Below, one piece after another: positions 1-64,000 of a stretch of 64,000 bases of DNA (its first letter is position 1; each line of letters starts with the position of its first letter). The stretch covers positions 2,882,501-2,946,500 of the forward strand of contig NZ_CP053351.1 of assembly GCF_013394655.1 (NCBI RefSeq), in the 5' to 3' direction. The translations under genes were made by a program, and so were the position numbers. Source of the DNA: Winogradskyella schleiferi (lineage in GTDB: Bacteria > Bacteroidota > Bacteroidia > Flavobacteriales > Flavobacteriaceae). The notes below the pieces were generated by a model. The model was not told where the DNA came from, did not search any database, and saw only the letters and a list, made by a program, of their open reading frames with translations.

Positions 1-963
1 CCGTCGTTAGAAGCCGTATCTGGATAAGAACCTGAAGCTATTGGAGAAGTCGTTAAAGGATCTCCCATCCATAATGTTACAGCATCACCTCCACCACCAA
101 GGCCTGAGCCATCGGTGAAACCAATTTCAATACCAGTTAAATCCACAACATCTCCCCAGACTGTGGCAAAGTTGGTTACTTCGCCAGCTGTGTTATCGGT
201 TATTAACACAATAACACGTTCTCCAGGTTGAATATCTGTAAGCCCTTGAATAAGATCTGCGGCTGTTCCATCTGCCGAATCATCGTCGTAATATAAATTA
301 TCAGTAACACCAGAAACCCAAGGAATAGATCCTGAATTATAAATCTCAAACCAATCTTCTGTTAAGTCATCCCCTTCTTGACCTGAAAAAATCTCAGTAA
401 TTTCCAAGGTTGGTGATAATGGCTCTGCATTTGCAGGAGAAGCAATATTTGGAACATCATTGGCACTTCCGCCAAGCGCAAGTGTTGTAGTAGCATTGCT
501 CATATTTCCTGAAACACTGAAAGCCGCTAATTCTACATCGTAGGATTGTCCATCATTTGAAGCTGTATCTGGATAGGATTCGGTATCAATGATAGTTCCT
601 GTAGTTAGAGGATCTCCTAGCCATACAACTACGGTATCACCACCAGCACCTAAACCAGCACCATCTGTGTAACCAACTTCTACATTTGTAAGGTCTACGA
701 CTTCACCCCAAACTGAGATAAACGTACTAACCTCACCTGCGGTATTATCAGCCACTAAAACAATAGCACGCTCTCCTGGCTGTAAATCTGTAATACCTTG
801 AATAAGATCTGCTGCTGTTGCATCGGCAGATTCATCATCATAATACAAATCTGCATCTACACCAGATACCCATGCTGTGTCTCCTGTGTTATGAATTTCG
901 AACCAGTCTGCTGTAAGATCGGTTCCTGATTGTCCTGAAAATATTTCTGTAATTTGAAGATTT
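1..963 (-). repeat. Tandem in-frame duplication of the lamin-tail domain
   Basis: The copy ending near base 963 and the copy ending near base 410 encode nearly the same sequence in the same order: ITEIFSGQ, DWFEI, WVSGV, LYYDD, AADLIQG, QPGER, DNTAGEV, GDPLTT, SYPDTASNDG. The period is about 555 nt. The second copy is cut by the window edge. Domain duplication inside the gene explains it. Confidence 0.8.
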
Positions 964-2972
964 GCTTGTACAGTTACAATTCTTGAATCCTGATCAGCAT
1001 CAGTTTCTGCAATGTCATAAGCAGCCGCATTGTTTGGGTGAAACGTTGACATAAACTCAGCAACTGCATCTTGCTCACCACCAGTGTAACTAAATGAAAG
1101 GTTATTTCCAGGATCATTATTAAGTTCTCCATCAGGAAAATCTGCTGTTTCACCAAAGCCCATACCATTATAATAATTTATTCGGTTTGGAGCACTCAAC
1201 TGATCAAACGGATAACTATCGCCACCATTTGCCAAAAAGTTCAGGGTTACCATATTAAAGGTAACTCCGATTGGTGCAACATTTACACCATTATCAACAA
1301 TCACAACATCATTGGTTAGGTCGGTATCACCTCTATCTACAACCAAATCAACAATTCTGCTGCCTGCTGGCTGGTTAGGATCATATACAAAACTCATACC
1401 GCCTACTTGTGGAAAACGCCCAGGCTCATTACCAGCTGACACATCAGCAAGACCATGCTCTATAATGCTAATCAGTTCTTCAGCCGTTAACGTCAGCCTA
1501 ACAAGTCCGTTATCAAAACGAAGTGTAGCTCTGAGGTGGCCTTCAGAAACGCCATTATTAGCTGGCGGAGAAAATACAATATCATTTGGGTCGTTTGAAC
1601 CGCCAGGAAGCACTGCCGAACCGATTTCAGTTCTTAGTCCGCCTCCATTTTTGAGTGAAATATCTACGTCTGCATCTGAAGCAGGATTAAGAAGATTAGC
1701 ATACCAAAGGTTAGCGTCGGCAGTCAAATTCCCAAGGTTGGTTTCTTGTGTTCTTACCTGTGATCTTCTACCATCAAGGTAAACGCTTGAAAATCCAACG
1801 ACATTATTATACTGAGCAGAGATAACACCTTGTACAGCATCCCTAAGGGCTACAACTGTTGGATTTGGTGTAGCACTAAGCGACGTGACTAAAGATTCAT
1901 TTGCTGGATATGCACCACTAAGTATATCATCTAGCTCACTAAGATCTATTACACCATTATTATCAAATTCTACCACAAGTCTTCCAAGATATTTGTAATC
2001 GCCGTCAACATTAACTACCAGTACAGGATCACCAGAAGCATCTGTAGACTGAAATGGATAAGGCTCGTCAAAAGCGGTATCTGTAACCAATGCGTTACTA
2101 AAAAGTGTATCGTTGCTGTCTCCCATTCTCGTATTAGATCCTCCAGCTACAATGATATCAACACCGTCTAAAAGCGTTGCAAGCTGTTTCTCTATACTAA
2201 TAGACTGCATATGTGCTAATAGGATAATTTTGTTTACTCCAGCGTTTGTAAGTGCATCTACGCTGGGCTGAATCGCTGCAGCCAATTGCGCAACACTTGA
2301 ATTTGGAGCAGGTGTTATTGTTAAATCACCTATACTCGTAATGTCAGGAAAACTTGGTGCAACTGCACCAACAAGTCCGATAGTCTCACCATCTATAGTC
2401 ACTATTGCATACTTAGCAACTTGACTGTTTAGATTAGTAACATTGTCGCCGTCAGTGCCAACAACACCAGAGAAATCTCCATCTGCTGTGAAATCTATAT
2501 TCGCAGATAACCATGGGAAATTAGATCCAGGAAAGGTCACACCATTGGACGACTCACTGCTAAAAGCCGCATAGAACAATTCACCAGGACCTTGATCAAA
2601 CTCATGGTTACCAAAACCAGAAGCATTAACACCAAAAGCATTAGCAAAGGCAATATCTAAATGGCCAGGCTCATTACTACCTGACAGTGAACGTACTGCT
2701 GTATTCTCCGCAGCATAAAATCGAGGACCTGGAATAATCAAATCCCCAGAGGTAAGCGTAAGCGTATTGTTTGCATAAATTGGGTCGTTTTGGAAAAAGT
2801 CTACCAAAGCAGAGAACTCGTCTACGGCATCAAGAGCACTCTCCTCGTTGCCGTCAACGTCGGCATAGTGTAACAATTGTAATTCGAAATTTTGGGCAAT
2901 CAAAGTTGCACCAGAACACATAAAAAAAATCATGGCTAAAGCCCTGACTTTCTTGAAGTAATAGTTTTTCAT
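1..2972 (-). CDS. Secreted metallophosphatase/5'-nucleotidase-like protein with two lamin-tail domains (partial, C-terminus outside window)
   Basis: The reading frame opens at ATG 2972 and runs open to base 1, so the C-terminus is missing. The N-terminus has a signal peptide (FKKVRALAMIFFMCSGATLIAQ). Next comes a calcineurin-like phosphoesterase fold: TLTSGDLIIPGP at about residues 60-75 and GNHEFDQG at about residue 115 are its metal and catalytic motifs. A 5'-nucleotidase C-terminal-like domain follows (about 330-560, with NLTADANLWY and KNGGGLR). After about residue 670 there are two tandem lamin-tail (LTD) domains, each starting ITEIFSGQ and containing DWFEIxN. This family makes extracellular nucleotidases or nucleases. 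Because the protein has a signal peptide and LTDs, a T9SS signal is likely in the missing end. The exact substrate is unknown. Confidence 0.85.
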   Translation of the reverse strand, partial: MKNYYFKKVRALAMIFFMCSGATLIAQNFELQLLHYADVDGNEESALDAVDEFSALVDFFQNDPIYANNTLTLTSGDLIIPGPRFYAAENTAVRSLSGSNEPGHLDIAFANAFGVNASGFGNHEFDQGPGELFYAAFSSESSNGVTFPGSNFPWLSANIDFTADGDFSGVVGTDGDNVTNLNSQVAKYAIVTIDGETIGLVGAVAPSFPDITSIGDLTITPAPNSSVAQLAAAIQPSVDALTNAGVNKIILLAHMQSISIEKQLATLLDGVDIIVAGGSNTRMGDSNDTLFSNALVTDTAFDEPYPFQSTDASGDPVLVVNVDGDYKYLGRLVVEFDNNGVIDLSELDDILSGAYPANESLVTSLSATPNPTVVALRDAVQGVISAQYNNVVGFSSVYLDGRRSQVRTQETNLGNLTADANLWYANLLNPASDADVDISLKNGGGLRTEIGSAVLPGGSNDPNDIVFSPPANNGVSEGHLRATLRFDNGLVRLTLTAEELISIIEHGLADVSAGNEPGRFPQVGGMSFVYDPNQPAGSRIVDLVVDRGDTDLTNDVVIVDNGVNVAPIGVTFNMVTLNFLANGGDSYPFDQLSAPNRINYYNGMGFGETADFPDGELNNDPGNNLSFSYTGGEQDAVAEFMSTFHPNNAAAYDIAETDADQDSRIVTVQANLQITEIFSGQSGTDLTADWFEIHNTGDTAWVSGVDADLYYDDESADATAADLIQGITDLQPGERAIVLVADNTAGEVSTFISVWGEVVDLTNVEVGYTDGAGLGAGGDTVVVWLGDPLTTGTIIDTESYPDTASNDGQSYDVELAAFSVSGNMSNATTTLALGGSANDVPNIASPANAEPLSPTLEITEIFSGQEGDDLTEDWFEIYNSGSIPWVSGVTDNLYYDDDSADGTAADLIQGLTDIQPGERVIVLITDNTAGEVTNFATVWGDVVDLTGIEIGFTDGSGLGGGGDAVTLWMGDPLTTSPIASGSYPDTASND

Positions 2973-3314
2973 TGGATTTGTTTTTTGTTGGATTAATTTT
3001 CTATTCAATAAAACTACTACATGTTCAACAGTAGGATGTTAGCTGTAGATTAATATATTGTAAAAGAAAAAACACCTTTAATAAGGTGCTTTTTTTTATG
3101 CCTATAATAAATCTAAATTTTTATGTGTGGTGTTAAGTTATTGAATAAGGCCAGGAATGAGCAAAATGAAGCACAATAGTTTATGCATGATTTCGTTGCA
3201 TGTTCTAGCACCGTATTTAGGAAATACAAACCGCATAGAAATTCTGTTAGGATTTATAAAAGTAGTTGAGAACAACAATTACTAATAGCCAATGTTAACT
3301 GCTGACTTTTATGT
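2973..3314. other. Intergenic, no gene
   Basis: No convincing reading frame. It holds one hairpin terminator (3073-3100). The block from about 3150 to 3310 is somewhat less AT-rich than its flanks and resembles intergenic repeats of marine flavobacteria, but nothing inside the window confirms that. Confidence 0.4.
3066..3100 (-). terminator. Rho-independent terminator downstream of the DUF3500 gene
   Basis: CACCTT (3073-3078) and AAGGTG (3083-3088) form a 6-bp stem with a 4-nt loop. Runs of A on the left and T on the right let it work in both directions. On the minus strand it is the first terminator after the gene that ends at 3315. Confidence 0.6.
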
Positions 3315-4526
3315 TTAATGATGACGTTTCTGTTTATGTTGTTTCAATAAATCTTTTCCGTAATCATTTCCGTTTGGTGTTCTAACAACTGTATGAATAT
3401 GATTTTTTGATGGTTTTCCGTCATCTGCGTTCGGAACTCCAACTACTCTCTGATGGTCAAATTCAATAAGTACAACTGGACTGTGAATTCGATAGTAAAA
3501 TACAGCATCCTCATTAGTTTCTCCGACCCAAGAAAACCAAGTATTATCTATATGTGCGGAAATCTCCTCCATTTTAACTTTATCGTGTCCTTGTCGGATA
3601 TGGCTTATATATAAATAAATCAAGTCTAATAATTTTTGTCTTTGTTCAATAGAAAACATTGAGACCTTAATCCCTTGATAATTGAGAGTTAAATTATCCT
3701 TGTTAGCTTCAGCCACATTGTTATTGCCCGTTTTTACATTTGAAACTGTAGCCTCTTCCTGTTGCTCTTGCGTTAGAGATTGCATTAAGGCTAACCCAAA
3801 ATTCTGTTCGTCTTGAAACAGGGTATTTCCTTTATATTTTCCAGAAGTCGTAATTATTGGTTCACCACCCATAAAAACTGGCGACATTACAACTTGATCT
3901 CCTAATATAAAGTAATTAATAACCAAATGATGTCCATCTAATTGCCAGCCCCAAGGTTCGATACTTGAAGGTTGCCCCATAATAGTAAAGAAATACAATT
4001 CTTCATCATAATCCGATGAACCATTGTTCAGTTCTTTAAGGGTTTGGTCCGTCTTCATAATGTCCTCACTCAATTGAAGCCCCTTGGCACTTAATGACTC
4101 TTGAATTAATTTAAAAGCATTTTTCTTTTGAGTCTCGGTCAATTCTTTGATACTAACTCCTCGTCGGTCATATATTCCATTGTCTACGTTACACCATTTC
4201 CTCCATTCCTTAGCATTTATGTCAAAAGTTGTACGTTGCCGTTGTGAAGGAGATAAGTCATTTAAAAAAATTTCAGCAGCTTTTTGAATTGGCAATGTTG
4301 AAACTCCAGTAGAACGGATTTGAAATAAATCTGTCGCATCTCGCTTTTCTGTAAAAATTCCAGCATAAGGTTCTTTTAGGGCATCAGCCTCCATTTTGGC
4401 AAAATGATCTTTTACAAGATTAACTTCCTCAACGGTGTCCGTTGCATTGGTATTTTCCATTTGCTCTGCTTTCTCTTTGCAACCAATACAACCGAGTAAT
4501 AATATTAATATAATTATATGCTTCAT
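3315..4526 (-). CDS. DUF3500 family lipoprotein
   Basis: 403 aa. The N-terminus MKHIIILILLLGCIGCKEK is a short lipoprotein signal; C13 or C16 would be the lipidated cysteine. The body fits DUF3500: RGVSIKELTETQKKNAFKLIQ at about 125-145, PSSIEPWGWQLDGHHLVIN at about 185-205, MGGEPI, and a C-terminal WFSWVGETNEDAVFYYRIHSPVVLIEFDHQ block. The H-H and RIH...EFDH residues could bind a metal, but the family's function is not known. The gene appears monocistronic, with a terminator after it. It probably sits on the periplasmic or outer face of a membrane. Confidence 0.8.
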   Translation of the reverse strand: MKHIIILILLLGCIGCKEKAEQMENTNATDTVEEVNLVKDHFAKMEADALKEPYAGIFTEKRDATDLFQIRSTGVSTLPIQKAAEIFLNDLSPSQRQRTTFDINAKEWRKWCNVDNGIYDRRGVSIKELTETQKKNAFKLIQESLSAKGLQLSEDIMKTDQTLKELNNGSSDYDEELYFFTIMGQPSSIEPWGWQLDGHHLVINYFILGDQVVMSPVFMGGEPIITTSGKYKGNTLFQDEQNFGLALMQSLTQEQQEEATVSNVKTGNNNVAEANKDNLTLNYQGIKVSMFSIEQRQKLLDLIYLYISHIRQGHDKVKMEEISAHIDNTWFSWVGETNEDAVFYYRIHSPVVLIEFDHQRVVGVPNADDGKPSKNHIHTVVRTPNGNDYGKDLLKQHKQKRHH

Positions 4527-4916
4527 AATGTTTTTTTTCAGCTTGCAGCTTACTGGTTATATAAAATCTTTTACCAGTCCTATCACTTCAGATAAATAAA
4601 ATTCTTTTTCTAGGTTGTACTGGATATAACACAAAATGAATAGGACGCTTATAGGTAAAGTTACGCATATTTTCATAAACAATGAGATTGGTAGGTCACT
4701 GTAGCATTGTCTGTATCCTATGCTATAAGACATCCTAGACTAATAAAATCCTGATTTTTTCAAACTAAAAAAGCACCTACAAAACTGTAAATGCTTTTAA
4801 AATATATAAATTTTCTAAACGTTTTTATTAAGCAAGCAAAGGAGTATCTGTTTCTTTTTTTACCAATTGCAACATAGCAATAATAAAACTTTATTTTCTA
4901 CCCATCATACATTACT
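4527..4916. other. Intergenic, no gene
   Basis: Contains the gph terminator at 4767-4799. A 15-codon minus-strand frame at 4828-4875 is too short to call. Nothing else is supported. Confidence 0.4.
4767..4800 (-). terminator. Terminator downstream of the HAD phosphatase gene
   Basis: AAAAGCA and TGCTTTT arms enclose an inner stem TACA/TGTA around AAAC. The loop and inner stem are nearly the same as in the terminator at 5687-5722. Confidence 0.6.
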
Positions 4917-5597
4917 TCACACTTCCAAAAACAAATCTTGAAGATCAGCAAAATTATCGACAACTATGGTCGGTTTGAAGTCCGCAATGTCTTGGTTATA
5001 GTTATAACCGTAACTTACGCCAATGCTTTCCATAGCCGCATTTTGAGCTGCTAGAATGTCATTTTTAGAGTCACCGACCATGATGCTTTTTTCAATCGTT
5101 GCATTCAGTTCTTTTGTTAAGTATAACAGCGGTGCTGCACTTGGTTTTTTCTCGGCTAATGAATCTTCACCTATCCAACATTTAAAATATTTTGTGATTT
5201 TTAAGGCCTCTAAAATAGGTAATATAAATCCATAAGGTTTGTTAGTACATATCGCCATTTTATAACCCGCTTTATCTAATTTGATCAAGGTGTCCAAAAC
5301 ACCAGGATACAAATACGTATCGATACATCTTATGTCTTTGTAAGCTGACAAATACATCTTAAAAGCCTCTTCTAGTAACCTACCAGACCGCTCTTGATTT
5401 GGCATCCTATACTCTAGAGACCTACGTACCAAGGGTTTTGCGCCATTTCCTATAAAAGGTGTTACCTGTTCAGTGGTTAAGGCTTGTAGGTTGTAATGCG
5501 CCAACATTTTATTTACTGCCAAAGTAAGATCTGGAATACTATTAATAAGCGTTCCATCAAAATCGAATATAATAAGTTCTTTTTCTTTAAAATTCAC
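4917..5597 (-). CDS. gph: HAD-family hydrolase, phosphoglycolate phosphatase type
   Basis: 226 aa from GTG 5597. A longer frame to ATG 5657 exists, but its extra 20 residues are unlike the family and a promoter box (CACCTTTG, 5614-5621) lies inside it; the GTG start gives VNFKEKELIIFDFDGTL, the normal N-terminus. HAD motif I is D12xD14 (FDFDGTL), motif II the Thr of AICTNKP (about 118), motif III K151 and GDSKND (176-180). A helical cap lies between motifs I and II. The family hydrolyses 2-phosphoglycolate or other small phosphate esters in the cytosol; the true substrate cannot be read from sequence. Single gene with its own terminator. Confidence 0.85.
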   Translation of the reverse strand: MNFKEKELIIFDFDGTLINSIPDLTLAVNKMLAHYNLQALTTEQVTPFIGNGAKPLVRRSLEYRMPNQERSGRLLEEAFKMYLSAYKDIRCIDTYLYPGVLDTLIKLDKAGYKMAICTNKPYGFILPILEALKITKYFKCWIGEDSLAEKKPSAAPLLYLTKELNATIEKSIMVGDSKNDILAAQNAAMESIGVSYGYNYNQDIADFKPTIVVDNFADLQDLFLEV

Positions 5598-5613
5598 AAT
5601 AGTACATTTAAGA

Positions 5614-5621
5614 CAAAGGTG
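5614..5621 (-). promoter_or_regulatory. Probable -7 promoter box of gph
   Basis: CACCTTTG on the minus strand matches the flavobacterial TAnnTTTG box with one change. It lies 17 bp upstream of GTG 5597 and supports that start. Confidence 0.45.
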
Positions 5622-5686
5622 CAGAAGTTTTAAGAAAATAGTCTTTATGACAATCAAAATATTTATGAAAAGCTGAGTAATTGACT

Positions 5687-5722
5687 AAAAAAAGCACCTA
5701 CAATACTGTAAGTGCTTTTTAA
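5687..5722 (-). terminator. Terminator downstream of the M49 peptidase gene
   Basis: AAAAAGCAC and GTGCTTTTT are perfect arms with an inner TACA/TGTA stem. It lies 20 bp after the stop of the gene at 5743-7779. The T run on either side makes it bidirectional. Confidence 0.75.
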
Positions 5723-5742
5723 AATTTATCATTTTCAGAACA

Positions 5743-7779
5743 TTAATTCTCATCTGGCAAATGGCTATAGTTAGAGCTATAGTTTAACATCTGCTGCGCA
5801 AAAGCGTTGGGTTGCGTGACGTTAATCGCTGTAATTTCACCTGCATCATTCATTTCAGGCACTAAAACAGGGTTCACAAAACCACTATAAGGTGGCGAAG
5901 GAAATTGTTCATTACGCGCCTTCACTTCCTTGTGTATGGCTTGATCTACTTTTACACCATAACCTTCAACCAAGTCTTCAACGGCTTTATAATCACCTTC
6001 AGACTTAATACGCTGTGTCTCTCTTAATAACTGACCGAAAAGCTCCTGCAACTTTTCATAATCATTGATATTGAAATAGGTTTTGCCGTCTTTGGTGACT
6101 TTTTCAATCACGTTATCTTCCTTGCCTTTTTCGTAAGCCCAAGCTGAAACCCATTGTCTGTTTCTCATGTGTGCTTCTTCAACATCGTCACCAACATCCA
6201 AACGGATCAATTGCGTCATCAATCCATTTCTGATATAACCATCGTAAGCTGCTTTTCCTACTTTTTTCCAATCGTCAACCAAGCCTAATTCCTGTAATTT
6301 CGGATTGTATAAATAATATAAACCTACTAAATCGGCGCGTCCTTCTTCTAAAGTGGAAGCATAGTTCTTTAAGGTTTCCTTAGTCTCACCAACACCAGGA
6401 TTTAATTGTCCTGAGGCATGACCGATCACTTCGTGCAAGGCCGTGTGTAATTTGTCCGCTAGTTGTCCGTATTCTTCTTCGAGTAGGATTTCCTCTGCAT
6501 CGTGTGCAAATTCTTTTAGTCGTCCAGTTCCACCTGCATTATTGTAGGCATTGATAATGTTTCCTAAAGACACTGATTTACTTCCTACGGCAGCTCTAAT
6601 CCAGTTGGCATTTGGTAAATTCACACCAATTGGTGTGCTTGGCGAGGCATCACCAGCTTCACCTGCAACGTTCACGACTTTATAAGTCACACCGACCACA
6701 TTCTTCTTTTTGTGCTCATCCATAAGCGGTGAACTATCTTCAAACCATTGTGCGTTTTCAGAAAGCACCGCCATTTTTTCAGACATGTCAAAATCATTGA
6801 TCTGAACAATAGTTTCGTAAGAGCCTGTGTAACCCAATGGATCGTTATAAACTTCAATAAAACTGTTTATATAGTCAATATTACCTTCCGTTGCAGCCGT
6901 CCAAGCAACGTTATAATCGTCCCAAGTTTGCAGATCGCCTGTTTTGTAATAGTCTATGAGCAGTCCAAGTGCATCACCTTGTGCTTTATTTTCGGCAACA
7001 ACTTGTGCTTTTTCCAACCACTTTACGATTTCATCAATGGCTTCACCATATAAGCCGCCTGATTTGTAAACGCGCTCTTTTAACTCACCGTTTTCTTTGA
7101 CCAGTTTAGAATTTAAACCAAATGATAAGGGCTTTTCTGGATTAGGCGATGTTTTCTTTTTGTAGAAATTAGCTACATCTGCATTGGTCACATCTGGACC
7201 GTAAAAGTTCACTGCAGACTCCAAAACATTGTCAACCCCTTTGGCTTGATTTACTTTTTTCGCATCCTTATCGTTAAAAATGACATCGAACGCTTCGCCA
7301 TCTAATTTGGTGTTCGTTGCTAAGAACAATTCGTTAAGATATTCTTTTGAGAATTCCGGTTTTAACTTAGCATTGGAATAATGATGATGAATACCATTAC
7401 TGAACCAAACGCGTTTAAGATAGGTTTCGAAATTTTTCCAATCGTCCGTGGTTTTGTCGCCACTAAACTGTGTGTACACATTTTCTAGCGCACGTCTAAT
7501 TTTTAAGTTATGTCTGTAATTCTGATCCCACATAATATCACGACCAGCCAAACCTGCTTGGGTTAAATAATACACTAATTTTTGTTCTTTCAAACTCAGA
7601 TTGTCCCAACCAGGAATCTGATAGCGTAAGATTTTAATATCTGCAAATTCTTCAACATTATAGTTGAAATCAGCTTGCGCAGTTTCAACGGTTTCCGTTG
7701 GTTCTTGTTTTACATCGTTTTTACATGCCACAATGAACAAGGCAAAAAGACATATTTTAAATAATGATTTCAAATTCAT
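5743..7779 (-). CDS. Dipeptidyl-peptidase III-like (M49) metallopeptidase lipoprotein
   Basis: 678 aa. SPII signal with lipobox IVAC (C19), so this is an envelope-anchored form. The zinc site of family M49 is complete: HEVIGH at 449-454 (HExxGH) and EEGRAD at 478-483, preceded by a long all-helical region. M49 enzymes remove dipeptides from the N-termini of peptides. The gene faces away from the SRPBCC gene at 7873 and has its own promoter (7802-7809) and terminator (5687-5722). Length agrees with bacterial M49 members. Function is confident; the peptide substrates are not known. Confidence 0.9.
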   Translation of the reverse strand: MNLKSLFKICLFALFIVACKNDVKQEPTETVETAQADFNYNVEEFADIKILRYQIPGWDNLSLKEQKLVYYLTQAGLAGRDIMWDQNYRHNLKIRRALENVYTQFSGDKTTDDWKNFETYLKRVWFSNGIHHHYSNAKLKPEFSKEYLNELFLATNTKLDGEAFDVIFNDKDAKKVNQAKGVDNVLESAVNFYGPDVTNADVANFYKKKTSPNPEKPLSFGLNSKLVKENGELKERVYKSGGLYGEAIDEIVKWLEKAQVVAENKAQGDALGLLIDYYKTGDLQTWDDYNVAWTAATEGNIDYINSFIEVYNDPLGYTGSYETIVQINDFDMSEKMAVLSENAQWFEDSSPLMDEHKKKNVVGVTYKVVNVAGEAGDASPSTPIGVNLPNANWIRAAVGSKSVSLGNIINAYNNAGGTGRLKEFAHDAEEILLEEEYGQLADKLHTALHEVIGHASGQLNPGVGETKETLKNYASTLEEGRADLVGLYYLYNPKLQELGLVDDWKKVGKAAYDGYIRNGLMTQLIRLDVGDDVEEAHMRNRQWVSAWAYEKGKEDNVIEKVTKDGKTYFNINDYEKLQELFGQLLRETQRIKSEGDYKAVEDLVEGYGVKVDQAIHKEVKARNEQFPSPPYSGFVNPVLVPEMNDAGEITAINVTQPNAFAQQMLNYSSNYSHLPDEN

Positions 7780-7801
7780 TTGTTTAGTTTTTAGTTGTAG
7801 A

Positions 7802-7845
7802 CAAATGTAATATATATATCACATATCATAAAATGATTATATTTG
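7802..7845. promoter_or_regulatory. Divergent promoter pair
   Basis: TACATTTG on the minus strand (7802-7809) serves the M49 gene starting at 7779. TATATTTG on the plus strand (7838-7845) serves the gene starting at 7873. Both match TAnnTTTG and lie 22-28 bp from their starts. Confidence 0.6.
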
Positions 7846-7872
7846 ATATACTACAACTGATAAAACCAAAAA

Positions 7873-8892
7873 ATGAAAATTCTAAAATATGTGTTATTGT
7901 TACTGCTAATTCTTGTGATTGGCGTTTCAATTTATATTGCAGTACAACCAAATTCGTTTGAAGTCACGCGAACCAAAACCATAAATGCACCGCAATCTGT
8001 GGTGTATAACAACGTGATTGATTTTAAGAACTGGGAAGCTTGGAGTCCTTGGATTGAAGCCAAACCAGAAACCGTAGTTACCTTAGGCGACAAAACAAAA
8101 GGTGTAGGCGGTTCTTATAAATGGAACGACGATGGCGAAATTGGACGTATGTCCACCACTGCTGCCAATCCAACGAGCTCAATTTCCCAAGATATGCAAT
8201 TTGGTGATTTTCCAAAATCTGATGTGACCTGGAAATTTGAACCCAATGAAAATGGCACCACTGATGTCACTTGGTCCATTTCTGGTAAGGATTTGCCTTT
8301 TGGCTTTAAAATGTTTTCCGCATTTATGGGAGGCATGGAAGAGCAAATAGGTCCAGATTATGAAAGGGGATTAACCTTATTGGATAGTGTGGTTCAAGCT
8401 GAAATGAAAGTCTATAGCATCAATGTCCAAGGGGTCACTCAGCATAGTGGCGGTTATTACATCTACAATACCACCTCTAGTAAGTTTAGTGATTTTGAAC
8501 AAAATATGACAACCATGTTACCCAAAGTTGGTGCCTATGCTATGACGCATAATATTACCATGGCTGGACCACCTTTTATCTTGTACCATAAATGGGATGA
8601 AGAGAATGATGCGGTTATTTTTTCGTGTTGCGTACCGACAAACTCTAAAGTGGTTACTGACGATGCCGATATCTTAACAGGAAAACTGGAATCTTTCAAA
8701 ACTGTAAAAACCGTTTTAAAAGGTAACTATTCCAATCTGAAAGAAGCTTGGGAAACCACTATGACTTATATTGCTGATAATAATTTAGAAATGGTTGAAG
8801 GTGGCGCGATGCTCGAAACTTATATTACAGATCCAATGAGTGAGCCGAATCCCGCGAATTGGCTTACTGAAATTTATGTGGAGGTGGAATGA
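7873..8892 (+). CDS. SRPBCC (polyketide cyclase-like) protein with GyrI-like effector-binding domain
   Basis: 339 aa. One N-terminal membrane segment (residues 4-25) is followed by an SRPBCC/START-like domain (about 30-160, with INAPQSVVYNNVIDFKNWEAWSPW and DVTWSISGKDLPF). The second half (about 170-338) is a GyrI-like small-molecule-binding domain of the kind found in AraC effector modules. No DNA-binding domain is present. Both domains are ligand pockets, so the protein probably binds a hydrophobic small molecule at the membrane. No ligand can be inferred. The promoter at 7838-7845 supports the ATG. Confidence 0.8.
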   Translation: MKILKYVLLLLLILVIGVSIYIAVQPNSFEVTRTKTINAPQSVVYNNVIDFKNWEAWSPWIEAKPETVVTLGDKTKGVGGSYKWNDDGEIGRMSTTAANPTSSISQDMQFGDFPKSDVTWKFEPNENGTTDVTWSISGKDLPFGFKMFSAFMGGMEEQIGPDYERGLTLLDSVVQAEMKVYSINVQGVTQHSGGYYIYNTTSSKFSDFEQNMTTMLPKVGAYAMTHNITMAGPPFILYHKWDEENDAVIFSCCVPTNSKVVTDDADILTGKLESFKTVKTVLKGNYSNLKEAWETTMTYIADNNLEMVEGGAMLETYITDPMSEPNPANWLTEIYVEVE

Positions 8893-8893
8893 G

Positions 8894-9009
8894 TTGGAAG
8901 TTTGAAGCTTGAAGTTTGAAGCTTGAATTTTGAAGTTGGAAGCTTGAAGTTGGAAGTTGGAAGTTTGGAGTTTGGAGTATGGAGTGTGGAGTGTGGAGTG
9001 TGGAGTGTG
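8894..9009 (+). repeat. Heptamer tandem array, TTTGAAG/TGTGGAG type
   Basis: About 17 consecutive 7-bp units. They begin TTGGAAG, TTTGAAG, CTTGAAG, drift to TTTGGAG, and end as four TGTGGAG copies. The array starts 2 bp after the stop codon at 8892. The 7-bp period would shift any reading frame, so this is not coding. Confidence 0.85.
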
Positions 9010-9076
9010 AAACTAAAAAATTGACGGAGGACGGAAGATGGATGACAGATGACGGATAACTACCTACTGCAGAATT

Positions 9077-9160
9077 CCAACTGAACACTGAAGACCCGCC
9101 CGAACGTGCCTTTTCGGTACGGGCAGGCTGAACACTGAGCACTGAACACTTAACACTGAA
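9077..9160 (+). repeat. CTGAACA heptamers flanking a GC-rich hairpin
   Basis: CTGAACA-type units occur at about 9079-9093 and 9129-9160. Between them (9096-9128) is a GC-rich hairpin with arms GCCCG and CGGGC, an inner TGCC/GGTA stem and loop TTTTC. The array ends 18 bp before the TTG start of fluC. The hairpin lacks a T run, so it is not a typical terminator. Confidence 0.7.
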
Positions 9161-9177
9161 TAAAAAAAAACTAAAAT

Positions 9178-9543
9178 TTGAAACAATTAATACTAGTCTT
9201 CCTTGGTGGTGGTTTTGGAAGTGTACTACGTTTTATCATTGGGAAATGGCTCAATAATTCTGAAAACGGAATTCCTTATGGTACGTTTGCGGCTAATATT
9301 TTGGGGAGTTTATTAATAGGTCTTATTCTTGGTTTGGCGGCTAAAAACGAAACGCTTTCCCAAAGTCAGACTTTACTTTTAGCGACTGGTTTTTGTGGTG
9401 GGCTTACGACCTTTTCTACTTTTGCGTATGAGAATCATGTGTTTTTGAAATCGGGTGACTTTATGAGTTTTGCCATTTATACGGTTGCTAGTTTTGTGAT
9501 TGGGTTTTTGGCTGTTTTTTTGGGGATGTTTTTGGTAAAGTAA
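9178..9543 (+). CDS. crcB: Fluoride ion channel FluC (CrcB)
   Basis: 121 aa with four membrane segments, the usual length for the family. Family motifs: GGGFGSVLRF at 10-19, GTFAANILGS at 35-45 and GFCGGLTTFSTFAYE at about 71-85, which contains the pore Phe and central Na+ site. FluC channels act as dual-topology dimers exporting F-. The start is TTG 9178, giving MKQLILVFLGGG. Upstream is heptamer repeat DNA, with no recognisable fluoride riboswitch. The next 430 bp downstream is repeat-rich and non-coding. Confidence 0.93.
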   Translation: MKQLILVFLGGGFGSVLRFIIGKWLNNSENGIPYGTFAANILGSLLIGLILGLAAKNETLSQSQTLLLATGFCGGLTTFSTFAYENHVFLKSGDFMSFAIYTVASFVIGFLAVFLGMFLVK

Positions 9544-9972
9544 ATTCCAAACTTTGAATGACAAATTTCAATTGGTTAACTAAAGTTGTTATACAAAGTT
9601 TCACAAAGAAAAAACTACGCGGAGATACGCAGAGATTACACAGAGATTCACAGAGAAGTTTGAGATATCAACGTATTATAACTCAATAACTTGTTTTCCT
9701 GACTGTGACTGCCAACTGAATACTGAATACTGAATACTGCAAAATGCCAACTAAAACTCTCACGCAATACCAAAAGCTTTCGGTAGCAAAGACGTAAAGA
9801 AACTACGCAGAGATACTCAGAGGTTTCACGGAGATTCACAGAGGCTTATAGAGTTTCGACTAAATAACTCAATAACATAATAACCTCTTTTCCTTAACTG
9901 TGACTGCCGACTGTAGACTGCCGACTGCCGACTGCCGACTGTGGACTGTGGACTGTGGACTGTGGACTGAAA
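9544..9972 (+). repeat. Repeat-filled intergenic region
   Basis: No gene. Four repeat blocks are visible. About 9600-9657 has 10-11 bp units of ACACAGAGATT type. At 9708-9738 ACTGAAT is repeated. About 9790-9848 has degenerate CAGAGAT units. At 9900-9970 about ten units of GACTGCC or GACTGTG follow one another. The last block ends 2 bp from the stop codon of the DUF1801 gene. Confidence 0.8.
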
Positions 9973-10341
9973 CTACCCTTTTTTATAAAACCCCTTCTCC
10001 TTAAGCCCTTCTACTTCTTTTAAAATTGAAATAAAAACGGTATCGTCAATGTCTTCAAGTGTTTTGTATCGTAATGATTTTACCACTTTTCGTTTTTCGG
10101 TAACTAAATAGGCGTCCCATTTTTTTGATAATTGTGCGGAATGCCAAAATCCTACATCCACGTAATCTTTACTTTGATGAATGTAACACATTGGTCGTTT
10201 ATCTATGTAATAACAGGGCATTCGCCATTTGTATAATAAATCTGCGTCAGGTAAAGTATGTTCTATTAATACTTGCAAATGCAAATAAATCGATTTGTAA
10301 GGTTCAGGCTGTTTTAGAATATGTGCTTCGGCTGGATTCAC
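9973..10341 (-). CDS. DUF1801 (YdhG-like) domain protein
   Basis: 122 aa from GTG 10341. The sequence follows the DUF1801 pattern: an N-terminal helix, then LYKWRMPCYYIDKRPMCYIHQSKDYVDVGFWHSAQLS and a C-terminal KVVKSLRYKTLEDID...ILKEVEGLKEKG. It is small, soluble and cytosolic. The family has a known fold but no assigned reaction. Its coding end abuts a heptamer array. Confidence 0.8.
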   Translation of the reverse strand: MNPAEAHILKQPEPYKSIYLHLQVLIEHTLPDADLLYKWRMPCYYIDKRPMCYIHQSKDYVDVGFWHSAQLSKKWDAYLVTEKRKVVKSLRYKTLEDIDDTVFISILKEVEGLKEKGFYKKG

Positions 10342-10393
10342 AAAATTAAATTTAATACTAAAAGGTTCTCAAATTTAAAACTAATTATTAACC

Positions 10394-10440
10394 TAAAAAG
10401 ACCTCAACGGTTAATAATAACGTTTGAGGTCTTCGGTTTG
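10394..10440 (-). terminator. Terminator of the ribonucleotide reductase gene
   Basis: Arms AAGACCTCAACG (10398-10409) and CGTTTGAGGTCTT (10421-10433) pair with one bulge. On the minus strand the stem is followed by TTTTTAGG. It lies about 55 bp past the stop of the gene at 10490. Confidence 0.75.
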
Positions 10441-10489
10441 TTTAAGTAGATGTATATTTATGATTCAGATTGCTGCGTTCGCAGAAGTT

Positions 10490-13036
10490 TTATCCACATT
10501 TAGAATACCCACAACTTTTACACTTCAAACAACCTTCTTCAAAAATCAAACCTTCTGGATCATTGCAATTTGAACATTTTTTATCCAAAGCTTCTGTTCC
10601 TTCTGGCACAAAGCGTTTTAATGCTCTTGCCACACCGTTTTTCCAGGTATTGATGTGATCGTCATATAAGTTTAAATTCTGAACTAAATCCACCACATAA
10701 GGAATTGGCATCCCGTGACGCAACACTCCTGAAATTAATTTCGCATAGTTCCAAAATTCTTTATCAAAGGACCGCGACAAGCCTTCTATCGTAATTTTAT
10801 AACCTTCACTATCGATATACTGAAAATCGTATCGCGACGACCCATCCTCATTTCTATTCTTTATTACCCAACCTTTTTCTACCCACTGTGGTAAATTAAA
10901 AGCATCTTTCATTTGACCTGTAAAGATTTCATAAGGTCGTCCGTCTACAAGACCAATAACGGCTAACCATTTTTCAGATTCATTATGGAATCGTACAATT
11001 TCTGCCTCAATTTTATCTGGTCGTTTGGCGATTAACGTTTCTGTAGACGTCACTGTTTCTTCCTTTGTTTTTTGATCGGTTGACACTAAAATGCCACTAC
11101 GCGAACCATCCCTGTAAACGGTAATGCCTTTTAAACCCTTTTGCCAAGAATCAACATAAATATCTCCAACTAAATCAACAGTAACATCAGAAGCTAAGTT
11201 TATGGTAGAGCTAATGGAATGTGTGGTATATTTTTGAACTAAAGCTTGCATTTCAACGCGCTTTTTCCAATCTATTTCTGGTGCTGTTGCTCCGGCATAA
11301 GGACTTTCGGCTACCTCTGTTTTACCAGTAGTATTCATCCAAGTTTCATACTTTTTATGATAAACGGTAAATTCTTCAAAAGCATCACCTAAATCGTCAA
11401 CAAAATCTACCTTAGAGTTGTCGTCATTGGTATTTACTTTTCTTCGTCTTACGTAAGATAGGAGAAATACAGGCTCAATTCCAGAGGATACTTGTGCCAA
11501 CATACTCAACGAACCAGTTGGAGCAACCGTACTTATGGAAATATTTCTTCTTCCATGTTCCATCATTCTTTCATAAGTTTCAGGAAATTCGTCTGCCATC
11601 ATTTGTACAAATTCTGAGGTATCTTCAATATTTCTATTAAACACTTCAAACTGACCTCTTGTGATGGCCATATCGATACTACTCTCAAACTCGGCTGTCA
11701 TCTTTATTCTCATAATATCATTGACTACAGTCAAAGCATCGTCGGTATCGAACTTAATCCCTAAGGCAGCAACAGCATCAGCCAAAGCTGTAAATCCTAA
11801 ACCTGTACGTCGTCCCTTTTTACCAGTTTCTGCCAATAGATTCCAGATCTCTTTTTCGGTTCTTTTAATAGCATCTGGTTCTGGGTCTGCATCGATTTTA
11901 GCCAAAATACGTTTCACGGCTTCTAGTTCTAAATCGACCAAATCATCCATAAGACGTTGGGTTTCGTAAACCACTTCATAGAATTTTTTAAAGTTGAATT
12001 TGGCTTTTTTAGTAAAAGGCGCATCCACAAAACTGAATAAATTAACGGCAATCAATCGGCAACTGTCACCACCTTGCATTGCAATTTCCGAACAAGGATT
12101 GGTAGAACTATTCTTAAACTCAGGATAAACAGAAGAGGTCGAATATTGATGCTGTCTATCCCAGAAAATCAAACCAGGTTCTGCAGAATTATGAGCACAG
12201 GTAATAATTTTATCCCATAAATCCCTAGCGTCAATTTCCTTAGTGTATTTAGGGGATTTACTTTCAATTGGCCATTGCAATGTAAATTGCGTATCGTTGA
12301 CTATGGCTTCCATAAATTCGTCTGACAACCGAATTGAAATATTAGCGCCTGTAATCTTAGTTAAATCTTGTTTTACGGTAATAAAATCCTCAATATCTGG
12401 ATGCTTTACATCCATTGTCAACATTAAGGCACCACGTCTTCCGTTTTGAGCAACTTCTCTTGTGGTGTTTGAAAAACGATTCATAAACGAAACCGCTCCT
12501 GTTGTAGAACCCGCTGCATTAGATACCAAAGCATCTTTTGGACGCAGTTCGGATAAGTCCACTCCTACGCCACAACGCCTTTTAAATAATTGTGCTAATT
12601 GCTCATCGGTATAACAAACACCGCCATACGAATCTATAACTGAAGGCACCACAATACAATTTGATAGCGACGCAATGACCTCATCGTTACCTAAACCAAA
12701 CATGACGCTACCTTGCGGAATCACATATTTAAAATCTTTAAAAAGTTGGTAAATTTTAGATTCGTCTAATGCTGTTCTGTTTTTTCCGTAATCGGATAAA
12801 TGTTCTGAAATGCTTTCGGTAAGTGCATACTTATTTTCAATTCGACCAAATTCTTTTGCCATTCTCAGATGCATATCATCTGGTGATTTTTCTAAATAAT
12901 GACCATGTTTATCTTTTAAACAATACTTATTAATCCACGTGGTTGCGGCAAGTTCATCGTGGTGAAAGTAGTCTAGTGCTGTGTTTAAAACTTCATCGTA
13001 AGTAAATGATTTTGAAGACGAAAGCGTTTGGTTCAT
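10490..13036 (-). CDS. nrdJ: Adenosylcobalamin-dependent (class II) ribonucleotide reductase
   Basis: 848 aa. It reduces ribonucleotides to deoxyribonucleotides with a B12 cofactor and needs no oxygen. The barrel has the redox cysteine LSNC (C127), the RRCGVGVD segment (about 154-160), and NPCSEI (313-318) with the thiyl-radical cysteine C315. The C-terminus (821-848) is a cysteine-rich zinc-ribbon tail, CSNC...GCLKCKSCGYSKCG, typical of class II enzymes. No B12 riboswitch is seen upstream. A promoter box lies at 13073-13080 with a perfect palindrome at 13101-13116. Single gene with its own terminator. Confidence 0.95.
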   Translation of the reverse strand: MNQTLSSSKSFTYDEVLNTALDYFHHDELAATTWINKYCLKDKHGHYLEKSPDDMHLRMAKEFGRIENKYALTESISEHLSDYGKNRTALDESKIYQLFKDFKYVIPQGSVMFGLGNDEVIASLSNCIVVPSVIDSYGGVCYTDEQLAQLFKRRCGVGVDLSELRPKDALVSNAAGSTTGAVSFMNRFSNTTREVAQNGRRGALMLTMDVKHPDIEDFITVKQDLTKITGANISIRLSDEFMEAIVNDTQFTLQWPIESKSPKYTKEIDARDLWDKIITCAHNSAEPGLIFWDRQHQYSTSSVYPEFKNSSTNPCSEIAMQGGDSCRLIAVNLFSFVDAPFTKKAKFNFKKFYEVVYETQRLMDDLVDLELEAVKRILAKIDADPEPDAIKRTEKEIWNLLAETGKKGRRTGLGFTALADAVAALGIKFDTDDALTVVNDIMRIKMTAEFESSIDMAITRGQFEVFNRNIEDTSEFVQMMADEFPETYERMMEHGRRNISISTVAPTGSLSMLAQVSSGIEPVFLLSYVRRRKVNTNDDNSKVDFVDDLGDAFEEFTVYHKKYETWMNTTGKTEVAESPYAGATAPEIDWKKRVEMQALVQKYTTHSISSTINLASDVTVDLVGDIYVDSWQKGLKGITVYRDGSRSGILVSTDQKTKEETVTSTETLIAKRPDKIEAEIVRFHNESEKWLAVIGLVDGRPYEIFTGQMKDAFNLPQWVEKGWVIKNRNEDGSSRYDFQYIDSEGYKITIEGLSRSFDKEFWNYAKLISGVLRHGMPIPYVVDLVQNLNLYDDHINTWKNGVARALKRFVPEGTEALDKKCSNCNDPEGLIFEEGCLKCKSCGYSKCG

Positions 13037-13072
13037 GATAGTGAAGATTTTGAAATATTAATAGAATAGATA

Positions 13073-13116
13073 CAAAGCTAGCCAACACAAATCTCTAAAA
13101 TATGACAATTGTCATA
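13073..13116 (-). promoter_or_regulatory. nrdJ promoter with 16-bp palindromic operator
   Basis: TAGCTTTG on the minus strand (13073-13080) matches TAnnTTTG and lies 37 bp upstream of ATG 13036. The perfect palindrome TATGACAATTGTCATA (13101-13116) covers the -33 region, so a bound factor would touch RNA polymerase. The TGACA/TGTCA half-sites are of Crp/Fnr or MarR style; the regulator is not identified. Confidence 0.6.
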
Positions 13117-13295
13117 CTTGTTAATAAGTCGGAAAGATTGTTAATTAATGAAAATAGCCCGATTTTCTTCGAGCTAATTTTGTGTTATTTTGAATTCATT
13201 AATGCTTTTGAAATAAGAAGAACACTTTGGTTCAGTATGAAAAGTTAGTTCGAAATTTTATTGTGAAACATAAAAAAAATATACGTTCAGGGTAA

Positions 13296-13649
13296 TTAAA
13301 AAATACCTAAAATGCCTACCACAAGTAAAGCGATTCCGATAATCGCTTTAAAGGGCATGAGCTTCGCAGAGAGTTTTCTGAGGCTTGTTTCTAAAGCAGG
13401 CACTTTCCAGAAGACATGTGTTAAAAGTAAAATTCCGCCTAGAATACTTACGATGTTAAATAATAAACCATCCCAAAATTCTAGTATTGCCAAAATAATA
13501 AGTGCGAGTCCGATGATGGTATCAAAAGGCGTTAAAAATCCCGCAATTTTATTAAAAAAGTTATGCTCTCCATCCCACTTATCTAGGGTAGCAAGACCAA
13601 GTAAAATGCCTCCAGAAATATTGGCTATAGCTAAAAGTAATTCAATCAT
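13296..13649 (-). CDS. Small four-helix membrane protein, unknown function
   Basis: 117 aa with four hydrophobic segments and glycine-rich turns: ISGGILLGLATLDKW and NIVSILGGILLLTHVFW look like an internal duplication of a two-helix unit. There are no catalytic motifs. An open frame of similar length on the plus strand is rejected because the minus-strand version gives clean membrane helices. The nearest neighbours are divergent genes. Function unknown. Confidence 0.65.
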   Translation of the reverse strand: MIELLLAIANISGGILLGLATLDKWDGEHNFFNKIAGFLTPFDTIIGLALIILAILEFWDGLLFNIVSILGGILLLTHVFWKVPALETSLRKLSAKLMPFKAIIGIALLVVGILGIF

Positions 13650-13834
13650 TGCTTTGTTTTTTTATTAGTTTATAGTCGGCAATCAGCAGTGTTCAGTGTT
13701 CACATCATGAACTAACGTGTTTTTAGAAATACCTTATACTGGATACTAGTTACATTTTACTTTACACCTCTTAGGCTTCACTTAGCACGTTCTACGACAA
13801 ATTTTGTGTCATAAAAATAATCAAAACTTGAAAA

Positions 13835-13889
13835 TAAATTTGCGTAAACCAAATAATTAATTTTACTTTGTATTTCAAAGTACTTTTAA
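13835..13889 (+). promoter_or_regulatory. Promoter with TACTTTG inverted-repeat operator (copy 1)
   Basis: The inverted repeat TACTTTGTATTTCAAAGTA (13864-13882) has 7-bp arms and a 5-bp spacer, and its left arm also reads as a promoter box. It lies 9 bp before ATG 13892. A second promoter-like box, TAAATTTG, is at 13835-13842. The same 19 bp recurs at 16168-16186. Confidence 0.7.
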
Positions 13890-13891
13890 TT

Positions 13892-14503
13892 ATGAGCGAA
13901 AAAGATTATCTAAAAGACATCAGTGAGATTAAAAATCTTATGAATAAATCGTCTCGATTTATTTCTTTGAGTGGATTGTCGGGAATCCTCGCAGGAATTT
14001 ACGCTTTAATAGGCGCCGCAATTGCCTATTGGCTCGTTATTAATTTTAGTGATGGTACCTTGTACATTTTTTATGGTTGGGTATTTTGGACGGTTATGTT
14101 TGTACTGTTCATGGTCGCAGTTTTAAGTGCAGTTACTGGTATTATACTGACCACACGAAAGGCAAAAACAAATAATGAGAAAATATGGGATAGTTCCTCT
14201 AAACGATTACTTTATAATTTTCTAATTCCACTTGCAGTTGGCGGTGTCTATTGCCTGATCATTTTGAGCCAAGGCAGATACGGACAAACGGGAGGTTTAA
14301 TGCTTATTTTTTACGGTTTAGCTTTAGTCAGTGCTTCAAAATATAGTATAGGCGACATTAAATATTTAGGTTTTATTCAAATAATATTAGGATTAATTGC
14401 GAGTTATTATCCAGGTTATGGCTTTTGGCTTTGGGTCATTGGCTTTGGAATTATGCACATTGTTTATGGCACTTGGATGCATTTTAAGTATGACGTTGAA
14501 TGA
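13892..14503 (+). CDS. Integral membrane protein, unknown function
   Basis: 203 aa from ATG 13892. A longer frame from TTG 13868 is rejected because it runs through the operator. The short cytosolic start MSEKDYLKDISEIKNLMNKSSRF is followed by six membrane segments. This type is often found beside winged-helix regulators in flavobacteria. The stop overlaps the ATG of the next frame (ATGA at 14500-14503). It is the first gene of the unit that includes the regulator at 15038. Confidence 0.75.
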   Translation: MSEKDYLKDISEIKNLMNKSSRFISLSGLSGILAGIYALIGAAIAYWLVINFSDGTLYIFYGWVFWTVMFVLFMVAVLSAVTGIILTTRKAKTNNEKIWDSSSKRLLYNFLIPLAVGGVYCLIILSQGRYGQTGGLMLIFYGLALVSASKYSIGDIKYLGFIQIILGLIASYYPGYGFWLWVIGFGIMHIVYGTWMHFKYDVE

Positions 14504-14916
14504 GTTTTCAGTCGCAGTCTCAGTTAGCAGTTTATAAGATAAAAACAGCAAAGCAATTTTTACTTTGCAGCATAATGATTACGCTATTCTCTTCATGTAG
14601 CCAATATGAAGGAAAGTTTACGGTTTCTAATCAAAGTGATTTTGATATTGATTCGTTGACCATTTTACCAGATACTAAACAGCAATCAATTCGTTTAGAA
14701 AAGGGAGAAAAAATTAATTATTATTCATCGATGGGAGAAAAAATCCCTGAAGGTTCATATAGCATAAGTTTTAGAAATTCTAAAAATAAAGAAATGAGCT
14801 CAAAAAAATTTGGGTATTATTCAAGCGGGATGCAACTTGAAGATAAAATTAACATTATAATCTTAAATGACGATATTGAAATTGAATATGTATTTGACAA
14901 ATATGATAATAAATGA
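14500..14916 (+). CDS. Small putative lipoprotein
   Basis: Up to 138 aa. The first dozen codons from ATG 14500 lie in CAGT-rich repeat-like DNA and may not be translated. A signal-like stretch KTAKQFLLCSIMITLFSSC ends in a lipobox-like FSSC (C33 of the long frame). ATG 14575 would be too late to keep the positive charges. The mature part is polar and beta-rich (SNQSDFDIDSLTILP...GYYSSGMQLEDKINIII). Function unknown, start uncertain. Confidence 0.5.
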   Translation: MSFQSQSQLAVYKIKTAKQFLLCSIMITLFSSCSQYEGKFTVSNQSDFDIDSLTILPDTKQQSIRLEKGEKINYYSSMGEKIPEGSYSISFRNSKNKEMSSKKFGYYSSGMQLEDKINIIILNDDIEIEYVFDKYDNK

Positions 14917-14991
14917 CGTCTATGAGTAAGCGGCAGTTGAGAAACCATGCAGTTATACATTTATAAAATTTTCTCACAAAGGCGCAAAGCG

Positions 14992-15034
14992 AACACTGAA
15001 TACTGAACACTGAACACTGAACACTGAACACTGA
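14992..15034 (+). repeat. GAACACT heptamer array
   Basis: Six units read GAACACT, GAATACT and then four GAACACT, followed by GAA. The array ends 3 bp before the TTG start of the winged-helix regulator at 15038, so it occupies the region where the ribosome would bind. Shorter pieces of the same family occur at about 13686-13706 and 14509-14535. Confidence 0.85.
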
Positions 15035-15037
15035 AAT

Positions 15038-15334
15038 TTGAGCATAATAACCAACATAAATAAACTTTTCGACCATAGAATAAGACTCGGCATCATGTCA
15101 GTCCTTATGGTAAATGAGTATGCCGATTTTAATATGCTGAAGGAATTGTTGGGCGCAACGGACGGAAATTTAGCAAGCCATACAAAAGCTTTGGAAAAAG
15201 CAGAGTACATTTTGGTCGAAAAACAATTTATTGGTCGGAAACCAAACACTAGATATAGCGTTACAAAACTCGGGAAAGCAGAGTTTAAAAAACATATTGA
15301 AGCACTGGAAAAATTAATCAATAAAACAGAATAG
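15038..15334 (+). CDS. Winged-helix transcriptional regulator
   Basis: 98 aa, a single winged-helix DNA-binding domain (HTH_34/ArsR-MarR-like): INKLFDHRIRLGIMSVLM, recognition region LLGATDGNLASHTKALEKAEYI, wing KKQFIGRKPNTRYSVTKLGKAEF. These one-domain regulators act as dimers at inverted repeats. The start is TTG 15038, directly behind a heptamer array; no ATG fits. The gene lies between two copies of the 19-bp inverted repeat (13864 and 16168), which I infer to be its operators. It is 7 bp upstream of the MpaB-like gene. Confidence 0.85.
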   Translation: MSIITNINKLFDHRIRLGIMSVLMVNEYADFNMLKELLGATDGNLASHTKALEKAEYILVEKQFIGRKPNTRYSVTKLGKAEFKKHIEALEKLINKTE

Positions 15335-15341
15335 GAACAAA

Positions 15342-16112
15342 ATGCCATCAGAACTATTTGTAAATAAAGATTCAATCGTCAGGGAGATCTGGGGAACAAG
15401 CGATACCATTCTTTTGGTTTTTGCTGGTGCTTCTGCAGAATTTGCTTTGAACAAGGCTGTGGATTGGCTTTATTTTACGGGTAAGTTACCGTCGGATCCA
15501 TTGGGCAGATTGTTTTCAACCGTGAATTATGCAAAAGCCATTGTGTTTTCAGAAAAAGAAGCTGCCGTAAAAGCTATTGATCATATTACGGCAATTCACA
15601 CTGCTGTTGAAAATAAACGAGGCACAAAAATTCCGGAATGGGCTTATAAGGATGTCTTGTTTATGTTGATCGATTATTCCATTCGTTCTTATGAAATCTT
15701 AGAGCGACCATTACATATACATGAAAAGCAAGAAGTACTCCATGTATTCGGCAATGTTGGTCAAAGGATGGGATTGAAAAACCTTCCCCTCTCCTATGCC
15801 GACTTTGAAACAACACGAAATGAGCATTTGAATCATAACTTGAAAAACGGACATTACACCAAGGATTTGTATAAGCAATACCGAAAACATTTAGGTATTT
15901 TTAGATATCGCCTATTATTGGAGTCGCAGATACTTTTATTACCAAATACCGTAAGGGAATTACTTAAGCTTAGAAAACAATCGTTACTAGCACCATTTAT
16001 TCCTATATATAAAATTTGTCGAAGTTTGAAAATCGATTGGGTATTAAAAGATATGATTTTACCATCAGCCTATAAACAAGAAATCAAAAGATTGAATATA
16101 ACATCATCATAA
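15342..16112 (+). CDS. MpaB/rubber-oxygenase-like (DUF2236) protein
   Basis: 256 aa. It matches the DUF2236 domain: EFALNKAVDWLYFTGKLPSDPLGRLFSTVNYA at about 34-64, IHTAVENKRGTKIPEWAYKDVLFMLIDYSI at about 87-115 and LYKQYRKHLGIFRYRLLLESQILLLP near 182-206. Relatives include haem-dependent latex-clearing oxygenase and the MpaB oxygenase; the conserved His/Arg positions would hold haem, but binding cannot be shown here. Follows the regulator by 7 bp, so co-transcribed. A hairpin terminator follows at 16131. Confidence 0.8.
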   Translation: MPSELFVNKDSIVREIWGTSDTILLVFAGASAEFALNKAVDWLYFTGKLPSDPLGRLFSTVNYAKAIVFSEKEAAVKAIDHITAIHTAVENKRGTKIPEWAYKDVLFMLIDYSIRSYEILERPLHIHEKQEVLHVFGNVGQRMGLKNLPLSYADFETTRNEHLNHNLKNGHYTKDLYKQYRKHLGIFRYRLLLESQILLLPNTVRELLKLRKQSLLAPFIPIYKICRSLKIDWVLKDMILPSAYKQEIKRLNITSS

Positions 16113-16130
16113 ATTAACGCAACAATACGT

Positions 16131-16160
16131 CGACTACGCTCAGTACGTCGCATTTTTTTT
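16131..16160 (+). terminator. Terminator after the MpaB-like gene
   Basis: CGACTAC and GTACGTCG pair with one bulge around GCTCA, followed by CATTTTTTTT. The sequence resembles the CGACTACGCTCAGTA hairpin common between genes of many Bacteroidota. Confidence 0.6.
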
Positions 16161-16167
16161 AACCATT

Positions 16168-16186
16168 TACTTTGTATTTCAAAGTA
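16168..16186 (+). promoter_or_regulatory. TACTTTG inverted-repeat operator/promoter (copy 2)
   Basis: Identical over 19 bp to the element at 13864-13882 (TACTTTG, TATTT, CAAAGTA), and followed by the same ACTTT.AAT tail. It lies 17 bp before ATG 16204, at the head of the DUF4173-exosortase block. Confidence 0.75.
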
Positions 16187-16203
16187 CTTTAATACAATCA
16201 ACC

Positions 16204-17589
16204 ATGAAAAAATTAATGCTCTTCATTTCAGCCCTTTTATTTAGTACCTTCTTCTACGACCAAAGTATTGGACTCAACCTATTTCTATTTAGCATACTTA
16301 CAGTTGTGATTCTTTACATCAATAATCAATCACAATTTAAGAATCGGAAAACCCTCATCTACGCTATCGCTTACCTAATTACGGGTTTAACCATATTTTT
16401 TCATAATTCTACGCTTTCGGTAATTGCTAATTTGGTAGCATTCTTCACATTAATCGGCCATCTTTCTGAAGTTAAATCTTCCATTTATGTCAATTGGTTG
16501 AATGGTTTGTACACCACAATAGCCGGTTTTTTTCATCGGAATTTCGCCCTACCAAAACCAGAAACAAAAGCTGAAGAAAAAACTCAAATCGATCATTTGC
16601 ATTGGGCAAAAATCATCCTGATTCCTGCAGTTATTGTTGTGGCCTTTATTGCACTTTACAAAGATGGAAATCCTGTTTTCAGTAACTTAATTGAAGCCAT
16701 AGATTTCGGATTTATAAATGTGCAATGGGTATTAATTGCAGGTTTGGGCTATTATTTATTCAACAATATTTATGCACCAATCGAAGTGGAACCTGCAACG
16801 GAAATCGATTTAAAAACTGATAATAATTTATTCAAAACGGATACGTTTTCCATTCCAAAATTAAAACAAGAAAACCAACTAGGTGTTATTCTAATTTCAC
16901 TTTTAAACGCCTTAATCGTACTGTATTTAATTACTGATATCGCTTTTATAACAGCTCAAGAAGATATTAGAGCTTCTGTGTATTCAGCACAAGTTCATAG
17001 TGGCATCAATGCCTTAATTGCTTCCATTGTTATTGCCATAATGATTCTACTCTATGTGTTTCGAGGTAATCTTAATTTTTATGAAGACAACACAATCCTT
17101 AAACGCCTCGCCTTCACATGGATTATCTTAAATATGTTATTGGTGCTGAGTATCGTTTTTAAAAACGGTCAGTACATCTATTATTTTGGTTTGACCTATA
17201 AGCGTATTGGGGTTTTAGTTTATCTCATGCTTACCAGCATCGGACTTGTAACTACCCTTTTAAAAATTAATAGTGTAAAAAACATATGGTACTTGTTCCG
17301 TATAAATACGCAAGCTGCTTTTATCATCCTCATCTTGTCCAGCACTATAAATTGGGATTATCATATTACCAATTACAATTTTAATTATGCGCAATCCATG
17401 GATTTTGGTTATCTCATAGAGTTATCGGATAACAACACCTTATTACTAAATGAACAGCTTCAACATAAAAAATTAGACGATGACGCCATTCAACGTATAG
17501 AATCGAAATACAATAAATATGTGTACCAATTGCGAACCAACAATTGGCAAGAATTGAAGTGCGATAATCTAAAAATAAAAACGAAATAA
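16204..17589 (+). CDS. DUF4173 (DUF4153-like) integral membrane protein
   Basis: 461 aa with about 11-12 membrane helices. The conserved block (about 240-400) is DUF4173: ITDIAFITAQEDIRASVYSAQVHSGINALIASIVIAI, then FRGNLNFYEDNTILKRLAFTWIILN, GLTYKRIGVLVYLMLTSIGLVTT and a final INWDYHITNYN. It ends with a cytosolic tail. Members are widespread next to winged-helix regulators; no activity is known. It is the first gene after the second operator copy and is 1 bp from the next gene. Confidence 0.8.
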   Translation: MKKLMLFISALLFSTFFYDQSIGLNLFLFSILTVVILYINNQSQFKNRKTLIYAIAYLITGLTIFFHNSTLSVIANLVAFFTLIGHLSEVKSSIYVNWLNGLYTTIAGFFHRNFALPKPETKAEEKTQIDHLHWAKIILIPAVIVVAFIALYKDGNPVFSNLIEAIDFGFINVQWVLIAGLGYYLFNNIYAPIEVEPATEIDLKTDNNLFKTDTFSIPKLKQENQLGVILISLLNALIVLYLITDIAFITAQEDIRASVYSAQVHSGINALIASIVIAIMILLYVFRGNLNFYEDNTILKRLAFTWIILNMLLVLSIVFKNGQYIYYFGLTYKRIGVLVYLMLTSIGLVTTLLKINSVKNIWYLFRINTQAAFIILILSSTINWDYHITNYNFNYAQSMDFGYLIELSDNNTLLLNEQLQHKKLDDDAIQRIESKYNKYVYQLRTNNWQELKCDNLKIKTK

Positions 17590-17590
17590 A

Positions 17591-17923
17591 ATGGCTGGAT
17601 TATTCCTTATCGCGCTCGTAATTGTTGGTGGCTTCACATTTGTAATTTTAAGACTAAGCGTCTCGTGTATGTTTTGGTCAGCCAAAACTTCAGAAGATAG
17701 AATGAAAATATTTAAGCTTTATTTTCCGTATTACATTATCTGTTTATTCACACTCTGTATTTTAGCCATTATAGGATTAGACCAAAGCATATTTGCGATT
17801 TACTATTTCTGTTCAGTGTTCTTTATCTCACTTTTTATATGGAGCGGTAAAATAAAGTACCCTTCAAGATTCAAGAAAAACCTCAATAACACTTTAGAAC
17901 CTCAACAACCCGAATTACCATGA
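17591..17923 (+). CDS. Small three-helix membrane protein
   Basis: 110 aa with three hydrophobic segments (about 2-24, 42-66, 70-88) and a basic, proline-containing tail. It follows the DUF4173 gene by 1 bp and overlaps the next gene by 4 bp (ATGA), so it is translationally coupled to both. Not recognised. Confidence 0.7.
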   Translation: MAGLFLIALVIVGGFTFVILRLSVSCMFWSAKTSEDRMKIFKLYFPYYIICLFTLCILAIIGLDQSIFAIYYFCSVFFISLFIWSGKIKYPSRFKKNLNNTLEPQQPELP

Positions 17924-18432
17924 ACCACCTCTTCAAAATCGTAAAGCAAAAACGAAAGCAACTTATCATTTGGCTATTTGAACATTCGCAACGTATATAT
18001 ACGTCGTTGTTTAAAAATCATAAGCCTTGGGACGTTAGCAAGTCCGAATTACTTAAGTTCCCTGAACCCAGTTTCGGTCGCCATTTGGGAGAATTCTTGG
18101 ATAAAAATAATTTCGAATTGATACCGAAAGTAGAACGTCACGATTGTTACCATGTGCTTTGTGGCTACAGCACCAAAGTAGAAGATGAAATTGCGTTACA
18201 ATGTTTGTGCTATGGCAACGGAAAACGCAGTCCGTATTTGTATGGCGCCATACTACTTGGTATTGCTATTTTGCCGGATTATTATAAATACTACTATAAA
18301 TCTTTCAAAACAGGAAAGGCAGCACATGCGTTTCATCATTTTGATTTTCAGAAACTTTTAACGGTTTCCATTTCAGATTTTAGAGCTGCCATTTTTCCGA
18401 AGCATGAATTAGTAAACCTAGAACTAGCATAA
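17920..18432 (+). CDS. Coq4-like zinc-motif protein
   Basis: 170 aa. The Coq4 signature HDxxH-x11-E is present: HDCYH, eleven residues, then E, inside ERHDCYHVLCGYSTKVEDEIALQ (about 72-94), followed by GNGKRSPYLYGAILLGIAILPDYY. In ubiquinone makers Coq4 binds Zn2+ and takes part in the decarboxylation/hydroxylation step of ubiquinone assembly. Flavobacteria use menaquinone, so the role here is probably different. Length is shorter than eukaryotic Coq4. Coupled to the preceding membrane gene by a 4-bp overlap. Confidence 0.7.
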   Translation: MNHLFKIVKQKRKQLIIWLFEHSQRIYTSLFKNHKPWDVSKSELLKFPEPSFGRHLGEFLDKNNFELIPKVERHDCYHVLCGYSTKVEDEIALQCLCYGNGKRSPYLYGAILLGIAILPDYYKYYYKSFKTGKAAHAFHHFDFQKLLTVSISDFRAAIFPKHELVNLELA

Positions 18433-18498
18433 TGATAAAACTTTTTTATAAAGAACGATTAATTATGAACTACATAGTCTTAATTATAACTAATAAAA

Positions 18499-18528
18499 TT
18501 CCTTCCCATTGGGAAGGTTAGGATGGGA
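18499..18528 (+). repeat. Interspersed hairpin repeat at a ribosome-binding region (copy 1)
   Basis: CCTTCCC and GGGAAGG form a perfect 7-bp hairpin with loop ATT, followed by TTAGGATGGGA and then the ATG at 18529. A second copy in opposite orientation precedes eda at 59688-59715. Confidence 0.6.
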
Positions 18529-19143
18529 ATGAAAAAATTAAAAATCTTAATCCTATCAGGAGTTTGTGTGGCCATTGGTGTGTTTTTAACCTTCCATTGG
18601 GTTAGTTATAAAGCCAAAGGACTGAACTATAATGACATCGATACTATTCCTAAAAACAAAGTCGGACTTGTTCTTGGCGCAAGTAAATACGCGCCAAGTG
18701 GAAACATCAACTTGTTTTATAAATACAGAGTTGAAGCAGCGGTTGACCTATACAAAGCTGGAAAAATAGATTACATTTTAGTCAGTGGCGATAATGGCCG
18801 AAAAGGCTACGACGAACCCACGGATTTTAAAAACGATTTAATCGAAAAAGGTATTCCCGCCGAACGTATATTTTTAGATTATGCAGGTTTTAGAACTTTG
18901 GATTCCATAGTTAGAGCGAAGGAAATTTTTGGTCAGAATTCCATCACTATTATTTCACAGCGATTTCATAACCAGCGAGCCATTTACATCGCTCAACATT
19001 TTGAAATTGATGCTGTGGCTTACAACGCCAAAGACGTTTACAAAACACCTGCAAGAGAATATTTGGCACGTGCCAAAGCGAGTTTAGATGTACTGTTTAA
19101 TGTAGAACCAAAATTTTTAGGCGATAAAATCGTCATCAAATGA
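18529..19143 (+). CDS. YdcF/SanA/ElyC-family (DUF218) membrane-anchored protein
   Basis: 204 aa from ATG 18529. An ATG at 18523 lies inside the repeat GGATGGGA and is not preferred. One N-terminal membrane segment (about 5-24), then a DUF218 fold: NKVGLVLGASKYAPSGNINLFYKYRVEAAVDLYKAGKI, ILVSGDNGRKGYDEPTDFKNDLIEKGIPAERIFLDYAGFRTLDSIVRAKEIF and SQRFHNQRAIYIAQHF. This is the SanA (vancomycin-exclusion) subgroup, envelope-related. It is a regular companion of the exosortase K genes that follow. Confidence 0.85.
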   Translation: MKKLKILILSGVCVAIGVFLTFHWVSYKAKGLNYNDIDTIPKNKVGLVLGASKYAPSGNINLFYKYRVEAAVDLYKAGKIDYILVSGDNGRKGYDEPTDFKNDLIEKGIPAERIFLDYAGFRTLDSIVRAKEIFGQNSITIISQRFHNQRAIYIAQHFEIDAVAYNAKDVYKTPAREYLARAKASLDVLFNVEPKFLGDKIVIK

Positions 19144-19161
19144 ATTTAAAATTATTTCAAC

Positions 19162-19569
19162 ATGAAAATTCAATTCAACAAAAATTATTTGGCCTTGGCA
19201 CACTTTCTGTTATTAGTGGAATTGGCCATCGCTTTCATCATAAAAACCGGATTTATTCGCTACACTTTTGGAGATTATCTCGTGGTTATTTTACTGTATG
19301 CAATTATAAGAGGATGCACCAACTTGAATGTGAGGGCTTCAAGTTTGGTCGTCCTCTTGATTGCTTATGGGATTGAGTTTCTTCAGCTCACACCATTCTT
19401 AAGCTACTTTAATTTAGAAGATAGTTTTACGGCAAAACTCATTTTCGGCAGTACATTTCATGTTATGGATTTATTAGCTTATACCTTGGGAATTCTAACA
19501 GTTTTAGGCATTGAATCTTCAATTTCCAAATTACAAAACTCAAAAAATATCAGATTATGGAAACACTAA
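19162..19569 (+). CDS. DUF2809 membrane protein
   Basis: 135 aa with four membrane helices. The DUF2809 pattern is clear: ELAIAFIIKTGFIRYTFGDYLVVILLYAIIRGCTN at 22-55, IAYGIEFLQLTPFL at about 70-83, then FGSTFHVMDLLAYTLGILT. Function unknown. The stop overlaps the next gene by 13 bp. Part of the exosortase K operon. Confidence 0.85.
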   Translation: MKIQFNKNYLALAHFLLLVELAIAFIIKTGFIRYTFGDYLVVILLYAIIRGCTNLNVRASSLVVLLIAYGIEFLQLTPFLSYFNLEDSFTAKLIFGSTFHVMDLLAYTLGILTVLGIESSISKLQNSKNIRLWKH

Positions 19570-20228
19570 AAACACTCGTTCAAACACGGTTTAGAACCTT
19601 ATCACTTCTTAGTGTCGCCTTAGCATTTAGCGTTATTTTATTGATGCTACGCATGAAACTCAACAAATCCTTTTTCTTTTTGTTTTTAATCTGGAATGTG
19701 TTTTTGGCCATCATACCTTATACCATAACCATGTACCTCAGCACCAAACCCAATCTCAGTAAATTAAAACTCACTTTTGGCTTGATGATTTGGCTTATAT
19801 TTCTGCCAAATGCACCCTATATCGTAACAGACCTTGTTCATATTAGAATAGGTAACGACTCGCTTTTATGGCTAGATATTTTAGTGATTTTATCTTTCGC
19901 GCTGAGCGGCTTATTACTCTTTTATATCTCGATTTTAGATATGCAAAAAATCGTTAAATCTAAATTTGAAAAATTGCCCATTGAAGCAATTAGCATTAGC
20001 ATTCTCTTTTTATGCGGATTTGGTGTTTATTTAGGTCGTTTTTTACGCTATAATTCTTGGGAAATTATCAGTCAGCCACAACTATTGTTTTTAGATATTT
20101 TGAATATTATTATAGCACCATTTCAGAACTATGAAGCTTGGTTGTTTACCTTAGGTTTTGGACTATTTTTGGTAGTTGGTTATTGGGTGTTTAGGAATTT
20201 GAATCAAAACTCAACACATGAATTCTAA
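19557..20228 (+). CDS. DUF1361 membrane protein
   Basis: 223 aa with about seven membrane helices. DUF1361 hallmarks: NKSFFFLFLIWNVFLAIIPY at 38-57, WLIFLPNAPYIVTDLVHI at about 80-97, and LYISILDMQ...FGVYLGRFLRYNSWEII near 120-165. The family has no known activity but is often found near DUF2809 and exosortases in Bacteroidota. Overlaps its neighbours by 13 bp (upstream) and 11 bp (downstream), so it is tightly coupled. Confidence 0.85.
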   Translation: METLKTLVQTRFRTLSLLSVALAFSVILLMLRMKLNKSFFFLFLIWNVFLAIIPYTITMYLSTKPNLSKLKLTFGLMIWLIFLPNAPYIVTDLVHIRIGNDSLLWLDILVILSFALSGLLLFYISILDMQKIVKSKFEKLPIEAISISILFLCGFGVYLGRFLRYNSWEIISQPQLLFLDILNIIIAPFQNYEAWLFTLGFGLFLVVGYWVFRNLNQNSTHEF

Positions 20229-20739
20229 AAACACGTTTTTCTTCAGTATTCTATTTTCAATAGTAATAGTAGCCAAAACTGCTTATACTTTTGCCACTAA
20301 CGATGCATTAATTTTTATTCTGAAACCAATAAGTAAAGCGGTTTCATTAGTGTCCAATGTTAACTTTCAGTATGCAAATGAATTTGGATTTTACTTTGAA
20401 GAGCTTAATATAACTATAGATAAATCGTGTTCAGGCATTAACTTTTGGCTAATAAGCTTTGTCGTTTTTGCGACGCTACTTGTTAAAATTTGTAATTCAA
20501 ATTTTCAGAAAATTATAGTCATTCCATTATCATTATTAGCAACTTATATCCTAACACTATTTGCAAATACATCTCGGATTTTAACTTCAATCTTTATTGA
20601 AAAACAAACCAATTTTAACTACTCATGGTTACACCAAGCAGAAGGTGTTTTTATCTATTTATCATTTTTAATTCTTGTTTATATGATTCTTAATTATACA
20701 CTAACCAAATACTATAGTCACGATGAAAAACTTACTTAA
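20218..20739 (+). CDS. xrtK: Exosortase K
   Basis: 173 aa with five or so membrane helices. The exosortase catalytic triad is in place on the outer side: C71 (IDKSCSGINFW), R120 (ANTSRIL) and H139 (WLHQAEGVFIYLS). Exosortases are membrane transpeptidases that cut a C-terminal sorting signal from exported proteins. XrtK systems have one substrate, an MSEP-CTERM protein, and that gene follows with a 17-bp overlap. Assignment to type K rests on this neighbour; the exosortase call itself rests on the triad. Confidence 0.9.
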   Translation: MNSKNTFFFSILFSIVIVAKTAYTFATNDALIFILKPISKAVSLVSNVNFQYANEFGFYFEELNITIDKSCSGINFWLISFVVFATLLVKICNSNFQKIIVIPLSLLATYILTLFANTSRILTSIFIEKQTNFNYSWLHQAEGVFIYLSFLILVYMILNYTLTKYYSHDEKLT

Positions 20740-23539
20740 TCCAAAATGGCTTTTAGTCATAAATACCTTACCTATAGTTTTATTATTCCTACTGTTTTTA
20801 AGTGATTACAACATTATTAAAACACTTTTATCTGAAGAAAACATAACATACTGGAAAGGGTTTGGCTTTACTTTATTTGCTTTAGCAAGTGTGAATCTGA
20901 TATATACAATTTACTGTATTCTTAAAAAACAAAACATTTCCATTTACTACGCTTTTATAAGCCTTGTGTTGTACATCATATTTATTTATCAGTATAATAT
21001 ACATTCTACCTCAATTTTACCTTGGGATATCCCAAGGTGGATGCTTTCAGGAGATTTACTGCTATACGTTGGTACTTTTTTAATGCCAACTTTGGCGCAT
21101 TCCCTGTTTATAATAGTTATTAAGTTAACCTCAACGAATAAGAATCATAAGGCATGGCATAGCTTTTTATTGTCTTTAGCAGTGCCTTTGGTTTGGTTTA
21201 TATTCTTTCAGCTTATACTTCCTTTTTGGCGTAATGTGAGTTACGGTTTTAATGAACACGCTTTAATAATATCCATGGTTATTGGAGTTATAGTATTTCT
21301 GTTTTTTCTTATCAGAGGAATATATATTTTATCCATAAAAAAAGGAGTGCAGTGGAAAAAATATCAGCTCGTATGGAAAATTCCTATTGCTATACTTTTT
21401 CCACTTTTAGGACTTTTAGTAAATAGAGGGTTTTTATTAGATGGTTTTTCCACTGGAAGCACTGGGATATTTGGCGATTTCAACTCTGCATGGTTTTATA
21501 TCATTGCTGTTGTAAATGGACTATTTATCTGTTTACCAAATACAGAAAACAAAATCTATAGACTCACATTATACTTTGGTCGCAGTATCACTTTGGCCTA
21601 CACGTTATATTTCTTCATTGTCTTCTTACCCTTTTTGCCCCTTTCCGTAATTGCCATTATTGCTGTTGGCGTTGGTTTTTTAATGCTAACACCTTTAGTG
21701 CTTTTTGTAATTCATCTTCAAGAATTGGTTTCGGATTATTCGTTTCTAAAACAGCATTTTTCAAAACAATTACTAATTACTGCTTCTGTTATTGGATTTC
21801 TTATTATTCCAATGGGTTTAACCCTATCTTATCATAATGACAAATTGGTTATTCATGAAACCTTAAATTATATCTACAATCCAGATTATTCTAAAGATTA
21901 CATTATTGATACGGAATCTTTACGGAAAACATTAGATGTTGTATTGACTAACAAAGACCGAAGAGATGATTTTATATTCGGAAAACAAACGCCTTACCTG
22001 TCTCCTTTTTTCAATTGGATTGTTTTAGACAATTTAACGCTATCTGATGCCAAAATTAACAACATTGAACGTGTTTTTTTCAATGCTGAATCTTTCAATC
22101 TTAGGTCAGAAAACATCAGAAATAGCAACGTTGATATATCTAATATTTCTTCAACAAGTACTTTTAATAAAGCTGAAAACAATTGGACAAGTTGGATAAA
22201 TATCGAAATTACAAATGCTAATTCTAATAATTTCATGTCAGAATATGCTACAACAATTGACTTGCCAAATGGCTGTTGGATTAATGATTACTATCTCTAT
22301 GTTGGAGATAAAAAAGAAATGGGAATTTTGGCCGAAAAGAAATCTGCAATGTGGGTTTTCTCACAGATTAGAAACGAAAATAGAGACCCAGGATTGTTAT
22401 ATTATTTAACCGGAAACAAAGTCTCTTTCAGGGTTTTTCCTTTTGCCGAAAATGAAGTTAGAAGAACAGGTATTCAATTTATACACAAAGAACCAGTTAC
22501 AATAAATATCGACAATCACGAATTAGTTTTAGGAAACATCACTAACGCAGCAATTGATTATTCTTCACAAAATGAACATGTTGCTTATGTTTCTTTAGAT
22601 GAAAAGAAAACACTTACACCAGTAAAAAGACAACCCTATTATCATTTTGTTATTGATGCTTCTGCAGAAAAACAGAACTTAAAGGACACTTATGTGAAAA
22701 CCATTGAGCAATTCTTAAATCAATACCCATTGAATTCAAATCATAAGGTAAGTTTTACAAATAGCTATTCTCATACAATCAATATGAATAAAACATGGAA
22801 AACTAAACTCGATGAACAAGTTTTTGATGGAGGATTCTATTTAGAGCGTGGTATAAAGAAAATTCTATTTGAAGCTTTTGATAATATGACCAATAGCTAT
22901 CCGATTATTGTTGTGCTTACAGATGATATGTTAAGTTCAATAATTTCTAAAGATTTTAAGGATTTCAAAATTACATTTCCAGAAAGCGACCTTTTTTATC
23001 ATTTAAATACATTAGGATATGTTGCCTCTCATGATTTATCAAACCATCCGAAAAAATTCATTCAAGATGATACCAAAATAGAAACTGGTCAATCTGTATT
23101 GGCATGGCCAGACACAACTAAAACGCTGGCATATTTACCTAATAATAAGCAACCAGATATAGTTTTAAAATCTTCAAGTTTTGAAATAAATGAAGCCAAA
23201 ATTAAACCTAAAAATTGGAATTCTGGTTTACTACTTCAAGGTAGATGGTTGTCAAATATTTTACATCCTGAACACTCTGAAAACGAATGGAATCAAAACG
23301 TTAAATACAGTTTTATATCTAAAATAATGACACCATTAACTTCTTACATTGTGGTTGAAAATGAAGCACAAAAGGCCATTCTAAAAAAGAAACAAAAGGA
23401 AGTACTCTCTGGTAAAAAATCTTTGGATTTAAATGATGACACTCAGCGAATGTCTGAACCAGAGTTATTTATACTACTAATACTATTTGGACTGTTCTTA
23501 ATGCATAGAAAAATGCGGCTAAAATTAAATAATTATTAA
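20723..23539 (+). CDS. MSEP-CTERM sorting-domain protein with VIT domain
   Basis: 938 aa. About ten membrane helices fill residues 10-370. A VIT-like domain follows (about 488-590: NWTSWINIEITN...YATTIDLPNGCWINDYYLYV, KVSFRVFPF), then a von Willebrand A-like region (about 630-760: YYHFVIDAS...IIVVLTDDM). The C-terminus is a typical sorting signal: MSEP at 910-913, a hydrophobic helix, then a basic tail HRKMRLK. XrtK is expected to cleave at MSEP. The frame ends 4 bp inside the convergent gene on the other strand. Confidence 0.9.
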   Translation: MKNLLNPKWLLVINTLPIVLLFLLFLSDYNIIKTLLSEENITYWKGFGFTLFALASVNLIYTIYCILKKQNISIYYAFISLVLYIIFIYQYNIHSTSILPWDIPRWMLSGDLLLYVGTFLMPTLAHSLFIIVIKLTSTNKNHKAWHSFLLSLAVPLVWFIFFQLILPFWRNVSYGFNEHALIISMVIGVIVFLFFLIRGIYILSIKKGVQWKKYQLVWKIPIAILFPLLGLLVNRGFLLDGFSTGSTGIFGDFNSAWFYIIAVVNGLFICLPNTENKIYRLTLYFGRSITLAYTLYFFIVFLPFLPLSVIAIIAVGVGFLMLTPLVLFVIHLQELVSDYSFLKQHFSKQLLITASVIGFLIIPMGLTLSYHNDKLVIHETLNYIYNPDYSKDYIIDTESLRKTLDVVLTNKDRRDDFIFGKQTPYLSPFFNWIVLDNLTLSDAKINNIERVFFNAESFNLRSENIRNSNVDISNISSTSTFNKAENNWTSWINIEITNANSNNFMSEYATTIDLPNGCWINDYYLYVGDKKEMGILAEKKSAMWVFSQIRNENRDPGLLYYLTGNKVSFRVFPFAENEVRRTGIQFIHKEPVTINIDNHELVLGNITNAAIDYSSQNEHVAYVSLDEKKTLTPVKRQPYYHFVIDASAEKQNLKDTYVKTIEQFLNQYPLNSNHKVSFTNSYSHTINMNKTWKTKLDEQVFDGGFYLERGIKKILFEAFDNMTNSYPIIVVLTDDMLSSIISKDFKDFKITFPESDLFYHLNTLGYVASHDLSNHPKKFIQDDTKIETGQSVLAWPDTTKTLAYLPNNKQPDIVLKSSSFEINEAKIKPKNWNSGLLLQGRWLSNILHPEHSENEWNQNVKYSFISKIMTPLTSYIVVENEAQKAILKKKQKEVLSGKKSLDLNDDTQRMSEPELFILLILFGLFLMHRKMRLKLNNY

Positions 23540-24330
23540 GCATCCCGATTCTTATCCTGAATCTTTCGGACAATTTTGGTCGCTCTATTTCGCGTTAACA
23601 TTCGAGGTAAAATGGACAAGAACTTATTGAATGTTCCAGGTATGGCAACCACTCTCCCATTTTGCATCGCTTTGTAACCATAAGCCGCTACACGTTTAGG
23701 ACAAGCCATATTAAACGCTATTTTATTTTCTACATTATCTTGGGAAATCACGCTTTGAAATGCTGTTTTTGTTGGTCCAGGACATAAGGCCGTGACGGTA
23801 ACACCAGTGCCTTTTAATTCATTGGAAATAGCCTGGGAAAAGGATAAAAGATACGATTTAGAGGCATAGTATAAAGCCATCATTGGACCAGGCTGAAAAG
23901 CTGCTAAGGATGATAAATTTAAGATTTTACCCGAACCACGTTTTACCATATCTGGTAAAAGTAATTTAATTAAATGTGTTGCCGTTAATACATGTAGGTG
24001 TAACATCTGTGATTCGCGCTCCCAATCCGTATCACAGAAGGTTCCAAAAAGCCCAAAGCCGGCATTATTAATAACAACATCTATAGAAATATCGCTAATA
24101 GCTTCATAGATATCATTAGCCACGTTGGCCACACTCAAATCTTTTAGTAACAGCGTAATCTCAATAGAATAGGTATCTAAAATATAGGATTTTGTATGCT
24201 CCAGCTTTTCTGAATCAACATCAATTAAAATAAGATTATAACCATCCTTAGCCAACAGAAGCGCCAACTCCATACCCAATCCGGACGCTGCACCTGTCAC
24301 TAAAGCCGTTTTATTTTTACTCGTTTCCAT
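23536..24330 (-). CDS. Short-chain dehydrogenase/reductase
   Basis: 264 aa from ATG 24330 (METSKNKTALVTGAASGLGMELA); eight extra upstream codons are less likely. NAD(P)-binding TGAASGLG near the N-terminus, NNAG at about 88-91, and the catalytic Ser (LSSLAAF) and YxxxK (YYASK). The C-terminus ends RATKIVRKIQDK. The substrate is unknown; this SDR subgroup often acts on lipids or ketones. It overlaps the upstream dehydrogenase gene by 14 bp, so the two are co-translated. Its stop overlaps the MSEP gene stop on the other strand. Confidence 0.85.
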   Translation of the reverse strand: METSKNKTALVTGAASGLGMELALLLAKDGYNLILIDVDSEKLEHTKSYILDTYSIEITLLLKDLSVANVANDIYEAISDISIDVVINNAGFGLFGTFCDTDWERESQMLHLHVLTATHLIKLLLPDMVKRGSGKILNLSSLAAFQPGPMMALYYASKSYLLSFSQAISNELKGTGVTVTALCPGPTKTAFQSVISQDNVENKIAFNMACPKRVAAYGYKAMQNGRVVAIPGTFNKFLSILPRMLTRNRATKIVRKIQDKNRDA

Positions 24331-25522
24331 CGATATAATCTTGCAAATAACCAAAACGCTTAGTTAATTTACCATTTTCGGTGATCTTAGCACGTTTTAA
24401 AATTTCCCTTTCGTCATTATTGAAAAACGCAGGAATCACGTGTTCTAAAAATGTTTCCCCAAATCCTTCACTAGCATCTTTAGGCAATTCGCATGGCAAA
24501 TTATCAACGGCCATAACGGTTATGGTATTCTTCGCATCAAAAGCCACTTCTTTTTCGGTTTGCGGATCATAGCCATAAAAAGGATCTGCAATCGTTGAAG
24601 GCCTAATGGTACTTGCCACTGGACCATCGATATCACAAGAAACATCAGCCACTAAATTGATTCTGAAGTCTGGATGTTTGGCATCTTCCCTTGTAAACAA
24701 ATAAGGCGCATTATTACCATAAAAATGACCAGCAATAAAATAATCGGTTTCTTTGGCATAAGGCATAAAATTGCTTTCGTATCCTGATGGGTCTTTATAA
24801 AATTTGTACTTCTCTCCTACCTTACCGTCTTTTCGTTTGGCATATTCCATCACATCTGCCATGACATAAACGGGCTCAGTAAACTGTGACGTTAAGTATA
24901 AAGCGTCAGTAATTTCCTTAACACCCAAATGATCCAGAATTTCTTTGGCACCAAAGGCTACTTTTCCTGTTCCTGTAAGTAGAATTTTTAGATTTGGAAT
25001 CGTGATTTTATCTAATTCCGCTTTAACCTCATTTAAATCCGCCAAGGTTTCTACTTTCGGTAAATTAAATGCACCATCTCGTAAGCCTAAAGCTCTAAAA
25101 CCATTATAAGCACCGACTAATCCTGCATAACGACCAAAGCCAATTAAACGTGCCCCATTTTTTTTAACAATGGTTTCATGATCGAATAGTTCAATGTTTT
25201 TTTCCAACATAGCCACTAGAAGCGCTCTGTTGTAAGGTTGCTTTTTTATGGTATGTGAAAAGAAAAAATATTTTTTATTAGGGATAAGATTATCAATTGG
25301 AACTTCTTTTACACCAATCATCACATCAGCTTCAGAGACATCTTCCAAAACTTCGAAGCCTTTATTTCTATAGGCTTCATCAGGAAAAATCCTGATATCA
25401 GAAGCTTCTACAATGAACCGTACATTTGGATAGGTCAATTGTGCTTCTGCTAAATGTTCTGGCGAAAAAACCACACGTCTATCTGGTGGATTTTTTCGTT
25501 CTTTTATGATGGCGAATGTCAT
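24317..25522 (-). CDS. NAD(P)-dependent oxidoreductase, alanine/saccharopine dehydrogenase-like
   Basis: 401 aa from ATG 25522 (MTFAIIKERKNPPDRRVVFSP). An AlaDh/PNT N-terminal-type domain comes first (IKERKNPPDRRV, then KEVPIDNLIPNKKYFFFSHTIKKQ), followed by a nucleotide-binding part with LLTGTGKVAFGAKEIL (about 187-202) and a C-terminal VADVSCDIDGPVASTIRPSTIADPFYGYD. This pattern fits the lysine-forming saccharopine dehydrogenase (LYS1-like) family. The substrate has not been assigned for bacterial members. First gene of a two-gene operon with the SDR. Confidence 0.75.
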   Translation of the reverse strand: MTFAIIKERKNPPDRRVVFSPEHLAEAQLTYPNVRFIVEASDIRIFPDEAYRNKGFEVLEDVSEADVMIGVKEVPIDNLIPNKKYFFFSHTIKKQPYNRALLVAMLEKNIELFDHETIVKKNGARLIGFGRYAGLVGAYNGFRALGLRDGAFNLPKVETLADLNEVKAELDKITIPNLKILLTGTGKVAFGAKEILDHLGVKEITDALYLTSQFTEPVYVMADVMEYAKRKDGKVGEKYKFYKDPSGYESNFMPYAKETDYFIAGHFYGNNAPYLFTREDAKHPDFRINLVADVSCDIDGPVASTIRPSTIADPFYGYDPQTEKEVAFDAKNTITVMAVDNLPCELPKDASEGFGETFLEHVIPAFFNNDEREILKRAKITENGKLTKRFGYLQDYIDGNE

Positions 25523-25717
25523 GATACGCAATAAAAATTTAAATTAATTTAAAACAAGTTGTTTTACACAGCTTGTCACGATTTTATTTCTGGAATTCCT
25601 CAAAGGAGGCTTTGAATTTACGGATTGCAACTTACAAATTACTAGCTGAATATAGCAATAACTTTTTCACGAAAATAATTTCATTCTATAGCTCAAACTT
25701 CATTAGTACACCAATAA

Positions 25718-25930
25718 CTAATCGGCTCGCTCTACCTCACTTTCAAGTTTAAGGACATAATCTCCATCTTCTTGCTTAATATATAGTGCTTTGTTACCTT
25801 CTTCTCCGTGTCGTGTTACCTCGTTGCCCTTAATGGTTTTGGTCACTTTTTTTGAATAGGTCTCCATGACTTTACCTTCTGCGGTGCCGTTGCCCCATTT
25901 CCATTTCACTTTCGTTCCTTCTTTAATCAT
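25718..25930 (-). CDS. DUF2945 / HVA1-type TUDOR domain protein
   Basis: 70 aa. KEGTKVKWKWGNGTAEGKVMETYSKKVTKTIKGNEVTRHGEEGNKALYIKQEDGDYVLKLESEV is a complete DUF2945 (hypervirulence-associated TUDOR) domain. It is a small, highly charged, soluble protein. The molecular role is unknown. Stands alone on the minus strand. Confidence 0.85.
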   Translation of the reverse strand: MIKEGTKVKWKWGNGTAEGKVMETYSKKVTKTIKGNEVTRHGEEGNKALYIKQEDGDYVLKLESEVERAD

Positions 25931-26098
25931 GGTTTCATAGAATTTATAGTTCCTACAAAAATATAAAGTTATTTAGGAATTCCGAAAAAAACCTTCGCTT
26001 TAAAAAACGAATCCAGTTAACATAAACTTCGATAGAACAACTATTTATGATGGTTTTTTATTTTATTGATGCAATATTAATCAACTAAAAAAAATAAT

Positions 26099-26869
26099 AT
26101 GAGCTCAAAAAAAGAAATGATCTCCCGTATAGGGATGGCTGCAAAAGGAATTGTCTATCTGCTTATTGGCGTATTGACGGCTATGGCTGCTTTTGGACAA
26201 GGAGGAAGCAAAAGTGGTAAGGACGGCATATTAAAGTTTTTGGCACAACAATCTTACGGTAAAATATTGCTTATTGCTCTCGGTTTAGGCCTAATTGCTT
26301 ATACATTTTATAGATTCTATCAAGGATTTGGTAATATAAAAAATCACGATGATGATGCTAAAGGCTATTTTAAGCGAACTGCTTATGTGGTGAGTGGATT
26401 GATTTACGGTTATTTCGCATTCTCTGCAATAAAATTGGCTTTTGGAAGCTCTTCTGGTGATTCCGGATCTTCTTCCAAATTACTGAATTCAGAGTACGGA
26501 GATATAATTGCAATTGTTATTGCCATTATATTATTAGGAAAAGCCATATATGAATTCTATGTTGCTTATTCTGGAAAATACAAAGAAGACATTGAACATG
26601 CAGGCATTGACCCAGATGCCCAGAGTTTATTGACCAAAGCAGGAAAAATGGGCTTTACGGCTAGAGGTATTGTAGCTGGTATCATGGCTTTTTTATTTTT
26701 CAAGACTGGCATGGGAAATTCTGGTGGCGACATCAACAGAGCTGATGCCTTTAGTTTATTACAAAATGAATTTGGATCTATAGTTATGGGGCTTGTGGCT
26801 TTAGGGGTTGCACTCTACGGCGTTTTTATGTTGATAAAGTCCAAATATCCTGACACAAATGTGAGATAA
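26099..26869 (+). CDS. DUF1206 membrane protein
   Basis: 256 aa with six membrane helices arranged as three repeats of a two-helix unit (GMAAKGIVYLLIGVLTAMAAFG at about 12-33, AYVVSGLIYGYFAFSAIKLAFG at about 96-117, GFTARGIVAGIMAFLFFKTG at about 182-201). This is the DUF1206 fold. Loops are rich in glycine, serine and lysine. Function unknown. Stands alone. Confidence 0.9.
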   Translation: MSSKKEMISRIGMAAKGIVYLLIGVLTAMAAFGQGGSKSGKDGILKFLAQQSYGKILLIALGLGLIAYTFYRFYQGFGNIKNHDDDAKGYFKRTAYVVSGLIYGYFAFSAIKLAFGSSSGDSGSSSKLLNSEYGDIIAIVIAIILLGKAIYEFYVAYSGKYKEDIEHAGIDPDAQSLLTKAGKMGFTARGIVAGIMAFLFFKTGMGNSGGDINRADAFSLLQNEFGSIVMGLVALGVALYGVFMLIKSKYPDTNVR

Positions 26870-26939
26870 ATTTAAACTGACATATTTTCTTAATGTTATT
26901 ATAAAAGTATTTTGGTATAGCATTTGCACAACTATTTTT

Positions 26940-27130
26940 AGTAATTTCGCAGACCTTGGAGCAATAATTACTGTTTCTTGGTATGGTGCGTTAGGGATGG
27001 AAGCGGCATCCTTTTGCTTTTTTGCAAAAGATATAGCGGACAGCCCGACTGAAGCGTTTCCTGCAAGGCTTGTACCAAACTTGTTTTGGTATCTAAACCT
27101 TGTAGGTATTAAGCGGAAGGAACGCCCGAA
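26940..27130 (+). ncRNA. Candidate structured RNA (flavobacterial interspersed RNA-like element)
   Basis: A promoter-like TAATTTCGC occurs at 26942-26950. Downstream, GGAT and ATCC enclose GGAAGCGGC (26996-27011), then a hairpin CTTTTGC/GCAAAAG (27011-27030), then the block GATATAGCGGACAGCCCGACT. From 27053 to 27125 a long imperfect hairpin has nested arms: GCGTTTCC/GGAACGC outside, TGCAAGG/CCTTGTA, and TACCAAA/TTTGGTA at the tip, then CCCGAAAAAAA. The order GGAT..ATCC, GATATAGCGGA, AGCCCGAC, AACGCCC resembles an RNA element I know as common in Flavobacteriia; it may be Rfam Flavo-1, which I cannot confirm. Confidence 0.5.
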
Positions 27131-27159
27131 AAAAATATTATCATTTATTGATTGATGAG

Positions 27160-27180
27160 ATCCTGAAACAAGTTCAGGAT
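27160..27180. repeat. Short hairpin repeat
   Basis: ATCCTGAA and TTCAGGAT are perfect 8-bp arms around ACAAG. No T run follows. It looks like a short interspersed palindrome between the RNA element and tmRNA. Confidence 0.55.
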
Positions 27181-27219
27181 TAATTCGATTACGCAAATTA
27201 AAATTTGCTATCTCATTAA

Positions 27220-27612
27220 GGGGTCGACTGGTTTTGACAGCGAGATTAATTGAATGGTAAGCACGTCGTGTAATGGCATTGAAACACGTAAAAGGCTAGA
27301 CCAAATTTTAAACGGCGAGAATAACTACGCTTTAGCTGCATAATCTGAATTATAGTAAGATTCGTGCTTATTCCTACTAGGTAGGAAGGCTAAATGTCTC
27401 CGAAAAGCCCTAGTCAGTGGCGTTTCTATTTGAGGCATCGTAAAAATTGACTAAGATCGTGTAGCGCTTCGATGCACTTTCGAGATTAAGAAGCTAAGTT
27501 GTAAGTAGGTTGTCTTTAACCAGCTTGCAATCGAAAACCCAAGAAAAGAATAAACGTGTAGAAAGCCCTTTGGTTACTTGTTTGGACGAGAGTTCGATTC
27601 TCTCCGACTCCA
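27220..27612 (+). ncRNA. ssrA: tmRNA
   Basis: The 5' end GGGGTCGACTGGTTTTGACAG and the 3' end GAGAGTTCGATTCTCTCCGACTCCA form the tRNA-like domain; GGGGTCG pairs with CGACTCC and the T arm has GTTCGATTC. CCA is not encoded. The tag frame at 27314-27343 reads GENNYALAA then TAA, with the usual flavobacterial ending. tmRNA rescues stalled ribosomes and marks the unfinished protein for degradation. A terminator follows at 27619. Confidence 0.97.
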
Positions 27613-27618
27613 CTTTTT

Positions 27619-27657
27619 AAAACCTCAACTTATTGTTCTCCAATTTGTTGAGGTTTT
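27619..27657 (+). terminator. tmRNA terminator
   Basis: AAAACCTCAAC (27619-27629) and GTTGAGGTTTT (27647-27657) are perfect 11-bp arms, starting 7 bp after the tmRNA 3' end. Confidence 0.85.
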
Positions 27658-27841
27658 CACTAGTTTTAATAATTGTTTTGTAATCTACCATAGTCTCAAT
27701 ACTAGTTTCAAAGTGGTCTTACTTAAAAAGTCCGATATTCTTATCTTTAATATCTTTCATCGCTTTTATGAATTCACTGCACTCATCACTGTAATCCTTT
27801 GTGTAAGATATTCGAATACATCTGCATTATTATTTATTTAA

Positions 27842-28140
27842 GCTTTTACAAGGCTCTCAATTTCATCTTCGGTTAAACCATATAATTATTAAACCAGACC
27901 ATTTATCTCTTTATCAATTTGGTTAATTCGGTTTTGATTTTTTGTGAGATTTTTATTAATTTTCTTCGGATAGGTCAAACGAGTCAAACTCGAATTTTTA
28001 ATTAATGATTCTATTTCTTAAGACCTAAATTTTTATAATTTCTTGTTTGAACTAATAGCTAGATGAAGTCCTTTGATAAAATCTCCATAATCCAAATATT
28101 GCCAATTCTGAAGCTTTTTCAACAACTCGCTTGAGGCACA
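27842..28140 (-). pseudogene. Decayed C-terminal remnant of a restriction-modification (Eco57I/type IIG-like) methylase
   Basis: On the minus strand several frames together give LKKLQNWQYLDYGDFIKGL, FEFDSFDLSEEN, KINKNLTKNQNRINQIDKEI and, past a stop, LYGLTEDEIESLV. That order and the ending IDKEI...V-LYGLTEDEI match the C-terminal end of Eco57I-type restriction-modification enzymes. Stops and at least one frameshift interrupt it. More decayed frame continues to about 27660 (DYSDECSEFIKAMKDIKDKNIGLFK). Nothing upstream of 28140 is recognisable. The gap 27658-28259 holds no intact gene. Confidence 0.55.
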
Positions 28141-28259
28141 TTTTTGCATATTGTTTAAAATCAGATTTTAGACATTTACGCCAAATACCATCAGAAATAA
28201 GAAAAACAACATTATCATTTTAATAAATGATTTATGGTGCTTTATTTTCATGGTTATAT

Positions 28260-29240
28260 TTATAAATAAATCTCAAGAATTTCTGAAGAATCCGAAGTCA
28301 ATTCCACGGCATCAGTCATGGCAGGTAGTAATATGGTTTCTCCAATATTTAAATTATAAGATTGCCTATTATAGGTAAGTTCTAAACTACCATTGACGCA
28401 CATATAAATTACAAACGAATCGAGCTGTGCATAATCTTTTACCAACGTTCCAGACACTTTAATGAAATTGGTCTTAAAGTATGGGGAATGCACCAAAACA
28501 TTTGAAGTATTAACCGCTTTGCCGTAATCCGTTTTATAATTGTTATAGTGTTTAAAATCAATCGCATCTAAGGCTAATTCAGTATGCAATTCTCGCTCTT
28601 TACCTGTGACTTTATCTTTTCGTTTATAGTCATAAATACGATACGTTACATCCGATGTTTGTTGGATTTCGGCCAACAACACTCCAGCTCCAATAGCATG
28701 TACACGACCTGTTGGGATATAAAACGTATCTCCTTTAGTTACGTTTTCATGATGCAATACTTCTAATATGGTGTTATCGCTTAAATGGTTTTGATACTTG
28801 GTTTTATCCATTTCAGAATCAAAACCAACAATAAGTTCAGCATCCTTGTCAGCACCTATAACGTACCACATTTCGTTCTTTCCAAACGAATTATGACGCT
28901 CTTTAGCCAATTCATTGCTTGGATGAACTTGTATTGACAACGGCGCTTCTGCATCGATAAACTTTATAAGTATCGGGAAATCAGTTCCGAAGTCTTTATA
29001 AACCGCTTCGCCAACAAAATCGCCTTTATATATTGATATGAGTTCTTTAAGTGTTTTACCTTTTAAAGCCCCATTTGATACTTTGGTTTCATCACCTTCA
29101 ACATCAGAAATCTCCCAAGATTCACCAATGTTTTCACCTTCATAATCTTTTTTGAGATCCGTTTTCAATTTATTGCCTCCCCAAAGTCTGTATTTAAAAA
29201 TGGGGTCGAATTTTATAGGATATAGTTCCTGTTTACTCAT
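28260..29240 (-). CDS. manA: Mannose-6-phosphate isomerase, class I
   Basis: 326 aa. A cupin-type type I PMI that interconverts mannose-6-phosphate and fructose-6-phosphate. Zinc-site motifs are seen: IQVHPSNELA (about 98-107), GKNEMWYVIGA (about 115-125) and PTGRVHAIGAGVLLAEIQQTSDVTYRIYDY (about 176-205). The C-terminal part is a second cupin strand set. Shorter than E. coli ManA, as is normal for the Bacillus/Bacteroidota form. It supplies GDP-mannose or uses mannose. Monocistronic. Confidence 0.92.
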   Translation of the reverse strand: MSKQELYPIKFDPIFKYRLWGGNKLKTDLKKDYEGENIGESWEISDVEGDETKVSNGALKGKTLKELISIYKGDFVGEAVYKDFGTDFPILIKFIDAEAPLSIQVHPSNELAKERHNSFGKNEMWYVIGADKDAELIVGFDSEMDKTKYQNHLSDNTILEVLHHENVTKGDTFYIPTGRVHAIGAGVLLAEIQQTSDVTYRIYDYKRKDKVTGKERELHTELALDAIDFKHYNNYKTDYGKAVNTSNVLVHSPYFKTNFIKVSGTLVKDYAQLDSFVIYMCVNGSLELTYNRQSYNLNIGETILLPAMTDAVELTSDSSEILEIYL

Positions 29241-29495
29241 GTTTTAATCGTATTCTTTATTAAATATTACTTCTTATATTATTACTCTTTCAATGTTCAG
29301 ATTTTATAGAAACCATGCTCCTAAGCACTAATCCCTTGATAGACATAGACGTTAATCATAGTAAAAAATGATAGTCGGTTTCTGTTTTTTTTGCTCCACT
29401 TCTTTAACTTATCTTTTACAATTTAAATCAAAAAATCACATAAGACTAAATTTACTCTTAATGTTTTCTTTGAATTTAGAAATGACATCTTAATT
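29241..29495. other. Intergenic, no gene
   Basis: AT-rich. No frame, repeat or terminator that I can support. Confidence 0.4.
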
Positions 29496-31310
29496 TTATA
29501 AAATAGTTGTTCTTATGTTTTTCCAAACATTTTTTAGCAAGACTCCAGAAATTGCGGCGACAACAGTTAATCCTATGGCATAATTATAGTCACCGTAAAT
29601 CCAATAACCTGTTGCGAACATGCAACTGTAAATAAGAACACAGCCAATGAGCATAGCTGCTATACCAGAAGGTACGCTCCATTTTTCGTCTGAGGTTTTT
29701 AACGAAACACCTTCCGCATTAGCTTCTGATATTACTTTTTCCCAGCCTGGACCACCGGGTTGTATTTTTCTGTAAAAACTTTGTAAGACTTCTTTACTTT
29801 CGGGTTGCGTCGCATAAGTGGCCATAAGCCAAATAACCGTCGTTGTCAACACCACAAGTGGATATTCCCAATAACTTACAAAAACACTTTCTTCTGATTT
29901 AAACAAATAGTCTCCAAGCGGTGTTAGTTTTAATAGTATTGATAAAATACCAGACGCAAACATTGCTGTGATTTCACTCCATGCGTTGATGCGCCACCAG
30001 AACCAACGTAAGATAAATATTAGTCCAGTTCCTGCTCCAAAAACGAGTAACAATTCAAATAGTTGAAGGGCATTTTGTAATAACAGTGCAAACAATGCAC
30101 TTATAACCATGAGTACTACAGTTGATAATCTACCTACTGCAACCAAACGCTTTTCAGATGCTTTTGGGTTTATTTGTTGCTTATAAAAATCGTAAACAAT
30201 ATAAGAAGATCCCCAATTTAACTGTGTAGAAATTGTACTCATATACGCTGCAATTAGCGATGCCAATACCAATCCTAATAATCCGCTTGGCAGTTTTGTA
30301 AGCATGGCAGAATAGGCTAAATCATGGCCCAGCTTATCATCTGTTATATTCGGAAAAGCTTCTTGTATACTTGCTAAATCTGGAAACACGACTAATGAAG
30401 CCAATGCAACCAAAATCCACGGCCAAGGTCGTAATGCATAGTGCATAATATTAAAGAAAAATGTGGCTCCTATAGCATGATTTTCATCTTTGGCTGCCAA
30501 CATTCGTTGTGCAATATAACCACCACCACCAGGTTCTGCACCTGGATACCAAGAACTCCACCATTGGACCGCCAAGGGTATAATAAAAAGTGTAATTAGT
30601 GCATTTTTATTACTAAAATCTGGTAATATCGATAATTTATCCATTACGTTCTCATTTAGCATAATAGCTTCAATACCGCCGACTTCAGGTAAATTAACTA
30701 AATAATATGCTGCGCCAATTGCACCACCCATCGCAACAAAAAATAGTATGAAGTCTGTGTAAACAACACCTTTGAAGCCACCCAGAGCACTAAATGCAAC
30801 TGTAATAAATCCTGCACTTACAACAGTTTGCCAAGGCTCTAAACCGAGCATAATACCACCAATCTTAATTGCCGCTAGCGTTACTGCAGACATAGTGATT
30901 ACATTAAAAATCACACCTAAGTAAATAGCTCTAAACTTTCTTAAAAATGTAGCTGGTTTTCCGCCATATCTGAATTCATAAAACTCAATATCTGTATTGA
31001 CATTGGATTTTCTCCAAAGCTTGGCATAAACAAAAACGGTCAATAATCCTGTAATTAAAAAAGCCCACCATACCCAGTTTCCCGATACACCATTAGTTCT
31101 AACTATATCTGTAACCAAATTTGGTGTATCTGTAGAAAAAGTTGTGGCAACCATTGAAACCCCTAATAACCACCAAGGCATCGTTTTTCCAGAAAGAAAG
31201 AATTCTGATGAACTCCTACCCGCTTTCTTAGACACGTAAACACCTATGGACAGGGTTATTATAAAAAAAGCTATAATTAAGATATAATCGAGAATGCTTA
31301 AAGACACCAT
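29496..31310 (-). CDS. Na+/solute symporter (SSS family)
   Basis: 604 aa with about 13-15 membrane helices. SSS motifs: DYILIIAFFIITLSIGVYVSKKAGRSSSEFFLSGKTMPWWLLGVSMVATTFSTDTPN at the start, GGFKGVVYTDFILFF at about 180-195, and LPSGLLGLVLASLIAAYMSTISTQLNWGSSYIVYDFYK at about 320-357, the Na2-site region. The C-terminus has two extra helices. The family imports sugars, amino acids or vitamins with Na+. It lies two genes from none with a clear catabolic role, so the substrate is unknown. Confidence 0.88.
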   Translation of the reverse strand: MVSLSILDYILIIAFFIITLSIGVYVSKKAGRSSSEFFLSGKTMPWWLLGVSMVATTFSTDTPNLVTDIVRTNGVSGNWVWWAFLITGLLTVFVYAKLWRKSNVNTDIEFYEFRYGGKPATFLRKFRAIYLGVIFNVITMSAVTLAAIKIGGIMLGLEPWQTVVSAGFITVAFSALGGFKGVVYTDFILFFVAMGGAIGAAYYLVNLPEVGGIEAIMLNENVMDKLSILPDFSNKNALITLFIIPLAVQWWSSWYPGAEPGGGGYIAQRMLAAKDENHAIGATFFFNIMHYALRPWPWILVALASLVVFPDLASIQEAFPNITDDKLGHDLAYSAMLTKLPSGLLGLVLASLIAAYMSTISTQLNWGSSYIVYDFYKQQINPKASEKRLVAVGRLSTVVLMVISALFALLLQNALQLFELLLVFGAGTGLIFILRWFWWRINAWSEITAMFASGILSILLKLTPLGDYLFKSEESVFVSYWEYPLVVLTTTVIWLMATYATQPESKEVLQSFYRKIQPGGPGWEKVISEANAEGVSLKTSDEKWSVPSGIAAMLIGCVLIYSCMFATGYWIYGDYNYAIGLTVVAAISGVLLKNVWKNIRTTIL

Positions 31311-31546
31311 TTATTTTGTTGGTTAAAAACGTTGTAAATAAATTAAAAGCAGAAATTAACTAAAAAATTTCCTTTCAAAAATTATTAACCAACTATTTTA
31401 ATGAAAATAAATAAAAAAGATACCTTATTAAATTTTATTCGAAAAATAACCCATCTTAAAAGATATTATTAGAATACTCAATATTACTATATCCAAATAT
31501 CTATAATAGGCTCCTAAATACTCAAACCATATCTATTATGTGTTTT
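31311..31546. other. Intergenic, no gene
   Basis: Very AT-rich. GTTGGTTAA (31318-31326) and TTAACCAAC (31385-31393) form a 9-bp inverted repeat with a 58-bp spacer ahead of the symporter gene, of unknown meaning. Confidence 0.35.
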
Positions 31547-31648
31547 CTATCCTTCTTCTGCCCTATCATTTTTCCTAGTGATATAAGTCAGCTCGCCAGA
31601 TATTAAATTTAAATGAAGAACAACATCAATATATAATAAATCTGCCAT
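31547..31648 (-). CDS. Possible 33-aa small protein after the universal stress gene
   Basis: ATG 31648 opens MADLLYIDVVLHLNLISGELTYITRKNDRAEEG and stops at TAG 31547. It is in the same frame as the preceding usp gene; only the usp stop and nine codons separate them. It has a protein-like composition in an otherwise AT-rich gap. It could be a separate small gene or the former end of a longer protein. Confidence 0.35.
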   Translation of the reverse strand: MADLLYIDVVLHLNLISGELTYITRKNDRAEEG

Positions 31649-31675
31649 TTTCGTTTTTAGATGTTCATTGGCAGG

Positions 31676-32506
31676 TTATTGATGTACCGTTAAAACTGTA
31701 TTGCTATTTAATTTGTTCAATGTTGAAATTACTTTCGATTTTACAATGCCTATTTTTCTGAACAAATCAGGTTTATTATCAACTACACACATAATTTCGT
31801 CGTTGTGAGCGGAAGCATAATCCTTAAGTTTATAAGCTGGCTTTAAAAATTCCAAACCTATTGAATTACACGAAAATTGCTTGAGATATCCTAAAAAAGT
31901 TTCTATGTTATCTGCTGCCTTCTCTGTTAATGTACTTTGTTCTTTTAGCACCAATATGCCAATTTGGGTATTGGTGTTTTCCAATGCTTTAATAAAGCGC
32001 TCTATCTCGCTCGTATTAATTTTATTTTGAAAATCTGAGGCTACAGTTAAAGTGATCCCGTTACAAGTTGTGGCATGTGGTGGCACAATTAAAACAGGAC
32101 AAGACCTTACTTTTTCTAATATATTTTCGGTCTTTGCACCTAATGTGGATAGCCCTTTACTGGTTAAAACAATAATATCAATTCCTATTTTGTCAACATT
32201 GTCCTTAAGTCCATCTACAATATTTCTATTTTCTGAAATGGCATGAAATGAATGCTTTATGTTATTGGATTTTATAGTGTAATTTGTTACTAATTTTCCA
32301 AGGCTTTTTAAAGATTGCTCTTTTGGTCTTTCAAACCATTCGTCATCTGCCTGAAGCATTTCTATAGCACTCAAACCAGTCATTTCATAACGATATGTAT
32401 TCAAAAAGTAAAACTCACAATTTTCATTTTTGAAGAGATTAATAATGTAATCTACAGTCTGGCAACTTTTTAGCGAAAAATCTGTTGGAATTAAAATTTT
32501 TTTCAT
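31676..32506 (-). CDS. Universal stress protein with two UspA domains
   Basis: 276 aa. The first Usp domain (1-143) starts KKILIPTDFSLKSCQTVDYIINLF and ends GIDIIVLTSKGLSTLGAKTENILEKVRSCPVLIVPP; its nucleotide-binding loop (G-x2-G-x9-G-S/T) is changed. The second half (148-276) is a more divergent copy. Usp proteins respond to starvation and oxygen or energy stress. It is the last gene of the operon starting with glutamate dehydrogenase, 68 bp from its neighbour. Confidence 0.85.
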   Translation of the reverse strand: MKKILIPTDFSLKSCQTVDYIINLFKNENCEFYFLNTYRYEMTGLSAIEMLQADDEWFERPKEQSLKSLGKLVTNYTIKSNNIKHSFHAISENRNIVDGLKDNVDKIGIDIIVLTSKGLSTLGAKTENILEKVRSCPVLIVPPHATTCNGITLTVASDFQNKINTSEIERFIKALENTNTQIGILVLKEQSTLTEKAADNIETFLGYLKQFSCNSIGLEFLKPAYKLKDYASAHNDEIMCVVDNKPDLFRKIGIVKSKVISTLNKLNSNTVLTVHQ

Positions 32507-32574
32507 CTTTTTTTACATTTTGAATTAATTATATTTATGGTGTTCCCGCTTAAATTTGATGGAACATCGAAAGG

Positions 32575-32964
32575 CTACTTAATTTGATACTTTTTTAGTA
32601 TCGTGTAAAATTCAATTTTAAATCTTTGGTGCTCTTCAACCAATTTTAAATAAATATGACGTTTATGCTCGTGTACTTTTAACCTATTAGCATCATATTC
32701 AACTTTTCCGTATTCATATTCCGTTTTAAGTTCTTGCTCGTACTTGTATAAATTAGCCATAGTAAGCACAATTTTTCTACGTATAGCTTGAATGGTTTGC
32801 GAAACCGAAATCATCTTTACAAGCTGTTTTTCAATAATGCCAAAATAATCTAACTCCGTATTAAAATCTTCTAGCATAGTTGTCCATAGTTTTAGTTCGC
32901 TTAAATCTTTTTTAATACACAAGCGTCTATGGACATCTATTTTATATTCAAAAATTGTACTCAA
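32575..32964 (-). CDS. Helical protein of unknown function
   Basis: 129 aa, predicted almost fully alpha-helical and coiled-coil (ELKLWTTMLEDFNTELDYFGIIEKQLVK, then LYKYEQELKTEYEYGKVEYDANRLKVHEHKRHIYLKLVEEHQRF). It has the same length, helix layout and a similar E-x-R/H-x-Y end as the gene at 32986, so the two are probably old duplicates. No known family recognised. Middle of the GDH-Usp operon. Confidence 0.7.
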   Translation of the reverse strand: MSTIFEYKIDVHRRLCIKKDLSELKLWTTMLEDFNTELDYFGIIEKQLVKMISVSQTIQAIRRKIVLTMANLYKYEQELKTEYEYGKVEYDANRLKVHEHKRHIYLKLVEEHQRFKIEFYTILKKYQIK

Positions 32965-32985
32965 TTATTTTTGTTTTAGCTACGT

Positions 32986-33405
32986 TTAATCATTTTTTGA
33001 AAGTGAAAATTTACCGTGTACTTTATTGAAAAAAGCATCTTTTAACCTTCGGTATTTATCTAAATGATAGAGATAGCTTCTTCGGTAACTTTCATGCTCT
33101 GCTATGTAAATCATATCACATTGGGTGTCTTCACATTCTGCAATATCCATTCTAGAGTTTGCATATTTTAAAAGTGCTTTAAGCAAAGTTTCATTTTCAG
33201 TTTGCTTCTTATCAAATCGCTCTACGATATCATGATCTTCCAGATTATTTTTTAAACCCTTATTACAGATACCTATAAGATTATTGAGCTCCTTTTTAAT
33301 GTATTTTAAATGATTGATCCAATTATCCAATTCCATCGTATTAATTTTGTGCGTTACATCAATACTGGTGTCGTGATCAAATATGTCTATATTTAGAGTT
33401 TCCAT
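32986..33405 (-). CDS. Helical protein of unknown function (paralogue of the 32575 gene)
   Basis: 139 aa, alpha-helical: MELDNWINHLKYIKKELNNLIGIC, NETLLKALLKYANSRMDIAECEDTQCDMIYIAEHESYRRSYLYHLDKYRRLKDAFFN. Two cysteines lie in the ECEDTQC loop. It shares the helix-loop-helix layout of the neighbouring 129-aa protein. 11 bp from the GreA-like gene, 21 bp from the next. Function unknown; the operon suggests stress. Confidence 0.7.
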   Translation of the reverse strand: METLNIDIFDHDTSIDVTHKINTMELDNWINHLKYIKKELNNLIGICNKGLKNNLEDHDIVERFDKKQTENETLLKALLKYANSRMDIAECEDTQCDMIYIAEHESYRRSYLYHLDKYRRLKDAFFNKVHGKFSLSKND

Positions 33406-33416
33406 AGTTTTAAATT

Positions 33417-33836
33417 TTATATTATAATATCCATACCACTATAGGTTTCTTGTTGCTGAACCTTTGCAATGGTAATTTGCTGTATCCCATTAGGGAAATC
33501 CCATATAATGGAATCTCCCTCTGAGTAACCGATCAAAGCCGATCCCATTGGTGTTAGTACAGAAATCTTGTTGTTTTTAACATCTTTATCCATTGGGATG
33601 ACCAATTGTACCGTTTTTTCTATGCCATTATTAAAAGCAACCTTTACTATTGAGTTAAAGCGTATGACATCTTTGGGAATATCTTCTTCGTCAACAATAT
33701 GTGCCGATTTTAGCTCTTCGAATAATGCCAGTAAACACTTCTGAATTTCATGGTTTTCAGCATATCCCGAAATATTAAGTATGCGTTTTAAATAGACATA
33801 CTCCTTTTTTTCTAATATTAAACTTCCGTACTTCAT
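33417..33836 (-). CDS. GreA/GreB C-terminal domain protein, Rnk-like
   Basis: 139 aa. It has a short helical N-terminus but no long Gre coiled coil. The C-terminal FKBP-like GreA/GreB domain is clear: RFNSIVKVAFNNGIEKTVQLVIPMDKDVKNNKISVLTPMGSALIGYSEGDSIIW (about 65-120). This is the layout of Rnk-like proteins, which bind RNA polymerase near the secondary channel without cutting transcripts. It lies 21 bp after gdhA in the same operon. Confidence 0.85.
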   Translation of the reverse strand: MKYGSLILEKKEYVYLKRILNISGYAENHEIQKCLLALFEELKSAHIVDEEDIPKDVIRFNSIVKVAFNNGIEKTVQLVIPMDKDVKNNKISVLTPMGSALIGYSEGDSIIWDFPNGIQQITIAKVQQQETYSGMDIII

Positions 33837-33857
33837 GTCTATGAGTTTTTGATTTTT

Positions 33858-35162
33858 TTATGGAAAAATCCCTCTTTGTATATATGCTTTTTCAATGCGT
33901 TCTATAGCTATACAAAATGCTGCGGTTCGCATATCTATACCTTCATTTTTAGAATAGTCAAATACCTTATCAAAAGATTCTTTCATCTTTTTGTCTAGTT
34001 TCCCCATAACTTCATCTAACTGCCAAATTTCTCCGTTTCTGTTTTGAAGCCATTCAAAATAACTACCAACGACGCCTCCTGAATTGCAAAGGATATCTGG
34101 AATGATAGTGATGCCTCTATCTAACAATATTTTCTCTCCTTCAACATTTGTTGGCCCATTAGCTCCTTCGGCAATAAGCCTAGCTTTTATACAAGGTGCG
34201 TTTTCTTTAGTAATCTGGTTGCCTAAAGCTGCAGGAATACAGATGTCACAATCTAAAGTGAAAAATTTGTTTTTATCCACAGGTTTTGCATTTGGAAAAT
34301 CGACTATACTACCATCATTAATTTGAGAGTACTTGAATAAATCTTCAACCTTAATGCCTCTTTGGTTTTGAATACTACCGTAAGCATCCTGTACAGCAAC
34401 TAATTTAGCACCATCTTTCTCTAAGAAATGCGCTGCCCAATACCCAACATTACCAAAACCTTGTACAATGAATTTTTTTCCCTCTAGATTTTTATTGTTT
34501 TTTTCTGCCCAAAATTTAATGGACAAATACACACCGTAACCTGTTGCTCTATCACGTCCTTCCAATCCGCCACTTCCATCTGGCTTCCCTGTAACAACGT
34601 GCTGATTTGCCGTACGTTCTGCTGGTGGACGCGTACTCATATAGGTATCTGCTATCCATGCCATAGTTTGACTATTGGTGTTGACATCTGGCGCAGGAAT
34701 ATCATGCTCTGGTCCAATATTGTCAGCCAATGCAAATGTGAAACGTCTGGTAATTCGCTCTAACTCGTTTTTAGAATATTTTGTTGGATCTAGTTTTATA
34801 CCTCCCTTACCGCCTCCATAAGGCAAACCTGCCAAGGAAGTTTTCCAAGTCATCCACATTGCAAGTGCGCGAGCTGCATCAATATCTACTGTTGGGTGAT
34901 AACGCAAACCGCCTTTATATGGACCTAATGCGTTGTTGTGTTGAACTCTATAACCAGTGAATATCTCAACATCGCCATTATCCATTTTTACAGGAAAATT
35001 TACAATGATCTCATTGTTGGTAATGCTCAGAATTCTTCTGATGTTTGGATGGAGATTAATTTGGTCTGCAGCACTGTTAAACTGCTCCATAACGTTATCC
35101 ATCATACCTCTTACAGGTAATTTTTTAGGTGTTTTTTTCAAATCTGCTGTTAATGTTGCCAT
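33858..35162 (-). CDS. gdhA: Glutamate dehydrogenase (Glu/Leu/Phe/Val family)
   Basis: 434 aa, the normal length. N-terminal ELFV domain: FTGYRVQHNNALGPYKGGLRYHP and LPYGGGKGGIKLDP (the glutamate-binding and catalytic lysine region), then PAPDVNTNSQTMAWIADTYM. The Rossmann part has FIVQGFGNVGYWAAHFL (about 225-241). It interconverts glutamate and 2-oxoglutarate plus ammonia. Gene order gdhA, rnk-like, two helical proteins, usp forms one leftward operon with 11-68 bp gaps. This subtype is usually catabolic and NAD-linked; cofactor use is inferred. Confidence 0.93.
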   Translation of the reverse strand: MATLTADLKKTPKKLPVRGMMDNVMEQFNSAADQINLHPNIRRILSITNNEIIVNFPVKMDNGDVEIFTGYRVQHNNALGPYKGGLRYHPTVDIDAARALAMWMTWKTSLAGLPYGGGKGGIKLDPTKYSKNELERITRRFTFALADNIGPEHDIPAPDVNTNSQTMAWIADTYMSTRPPAERTANQHVVTGKPDGSGGLEGRDRATGYGVYLSIKFWAEKNNKNLEGKKFIVQGFGNVGYWAAHFLEKDGAKLVAVQDAYGSIQNQRGIKVEDLFKYSQINDGSIVDFPNAKPVDKNKFFTLDCDICIPAALGNQITKENAPCIKARLIAEGANGPTNVEGEKILLDRGITIIPDILCNSGGVVGSYFEWLQNRNGEIWQLDEVMGKLDKKMKESFDKVFDYSKNEGIDMRTAAFCIAIERIEKAYIQRGIFP

Positions 35163-35591
35163 TGTCTATTTTTAATTTTTTAATTTTTGAAATAAGGGTT
35201 CTATTAAATCGTTTCTGTCATTTTCTGTCAAAAAATCTATAAGGACTTGTTCTAATGGTTTCAAATCTTACTTTGCTTGGCGTTGTCCTTAGTTTTATAA
35301 ATTCGTTTATTTGCTATTTAAAGTCACCATGAGCACAATTGAATTACTATTTATTGCCCAACTATTATACTGTTAGCTTTAATTGTACCCAAAGTGACTA
35401 TTTTTCGTTCTACGCTAAAGTCCTTGCTAATAGGTTTTTAATTAAAATATCTATTGACAATAGATCGCTCATTGTATTTCTGAGTGATGTATTTGTTTCG
35501 TGATGCTCTATCGGACTTTTTAGGTCTTAAATTTTTACACGTAATTGCTGAAATAAATGCATTAAAAATCATGATGTTATTTTTTTTGTTG
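35163..35591. other. Intergenic, no gene
   Basis: AT-rich leader of the gdhA operon. I found no strong TAnnTTTG box and no sigma-54 site in it. No frame is supported. Confidence 0.4.
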
Positions 35592-35768
35592 TTAAACTAA
35601 TTCTAGCTTTTTATTTAAATTTTTCTGTGGTTTATGCACAGTCTCTAGCGCGCACACTTCCGCAATAAAAGGATCATACTCGCTGCAGGACCAGACCTTG
35701 TCTTTTTGCATTGTTAGGACGCAATTATTGAGATGTATGCAACTCGGACAAATATTAATGTGGTTCAT
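35592..35768 (-). CDS. Small four-cysteine protein
   Basis: 58 aa from ATG 35768 (MNHINICPSCIHLNNCVLTMQKDKVWSCSEYD). A longer frame to 35807 would start upstream of both predicted transcription starts and is rejected. Four cysteines are spaced C-x2-C-x6-C-x11-C, as in a small zinc or Fe-S site; the rest is basic and charged. No known family. Its promoter region has a sigma-54 site (35804-35818) and a palindromic GGGTAAA site (35918-35937), suggesting control by the NtrC-type regulator at 36599. Confidence 0.7.
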   Translation of the reverse strand: MNHINICPSCIHLNNCVLTMQKDKVWSCSEYDPFIAEVCALETVHKPQKNLNKKLELV

Positions 35769-35780
35769 AGTAAAATGTAT

Positions 35781-35818
35781 CAAAGTTATACACCTACCAA
35801 AAGGCAATGCTTATGCCA
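35781..35818 (-). promoter_or_regulatory. Sigma-54 promoter plus TAnnTTTG box of the four-cysteine gene
   Basis: TGGCATAAGCATTGC on the minus strand (35818-35804) has GG and GC exactly 10 bp apart, as in the TGGCAC-N5-TTGC sigma-54 consensus. A TAACTTTG box at 35781-35788 could give a second, vegetative start. Confidence 0.65.
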
Positions 35819-35838
35819 AAGACATTATACTATTTATA

Positions 35839-35885
35839 TAAAAAACCTCAAAACCCTTATGAATATTGGATCTTGAGGTTTTTTA
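35839..35885. terminator. Bidirectional hairpin terminator
   Basis: AAAAAACCTCAA and TTGAGGTTTTTT are perfect 12-bp arms around a 20-nt loop. No gene ends just before it on the plus strand; on the minus strand it would stop read-through from the gene at 36048. Confidence 0.65.
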
Positions 35886-35917
35886 CAAAGAATGCAGTGA
35901 ATTAAAAACTGGCACTT

Positions 35918-35937
35918 ATTTACCCATACGGGTAAAT
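35918..35937. promoter_or_regulatory. Putative activator site (GGGTAAA inverted repeat)
   Basis: ATTTACCCATACGGGTAAAT is an 8-bp inverted repeat with a 4-bp centre, about 111 bp upstream of the sigma-54 promoter at 35804-35818. Its half-site matches those at 36559-36598. Confidence 0.6.
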
Positions 35938-35988
35938 TCTATCTTATCGTTAAAGGTAAGAATTCAGTGTTCCAAGAATATTAAAATA

Positions 35989-36023
35989 GAAAATTCCCTT
36001 ATAATATCTACAAGGGAATCTTT
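35989..36023 (-). terminator. Terminator of the gene at 36048
   Basis: ATTCCCTT (35993-36000) and AAGGGAAT (36012-36019) pair around an 11-nt loop. On the minus strand it is followed by TTTTC, 25 bp after the stop codon. Confidence 0.65.
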
Positions 36024-36047
36024 TCTAATGATATCAATTAATTTTAA

Positions 36048-36404
36048 TTATAATACCTTAAGCTCTCCTGTTCTTATGGCATCGTCAAAATCGACCTTTA
36101 CACTTCTTAAGGCATTGTAAAACTTACCTCCATTTTTAGGTTTTATGCGGATCTCTGCACTACCATCTTTGGTAAGAGTTACGCTTGTAACTACAACCTC
36201 CTCTCCATAGACCAATTTATCATTAGCGATGCCACCACGTTTTATGATAAAGTTCTTTTTAGGAAAATTGATATGTTTAAATTCTTGTCCTGAAGGGCTG
36301 GCAATTTCAAAAACATCCCCTTTTTTTACATCAATTTTTTTCTCTTGGGCGCTTACACCCAAGGTTACAAAAGCAAAAATACATACTACTATAAGTTTTT
36401 TCAT
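36048..36404 (-). CDS. Secreted protein of unknown function, predicted sigma-54-dependent
   Basis: 118 aa from ATG 36404 (MKKLIVVCIFAFVTLGVSAQEKK), a type I signal peptide with a cleavage site after SAQ. The mature part is a small basic beta-rich domain: IDVKKGDVFEIASPSGQEFKHINFPKKNFIIKRGG...VTLTKDGSAEIRIKPKNGGKF. No named family. The upstream region has a textbook sigma-54 promoter (36459-36473) and an inverted repeat at 36559-36598 next to the regulator gene, so it is a likely direct target of the two-component system. Confidence 0.75.
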   Translation of the reverse strand: MKKLIVVCIFAFVTLGVSAQEKKIDVKKGDVFEIASPSGQEFKHINFPKKNFIIKRGGIANDKLVYGEEVVVTSVTLTKDGSAEIRIKPKNGGKFYNALRSVKVDFDDAIRTGELKVL

Positions 36405-36458
36405 TTTAAGAAATTTTATATTAAACATTCCATGATTCTAATAATTACTAATCAAGAA

Positions 36459-36473
36459 GCAAGTCATGTGCCA
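36459..36473 (-). promoter_or_regulatory. Sigma-54 promoter
   Basis: TGGCACATGACTTGC on the minus strand matches TGGCAC-N5-TTGC, with GG and GC 10 bp apart. It lies about 55 bp upstream of ATG 36404. Confidence 0.75.
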
Positions 36474-36558
36474 CAAGAACTGGGCTACATAGTTTAATTT
36501 ATAAATACCTAAATGTCAGGTATTTAATTATTCAATAGAATTTGAAGCTAAGTAAAAC

Positions 36559-36598
36559 ACTGGGTAAAAAAGTATCAAGTGCGTAATATTTACCCAGT
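36559..36598. promoter_or_regulatory. Putative activator site (ACTGGGTAAA inverted repeat)
   Basis: ACTGGGTAAA (36559-36568) and TTTACCCAGT (36589-36598) are perfect 10-bp arms with a 20-bp spacer. The centre is about 107 bp upstream of the sigma-54 promoter at 36459-36473, a normal distance for an enhancer. It directly abuts the stop codon of the regulator gene, so it could also act as its transcript end. Confidence 0.6.
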
Positions 36599-37927
36599 TT
36601 AATTGTCCAATTTTTGACGAAGCGTTTTACGAGTAATTCCTAAAATTTCTGCAGCCTTGGTTTTGTTATTTCCTGTCGCTCGCAATACTTTTTCTATGTA
36701 TTGCTTTTCTACAACTTTGAGTGGCACCAATGCTTCCGCAGAAAAAGCTATGGTATGTTTTAAATGATCTGGTAGATGTGCTACATCCACAACCTTGTCG
36801 CACATAATTACAGCACGTTGAATGATGTTTTCTAATTCTCTGATATTACCCGGCCAATTATAACGGTTTAAAATATCTAAAGCCTCAGGTGTTATTTTTA
36901 AAAATCGGTCTTTGTATTCAATACCGTATTTAAACAGAAATTTATCGACCAATAAAGCAATATCCTCTTTTCTTTCTCTCAATGGAGCTACGTTGATTTC
37001 TACAACAGTCAATCTATAATATAAATCCTCTCTAAAAGTTTGTTTTTGTATCATATCTCGCAAATCACTATTTGTAGCTGCTATAATACGTACATCTACT
37101 TTTTCTGGTTTTGTTGAGCCTACACGAACCACTTCTTTTTCTTGAAGCACGCGCAATAATCGCGATTGCACGGCTAATGAAGCATTTCCTATTTCATCTA
37201 AAAAAATAGTACCTCCATTTGCTGCCTGAAAAAATCCTTCTCTATTGGTTTCAGCACCAGTAAATGCTCCTTTTGTATATCCAAATAGTTCTGCTTCCAA
37301 TAAATTTTCTGGAATACCACCACAATTAACTGCAATGAATGGTGCCCTAGAAAACTTGCCTTGATAGTGAATGGCACGAGCAACCAACTCCTTTCCTGTA
37401 CCACTTTCCCCTTTAATAAAAACAGTTGCCTTGTTATCCTTTACTCGCTCTATTACTTGTATAATGTCATTTATTTTTTCCGATTTCCCAATGATTTCTC
37501 CATAAGCTTTAGTTTTTTCTTCGGAATGTGTTTTAGACTTAACGTTTTTATCTTCAGAAGAAACCAAAGACTTATCCAATGCAGATTTTAACTCATCTTT
37601 TGTAAAAGGTTTAGTTAAATAACCGACCACTCCAGATTTAATTGCTGCTAATGAACCTTGAACCGACGGATAGCCAGTAACAACCAGTTTGGGTAATTTT
37701 GGATAGTGCTCTGATACAAATTTTATAAGCTCAAAACCATCAACCTCTGGTATTTTTAAATCTGTAATCAGTAAATCTATCTGAGTGTCTCGTAAAATGA
37801 CTACTGCTTCTTTAACCGAAATCGCTTTAAAAACGTGATAATTCCATGATTGTAAATGTCGCTGTAGAAGCTCCAGAATATTAACATCATCATCAACAAT
37901 AAGTATGTTCTCTTTGCGTAATTGCAT
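36599..37927 (-). CDS. NtrC-family sigma-54-dependent response regulator
   Basis: 442 aa. Receiver domain 5-120 with phosphorylation site D56 (LLITDLKIP) and K106. AAA+ domain: Walker A GESGTGKE (173-180), the sigma-54 contact loop GAFTGA (220-225), Walker B IFLDEIG (241-247), arginine-finger region REDLYYRL. The C-terminal Fis-type helix-turn-helix (about 405-442) reads GNNKTKAAEILGITRKTLRQKL. Phosphorylated forms assemble into hexamers at enhancers and open sigma-54 promoters. It follows its kinase gene by 8 bp. Candidate targets are the genes at 36048 and 35592. Confidence 0.95.
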   Translation of the reverse strand: MQLRKENILIVDDDVNILELLQRHLQSWNYHVFKAISVKEAVVILRDTQIDLLITDLKIPEVDGFELIKFVSEHYPKLPKLVVTGYPSVQGSLAAIKSGVVGYLTKPFTKDELKSALDKSLVSSEDKNVKSKTHSEEKTKAYGEIIGKSEKINDIIQVIERVKDNKATVFIKGESGTGKELVARAIHYQGKFSRAPFIAVNCGGIPENLLEAELFGYTKGAFTGAETNREGFFQAANGGTIFLDEIGNASLAVQSRLLRVLQEKEVVRVGSTKPEKVDVRIIAATNSDLRDMIQKQTFREDLYYRLTVVEINVAPLRERKEDIALLVDKFLFKYGIEYKDRFLKITPEALDILNRYNWPGNIRELENIIQRAVIMCDKVVDVAHLPDHLKHTIAFSAEALVPLKVVEKQYIEKVLRATGNNKTKAAEILGITRKTLRQKLDN

Positions 37928-37935
37928 CGTTTTAA

Positions 37936-39027
37936 TTAGTCTTTAGGAAGTGTTATTGTAAAGATAGCACCTTTATTAGTATTATTTTCTGCAGTTATTG
38001 TGCCTTTATGTGATGCCACTATTCCATGAACAACACTTAGTCCTAAGCCTGAACCATCGCCTATTGGTTTTGTAGTGAAAAAAGGTTGAAATACCTTTTG
38101 TAATTCATCTGATGTGAACCCTTTACCTTCATCTGATATTTTAATAACCACATCTTTTTTCGTTTTGTAAGCCTCTATAACAATCAGTCCTTCTTTAGGC
38201 GAAAAATAAATCGCATTTATCAATAAATTAAAAATAATCTGTGTGAATTGAATTGGATCTGCTTTCAACCAGAGTTCTTCCTCTTCAATTTTAATACGAC
38301 GTTTTACGTGTTCTTTTTTGAAGGTAGCATCTAATAATTTAACTGCATTTTTTAAATGAGGAACAAGATTAATGTGTTTCATTTCCTGAGGCATTTCGCA
38401 AGCAAAAAACATGAGTTTTTTAACAATCTCTCGAGAAAAAATAGCATTATCTATAATTTTATCTAAATCCTTAACAGCCTTCTTCTCAGTTTCCAAATCA
38501 TTTTTGAGTAATTCTGCAAAACCCAAAATATTTGCTAATGGTGTATTGAGTTCGTGAGCGATACCTGCTGTAATTTCGCCTAAAATATTTAGACGATCAG
38601 AGTGCTCCATTTGCCGTTTTAACGAGGTTTCATTCTTTTGGATTTCAATACGCTCTAAAAAATTCCCAACTTTTAAGGCTACATTATCCAGTAGCAATTG
38701 TTCTTCTTTTAAAAAATTAATCTCTTTTGAATTTGTTGTCTTTAAATGAACTATTATTTGACCTTTGACGTGATTAAAAATTTTAATATCCGAATGAATA
38801 GTTAAATCATCTTCAATAAATTCATTTGTAAAAATTGAAATATCTTCACAATGAATAATCACAACTGTTTTATCAGGATATTGGAATGCTTTTTTCAAAC
38901 TAAAAACGATGGCTTTTAGGGTGTCATCGACCAATTCTACATTTGCACTGCCAATAATGGATGACACCTCATATAAACACGTTAATTCTTTAATTCTTTC
39001 TTTTAATGCTTGCTCAGTACTAGTCAT
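37936..39027 (-). CDS. Soluble sensor histidine kinase
   Basis: 363 aa and no membrane segment. A GAF-like N-terminal region (about 1-125) leads into a HisKA domain with H158 (GIAHELNTPLANILGF) and a HATPase_c domain (N box NLLINAIYFSP, G1 DEGKGF, G2 GDGSGLGLSVV). It phosphorylates itself and then the regulator encoded 8 bp downstream. It overlaps nhaA by 8 bp. With no transmembrane part, its input must be cytosolic or come through a partner protein. Confidence 0.93.
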   Translation of the reverse strand: MTSTEQALKERIKELTCLYEVSSIIGSANVELVDDTLKAIVFSLKKAFQYPDKTVVIIHCEDISIFTNEFIEDDLTIHSDIKIFNHVKGQIIVHLKTTNSKEINFLKEEQLLLDNVALKVGNFLERIEIQKNETSLKRQMEHSDRLNILGEITAGIAHELNTPLANILGFAELLKNDLETEKKAVKDLDKIIDNAIFSREIVKKLMFFACEMPQEMKHINLVPHLKNAVKLLDATFKKEHVKRRIKIEEEELWLKADPIQFTQIIFNLLINAIYFSPKEGLIVIEAYKTKKDVVIKISDEGKGFTSDELQKVFQPFFTTKPIGDGSGLGLSVVHGIVASHKGTITAENNTNKGAIFTITLPKD

Positions 39028-40363
39028 TATTTATTATTTCTTTATCAACTTCAGAATCATTGATATTTTTAATTTCGCTTGAGCTAAACCTCAATATCAA
39101 ATATCCAATTACGGCAGAAATCAAGGACCCAAGAAGAATGCCTATTTTGGCAGAACTTATATATTCTGGTGAGGATGCAAATGCTAAACTAGCAATAAAT
39201 ATTGCCATTGTAAAGCCAATACCTGCAATGAAAGAAACACCAAAAATTTGCCTTTTATTAATATCTGATGGAATTTCAACTAAATTCAGCTTTTTAGCCA
39301 AAAATATTATTGCTGGAATCCCTAAACCTTTACCTAAAACCAGGCAAATTATAATATTTATTATTAAAGGTATTTCTATCCCAACTGAACTGTCTATGAT
39401 AACTCCTGCATTGGCCAAAGCAAATAATGGTATAATAAAATAGGCTACCCAACCGTGAAAGTTATGTTCTAAATGTTGTAATGGCGACTGAAATTTGTTG
39501 CTCCAACTCTCCAAATCATCCATGTGTTCTATTTGCTCTTTAGATAAAATAGGCTTCTTTAAAACACTTGCATTTTTTATGTTATGATATATAGTTTCTA
39601 ATTGTGAGATAAAGGTCGACGTTTCAATTTTTTGTCTTATTGGAATAGAAAAAGCTAACAAAATACCTGCTACAGTAGGATGTACTCCAGATTTTAAAAA
39701 CAATAACCAAATGATAATCCCTGTGAAAAATGTTATAAATTTAGAATAGTAACCTTTAAAAGATAATACATATAATATAGCCAATAGACCAAGTCCTATA
39801 AGTAATAATGTCATTTTAATAGTTCCACTGTAAAAAATAGCGATGACCAAAACAGCTTCAATATCATCTACAATGGCGAAGGCAATTAAGAATATTTTTA
39901 AACTTATTGGCACTCTTTTTCCTAAAGCATTTAATACTGCTAACGAAAAAGCGATATCTGTTGCCATTGGTATTCCCCAGCCTTTAAACGTTTCCGGATT
40001 TTGATTTAAGAGCATAAACAAGACTACTGGAACTATTACGCCTCCCAAAGCTCCAAATAAAGGAAATGCCAATTTCTTTGCTGAGTTTAATTCGCCAATT
40101 AGCACTTCTCTCTTAATTTCTAATCCTATTAGGAAAAAGAAAATAGCCATGAGACCATCATTTATCCAAAGTATTACCGGTTTTTTAAGCTCAAACCCTT
40201 CAGATGTTATACCAATTTTATAATCCCAAAGGGCAGTATAACTATCTCCGAAAACTGAATTAGCCCAAACTAAGGCTACAATTGTGCTTAATAATAGTAA
40301 AATACCACTAAATCCTTCAATTTGTACAAACTTTTGGAATGGTGTTAGAAATCTTTTAGTCAT
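39020..40363 (-). CDS. nhaA: Na+/H+ antiporter NhaA
   Basis: 447 aa with about 12 membrane helices. NhaA motifs: ALVWANSVFGDSY at about 28-40, INDGLMAIFFFLIGLEIKREVLIGEL at about 67-92, GWGIPMATDIAFSLAVLNALG at about 128-148 and KIFLIAFAIVDDIEAVLVIAIFYS with the two ion-binding aspartates (VDD; E. coli D163/D164). A C-terminal tail is charged. It exports Na+ in exchange for H+. It is co-transcribed with a two-component system, which is unusual. Confidence 0.95.
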   Translation of the reverse strand: MTKRFLTPFQKFVQIEGFSGILLLLSTIVALVWANSVFGDSYTALWDYKIGITSEGFELKKPVILWINDGLMAIFFFLIGLEIKREVLIGELNSAKKLAFPLFGALGGVIVPVVLFMLLNQNPETFKGWGIPMATDIAFSLAVLNALGKRVPISLKIFLIAFAIVDDIEAVLVIAIFYSGTIKMTLLLIGLGLLAILYVLSFKGYYSKFITFFTGIIIWLLFLKSGVHPTVAGILLAFSIPIRQKIETSTFISQLETIYHNIKNASVLKKPILSKEQIEHMDDLESWSNKFQSPLQHLEHNFHGWVAYFIIPLFALANAGVIIDSSVGIEIPLIINIIICLVLGKGLGIPAIIFLAKKLNLVEIPSDINKRQIFGVSFIAGIGFTMAIFIASLAFASSPEYISSAKIGILLGSLISAVIGYLILRFSSSEIKNINDSEVDKEIINND

Positions 40364-40387
40364 GTATAAGTATTTAAATTTTAAAGA

Positions 40388-41017
40388 TTAATGCTTTTCA
40401 ATTCTGTAGAAAGTTACAGCCAATATAATTATCCCAACTACCAAGAGTGCGTAAATTTCCATAGTGGATAATAATTGGTTAGAATTTAATGACTTTTGCG
40501 CAATGGTCATAACGCTTTTACTTTCTGAAACTTGAATGAGCGCCAGGTTATCTAAATCCTTTTGTAATGCAGCCAAATCTTCCTCAAATGGATTTTTATC
40601 ATTAACCTTATCTGTATGTTCATTATTAAGTTGCGCTTTTATCTTCTTATTAAACCTAGCTTCTTTAGACTTCAACTTTTCGAAACCTGTTCTAAAACTA
40701 TTGAAGGTATTCAATTCATTGCGCGTAAGTTCTGTTTCAGAAAATAATGCTATTAGCGTTTCAATGTCTTTATTTGTACTCAAGTTTATGGCTCGAGAAT
40801 CTTCTATGAGCTGGCTTTGTTTTTTATGAATGAGATTATTCATTTTATAGATATAATCTTGTGCCAATACACGATCTTTGTATACAGAGTTGATGGCATT
40901 TTGAGCAGTTTCAAAATGGCGCTTATCTATACGGTTTGTTCCATATATTAATAAAAAAACAGCGAGTAAAACTAAAACAATGTTTAATTGACTTGATATG
41001 GTCTTTTTTTTGGACAT
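40388..41017 (-). CDS. Membrane sensor with a four-helix-bundle domain
   Basis: 209 aa. Two membrane segments (about 10-28 and 184-203) frame an all-helical region of about 155 residues (DKRHFETAQNAINSVYKDRVLAQDYIYKMNNLIHKKQ...). This matches the 4HB_MCP-type sensor of chemoreceptors and kinases, but here there is no output domain. It is the first gene of the operon with nhaA, the soluble kinase and the regulator. I infer that it supplies the extracytoplasmic sensing that the kinase lacks. Confidence 0.75.
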   Translation of the reverse strand: MSKKKTISSQLNIVLVLLAVFLLIYGTNRIDKRHFETAQNAINSVYKDRVLAQDYIYKMNNLIHKKQSQLIEDSRAINLSTNKDIETLIALFSETELTRNELNTFNSFRTGFEKLKSKEARFNKKIKAQLNNEHTDKVNDKNPFEEDLAALQKDLDNLALIQVSESKSVMTIAQKSLNSNQLLSTMEIYALLVVGIIILAVTFYRIEKH

Positions 41018-41547
41018 AGTAGTAATGCTTAAGACATCTAAAAGATATTAGGTTTAAAATTCGCTATTTGAGAAGTCAATGATTATGCCTAAAAACCTCA
41101 AGTTAATTCTACTTTATTAAGTATCTGAATATTAGGCATTTAATAAAATTATAAATTTTAATACTGGGTAATTTATGCTCGATTGGGTGTTTTTTACCCA
41201 ATATAAATGGGTTGTTTTGGTTGTATCAGAGCTCGAAATATAAATCGCTTATTCTTTCCTCGTAGATGCTATTTTCTCAATCTACAGTTAATGACGTTCG
41301 TTATATAAAAAGTAGAATACTCATTCTGTTTTCCAAGCTTATTCAGTTTGGCAGCTAGTAAAAAAACCAATGATTTTGAGCGTTAATTAAAAACTGGATC
41401 TGAAAATACGTTAAAAAACAAAAGACTGTATTAAAACCTGTAATTGTAACTTTGAAGTTACTAAAGCATAACGCAATTAAACGCTCCGATTCCATAAAAA
41501 AGCTTTTAAGCTCAAAAAGTCTTATAATTTTTATTCAGCATATAAAA
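41018..41547. other. Intergenic regulatory region, no gene
   Basis: Holds a cluster of GGGTAA-type half-sites (41163-41202). An imperfect sigma-54-like AGGCATAATCATTGA on the minus strand (41075-41090) has GG but not the expected GC. A vegetative-like TATCTTTT box is near 41042-41049. The rest (41220-41547) shows no frame or structure that I can support. Confidence 0.45.
41163..41202. promoter_or_regulatory. Cluster of GGGTAA half-sites upstream of the two-component operon
   Basis: ACTGGGTAAT at 41163-41172, then ATTGGGT (41182-41188) and ACCCAAT (41196-41202) as an inverted repeat. The half-site is the same as in the two predicted targets, suggesting autoregulation of the operon that starts at 41017. 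Confidence 0.5.
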
Positions 41548-41940
41548 CTATTCAAACCCTAAAATCAATTCGCCTTCTGATGAACTCAATGCTATTTGGA
41601 TAATGGTATGATCTTCATTGCTCACTGGTGTCATTGTACCAGAGTAGGTTATATTTCCATCTTGCCGTTCTATGGTAAACTCTATACTGAGACCATTAAA
41701 ACTACCCGAAAGAAAATTTTCTGTATTAGGATCATTCGGTCGGTTAAACTCAGCACCTTCAAAAACACCGGATTCCACGCCTCTATTATCATTATCAGGT
41801 TGCAGGTCAATGGCATAATCATCTTCTCCCAACACTGGCCAAGTAGCATTAAATGCTGGAATAAATACGGTGTCTTCAGAACTGTCGGATCCGCAACCAA
41901 CGCTTATAATTATAATAGCAATTGCAATCGACTTTTTCAT
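41548..41940 (-). CDS. Small lipoprotein
   Basis: 130 aa from ATG 41940 (MKKSIAIAIIIISVGCGSDSSED); six extra upstream codons are unlikely. SPII lipobox SVGC at residues 13-16. The mature part is acidic and beta-rich (GSFNGLSIEFTIERQDGNITYSGTMTPV), with the look of a small beta-barrel lipoprotein. No known family. It is the last gene of the CHAT/hydrolase cluster, 46 bp after the CsgG-like gene. Confidence 0.75.
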   Translation of the reverse strand: MKKSIAIAIIIISVGCGSDSSEDTVFIPAFNATWPVLGEDDYAIDLQPDNDNRGVESGVFEGAEFNRPNDPNTENFLSGSFNGLSIEFTIERQDGNITYSGTMTPVSNEDHTIIQIALSSSEGELILGFE

Positions 41941-41986
41941 TATGTTAAACGTTTTCATGGCTATAGTTTTTAATAAATTATTGTTA

Positions 41987-43003
41987 TCATTCTCTCATTT
42001 CCGTTTTGATCTTAATAAAAAGTTGGTCGAGCTCATCTTCCACTTTATCAATGGCTACAGTTAATCCCAAAGTTGAATTTTCAGAGTCTCTTATTATCTC
42101 TTTTCCTAATCGTTCGCGTTCGTTTTTACTGTTTTGACCACCCCTGAAATCCAAGATTTTTTTTCTTATATTATTAAGTTTTAGAATGTGCTTTTTATGG
42201 ATATCATTAAGAATGCCATTATATGCCGTTTCCAAATCTCTACCGTAGGCCTTACCAAAAACAGATTCAAAATCTAAAAGGTGTTTTTCTTGATTAGCAT
42301 TCAAATCCATAAAAATTTTATTGTAGGCATTGATTGTATTTTCTAATTCTTTAAAGTAATCTTCATTTTTTAGTGCCAGATTAATAATATCTTCAAAAGC
42401 TGTTTGAACATCTTTTACCCGAACCATATAAGTGTCCATTTTTTTTGAAATAAAACCTAGCTGTTCGTTTTTAGCTTCCAATATTTCTTTGGCATGAAGT
42501 TTCATTATTAAACTTTTCATGTATTTTTTTCGATGCGAATTGCTCTTTATCAAAGCCTTCTCAATGATGATACTTTCTTTTTTCGGAATTTCGCCGTTAT
42601 CTAGATTTTGAAAAAAAACAATGACCTCGTAAATACCACTTTCTTCATCTTCCATTAATTCCCCAAACACGACCATTTCAGCTTTAATCGTTTTTAATTT
42701 ATCAACAGTATCAGTAGACAAATTCTCAACATTAGATATCCTATTTTCCATATCTCTATGCATTAAAACCTGACTGTGGTTCCGACGTTGCAAGACCGTG
42801 TATTTTTCTAATTTAATGAGTTCTGTTTCGAAGTCTTCCGTAAATTTTTCAGCAAATTTTTCAATCGTATCATCGTTGGTTTTAAAATCCCAAACGTAGA
42901 CATTTGTTTTAGAGTTCTGTGCATGTACATTTGCCATAAACTGTACAATAGTAAGCCCTATAAGAATTAAGTTTTTGATAAAATTTCTAAAATTATTTTT
43001 CAT
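41987..43003 (-). CDS. Secreted CsgG-like protein with C-terminal coiled coil
   Basis: 338 aa. Signal peptide (FRNFIKNLILIGLTIVQFMANVHAQ). Residues about 30-160 resemble the CsgG/LpoB/TolB-N fold: VYVWDFKTND, ETELIKLEKYTVLQRRNHSQVLMHRDMENR, and AEMVVFGELMEDEESGIYEVIVFFQNLDNGEI. The remainder is a long coiled coil. Proteins of this fold sit in the periplasm and often join outer-membrane assemblies. The family call is by pattern only. Member of the CHAT cluster. Confidence 0.6.
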   Translation of the reverse strand: MKNNFRNFIKNLILIGLTIVQFMANVHAQNSKTNVYVWDFKTNDDTIEKFAEKFTEDFETELIKLEKYTVLQRRNHSQVLMHRDMENRISNVENLSTDTVDKLKTIKAEMVVFGELMEDEESGIYEVIVFFQNLDNGEIPKKESIIIEKALIKSNSHRKKYMKSLIMKLHAKEILEAKNEQLGFISKKMDTYMVRVKDVQTAFEDIINLALKNEDYFKELENTINAYNKIFMDLNANQEKHLLDFESVFGKAYGRDLETAYNGILNDIHKKHILKLNNIRKKILDFRGGQNSKNERERLGKEIIRDSENSTLGLTVAIDKVEDELDQLFIKIKTEMRE

Positions 43004-43047
43004 GGTCCCCTTACGTTTTAATATTCAAAACTTCATTCTTTTCAGAT

Positions 43048-43692
43048 TTAAGAATCACATACAATCGGTAATTCCATATTATTTTTTGTTATTAATTTAT
43101 CAATGGCACATTCCTTAGTTCCATTTTTTATGACAAAACGATGACTGCTATTTTTTTTAAGGACTTTTACCGTTATAAAGATTCCAGATTTGTCAGTAAT
43201 AATGGCCTGTTTTCCATCGACATAGATTTTAGCGTTTACCATATTTGAGGGCACTACCAATTTCACAGTATAAATATTGGTCCTATTTAATATGTTGGCA
43301 TTTACTAATTTGTCCGATTTGATTCGCAAGTCTTCATTGGTATTAAGGATTTTAGTGACTTGTGCATTGAATTGCATGGAGGTTTCTTGGGCATTTGGAC
43401 ATTCGGCCAAATCTTTTTCCAGTTGTACCTTAAGCTGATCCAGCTCGTTTATTTTATATTGTTGACTGGTTAATTGGTTGGATAAAGCTGCAATGGTAGT
43501 TTCAAAATTCTGAATGGAATCTTGCAGTTTATGTGCTTTTTCTTTGCTCGCTTTTATTTCAATACCAAAAAGGCTCAATTCTTGGGTATTGCCCAAAAAA
43601 ACTTTTAGTTCGGTTTTGAACAATAGAATTGCCAGAATAGCAAATACTGCCCAAATTAAGGTTTTGTACGGAAAAATTGGTTTGCTTTCCAT
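43048..43692 (-). CDS. Membrane-anchored coiled-coil protein
   Basis: 214 aa. A short cytosolic start, one membrane helix (about 11-29), then a coiled coil (about 48-130) and a C-terminal beta domain with VKLVVPSNMVNAKIYVDGKQAIITDKSGIFITVKV, a PEGA-like strand pattern. Two cysteines near the end (KECAID, PIVCDS) could form a disulfide, which favours a periplasmic location. Not recognised further. 12 bp downstream of the flavoprotein gene. Confidence 0.6.
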   Translation of the reverse strand: MESKPIFPYKTLIWAVFAILAILLFKTELKVFLGNTQELSLFGIEIKASKEKAHKLQDSIQNFETTIAALSNQLTSQQYKINELDQLKVQLEKDLAECPNAQETSMQFNAQVTKILNTNEDLRIKSDKLVNANILNRTNIYTVKLVVPSNMVNAKIYVDGKQAIITDKSGIFITVKVLKKNSSHRFVIKNGTKECAIDKLITKNNMELPIVCDS

Positions 43693-43704
43693 AATTTTTA
43701 ATTC

Positions 43705-45309
43705 TTATAATGAGGCTATTAATTCTTCGTTTATATGCAATTCCCTATCAGCTAAACCGATATCTTTTAAAAACTGATTTGAAAACAATTCAGCCATATC
43801 ACCACTTAACAAAGCGCTTCTACAAGCTATCCATTCGTTAATTTTTGAGGCATCAAACATGTGGTTTACTAAATCCGGAAACGTCCAATCACTATTTTTT
43901 CCCCAATGTATTGTAAACGGAATATTGTTTTGTTTTAAGACCTCAATCATTCGTCTTGAAAATTCTGTTAAGCTCATAATTTTTCTGGTCTTATTCCAAT
44001 GTACACCGTCAATTTCTAGCATACAGGTGATAGGAAACTTGGTGAACGCCAAAGTAGCCTTAGATTGTTTTACAAAACGCATAGCGAATATTCCAGGAAT
44101 TGGTCCTTCGTTTTTTGTTAAGTCTGCCATCAGTTTTAAAGCTTTTGAAGCATTTTTATGATCTACCCCAACTGAGCAGGCAAAGGCTGGACCTTGATAA
44201 GGTGCATCCCAAAAAATTTGAGGCAGTGTACCAATCAATTCTTCATCAACTTTTGGTAAAATTGTCTTTTCTAATCGTTTGACCAACCACGGAATACTTT
44301 TTGGAAATTTTTCTGCCATTTTAGTAAACAAATGAATTAAATCCCGATATAGAGATTGTTTGATTATTGGAAAAGGATCTTTATAATCTGCTACATAAGG
44401 TTTTTTGTACATCAATTCTACAACATAGTCCGATTCATCACTATATTGATTAATAAATACTTTAAAGTGGTAAGGCGTAATACCGAAACCTTGATCATCT
44501 GTTTCTTCAGGAATTTTGAACGTTGAATTTTTAAAATCCATTGTATCAGATAATTGAAGCGCAGTAGTCTTATCTATTTTTTTGACGTAACGTTTAAGCA
44601 AAAATCGAGGTTCGGACTCTAACACAATTCCATGTATAAACCCGAATGAACCTAGCCCAACTAAAGCGGCATTGAAAAGTTTATCATTCCTTATGATTCT
44701 GTTGCTTATTTTATTGGCAAATTCGTCATTCAATGCTGGCTCTGTATGACGTTCCAAATAAACAATATCATTATCATTCGGTCCAATAATTAAATTGAGA
44801 CCGACTACATAATCTTGCACTGATCCAACCTGTAATGCAGAACCATGAACTCCCGTTGAAATACAGCCTGCAATAGTTTGTCCGTTGCTTGCTCCTGTCG
44901 TTTTTAAGGATTTGCCGTGAGCGGAAAGGACTTCGGACACACGTTTAATAATGGTGCCGCATTCAAATAAAAATAGATTTGATGCTTCAAAACTAGTATT
45001 AGCATGAAGGTTTTCTTGAACGATTGGTATATGAATATTCATAAATCCATTGTAGTGCATCCTGTCTTTTTGACTCGCAATATGGTTCATGGACCATGCT
45101 GAACCATACGCTCTAAAACCATGGTCAGTATCATTTGTTTCATTGATAAGTCTTTGAATTTCCTGAGCAGCATCATTATAACGGTCTATTTTATCTGGCA
45201 TATTACCATCACCTTCCAACTCAGTCACGTAAAGTTTTTTCAACGGAAATGGTCCATTGTTATGTAAGGTATCCCATTTGTTTAATGTATGTGTTTTTGT
45301 TGTTGCCAT
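43705..45309 (-). CDS. FAD-binding oxidoreductase, aldonolactone-oxidase-like
   Basis: 534 aa, no signal peptide. FAD-binding type 4 (VAO/GLO) domain: residues about 110-185 hold KSLKTTGASNGQTIAGCISTGVHGSALQVGSVQDYVVGLNLIIG, the same region as TGTHGS in L-gulonolactone and arabinono-lactone oxidases. The C-terminal part has TIHWGKN, like the HWGK motif that contacts the flavin in that family. So a sugar-lactone or alditol oxidase chemistry is likely; the substrate is unknown. It is not expected to be a housekeeping gene, because it sits inside the CHAT cluster, 4 bp from the lipoprotein gene. Confidence 0.8.
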   Translation of the reverse strand: MATTKTHTLNKWDTLHNNGPFPLKKLYVTELEGDGNMPDKIDRYNDAAQEIQRLINETNDTDHGFRAYGSAWSMNHIASQKDRMHYNGFMNIHIPIVQENLHANTSFEASNLFLFECGTIIKRVSEVLSAHGKSLKTTGASNGQTIAGCISTGVHGSALQVGSVQDYVVGLNLIIGPNDNDIVYLERHTEPALNDEFANKISNRIIRNDKLFNAALVGLGSFGFIHGIVLESEPRFLLKRYVKKIDKTTALQLSDTMDFKNSTFKIPEETDDQGFGITPYHFKVFINQYSDESDYVVELMYKKPYVADYKDPFPIIKQSLYRDLIHLFTKMAEKFPKSIPWLVKRLEKTILPKVDEELIGTLPQIFWDAPYQGPAFACSVGVDHKNASKALKLMADLTKNEGPIPGIFAMRFVKQSKATLAFTKFPITCMLEIDGVHWNKTRKIMSLTEFSRRMIEVLKQNNIPFTIHWGKNSDWTFPDLVNHMFDASKINEWIACRSALLSGDMAELFSNQFLKDIGLADRELHINEELIASL

Positions 45310-45313
45310 AGCT

Positions 45314-45664
45314 TTAATTTGTTGGTTTCATACAAACATATTTTACTTTCAGCTTGCGTTTTTTACCAAAGGTTACGACACTTAAAAGCGATCCACCAAA
45401 AGTGTTTTTAAACTCTATGGTGTGTAGTTTCCCCGATTTGCATTTCTCTGTCTCTTTTATTAAATAAGTAAAGTCTTTTGAGGTGGCATCAATTTTAATA
45501 ACTGTGTCTAGCTCCACTACTTCCATACCTCTATAATAATCATCCCGTACCATTAATGGGTCTGGCTGCATTGCTCCATTGATGCTTCTAAGCCTCACGG
45601 AATAACAAGACGCCAGAAGAAGACAGACGGAAAGAAGTACTAATTTTTTGGTGATGTTATTCAT
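45314..45664 (-). CDS. Small lipoprotein
   Basis: 116 aa. SPII signal with lipobox LLASC (C20). The mature part (YSVRLRSINGAMQPDPL...DDYYRGMEVVELDTVIKIDATSKDFTYLIKETEKCKSGKLHTIEFKNTFGGSLLSVVTFGKKRKLKVKYVCMKPTN) is basic, with two cysteines. No known family. Third gene below the CHAT gene in the cluster and 4 bp from the flavoprotein gene. Confidence 0.75.
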   Translation of the reverse strand: MNNITKKLVLLSVCLLLASCYSVRLRSINGAMQPDPLMVRDDYYRGMEVVELDTVIKIDATSKDFTYLIKETEKCKSGKLHTIEFKNTFGGSLLSVVTFGKKRKLKVKYVCMKPTN

Positions 45665-45709
45665 AATTACTTATTTTTTTGGTTGGTCATTATGCTCTAA
45701 AAAAAATCT

Positions 45710-46945
45710 CTAAACCGATTTTAATTTTTCTAAGGTTTCAGTTGCATATTGTGCGCCGAAACTTTCGGATAAACCCAAAGATTCCTCTCTTCCCAAAGTG
45801 TAATATAAATTCGTTACATTTTGTGGCGCATAGCACAATACCAAATCCGTAAATACATTATAAGCCCCTTTCGTTTTTTTATTTGAGCTCGTTAATCCAC
45901 TATAACTTGTGGATGCAAATTTGGAACAGTCCTGCAATTTATTTTTATGGTTTAAATAACTTTTGCCAGCAATAACCTGACAACCCGCTGAAAAATTAGA
46001 ATTTCCGATGCCTGTCCAATGAATATTTATAGACGGATTTACCCGAAGTCCTTTAACGCTGCCTGAACGGTCTGTGAACATGACATCCTTAGCTGTATAA
46101 GCGTTATCATTGTCCCAATCCCTTATGATCATCACGCCATTCCAGTTGGCTGGTTTTAATGCCCTGTATATTTTCTTTTCCACGGATATTTTGTGCCATC
46201 CAAAGCGATAACGATGTTGCCCTTCAATTAAAAACGCTTCATCTTTTCGTCCTGCCATATTTACGCTGGCATCTGTTGAGCCCCAAAATGTGAATGCCAT
46301 TCCATTGATGAGTAATACGAATAAGTCATCATTTTCTCGTCGTATAGCACTTTCTGTCTGTTTTCTCCTGATGCCAACAAGATGAATATCATTAGTATCA
46401 AATTTCCATTCTGAAGGTTTTTTTGTGGAATAGGTTTTCGATAAACTATTCAGATGTTTTAAAATTGGACCAGGATTATTGGTGTAATGCTCTTTGGCAT
46501 TATGTAATAATTGCATCCAATTGGCATAAGCTTCCGAAGGTTTTTTACTTGTTGAACTTCCCCATTCCGACACTTTATTTTCTTTCTGCCAACGTTCAAT
46601 GTGGCTCATGGTACCACTTCCCACAATACCATCTGGCACCATGTTATCTTCACTTTCCATAGTGCGGACATATTCTTGAAATAATCGTACAGCAGCTTGG
46701 GTCACGTAACCAAAAACACCATCAAAAGCAGCGCGTGGCATAAACCCTGCCTTAAATAGAAACTGCTGTAATTTTAAAACGCTATTATCTGTACCTTCTC
46801 TAAAAGTGCGCCATTTCGTTCGGTCATCATCCCGAAACGTTACTTTATTAATAAGTAGACCATCAATATGGTAAGGTTTCAAAAAATCCTTTCTGTTCTT
46901 TGGTCTTTTATTCTTATCGCAACTTCCTAAATATAATGCAGCCAT
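45710..46945 (-). CDS. Peptidoglycan-binding protein with L,D-transpeptidase-like SxGC motif
   Basis: 411 aa, no clear signal peptide. A PG_binding_1 domain covers about 55-120 (SVLKLQQFLFKAGFMPRAAFDGVFGYVTQAAVRLFQEYV...VPDGIVGSGTMSHIE). The second half ends in H309-W-T-G-I-G-N-S-N-F-S319-A-G-C322-Q, which has the spacing of the YkuD L,D-transpeptidase catalytic motif (H-x-S-x-G-C). Such enzymes cross-link or cut peptidoglycan. The overall C-terminal domain is not a standard YkuD, so this is a hypothesis. 3 bp from the CHAT gene, so strictly coupled. Confidence 0.6.
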   Translation of the reverse strand: MAALYLGSCDKNKRPKNRKDFLKPYHIDGLLINKVTFRDDDRTKWRTFREGTDNSVLKLQQFLFKAGFMPRAAFDGVFGYVTQAAVRLFQEYVRTMESEDNMVPDGIVGSGTMSHIERWQKENKVSEWGSSTSKKPSEAYANWMQLLHNAKEHYTNNPGPILKHLNSLSKTYSTKKPSEWKFDTNDIHLVGIRRKQTESAIRRENDDLFVLLINGMAFTFWGSTDASVNMAGRKDEAFLIEGQHRYRFGWHKISVEKKIYRALKPANWNGVMIIRDWDNDNAYTAKDVMFTDRSGSVKGLRVNPSINIHWTGIGNSNFSAGCQVIAGKSYLNHKNKLQDCSKFASTSYSGLTSSNKKTKGAYNVFTDLVLCYAPQNVTNLYYTLGREESLGLSESFGAQYATETLEKLKSV

Positions 46946-46948
46946 GTT

Positions 46949-49900
46949 TCAATTATTTAATAGATTTTCCAATTCGATTTTTATAGCATCCAAACATTCT
47001 AAAAGCTCAGCATCCTTTACATAATGACGCAAGAAATCGATTTGTAAAATTTCTATCTTAATATATCTCGGACTATAAATTTGATTGAATATTTCATTGT
47101 ACCAACCTAATATTTTTTGATCGTGATGCGTGTCGTTGGTATTTGAAATCAATAAAATCGCATAGCTCATTTCGGTCATTCCTATAAGGACAGAAATGTC
47201 TAAATCAGCTTTATCAAAGTCATCCAATTCTTGGCGATAATCCGTTAAATGTTTTACCAAGTCCGTAACATCTTCAAATGCTTTGTTAGTTTTCAATCGG
47301 TCTTTTAATTTTATATCACCTAAGGTTTCCAAAATATGACCGACCATCAAAATGTTGGATAAAGCGTCCAAATACTGTCCACTGTATTTATCACTTGCCA
47401 TTTCCATGGCTTCGTTATAATAACTATAGGCTATTTTTAATTGCTCAATTTCTTCTTTTTCGTCTAAGTGTTTTGCTGTTAATTTATAGGCATTTCCTAC
47501 GATATTCAATCGGCTGGCATTTCGGCCAGCGAGTGTAAGCAATCGAATTTCATTTAGATAGTCTACAATAACGTTTCCGACCGCATCTTTCTTTTTGGAT
47601 TTTTTAGCGGCTTCAACGCTACCTTCTAATCGGTAGGATTGCACCAAACAATATTGCTCTAAGGCTTTTATGGAATAATTGCCATTATCAAACTGAAATA
47701 AGCCCTTATATTTTTGAAAGGCGACTTCAATATTTCCCAATTCATCGTAAATAAGTGCTTCTTTTTCCAGCACCATGGCATCCAATAAATTTGAAGCTTC
47801 TGCCCTATCAATGTAGGTATCGAGCTTCGCCAATGCTGATTTTTCTTCTTCTTTTTTATCACGAATTAAAATCAACAAATTATCCAAATCGGTATGCACT
47901 TGAGACGACACTACGTACTCTTGATTGTTTCGATCTAATTTTTGTCTGTCATTGAATTTATAGAATTGGTTGCCATAACATTGATACGCTCCCCAAGTAT
48001 TACTATGTTTATGTTGCTGATAACATTCCAATCTGGCAAATTGTACCGCACTTCCAAAATCGTAACCTTGCAGCATGCGCTCATAAAAGGTTTCGGAGAA
48101 CACTTTGGCGGCAGAATCATCCACACCCCAACCTGCTATTACAATCGCTTTGACACCCATTTCAATCAATTGTGTTCCTATATTGGCAGCCAAGCGATAA
48201 CGATTTTGGCTATATTTATCATCCTTTCCATTTACAACGCCCGAAAAACAACAGTTGATAAAGACAAATTCCGGTACATAGCCCAACTGGTTGATCATCG
48301 CAGGATCGATACAAATTCCGCTTCCTATGGCGATTCCAATATTATTATTTTCAGGATCATAAATACCGTGTCCCGCAAAATGCATCATCATATAATGCTT
48401 GCTGAACAATTCCATCATAATGTTTTTGGCATTGGAATGTAATAACGAATTAACCTTATAACCTTCCTTTGTCAATTTGCTAGACACCCATTCCGCTTCT
48501 GCCTTAGCTGCTGGAAGTGGCGACAAACCTTCTTGGTCATAAACTGGATCACCAACTACAAATGCTTCCTTATTCTGAAATCCAACTTGATTAAAACGCG
48601 TGGTATCTTCCGAAATCAATTGCCTTATAAAACTCGATGTTACCGAAGCTGGAATTTCAGTAGTGGTATTGTCATGCAATAATTCCCATGGAATTTGGGC
48701 TGCAGATTTATCTAACTTTAAAACGAGGTTATTTTGATTTCTGAAGGTGTTTTTGAAATCATTAGGAATCAACATTTCAAACAAGGATTTTGATAGGCGC
48801 TCATCCCAATTTGATGAGACAGACATTTCTTTCAATAGATGGTTAATTTTATTCAATCCGATGCCAACCATTTCCTGTTCTACTCTTGCCAAACCGTTTG
48901 AAGCAAAATATCTGAATCCGCTTACCGCTTCTTCGTCTTTTCTAGATTCATCGGTGACTTTCACGCTATTAATGTGAAGGTTAAACCACCAATCATAACT
49001 ATAGTTTGCGAATATTTTTTTCTTTTTCGCACCTGGTCTTCTGGCAATACCTTTATCATAATTAAATGTTACCCGATTATCGGTTCTATATAATCGTGTT
49101 AAACTAAAATAAGCCTCACTTGCCACAGATTCATAGTAGTTGACAATTTCGATGTCTTTTATCAATTTTAAACCTTCACCTGTTTCCTTGATCTGTTTAT
49201 TCGCCTCTGCAACACCCAATAAAATACCTTTCATGGAATCTTCAATAGGTAGTTTTCCGTAACCGATTCCCATTAGCACGAAGGAAATTCCGGTCGCATA
49301 CTTTTTGGCACTAGGTAATGTATAATTATCGCGCATAAACATGGCATATTTTAGCACAGCCTGCTTTACGGTTTTGGACAGCACATAAGACGTTAAACTA
49401 CCTGTGCTTCCTAATCCACATACTATGGCACCTTTAGGTTTTGTTTTGAGGTTGAAAAACACCTCACTCTCGCCAATTTCGCCAGGATAGTAGCCAATAC
49501 TTAAGCGTTGGGACAATCGATTATCCAAATAAGAGTCCAGCGCTTTTTCAGAACTTAGAATTAAATCCATAAAGAAATGTCCAACCATTACTGGATAGGA
49601 TGACATCTTTAAATCGCCATGAATAATCTTTACATTGAAAAATTCAGCTTCTGGCTCAATGGTTTTATGCGTACCAAATAAAGCATCTACAACGGCTTTG
49701 GAATCGTAAAGGGGTTCTGGCGATTCAAATACTTCAGAGATGATTTCTCCACTTCGGGATGCTGGTTGCTGATTGCTCAATCTATTGGTAGCACCTGTTT
49801 CCAGTATATCTGAAATCCCATGAAAAATATAATCTTCATTCGCTAAATCGCCATGAGAGGTATGCGTATAATATAAATTTGGTGTGTTGAGCAATTGCTT

Positions 49901-52321
49901 AGGAATTCCTGTTTTCCATGTCACGCTGCCATCACCATGCGACGTGGCTTTGTAAACTAATTTTTCGTTTTTTGAAAGCCAACGATCTTTAAATTCATAA
50001 TCAAAAACCGTTTGATCCGACTGGCCACAGATGTAATAAATATTCCTAAAATCATCGTTGTCCAATTTCGAATTCAAAAATGTTCTGATATTATCCCTAT
50101 AGGTTTTAAAATCCTTTAAGGCTTGCGCATTGTCCTTTGGATCTGGCATGTGCTTTAGATCCGTCTTAGCATCCAAATTTTTCCAAAAGTTTTGTTGCCA
50201 AAATGGACGCTGTGTGTCATCACCTTCTATTGGCAACAATTCGAAAACCCCTGGATAATTCCAAAACACCTCTAAAAGTTCTTTACGGTTGTGTTTAAAA
50301 TCTATAAAAGCTAACTGTTTTACACGTTTACTGTGACCAGTCAGCACTTCCATAATCAAATAAGACCCTAACCATGGCGTACCCAACATAATGAATCTAT
50401 TATGTACATTTTCCTTGAATTTAGACCAGGTATCTTCATAATCCATCATACATTGTCTTACCACCAAACCACCCATGGAATGCGCTACGATGTGAATTTT
50501 TGCGCTGCTGGTCTGCAAATACTCTTCCAATTGTTTTTTCAAATCCTCTGCAGCACCTTTGACCGACTTTCTCCAATCAAACTGAAAAGTAACCACATCA
50601 TATTTTTCCGATAAATGATCGGCCAAGCCGTAATAGTATTTTTTTATGATCCCACTAGCGGCAACTTTTTTCGCATTAATACCTAACTTTTTTACAATGG
50701 CGCCTCGATTCAACTCAGGCATATCTACCCATTGCTCTTCGTTATTGTTAGCAATGGTCGATCCAATGATGCCTGGCACAATAATGACGATATCCTTGGT
50801 AATGGTTTCTGGTTTTTTCTTGAAACCTTCCATGGATAAGGGATCGAGCAGAATACCGCGTTCGCCTTCAGTATAAATGTGCTTTTTAAATAAAGTCGTC
50901 GGGTTATTGTCATTGGCATTTAAAGCCTCGACTATGGCGACACTTGAATTATCCGCAGAAAAATAATTGAAATGGCTCGTTGTTCCTCCTTTTGCCAAAA
51001 ATTTGTAAATCCCCTCTTTTCTTTTAATACCGTGTTTCATGCGATGTGTATCCACGACCAAATCATTATCCACACGATAAAACAGATTTGCCAAAATAAC
51101 TTTTAAGGAATTGAAATTGATACCTCCAACATCTGCATCACCAGAAATATTATACAGATCACTTACTACTGAAGTATCCGACGCATTCATCATTTTTTGA
51201 AAAAGCGATTCAGGCATCATGGCATTCAGTCCTGGTAAAACTTCAGGATTTTCCTTTTGGCTTACCAGTTCCAATAAAAATGCTTTTACCGCATGATAAA
51301 TCGGGTTTCCTGCGCCAACTGCCAATACAACTGCATTTAAAAAGAGATTGAAAAAATGATCTACACGACGTGATAAAATCGTAGTACCGCTTGCAGGTGC
51401 AGCCACACGGACGACTTTATTTACGGTGATTTTTTTCTTTTTGGCCATCTCATTGATGGCATTCATTAATTTGTGATTGTCTTCTTCATTGTCATCATCA
51501 TCCAGAATACCTATTTCAGTTTTACTAAAACCTATAATTGGATTTCTACGATCACATTTCGCCAAAATATCGGCAACCAACCCACCTCTGGAATGACTCA
51601 ATATATCCAAATTGCATTCTTTAGTACAGTCCTTTAGAAAATCCAATGCATTTTGAAGCGGACTAACAGAAAGCGTATAATGTTCTAAAGCCAAAATTTT
51701 GTTGTCGTAAATGCTCACCATATCATTCCATGCCTCGTTATTGTCGTTCAGTTTATGAAAGGCATCAATTGTGGTGGACAAAGTGCCATGCAACAGAAGT
51801 AAAATAGGTTGCGTAATATCAAAACTATTGGTGTTTTCGACCCTAGTAAATTTCGCATCTATTTGATACAAACCAGGATGGGATTGTACGCGTTTATCAT
51901 AAGCTTTTGCCAGCTCTTTAATCCCTAATTTTGCGATATCTTGTTTGGTCACTTTAGGTTTAAAAACGCTAAACACTTTGACCATGGCCCGTTTTATAAT
52001 GCCACGACTTTCATTTTCGGATAAGATTTGAATGTCAAAAACATAATCATCACTTGAAAGTGAACGTTTTGCCAATACCTTTTTTCCATAGATGTCCTGT
52101 ACATCTTCAGGATGACCTATCCACTCTGTATCGTCAGCAAATTGAAGTGCCACAATATCGTGTTCATCAAAATGAACTTCATTCACTTGATTTTCAGAAC
52201 GTGTTGAAGACACCTCTATATATGATTTAAGTTCATATTTCTGGTCGAGTGTTTTTGGGACGATGTAATCAATGGATGACACCTCACGCTCTACTCCTGT
52301 TATTTTTGCTATTTTGCTCAT
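46949..52321 (-). CDS. Giant dual alpha/beta-hydrolase and CHAT-protease protein
   Basis: 1790 aa, no signal peptide. First alpha/beta-hydrolase (about 170-460): LLLLHGT then SHSRGG with nucleophile S244. Second hydrolase (about 508-840), LCAT/PGAP1-like: VIIVPGIIGST, then AHSMGG with nucleophile S615, and GDGSV and SHGD as Asp/His candidates. A domain of about 860-1180 is unassigned. A CHAT caspase-like protease lies at about 1180-1460: IPWELL, HFAGHG with H1318, and FINCCFSG with C1358 (dyad intact). The C-terminal 330 residues are helical and TPR-like. CHAT enzymes in bacterial defence are usually switched on to cut a partner. Two lipase-type modules in front are rare. Confidence 0.8.
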   Translation of the reverse strand: MSKIAKITGVEREVSSIDYIVPKTLDQKYELKSYIEVSSTRSENQVNEVHFDEHDIVALQFADDTEWIGHPEDVQDIYGKKVLAKRSLSSDDYVFDIQILSENESRGIIKRAMVKVFSVFKPKVTKQDIAKLGIKELAKAYDKRVQSHPGLYQIDAKFTRVENTNSFDITQPILLLLHGTLSTTIDAFHKLNDNNEAWNDMVSIYDNKILALEHYTLSVSPLQNALDFLKDCTKECNLDILSHSRGGLVADILAKCDRRNPIIGFSKTEIGILDDDDNEEDNHKLMNAINEMAKKKKITVNKVVRVAAPASGTTILSRRVDHFFNLFLNAVVLAVGAGNPIYHAVKAFLLELVSQKENPEVLPGLNAMMPESLFQKMMNASDTSVVSDLYNISGDADVGGINFNSLKVILANLFYRVDNDLVVDTHRMKHGIKRKEGIYKFLAKGGTTSHFNYFSADNSSVAIVEALNANDNNPTTLFKKHIYTEGERGILLDPLSMEGFKKKPETITKDIVIIVPGIIGSTIANNNEEQWVDMPELNRGAIVKKLGINAKKVAASGIIKKYYYGLADHLSEKYDVVTFQFDWRKSVKGAAEDLKKQLEEYLQTSSAKIHIVAHSMGGLVVRQCMMDYEDTWSKFKENVHNRFIMLGTPWLGSYLIMEVLTGHSKRVKQLAFIDFKHNRKELLEVFWNYPGVFELLPIEGDDTQRPFWQQNFWKNLDAKTDLKHMPDPKDNAQALKDFKTYRDNIRTFLNSKLDNDDFRNIYYICGQSDQTVFDYEFKDRWLSKNEKLVYKATSHGDGSVTWKTGIPKQLLNTPNLYYTHTSHGDLANEDYIFHGISDILETGATNRLSNQQPASRSGEIISEVFESPEPLYDSKAVVDALFGTHKTIEPEAEFFNVKIIHGDLKMSSYPVMVGHFFMDLILSSEKALDSYLDNRLSQRLSIGYYPGEIGESEVFFNLKTKPKGAIVCGLGSTGSLTSYVLSKTVKQAVLKYAMFMRDNYTLPSAKKYATGISFVLMGIGYGKLPIEDSMKGILLGVAEANKQIKETGEGLKLIKDIEIVNYYESVASEAYFSLTRLYRTDNRVTFNYDKGIARRPGAKKKKIFANYSYDWWFNLHINSVKVTDESRKDEEAVSGFRYFASNGLARVEQEMVGIGLNKINHLLKEMSVSSNWDERLSKSLFEMLIPNDFKNTFRNQNNLVLKLDKSAAQIPWELLHDNTTTEIPASVTSSFIRQLISEDTTRFNQVGFQNKEAFVVGDPVYDQEGLSPLPAAKAEAEWVSSKLTKEGYKVNSLLHSNAKNIMMELFSKHYMMMHFAGHGIYDPENNNIGIAIGSGICIDPAMINQLGYVPEFVFINCCFSGVVNGKDDKYSQNRYRLAANIGTQLIEMGVKAIVIAGWGVDDSAAKVFSETFYERMLQGYDFGSAVQFARLECYQQHKHSNTWGAYQCYGNQFYKFNDRQKLDRNNQEYVVSSQVHTDLDNLLILIRDKKEEEKSALAKLDTYIDRAEASNLLDAMVLEKEALIYDELGNIEVAFQKYKGLFQFDNGNYSIKALEQYCLVQSYRLEGSVEAAKKSKKKDAVGNVIVDYLNEIRLLTLAGRNASRLNIVGNAYKLTAKHLDEKEEIEQLKIAYSYYNEAMEMASDKYSGQYLDALSNILMVGHILETLGDIKLKDRLKTNKAFEDVTDLVKHLTDYRQELDDFDKADLDISVLIGMTEMSYAILLISNTNDTHHDQKILGWYNEIFNQIYSPRYIKIEILQIDFLRHYVKDAELLECLDAIKIELENLLNN

Positions 52322-52323
52322 GG

Positions 52324-54072
52324 CTAGTTTTTTATGGTATTCACTGGCAATCCCGGAAGATTAAATGGCAGGTTAATGCCAAAAAACCAATAGAAGTTAT
52401 CAATGGTTGTGTTATAGTTGATGCCAACACTTATGATATCTTTAAAAGCGGTTGTGATTACTCCGACGCCAAATTCGGGCGAGCCGTCGGTATTAAAATC
52501 GGGCGAAGCGAAATTGAGTCCGACTCCAAAATCCAAGAATTCATTATAGAAATACGATTTACTAGAACCGAATTTTAGCAGTATAGCTGCGGAAGGTGCA
52601 TAAAAGAAATCCCGATCGGATTGAAGATTTAAATCATTTTTATGGAACGGATTAGCAAAAATTAATCCGACAGCGACTTCCGAACGTGCACCGATAAGTT
52701 GCATGGTAAATTCCCGTTGTTCTAAAGTAAAAATTTGTTCTGGTGCATTTTCAACTGTAGAAGGCAATCGTAAAATCATTTCAATCAACAATTCATCACC
52801 ATTTTGGCGATTCCCTGTGCCTTTAAGATTTATGTATCCTTTTTCAGGAAGATTGTCCAAGGAAAAAGAAATCACTTCGTCTCCTATTGATTTATTGGCG
52901 ATATAGTTGGACTGTAATCCAAAAAGTAAGGCTATGCCGTTTTCGAGTTTTTTAATGTTGGCTTGCACTTCTCCATAACAACTATTAAACTCATTCATTA
53001 AGGGTGCAAAATCAGAAGCAAGATTGGTTTGACTGACTAAGGTCTTAAAATCTGAAATGGTTGTATCTATATTTTTTAGACTTTCAACTACAGACAACAC
53101 CTGATCTTTAATAGTCAACAACGCCGCAATATTCCATTGACTTAATTCTGTTTTCAAAAGGTGATAAAGCGTTTCAAATTGATTGATTACGGCCTGAATC
53201 TCTATAATTTTGGCTTTTATTTCAGCAGGAACGACATCATTTAACTCTATATTTTGAACAAACTGAATGCTATTATTTTTAAACGAGACGACACAAGAAA
53301 TACTTCCAAATTCGTTTAATAACTTCGCTTTTAGCGTTTGGAAGAGCTGAAATTCCCTTTCATTATTTTCCCTTGCAATTTCTGTAAGGGCTTCTAGTTG
53401 TTGTTGCTCTTCAACAGACAGACTTGTCACCCATCGTTCTACGGTAAAATAATCGCGATTGGAATACGTATCGTAATTTTGAATATGAACGCGGTCGCCT
53501 CCACTTTCGTCTTTTTTATAGGCCACGACGCTGACTTTATATTTGTCCGCTTCAATCGTCTTTAACTCTGATTCAATACTCAATATGTCATTATTTAAGT
53601 TTGAAAGAATATAAGGTTCAGGAAGATTTCCTTCTGCAAAGGCTTGGGTAGTAAAAAATTCTGCAGTTAATTCATTATATCGAGAAGATAGAAAGGGGTC
53701 TGATTGTATGTCGTTTAAAAATCCGTCCATAATCTCAAAGAAGGTCTTTTGTTCTTCTGCCGTTGTCATTTGGTTTTCTAGAATTGAAATTACGGCACTC
53801 TGGTTGCGAAGTGCCTGTTGTAAGCTTATTAACTTAGATTCTAATTCTACAGTCTCATTGAGTTGTGGAAATTGACTTTTTATAATCTCAAGTAGCTTCG
53901 ATTTTGAAACCTCAACTTCTAGCGTACTGTTAATTTCAACAATTTGAGCCGCAACAATAGGAATTGCACGCGAATCTCCTCTGTATGTTTCTGTTACTGA
54001 CAGAATTTGTCCATACATATTCGCAAACAAGCCAAATAAAACAAGTGTTACTGTATATTTTGAAAAATTCAT
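52324..54072 (-). CDS. Secreted coiled-coil protein with beta-strand C-terminus
   Basis: 582 aa. Signal peptide (YTVTLVLFGLFANMYGQ). Residues about 50-390 are coiled-coil and helix; the last 190 alternate polar and hydrophobic strands (FTMQLIGARSEVAVGLIFANP, SYFYNEFLDFGVGLNFASP, FGVGVITTAF, ISVGINYNTTIDNFYWFFGINLPFNLPG) as in an outer-membrane beta-barrel. No known family. Located 2 bp upstream of the CHAT gene start, it is probably its envelope partner. Confidence 0.65.
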   Translation of the reverse strand: MNFSKYTVTLVLFGLFANMYGQILSVTETYRGDSRAIPIVAAQIVEINSTLEVEVSKSKLLEIIKSQFPQLNETVELESKLISLQQALRNQSAVISILENQMTTAEEQKTFFEIMDGFLNDIQSDPFLSSRYNELTAEFFTTQAFAEGNLPEPYILSNLNNDILSIESELKTIEADKYKVSVVAYKKDESGGDRVHIQNYDTYSNRDYFTVERWVTSLSVEEQQQLEALTEIARENNEREFQLFQTLKAKLLNEFGSISCVVSFKNNSIQFVQNIELNDVVPAEIKAKIIEIQAVINQFETLYHLLKTELSQWNIAALLTIKDQVLSVVESLKNIDTTISDFKTLVSQTNLASDFAPLMNEFNSCYGEVQANIKKLENGIALLFGLQSNYIANKSIGDEVISFSLDNLPEKGYINLKGTGNRQNGDELLIEMILRLPSTVENAPEQIFTLEQREFTMQLIGARSEVAVGLIFANPFHKNDLNLQSDRDFFYAPSAAILLKFGSSKSYFYNEFLDFGVGLNFASPDFNTDGSPEFGVGVITTAFKDIISVGINYNTTIDNFYWFFGINLPFNLPGLPVNTIKN

Positions 54073-54083
54073 AAGACTTGTGT

Positions 54084-54506
54084 TTAAGAGGTTACAAATG
54101 GGATATCATGAGATTGCGCCCTAAAAAAAGATTGCTGCAAACTGGCATAGGAGAGCTGGCCATTTTTTAGAATAATACCATCGATCTGATCTAATATTGG
54201 CGAAAAGCAAAAGCATTTGATGTTATCGTAAGATTCATCAGAATTGTCAGCATCAGAAGCTTTAAGATGCTTTTTTAAGGTTTTGGATAATGTATCGTGA
54301 TTTCTTAACCAAAGTAACCAACGCTCCATTTTAAAATATGAGAGTTGTGCCAAATTATCGGCTTTGATTATCGCTTCCCGAACCGTTTCTGTATCTCCGA
54401 TAATGACCATAATGATCATCATCTCTTTTTCTATAAAGGATTTAAAAATTGATTCTGCCAGAGCGGCATCATCCAGTGGAATAATGGTAGTGCGCTTGAG
54501 ATTCAT
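54084..54506 (-). CDS. Unknown 140-aa protein, first gene of the CHAT cluster
   Basis: No signal peptide. MNLKRTTIIPLDDAALAESIFKSFIEKEMMIIMVIIGDTETVREAIIKADNLAQLSYFKMERWLLWLRNHD is compatible with a small alpha/beta protein; a charged linker is followed by CFCFSPILDQIDGIILKNGQLSY. I do not recognise it. It lies 11 bp from the secreted coiled-coil gene and has no gene directly upstream, so it starts the leftward cluster. Confidence 0.6.
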   Translation of the reverse strand: MNLKRTTIIPLDDAALAESIFKSFIEKEMMIIMVIIGDTETVREAIIKADNLAQLSYFKMERWLLWLRNHDTLSKTLKKHLKASDADNSDESYDNIKCFCFSPILDQIDGIILKNGQLSYASLQQSFFRAQSHDIPFVTS

Positions 54507-54963
54507 AGTATATAGATTTAAACATATTTAACTATTTTTCAGCGTTGAATTCAGTTTATAATTTGTCCAAAATTTAGATCATCATCCTATTAAAAGATGA
54601 AAATGATACTTTATAAATGGATTATTTTAAGGCTAAAATAATTTTATAATAAATTCAATATGTAGTTAGATGCTTTACTAGGGATACTAATCAGCGAGCT
54701 AAATTTAGTAAAAAATAACTAATATTCAAACAGTTACAGGACTATTTGTTGTTAAAATTTAAATGTATTGTTGTAAATGAAATGGGAAAAGTGCTATTGA
54801 AATGTTCATATTTGTGTATTAGTATACCATAAATCTGTACAAATTGTGCAGTTGTTATGAGGTAGGTTGACAATGATTAATTTAAACATTTCAACTTTGA
54901 CGATTTTAAGAATTTTTCACAAGAATGATTCTACTAGACTATGTAATTTTCAATAAAGAGATG
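54507..54963. other. Intergenic, no gene; leader of the CHAT cluster
   Basis: AT-rich, with no open frame of note, no repeat of the heptamer type, and no promoter box close to consensus. The cluster promoter must lie here but I cannot point to it. Confidence 0.4.
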
Positions 54964-55779
54964 TCAAACTTTAGACTTTTTGATTTTAATATTTAATGTT
55001 AATCCAGCGATTATGAGTAATATTCCCACCAAACTCCAAAGTGTATAAATTTCCTTAAAATAGACCATACCTATGATTATGGTAAAAATAACTTCAAGAT
55101 ACTTCAAAGGTGCTACCTGATTGGTTTCACCCACTTGCATGGCTTTGGTCATGTATAATTGGGCAAAATATCCAAAGACACCTAAACTTAATAACATTAG
55201 CCATTCTTTTCCTACTGGATTTATCCAATCATTAATGGCTAAGAGTCCACCAATAACTGCTGAAATAATCATAAAATAATTCACTACAACAACTGGATGA
55301 TCATTATTTCCGATTTTTCTAATGGTAATGTAAACCAGTCCTACAAAAACTGCAGAAACTAAAGCAAATACAATTCCCTTAATTTCCAACTCAGTATCAA
55401 ATCCTTTTAAAACTAAAACCCCTAAAAATGCCATCAGAAAAAAGAACCATTGAATGGGTTTTATTTTTTCTTTAAGGAACAATAAGGCAAAAACTGCAGC
55501 AAATATTGGACCTATATACCGAATGGAAACTGCTGTACCCATGGCAATATATTTTATTGACAAAAAGAATAAGGTCATTGAAATGAGACCGAATATACTG
55601 CGCATTACAAGTAAACCTTTTTTATTTCCTACAAAAGAGATTTTATTCTTTAACAAAAATGGGATTGTAAAAAACAATGATCCAATTGATCTAAAAAAGA
55701 CAATTTGATAGACACTAAAACTGTTCAATGATTTTACAAATGCATTCATAAATGTAAATGCTAAAGCACTTATTATCAT
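54964..55779 (-). CDS. DMT-family (EamA) transporter
   Basis: 271 aa with ten membrane helices in two EamA repeats (about 1-130 and 140-268). Motif MGTAVSIRYIGPIFAAVFALLFLKEKIKPIQWFFFLMAFLGVLVLKG in the first and the matching QVAPLKYLEVIFTIIIGMVYFKEIYTLWSLVGILLIIAGL in the second. The family exports small metabolites. The frame continues upstream as KKAIQY without a standard start, so the N-terminus may be six residues longer from a non-ATG codon. The substrate is unknown. Confidence 0.85.
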   Translation of the reverse strand: MIISALAFTFMNAFVKSLNSFSVYQIVFFRSIGSLFFTIPFLLKNKISFVGNKKGLLVMRSIFGLISMTLFFLSIKYIAMGTAVSIRYIGPIFAAVFALLFLKEKIKPIQWFFFLMAFLGVLVLKGFDTELEIKGIVFALVSAVFVGLVYITIRKIGNNDHPVVVVNYFMIISAVIGGLLAINDWINPVGKEWLMLLSLGVFGYFAQLYMTKAMQVGETNQVAPLKYLEVIFTIIIGMVYFKEIYTLWSLVGILLIIAGLTLNIKIKKSKV

Positions 55780-55935
55780 GTATTGTATTGCTTTTTTCAG
55801 AATATAGTTTTTTTTATGTTGATTATTGATTAACGCGCATTAATGACTAAAGGTACATATAAACCGCGTTTATAAATAGAAAATAGCTGCTTCATAATAA
55901 GCTTATATACTTACAAAAGGACCTGCTATAATAAA

Positions 55936-55974
55936 TTAAAAAGGACAACTTAAACTATAAGTTGTCCTTTTTGC
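55936..55974 (-). terminator. Terminator of the T9SS-protein gene
   Basis: AAAAAGGACAACTTA (55938-55952) and TAAGTTGTCCTTTTT (55958-55972) are perfect 15-bp arms with a 5-nt loop, the strongest terminator in the window. Confidence 0.9.
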
Positions 55975-55994
55975 TATTAATCAGTTACAAATTA

Positions 55995-57149
55995 CTATTC
56001 AATTATAATACGTTTAGTTACAGAATTAGAACTTGAATTTACTTTTAATACGTAAATACCACTTGTAATATCTGAAACATCTATGGCGTCATTTACTAAG
56101 TTAGATGATGTAAACACTCTTTTGCCTAAAACAGAATATAATTCAACAGAATCAATTTGAATTTGATCTGCTGATTTAATTGTAATTGTTGTTTTAGCCG
56201 GGTTTGGATATATAGTCAAATTTGAATCGTATGTATTAGCTTCAACTGAAAGCACAACACTATCTGAATCATCAGTCGGATCTACATTTGGTCCAGCAAT
56301 ATTTGAGCTTGGTAATTGACTACCCGCTAATTCGCTTGGTGAACTTTTGGAATCAGTACCCGAAAAATCCCAATTTGGAACAACTGAAGATGAATTAGTT
56401 TGACCACCCATCCAATCAGATGCGCCATCATAACCAGTTGAAACACCTTGTCTAGCTATATAATAAATTCTACTTTCAGAACCGGTATCACTATCATTCA
56501 AACTAATATTTTGAGTGGCTATAGGATCAAAAAAATAAGTATATGCACCATCAGCACCAGGTATAACAATATTTTGTGCAAAATTAATTTGTCCATATCC
56601 ATATGATTGACCTGATGAATCTTCATCATCTAAGTTACTTGTTGAATCATAAATTGTCCAAGAGTTATGAGCACCTGTTGCATCAATAATGCCATCATCA
56701 TCAGTATCAATATCTACACCATCGGGATTTGTTGCAGACAATATTAACATATAAGTAACACTTTGATCCATAAAATCCCCATCATAAGTTGTCACCATAG
56801 TTTCATCGACCATGTTACCGTCAGGATCAATCCCTGTTGCAGTCGCGTATCCACTTGCTACTGTAGCTAAACCTAAGAAACCGTTAACTCCAAAAGATTG
56901 TGTGCTTAAATCTATAACATCCTTTACTTCACCTGGATTTGAACTCCCATCGCCTTCAATACCAATAAAATAAATATTCATTGGAAGACTACCAGAGGTT
57001 GGGCCTCTAAATTCTAAATATTCTTTTCCTTCATCAGTACCAGAAACTGTGGTGATTAATTCGCTAATGTAATAAGGTCCAATGGAATAGGTCTGCGCAT
57101 ACCCTAAAGCGGATATAAATAATAACGCAAAAAGTAATTTTGTTTTCAT
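55995..57149 (-). CDS. Secreted protein with T9SS type A sorting domain
   Basis: 384 aa. Signal peptide MKTKLLFALLFISALGYAQ. The N-terminal region (ISELITTVSGTDEGKEYLEFRGPTSGS) is lamin-tail-like. The middle has DTDDDGIIDATG, a calcium-binding-like Asp motif, and many Asp and Ser. The C-terminal type A sorting domain is complete (about 312-384): LTIYPNPAKTTITIKS, VELYSVLGKRVF, IDVSDITSGIYVLKV, KRIIIE. T9SS moves it to the cell surface or medium. The promoter carries a TTGGTTNACCAA operator (57189-57218). Confidence 0.88.
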   Translation of the reverse strand: MKTKLLFALLFISALGYAQTYSIGPYYISELITTVSGTDEGKEYLEFRGPTSGSLPMNIYFIGIEGDGSSNPGEVKDVIDLSTQSFGVNGFLGLATVASGYATATGIDPDGNMVDETMVTTYDGDFMDQSVTYMLILSATNPDGVDIDTDDDGIIDATGAHNSWTIYDSTSNLDDEDSSGQSYGYGQINFAQNIVIPGADGAYTYFFDPIATQNISLNDSDTGSESRIYYIARQGVSTGYDGASDWMGGQTNSSSVVPNWDFSGTDSKSSPSELAGSQLPSSNIAGPNVDPTDDSDSVVLSVEANTYDSNLTIYPNPAKTTITIKSADQIQIDSVELYSVLGKRVFTSSNLVNDAIDVSDITSGIYVLKVNSSSNSVTKRIIIE

Positions 57150-57188
57150 AATTGTTGTTTTCGAGTGTATTAATAGTTAATTCCTCAA

Positions 57189-57218
57189 CTGGTTAACCAA
57201 TTTGGTTTACCAAATATA
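57189..57218 (-). promoter_or_regulatory. Promoter with paired TTGGTTNACCAA-type operators
   Basis: CTGGTTAACCAA (57189-57200) and TTTGGTTTACCAAA (57201-57214) lie side by side; on the minus strand the box TATATTTG (57211-57218) overlaps the second. It serves the gene starting at 57149. Such TGGT...ACCA palindromes fit GntR/LacI-type sugar regulators and lie where a repressor would block polymerase. Confidence 0.6.
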
Positions 57219-57416
57219 GCAAAGAAGTTTTAAGATAACGTTTGCGAAAATAAACTTATCATAAAAAAGAAAACCTAAGTACCTAATTACAAACATCTAT
57301 TATATAAAACTCGAAGTCATTGTTTGACATTATACATTCACATCTTTTTTTATTGATCCTATTATAAAAATTTATATTATTTAAACCACTTAGTGCTTAA
57401 AAATTAAACAGACTTA

Positions 57417-58481
57417 TGAAAAGAAAATTATTTGTTTCACTCGCGCTCTCCTAATAATTCAAACCATAAATGGACAAGTTATACTAAACGCCAATGGTCC
57501 GGGGAATACCTATGAGGATATTAACACCGTTTTGGCTCCTAGCTATAATGTAATAGAAGTTCCCGACTGTGTACACTCGGAATTTGGTCGTCATATTGAT
57601 GCGTTTTTGATAATGAATTAAATGCTAATGTGTTCCGCTTTTTTGCGCATAAAACTCCAGATAATGATCGTTGCATAAATTTTGACCGGCAACGCACCGA
57701 AATAAAAACTTACAATCAATCACCAGATAATTTAAAGGCGGTTGAAGCGGAAACCGTTGAGTATAAGTGGAAATTTAAGATACCTAGTAATTTTCAGGTG
57801 TCGTCAAACTTTACATATTTGCATCAAATTAAATCCGTAGATGGTGCATTTGCATCAATTCCCATGATAACCTTGACAGCCAGAAAAGCATCTCCAGATC
57901 GTTTGGAATTGAGATATACGCCAACCAATAATCAAAATACCATTCAAACTGCGGAAGTAAATTTGTTTAGAGGGTATTAGGTAGAAGTTACAGAGTTAAT
58001 TACTTATAGAAACACAGGAAGTTATTCAATAATAATTAATCGTACTTCTGACGGTATCACACTTCTAAGCTATTCAAATGCTTCTATGGACATGTGGCAA
58101 GATGGCGCGACTTTTGCCAGACCAAAATGGGGAATTTATAGAAGCCTAAATAACATTGATGACCTACAAGATGAAGCTGCTTTATTCAACAATTTTAGTA
58201 TTGAAGAAATTAATCCATTAGCCAATTCAGATTTAGAATCGCAAGCTAAAATGGTACCACTATTTCCCAATCCGTTAAAAGACTTTGTAACTTTTAATCA
58301 TTTGGAAGCTAAGTCTTATGATGGTATTCAACTATTTGATAGCTCTGGTAAAAAAATAAAGATATCGAATCGATATAAGACGGATACACTCGATGTTACT
58401 GGTTTGGCCTCTGGATTATACTATATTACTTTACTAAAATCCAAGCGACCCATTAAAATCTTGAAATGTATTGTTGACTAA
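57417..58481 (+). pseudogene. Broken secreted polysaccharide lyase gene with T9SS domain
   Basis: Start ATG 57417 gives a signal-like MKRKLFVSLALS and then hits TAA. A frame change near 57450 resumes GQVILNANGPGNTYEDINTVLAPSYNVIEVPDCVHSEFGRHID; a second near 57600 resumes NANVFRFFAHKTPDNDRCINFDRQRTEIKTY; then a TAG at 57978-57980 stands where RGYWVEVTE is expected (TGG to TAG). The rest (WQDGATFARPKWGIYRSLNN, a NFSIEEI end and a type A sorting domain) is intact. The order fits a PF14099-type polysaccharide lyase found with uronate operons. At least three lesions are present. Confidence 0.8.
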
Positions 58482-58496
58482 TTTTCAGAAGTTGAA

Positions 58497-59012
58497 TTAA
58501 CCTTTCAAAACATTTATCAAACTGCTATATGAAAGTTGCTTAATTTCTTCGAGAGGTTGATTTCTATTAATATTAAGTAATTCAATAGGAAATGAATTAT
58601 TTATATAGTGTGATTTTTGTTTATTTTCTGATGAAACGACAATGATGCCATCAATAGAACCATCACTAAGACTCTTAATGTAATTCAATTCTTTAGTGTT
58701 ACAATTAAAAGATTGATATAACAGAATTCTATATCCAAAGTTTTCAGCCGTCTTTTGCAAGTGACACAGTGAATGACTATAGCAGGTTTTAGTAACTTCT
58801 GGTAAAATTACAGCAATAGAACCTGTTTTTTGCATTCGAAGTGAAACAGCATAATTATTAGGAACATAATTATGCTGTTTAGCTATTGTTTTAATTGTGT
58901 CTCGCGTCGCCTTACTAATTTCATGCTTATTATTTAAAGCTTTTGATACCGTGGATATTGAATATCCAGATAGAGATGAAAGTTGTTTAATGGTTACCGC
59001 CGACGCTTTCAA
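58497..59012 (-). CDS. Truncated LacI-family regulator
   Basis: 171 aa from TTG 59012, directly after the eda stop. LacI HTH is intact (VTIKQLSSLSGYSISTVSKALNNKHEISKATRDTIKTIAKQHNYVPNNYAVSLR, about 6-60), followed by the start of the sugar-binding domain up to about residue 130 (SIDGIIVV). A normal LacI is about 340 aa, so half of the effector domain is missing. The final part (QLSYSSLINVLKG) resembles a LacI end, so an internal deletion is possible. Without the effector domain it could still bind DNA. Confidence 0.65.
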   Translation of the reverse strand: MKASAVTIKQLSSLSGYSISTVSKALNNKHEISKATRDTIKTIAKQHNYVPNNYAVSLRMQKTGSIAVILPEVTKTCYSHSLCHLQKTAENFGYRILLYQSFNCNTKELNYIKSLSDGSIDGIIVVSSENKQKSHYINNSFPIELLNINRNQPLEEIKQLSYSSLINVLKG

Positions 59013-59684
59013 TTATTTATATTTTAAGTCACTTATTATACTAAGTGCATTCCTTGTATCGGATTCAATGTTAGCTAAATCATAGTTACCATCTGCACCC
59101 TTTGCTATTAATTTAGAACCCATACCAACGCAAGTTACTCCAGCTTTAAACCAGCCTTCTAAGTTTTCTCTATTTGGAGACACACCACCTGTTGGCATAA
59201 TACTTGTCCAAGGTTGAGGGCCTTTAATAGCCTTAACGAAATCTGGTCCATAAATTCCACCTGGAAAAAGTTTTACAACCTCACAACCCAATTCTTCCGC
59301 TCTACAGATTTCCGTCAAAGAACCACATCCTGGAGACCATGCTACTTTACGTCTATTACAAACTATTGCAATATCTTCTCTTAAAACTGGAGTTACAATA
59401 AAGTTGGCACCCAATGCCATAAAACGCGAAGCAGATGCTGCATCTGTAACAGAGCCAACTCCCATTATCATACCAGGTAATTCTTTAAGTACCCACTTAT
59501 TAAGCTCGCCAAAAACTTCATGAGCAAAATCACCTCTTGCAGTAAATTCCAATAATCGCGCACCACCATCGTATGTCGCTTTGATTACTTTTTTACTAAT
59601 TTCTAAATCTGAGTTATAAAACAATGGCACCATGCCAGTTTCTTTCATAACATTTACCACTTCTATTCTTGTATAATTTGCCAT
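59013..59684 (-). CDS. eda: 2-dehydro-3-deoxy-phosphogluconate (KDPG) aldolase
   Basis: 223 aa. The KDPG/KHG aldolase fold is clear: MVPLFYNSDLEISKKVIKATYDGGARLLEFTARG at about 17-50, MGVGSVTDAASASRFMALGANFIVTPVL at about 74-101, VKLFPGGIYGPDFVKAIKGPQPWTSIMPTGGVSPNRENLEGWF at about 136-178 with the Schiff-base lysine in EVVKLFPG. It cleaves KDPG to pyruvate and glyceraldehyde-3-phosphate, the end of the KDG pathway. Operon: kdgK, PPi-PFK, eda, truncated lacI. Confidence 0.93.
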   Translation of the reverse strand: MANYTRIEVVNVMKETGMVPLFYNSDLEISKKVIKATYDGGARLLEFTARGDFAHEVFGELNKWVLKELPGMIMGVGSVTDAASASRFMALGANFIVTPVLREDIAIVCNRRKVAWSPGCGSLTEICRAEELGCEVVKLFPGGIYGPDFVKAIKGPQPWTSIMPTGGVSPNRENLEGWFKAGVTCVGMGSKLIAKGADGNYDLANIESDTRNALSIISDLKYK

Positions 59685-59687
59685 AAT

Positions 59688-59715
59688 CCTATCCTAAATC
59701 CTTCCCAAGGGAAAG
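59688..59715 (-). repeat. Interspersed hairpin repeat at a ribosome-binding region (copy 2)
   Basis: On the minus strand CTTTCCCTTGGGAAGGATTT is followed by AGGATAGGATT and then the ATG of eda. It matches the copy at 18499-18528 (hairpin, then TTAGGATGGG, then ATG). Confidence 0.6.
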
Positions 59716-59743
59716 ATTTTTTATTTTAATTATTAATATTTAT

Positions 59744-60961
59744 TTAAATCCAATTTAATATTTTTTTGAAATCATAATCTTCAGGGTTCGGTAGGTATTT
59801 TTTTGCTTTTTCATAGTCTTTCTCTTTAATGAAGAATAGATTATCTATAAATAATTGCGCCATATCCGAATTTATATCTACCAATCGTGGTGGGATTTTA
59901 CCATTTTCGTCTTCAAAGTCTTTTAAAAATAAAGGCTTAATGTCTCCACTTGAATTTGCACTGACGATGCAGCCCGTAATGCCTTGATCGTATAATTTTT
60001 TAACGCCAATGCCCAATAACGTGCATAAGGTTAAATCGAAAGCAATAGGATTACAACATCTTAATTCGTAACCCAATTCTACTGGTCTCGATTTTATTTC
60101 CAAACCAATTTCCTTCAACTTAACTTGAAGCAAATAATTAAAAATATGAGATTTACTAACGTTTCCTAATTCAGGATGTCCATGATCGTCATATGTAAAA
60201 TTGATGCCTGAATTGATAATTTCGTCTTCATCCATAAAATGAAAAACTCCTTCACTCACTAAAGCCACACCATATTCTATACCTTGAATCTTACATTTAA
60301 CGATGGAAGATATAATCATATTGATTAACTTATCGAATGTAATGTTCGTTTTGTTAAACATTTCAGGAATAATCATCATTTGAAAATGACATGCCGAAGC
60401 AATTCCAAATGCTAAGTGACCAGCTGAACGTCCCATGGCCGACACCACAAACCAATTTTCACTAGTACGCGCATCTTCATATATCGTATTTCCTATTCTA
60501 ACGCCTTCATCTTTTGCTGTATGAAATCCAAAAGTTGGGTTTCTATCAGGTAAAGGCAAATCGTTATCTATGGTTTTAGGTACATGTATATGAACCACAT
60601 CCAAACTCTGGGTGTGAAGATATTTGGTTAATCTATTGGCAGTAGATGCAGTATCATCACCACCAATAGTGACCAATAATTTTACATTATTGTTCTTGAA
60701 AAAATCAGCTTTAAAATCGCTATCTTTTGGCTTGAATCTACTCATGATTAAGGTAGAACCTCCACGACTAAAAATACGGTCGGCATGATGAAAATCGAAA
60801 ATTTTCACTTCTGGTTCGTCAGATAATAAGCCTTGATAACCATGATGAACACCAATGACTTCATAGCCAACTTTCAAAAATGTCTTGGCTAAAGTGCTTA
60901 TTACGGTATTGATACCAGGAGCAGGACCACCTCCACAAATTATTGCTATTGATTTTTTCAA
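59744..60961 (-). CDS. Phosphofructokinase, pyrophosphate-dependent type
   Basis: 405 aa. PFK motifs: GGGPAPGINTVIS at about 9-21, GGDDTASTANRL at about 100-111, PKTIDNDLPLPDRNPTFGFHTA at about 130-150 and SAMGRSAGHLA at about 173-184. The Asp in GGDD and the Lys in PKTIDND are the two residues that mark PPi-dependent enzymes (ATP forms have Gly at both). It would interconvert fructose-6-P and fructose-1,6-bisP using PPi, in reversible fashion. 17 bp after kdgK. In a KDG operon it may serve gluconeogenesis from GAP. Confidence 0.85.
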   Translation of the reverse strand: MKKSIAIICGGGPAPGINTVISTLAKTFLKVGYEVIGVHHGYQGLLSDEPEVKIFDFHHADRIFSRGGSTLIMSRFKPKDSDFKADFFKNNNVKLLVTIGGDDTASTANRLTKYLHTQSLDVVHIHVPKTIDNDLPLPDRNPTFGFHTAKDEGVRIGNTIYEDARTSENWFVVSAMGRSAGHLAFGIASACHFQMMIIPEMFNKTNITFDKLINMIISSIVKCKIQGIEYGVALVSEGVFHFMDEDEIINSGINFTYDDHGHPELGNVSKSHIFNYLLQVKLKEIGLEIKSRPVELGYELRCCNPIAFDLTLCTLLGIGVKKLYDQGITGCIVSANSSGDIKPLFLKDFEDENGKIPPRLVDINSDMAQLFIDNLFFIKEKDYEKAKKYLPNPEDYDFKKILNWI

Positions 60962-60978
60962 AATTAGAGGGTCTTAAA

Positions 60979-62025
60979 TTATCGTGCTACACGTCCAGAG
61001 GCATCTCCACCCATTAATTTTTCTACTTCAGAAACTGTTACTAAGTTGGCATCACCTTTAATAGTGTGCTTTAAACAGGAGGCAGCAACTGCGAAATCCA
61101 ATGCATTTTGATCATCTTCAGGATATTTCAATAATCCGTAAATTAATCCACCCATAAATGAATCTCCACCACCTACTCTATCTACAATATCAGTGATTTG
61201 ATATTGACGTGTTTCGTACATTTTTTTACCATCGTATAGAACTCCTGCCCAAGTATTATGAGATGCAGAAATAGAACCTCTCAATGTTGTAATTACCTTT
61301 TTAGCTCTTGGGAATTTCTCCATCATTTGCTTACAAACGGATAAAAATGCTTCCGCCTTTACATCGTGTCCGTGCTTGTGAACATCTAAGCCTTCTGGAT
61401 GAATACCAAAGTGCTTTTCAGCATCTTCTTCGTTTCCTAAAACAACATCACAATACGATGTTAATTCAGTCATTATTTTTTCTCTGTGCTTGTCATCACA
61501 AAATGTCCAAAGTTTAGCTCTGTAATTTAAATCCGTAGAAATAGTTACGCCCATATCACTAGCCACTTTTACAGCTTCTAAACATGCATCTGCTGCACCT
61601 TGTGAAATTGCAGGTGTAATACCTGTCCAATGGAACCAAGCTACATCTTTGAATACTGCTTTCCAATCGACCATTCCTGGTTCAATTTCTGAAATTGCAG
61701 AATGTGCTCTATCGTATACGACTTTGGATCCTCGACTAACTGCACCAGTTTCTAAGAAATAAATACCTAATCGGTCTCCTCCATAAATAATTTTATCTAC
61801 TCCAACACCTCTTTTACGCATTTCCATCATGGCACATTCACCAATATCATTTTTTGGCAAACGGGTTACAAAATCTACAGGAACTCCGTAGTTGGCCAAA
61901 GACACAGCTACGTTAGATTCTCCGCCACCATAAATGGCATCAAAATTATTTGCTTGTGAAAATCTTAAAAAACCTTGTGGTGCTAATCTTAGCATAATTT
62001 CTCCAAAAGTGACTACTTTTTTCAT
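60979..62025 (-). CDS. kdgK: 2-dehydro-3-deoxygluconokinase
   Basis: 348 aa, PfkB family. N-terminal VTFGEIMLRLAPQGFLRFSQANNFDAIYGGGESNVAVSLANYGV, then TRLPKNDIGECAMMEMRKRGV at about 54-75. The C-terminal ATP/anion-hole motif is complete: DIVDRVGGGDSFMGGLIYGLL (about 282-302), with the catalytic Asp in GGGDS. It phosphorylates KDG to KDPG. First gene of the leftward operon; the LacI operator copy at 62062-62081 is 37 bp upstream of ATG 62025. Confidence 0.92.
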   Translation of the reverse strand: MKKVVTFGEIMLRLAPQGFLRFSQANNFDAIYGGGESNVAVSLANYGVPVDFVTRLPKNDIGECAMMEMRKRGVGVDKIIYGGDRLGIYFLETGAVSRGSKVVYDRAHSAISEIEPGMVDWKAVFKDVAWFHWTGITPAISQGAADACLEAVKVASDMGVTISTDLNYRAKLWTFCDDKHREKIMTELTSYCDVVLGNEEDAEKHFGIHPEGLDVHKHGHDVKAEAFLSVCKQMMEKFPRAKKVITTLRGSISASHNTWAGVLYDGKKMYETRQYQITDIVDRVGGGDSFMGGLIYGLLKYPEDDQNALDFAVAASCLKHTIKGDANLVTVSEVEKLMGGDASGRVAR

Positions 62026-62061
62026 TCTGAATAGTTGTTTATTTAGTTATAAAATTCTGTT

Positions 62062-62081
62062 TTGCTTAATCGATTAAGCAA
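62062..62081. promoter_or_regulatory. LacI-type operator, kdgK side
   Basis: The perfect 20-bp palindrome TTGCTTAATCGATTAAGCAA, with the central CG typical of LacI-family sites, 37 bp upstream of kdgK. Confidence 0.85.
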
Positions 62082-62135
62082 TTTTTTTAAAAATAAATCA
62101 AAACATATTCGCTTTGATTCTTATCGCTAAAAGAT

Positions 62136-62160
62136 TATATTTGCTTAATCGATTAAGCAA
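62136..62160 (+). promoter_or_regulatory. LacI-gene promoter overlapping the second operator
   Basis: TATATTTG (62136-62143) matches TAnnTTTG. The palindrome TTGCTTAATCGATTAAGCAA (62141-62160) starts inside it, so a bound repressor would block the lacI promoter: autoregulation. Identical over 20 bp to the site at 62062. Confidence 0.8.
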
Positions 62161-62172
62161 ATATATAAAAAC

Positions 62173-63192
62173 TTGGCGAATAAAAAAAGAACAACATTAA
62201 AAGACATCGGAAATGTATTAAACATTTCTCCTGCGGCCGTTTCCAAAGCTATGAACGACGACTCTCGTATCAGTGATAAAACAAAGACAGCCGTTAAACG
62301 TGTTGCCAAAGATTTAAACTATCAACCAAACCATTTAGCGAGTGCTCTAAGAAAAGGGAAAAGTAATTTGGTTGGTGTTATTGTACCCAGAACCAACAGT
62401 AATTTCTTTTCTTCCGTTTTAGAAAATATGGAAGCTGTGCTTAATAAAGCTGGCTATAATATTATTATTACGCAATCCAATGAATCGTTTGAAAAGGAAT
62501 GTCAAAATATAGATACTTTATTATACACTCAAGTCGATGGCATAATAGCTTCTATGGCAAACGAAACTGTTGACTTATCCCATTATGAAAAAATTAAGGC
62601 GAATGGTATTCCATTAATACTTTTTGATCGCGGTGAGAATGATCTCAATGTTGATTATGTAGGTATCAATGATTATGACAGTAGCCATATTATTGTAAAG
62701 CATTTAGTTGAAAAAGGTTGTAAACGTATCGCACATATTGGTGGATTCCGACGAACACGGATTTTTAATAACAGAATAAAAGGTTATGTGGATGCTTTAA
62801 AGAAAAACGAATTACCAATAGATGATAGTCTTATTATTGAAAGCTCGTTGACGCTTGAAGATGGCAGAAGAGAAATGCAACGTCTTCTTGAATTGGCAAA
62901 CAGACCAGATGCTGTTTATGTGGCTAGTGATTATGCCGCTTTAGGTGCATTACAAGTTTTAAATGAGCGCCAAATACATGTCCCAAATGATATTAGATTA
63001 GTTGGTTTTGGTAATGAACCTTTCACTTCTTTAGTAAGTCCATCAATTACAAGTGTAGCTCAACACAGTAAAGATATTGGTCGGTTAGCAGCTGAGGCCT
63101 TTCTTATGCACGCTTCTAAAGACGAAATTAAACAAAGCCTAAATAAAATAATCTTGGATGCTGAATTGATCGTTAGGGATTCTTCAAGATAA
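62173..63192 (+). CDS. LacI-family transcriptional regulator of the KDG operon
   Basis: 339 aa from TTG 62173 (no ATG fits; the result MANKKRTTLKDIGNVLNIS is normal for the family). HTH 8-30 (TLKDIGNVLNISPAAVSKAMNDD), hinge ALRKGKSN, then the periplasmic-binding-type effector domain (LVGVIVPRTNSNFFSSVLENMEAVLNKAGYNIII, DGRREMQRLLELANRPDAVYVASDYAALGALQVL, VGFGNEPFTSLVSPSITSVAQ). Full length. Divergent from kdgK; the two identical operators at 62062 and 62141 are its likely sites. The inducer is probably KDG or KDPG (inferred). Confidence 0.92.
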   Translation: MANKKRTTLKDIGNVLNISPAAVSKAMNDDSRISDKTKTAVKRVAKDLNYQPNHLASALRKGKSNLVGVIVPRTNSNFFSSVLENMEAVLNKAGYNIIITQSNESFEKECQNIDTLLYTQVDGIIASMANETVDLSHYEKIKANGIPLILFDRGENDLNVDYVGINDYDSSHIIVKHLVEKGCKRIAHIGGFRRTRIFNNRIKGYVDALKKNELPIDDSLIIESSLTLEDGRREMQRLLELANRPDAVYVASDYAALGALQVLNERQIHVPNDIRLVGFGNEPFTSLVSPSITSVAQHSKDIGRLAAEAFLMHASKDEIKQSLNKIILDAELIVRDSSR

Positions 63193-63204
63193 TAATTTGA
63201 GGTA

Positions 63205-63245
63205 TAAAAAAGTGGTTAAACCTAAGTCTAACCACTTTCTTTTAA
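63205..63245. terminator. Bidirectional terminator between convergent genes
   Basis: AAAGTGGTTA (63210-63219) and TAACCACTTT (63230-63239) are perfect arms, flanked by an A run on the left and CTTTT on the right. It serves lacI on the plus strand and the SDR gene on the minus strand. Confidence 0.75.
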
Positions 63246-63280
63246 AATTATATAAAAATTAGCTAAATGCTAACGCTTAA

Positions 63281-64000
63281 TTAGATACCTAAAGCTTGTC
63301 CACCTCCAATTTGGATAGTTTCAGCTGTAATAAATGCGGCATCTTTACTTGCCAAGAAAGAAATAACTCCAGCAACATCCTCTGGCTGACCTAATCTTCC
63401 TAGCATGATATTATTTGCCCAAGACGCAAACACTTCTGGTTTTGTCGCTTTAATTTGTGCATGAAACGGTGTATCAATTGTACCTGGCGATACAGCGTTG
63501 ACTCTGATTCCATATTCAGCTAAATCTTTCGCCAAGGCTCTAGTGATGGCATGTACTCCAGCTTTAGATGTTCCATAGATTCCGGCTCCAGGTCCACCTG
63601 CAGTCCAACCTGCATTTGAAGTATAATTTATAATTGAAGGATGGTCTCCTTTTTTAAGATAAGGTATAGCGGCTCTTGATGCAAAAAATACAGAATCAAG
63701 GTTAAGTGCCATTACTTTTCTGTAAAATTCGGTTGTCATTTCCTCAAAACGAGATCGGCCACCTAATCCACCAGCATTGTTTACCAGTACATCAATTCTA
63801 CCATACTTGTCACCTATTTTTTTAATATTGGAAGTCACAGCTTCATCACTTGTAACATCAAATCCGTAATATTCAGCAGTGATACCTTCATCAGTCAACT
63901 GTTTTACTCTATCTGCTCCTGCGCTATCTTCTATACCGTTTAAAACTACCGTATAGCCATCTTTACCTAATCTTTTTGCGACTTCAAAACCTATTCCTCC
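63281..64000 (-). CDS. SDR oxidoreductase, likely DEH reductase (partial, N-terminus outside window)
   Basis: The frame is open to base 64000, where it reads GGIGFEVAKRLGKDGYTVVLNG, part of the NAD(P) TGxxxGIG motif, so only about a dozen residues are missing. NNAG (VLVNNAGGLGG), catalytic Ser (INYTSNAGWT), YxxxK (YGTSK) and a C-terminal SDR tail (ITAETIQIGGGQALGI) are present. In flavobacterial alginate loci this SDR type reduces the alginate-derived DEH to KDG, the substrate of KdgK. That role is inferred from the neighbours; other SDR substrates remain possible. Confidence 0.85.
   Translation of the reverse strand, partial: GGIGFEVAKRLGKDGYTVVLNGIEDSAGADRVKQLTDEGITAEYYGFDVTSDEAVTSNIKKIGDKYGRIDVLVNNAGGLGGRSRFEEMTTEFYRKVMALNLDSVFFASRAAIPYLKKGDHPSIINYTSNAGWTAGGPGAGIYGTSKAGVHAITRALAKDLAEYGIRVNAVSPGTIDTPFHAQIKATKPEVFASWANNIMLGRLGQPEDVAGVISFLASKDAAFITAETIQIGGGQALGI

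Follow-up and report, generated by a model that had tools for sequence, protein, structure and literature searches.

Interchangeable modules around a dual hydrolase–CHAT protein in Winogradskyella schleiferi form a candidate accessory conflict locus

We analyzed a 64,000-nt stretch of the genome of Winogradskyella schleiferi, a marine member of the Flavobacteriaceae (GCF_013394655.1, NZ_CP053351.1, 2,882,501–2,946,500; hereafter, the window, to which all coordinates refer). Nine open reading frames, all on the minus strand, run from 54506 to 41548 and encode proteins of 140, 582, 1790, 411, 116, 534, 214, 338, and 136 amino acids, designated a140, b582, C1790, d411, e116, f534, g214, h338, and i136. 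In transcription order the intergenic gaps are 11, 2, 3, 45, 4, 12, 44, and 28 bp; an earlier reading of the letters alone (hereafter, the sequence-only reading) had thus listed all nine genes in the right order and given nearly the right gaps (2–46 bp rather than 2–45 bp). The block is bordered by 457 bp upstream, up to an EamA-type gene, and by 530 bp downstream. Pattern scans for promoters (57 sites versus 57.8 in shuffled sequence) and terminators (10 versus 9.3) stayed at shuffle level, and the Bacteroidota-type −33/−7 promoter pattern was not found upstream of a140, so it is shared strand and close spacing that suggest co-transcription of the nine genes. The first gene, a140 (54084–54506), has no Pfam or NCBIfam match and no transmembrane segment by hydropathy, while b582 (52324–54072), which ends 2 bp ahead of the CHAT gene, carries an N-terminal hydrophobic signal-like segment and matches no Pfam family.

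The largest protein, C1790 (46949–52321), consists of two alpha/beta-hydrolase domains (abH1 and abH2), a macro fold, a CHAT protease, and TPR-S-like repeats. It was first described from sequence as a dual hydrolase–CHAT protein, and its matches to the Pfam profiles DUF7379 (abH1), LCAT (abH2), and CHAT, together with its preserved catalytic residues, bear this out. Both hydrolase domains have the GxSxG-type nucleophile, acid, and histidine of serine hydrolases: S244 and H450 of abH1 are kept in 117 and 120 of 120 homologues, and S615 and H823 of abH2, whose nearest likeness is to phospholipase A2 XV (PLA2G15)/LCAT, in all 120. D420 and D797, likewise invariant (120/120), are the probable catalytic acids. 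The CHAT domain scored 88.6 bits against a cut-off of 24, its pair H1318 and C1358 is each kept in 119 of 120 homologues, and comparison with solved structures places it in the caspase-clan fold of the separase/Craspase type. The macro fold spans about 892–1085, where conservation of D903 in a GDL motif (115/120) hints at a binder of an ADP-ribose-type ligand. C1790 has no N-terminal hydrophobic segment and a single marginal hydropathy peak. A wide contig scan with this protein returned two loci, one of them a partial match to an Alkalibacillus hydrolase. The literature searched, which lay mostly outside subscription journals, yielded neither a mention of DUF7379 nor a description of this gene set, in keeping with the sequence-only reading, which knew of no such system.

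Directly behind lies d411 (45710–46945), in which the predicted peptidoglycan-binding part is confirmed by an N-terminal match to Pfam PG_binding_1. Its C-terminal, L,D-transpeptidase-like domain conserves H309, S319, G321, and C322, and the SxGC motif, cysteine included, is present in 15 of 15 d411 sequences. The motif of YkuD L,D-transpeptidases is HX(14-17)[S/T]HGC; d411 shares its cysteine but departs from it in having SAGC at 319–322, with alanine for the last histidine and a shorter spacing from H309, and its match to the YkuD fold is weak. The one Foldseek match below 0.001 was an amidase/wall-binding protein. No export signal, N-terminal hydrophobic segment, or transmembrane segment (hydropathy) was predicted; a lipobox pattern flagged at the start was discounted because its cysteine lies at residue 9 and is lost in several homologues. 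A wall-binding domain followed by a catalytic-type domain without an export signal is also the layout of modular phage endolysins, which makes d411 a putative lytic enzyme. A phage-borne origin of C1790 or d411 was rejected, as pattern-based scans of a viral collection with both alignments confirmed no relative of either.

The next two genes form a pair of their own. The small lipoprotein-type protein e116 (45314–45664) adjoins f534 (43705–45309) in 31 of 31 complete f534 genes mapped. Read earlier as an aldonolactone-oxidase-like flavoprotein, f534 is an FAD-linked oxidoreductase above the Pfam FAD_binding_4 cut-off, but the NCBIfam sugar-1,4-lactone-oxidase models reached at best 46.4 bits where 396.8 are required. 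The HW[GA]K motif is diagnostic of sugar 1,4-lactone oxidases, and it occurs, as does G[AV][SG].GQ[TS].AG, in 31 of 31 sequences. Most e116–f534 pairs are sited outside CHAT loci, 22 of 25 such free pairs have none of the effector types sought nearby, and the pair showed no association with the CHAT protein after linked genomes were removed (2 of 9, p = 0.14).

The last three genes encode g214 (43048–43692), with a transmembrane segment at 5–27, a coiled-coil-like middle, and a C-terminal domain at 140–213; h338 (41987–43003), with a signal-like N-terminus; and the small i136 (41548–41958), whose N-terminus, IIISVGC, resembles a lipobox by eye. A proposed CsgG likeness of h338 found no Pfam or NCBIfam match. 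In all seven h338 loci mapped (one match, in G229, was left out at E = 4e-4), i136 lies 3' of h338. In four other genomes the h338–i136 pair stands directly behind a gene for a TIR protein with a transmembrane segment (TIR-TM), and the C-terminal domain of g214 is homologous to that of these TIR-TM proteins. The shared domain makes g214 look like a TIR-less receptor, and g214–h338–i136 would accordingly be a variant of a TIR-receptor module.

We searched genome-wide with C1790, d411, f534, and h338, and within the genus with two flank genes; counts for a140, b582, e116, g214, and i136 come from the loci fetched for those four proteins. Full-length C1790 homologues are patchily spread, in 14 of 299 family genomes and 3 of 68 in the genus. 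Among the 15 genomes that encode a full-length CHAT homologue, W. schleiferi alone has all nine genes, and we therefore reject a single conserved nine-gene system. What stands of that earlier proposal is a protease/lipase-type effector without an export signal, joined to envelope-linked companions. The neighbor-conservation check suggested with it shows that neighbors vary, yet not at random, as loci break repeatedly at the same borders (a–b, C, d, e–f, g–h–i). The cluster is a stack of interchangeable modules in which d411 tends to travel with C1790: d411 was found in 11 of the 14 family genomes with the CHAT protein, three times unlinked from it, and in 2 of the other 285. Among 296 genomes drawn over the phylum there were three d411 matches, two within the genus. 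Distances in C1790 and d411 mirror each other (Spearman 0.64, Mantel p = 0.001), which is also compatible with plain vertical descent. Six genomes with only a CHAT domain (G235, G206, G179, G090, G077, and G227) were not counted as having C1790 homologues and served as a comparison set; none had d411 or h338, and four had f534.

Such modularity raises the question of chance stacking in a variable spot, with C1790–d411, e116–f534, and h338–i136 as mutually unlinked functional units. The single complete locus, the mostly separate life of e116–f534, and its lack of association with the CHAT protein (in a co-occurrence test that left out f534 matches below 55% identity or short, affecting 11 of 38 genomes) would all fit. 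Nevertheless, we consider this explanation unlikely, given the gaps of 2–45 bp, the order C-d-e-f in six genomes and C-d-e-f-g-h-i in three, the presence of f534 in all seven h338 genomes, the two of four genomes that C1790 and h338 share after removal of linked ones (p = 0.007), and the renewed company of d411, e116–f534, STAND, and TIR in G279.

The reading we tentatively favor, at a little under even confidence for the whole, is that the nine genes make up a horizontally variable accessory locus for conflict (cell suicide or abortive defence), built of interchangeable modules and with C1790 as effector, that e116–f534 is an independent redox/lipoprotein pair captured by the locus, and that a140–b582, found among CHAT loci in the three Winogradskyella ones only, is a local addition. 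A link of the CHAT protein to biological conflict had been proposed before and is borne out in part of the relatives: 4 of 15 CHAT loci have a TIR, caspase, patatin, or KAP gene close by, and some loci of the remaining modules have effector-type genes of this kind in their vicinity too. An alternative, to which we give a low probability, is envelope upkeep, that is, lipid/peptidoglycan remodelling or stress repair in which CHAT is a regulatory protease and conflict plays no part. The exported-type and wall-binding companions, the redox pair, and the L,D-transpeptidase-like protein suit envelope metabolism, 11 of 15 CHAT loci and most free e116–f534 pairs lack the effector types sought, and two Proteobacterial CHAT relatives sit behind genes with solute- or sugar-binding domains. 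Against it stand the patchy spread, the TIR, caspase, patatin, STAND, SLATT, or KAP neighbors in part of the relatives, and the missing N-terminal hydrophobic segments of C1790 and d411.

A further alternative is a Thoeris-like second messenger, in which the macro domain binds an ADP-ribose-type ligand produced by a TIR protein at another site in the cell, and this switches on CHAT and the lipases. The macro fold with D903 agrees with this, as do the TIR genes near CHAT in G129, the one TIR gene of the W. schleiferi genome, and the 43 TIR matches in 15 CHAT genomes (mostly in G129, G279, G231, G190, and G209) versus 8 in 15 CHAT-less genomes chosen non-randomly from the top of the list. Published precedents, in the portions accessible, are a macro ThsA that binds ADPR (PMC11204291) and a caspase-like protease of type IV Thoeris activated by N7-cADPR (PMC12847820). 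However, TIR_2 above cut-off is present in 9 of the 15 CHAT genomes (missing from G157, G587, G013, G246, G173, and G168) versus 6 of the 15 others, so TIR as an obligatory trigger is not supported, and Pfam finds no TIR domain in any of the nine proteins, so that the ThsB beside the effector that marks Thoeris is lacking. We regard this route as quite improbable. Other known defence systems were also set aside, PADLOC giving weak matches only (best E = 0.0013). Neither the nine proteins nor x209 match MoxR, vWA, or VMAP above the Pfam cut-off, and the locus is thus not a recognizable ternary system; a sigma-54 regulator at 36599 has a bpMoxR match below the cut-off.

Mechanism, trigger, and anti-phage role we infer as follows. 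Resting C1790 would be held inactive by its TPR-S-like, N-terminal, and macro parts, and a signal might enter through the macro or TPR part. The two serine hydrolase sites recognized in the sequence may then attack membrane lipid and the CHAT site may cleave proteins, and d411, as a cytosolic endolysin-like wall enzyme, could act after inner-membrane breach or CHAT cleavage to cause lysis. From its predicted topology, a membrane-anchored ectodomain with two exported-type proteins, g214–h338–i136 would be an envelope-facing sensor; since its sister version carries TIR, the homology suggests that its output in CHAT clusters may pass to CHAT instead. The complete receptor-to-lysis pathway with swappable outputs, in which the ectodomain, h338, and i136 are wired either to TIR or, through the TIR-less g214, to C1790 (two phospholipase-type sites, macro, and CHAT), which unleashes d411, is a speculative proposal that we think improbable as a whole. 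An exported antibacterial toxin set, with lipase and wall-cutting effectors sent to rivals, is far less probable still. Type VI and contractile-injection cargo sets do pair lipases with wall enzymes lacking signal peptides, as seen here, but Pfam and NCBIfam assign no delivery or immunity family to any of the nine proteins, and 1790 amino acids with TPR-S-like repeats would be odd cargo. If the favored pathway holds, it would be a lytic branch of bacterial caspase-type cell death that needs no gasdermin, the work falling to membrane-lipid enzymes together with a protease and an enzyme that acts on the wall; no gasdermin match was found beside the protease in PADLOC or Pfam, and, as gasdermins diverge fast, one could be hidden. 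It would also contain a natural domain swap, in which receptors with and without TIR have related ectodomains and two exported-type partners in common, making an envelope-signal route to cytosolic suicide effectors directly testable.

Among described systems, predicted NTP-dependent conflict systems (eLife 2020, PMC7159879) likewise couple a caspase-superfamily peptidase to an alpha/beta-hydrolase and include SLATT, TIR-related, and STAND parts, with transmembrane-anchored wall-facing domains in the iSTAND branch; their core of MoxR, vWA, and VMAP (or iSTAND, or GTPases) is not matched above cut-off by any of the nine, and the accessible main text does not contain CHAT, lipase, or patatin (as word start). 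The Death/TRADD-N and EAD systems (eLife 2021, PMC8195603) offer, in the sections available, a similar effector menu of caspase, membrane-lipid-cutting alpha/beta-hydrolase, and macro, but the nine proteins have no Death-like or TRADD-N match, and the three matches displayed for the string "chat" in that article are an author's name. LypABC (PMC13236601), which is CARD-NLR-like and causes lysis of Caulobacter, is alike in that immune-type peptidases govern host lysis and differs in its trypsin-like and ATPase parts; its main text, as far as accessible, lacks the words CHAT, lipase, and peptidoglycan. With Thoeris, as represented in the available text of PMC11204291 and PMC12847820, C1790 shares a macro domain in a membrane-damaging effector and a caspase-type effector, whereas here the cluster has no TIR gene, the effector has no transmembrane segment bar the marginal peak, and macro, CHAT, and both hydrolases reside in one protein. 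Closest in the protease itself are the solved structures of Craspase TPR-CHAT and SAVED-CHAT, which have the same CHAT fold, His–Cys pair, and TPR-type regulatory part; the nine proteins have no CRISPR or SAVED part beyond weak PADLOC matches, and in C1790 the CHAT protease shares one polypeptide with two hydrolases and a macro domain.

ORF calling in the window recovered a minus-strand run of nine ORFs from 54506 to 41548, named in transcription order by length in amino acids (a140, b582, C1790, d411, e116, f534, g214, h338 and i136), with intergenic gaps of 11, 2, 3, 45, 4, 12, 44 and 28 bp; the nearest flanking genes are 457 bp (upstream) and 530 bp (downstream) away. All nine ORFs are real, and the nine closely spaced same-strand genes described from the sequence alone were borne out, with gaps of 2–45 bp. 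The genome is a single contig of 4.56 Mb, and the closest database protein to the giant C1790 is from W. forsetii (97% identical). Adjoining the block is a tight minus-strand run (36599–41017) of a sigma-54 response regulator, a histidine kinase, what we take to be an NhaA-type antiporter, and a 4HB sensor protein. On the plus strand, small membrane-type genes lie in a run with MPAB_Lcp oxygenase-like, DUF4153 and weak VIT-domain proteins (13868–23539), and a tmRNA gene (27220–27613) encodes the tag GENNYALAA.

C1790 matches occurred in 20 of 299 family genomes and full-length homologues in 14, own genome counted (3 of 68 within the genus); one further full-length homologue came from G587, a genome outside this sample. 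For every one of the 14 homologues beyond the window, we mapped ~20–25 kb of surrounding sequence (loci L022 and L130 both belong to G587). Among the resulting 15 CHAT genomes, named for the protease domain of C1790, the complete nine-gene set was found only in the window's own, and the sequence-only proposal that the nine genes form one system was not upheld. The genes are instead present module by module, a140–b582 at three CHAT loci, all Winogradskyella, e116–f534 linked to CHAT in six, and g214–h338–i136 complete in three (own genome, G209 and G246), with a partial g214 alone at the G173 locus; the block is therefore a local stack of modules. The homologue at L029 (7197–13772) has 2191 aa, ~400 residues extra, and is followed by three more same-strand ORFs.

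No cluster genes were found around the EamA-type gene in ten cluster-free relatives (criterion >50% identity and coverage). Nine of these retain at least the next gene(s) of the window's upstream side there, while in the tenth (L182, G637:C1, 88–10435) the genes of window 10–25.5 kb directly adjoin the EamA-type gene, with no counterpart of window 26–54.5 kb between them. Genome G157 carries a-b-C-d in the same place as the window's block, and the G587 block adjoins what we read as an RNA polymerase beta' gene. Given the cluster-free relatives and the differing G587 site, the block is accessory and located at different places among genomes.

Other effector types were found near four CHAT loci: two caspase genes plus one of SLATT type flank CHAT at L036 (G231), two TIR genes and a patatin surround it at L035 (G129), a patatin lies directly 3' of i136 at L025 (G209), and a KAP NTPase immediately follows CHAT at L030 (G168). 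None of the types sought was near the other 11 of 15, including the window's own. Among proteobacterial CHAT relatives, the copy on an Azotobacter plasmid has type I restriction, Fic and recombinase genes as neighbours, and an Ensifer gene is preceded by STAND NTPase and periplasmic-binding-type genes. Two Paracoccus CHAT genes (L117, 5648–8923; L115, 6324–8453) lie directly 3' of genes whose products have several hydrophobic segments and, in one case, a solute-binding domain, and these may represent sensor-effector pairs.

The peptidoglycan-binding d411 is linked to CHAT in 9 of 15 genomes (as a tandem pair in seven, convergently in G129 and divergently in G231), unlinked in three (G279, G039 and G190) and not found in the remaining three (G096, G168 and G063); sequence or model comparison identifies it as a wall-binding partner accompanying C1790. 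At every one of the 31 mapped loci with a complete f534, a FAD-linked oxidoreductase gene, the lipoprotein-type e116 is directly adjacent. Of these loci 25 lie away from CHAT clusters, and the two genes are therefore a pair of their own rather than a CHAT-specific part. Matches to f534 occurred in 38 of 299 family genomes (27 at at least 55% identity), and effector types sought were near three of the 25 outside loci (L051, L087 and L088).

Matches to h338 occurred in eight of 299 family genomes, seven of which were counted; all seven contain f534, linked or not (p 2e-8; 299 family genomes). Three of the seven loci are CHAT clusters, and in the other genomes (G211, G189, G129 and G279) h338 and i136 directly follow a TIR-TM gene, whose product carries a TIR domain at its N-terminus, a single predicted TM segment and a further domain at its C-terminus. 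All four TIR-TM proteins match g214 (E 2e-13 to 4e-21), three of them through the C-terminal domain (g214 residues 140–213; 39–52% identity over 71–73 aa) and that of G211 at 33% identity over 115 aa. Accordingly, g214 retains the membrane anchor and C-terminal domain but lacks the TIR, and g-h-i is a predicted envelope-facing receptor module, homologous to a TIR receptor but with a swapped head. What looks like a more complete conflict island lies in G189 (L127, G189:C13, 36–9720), a compact set of TIR-CHASE2-type, TPR, patatin, TPR-S, SLATT-type, TIR-TM, h338 and i136 genes. One 150-kb stretch of G279:C2 (about 164,000–314,000) contains several TIR genes, three inside 3 kb at 164–167 kb, together with one locus of h338-i136 and one of d411/e-f/STAND/TIR.

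As judged from sequence or models, C1790 is a single protein without an export signal in which three enzyme active sites are conserved, and it also has a macro fold and TPR-S-like repeats. We propose that a signal would set C1790 free, its lipases would open the inner membrane, CHAT would cleave proteins, possibly d411, and d411 would then reach and cut the wall, the lysis sparing neighbours from phage or other attack. PMC8195603 also reads the alpha/beta-hydrolases of conflict systems as membrane-lipid hydrolases. The earlier proposal of a candidate envelope-linked system is upheld in part: the locus is modular and probably of conflict type, not a single nine-gene system (1 of 15 genomes). 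Our literature search found no description of its effector architecture and receptor swap. A link between C1790 and TIR-made ADP-ribose messengers is attractive, because both the macro and the caspase-like effectors of Thoeris respond to such messengers (PMC11204291 and PMC12847820, respectively). By presence, however, TIR genes were only slightly commoner with CHAT (9 of 15 genomes, the other six having none above cut-off) than in 15 genomes without it picked from the top of the list (6 of 15), although the CHAT genomes contained more copies (43 matches against eight, mostly in five genomes).
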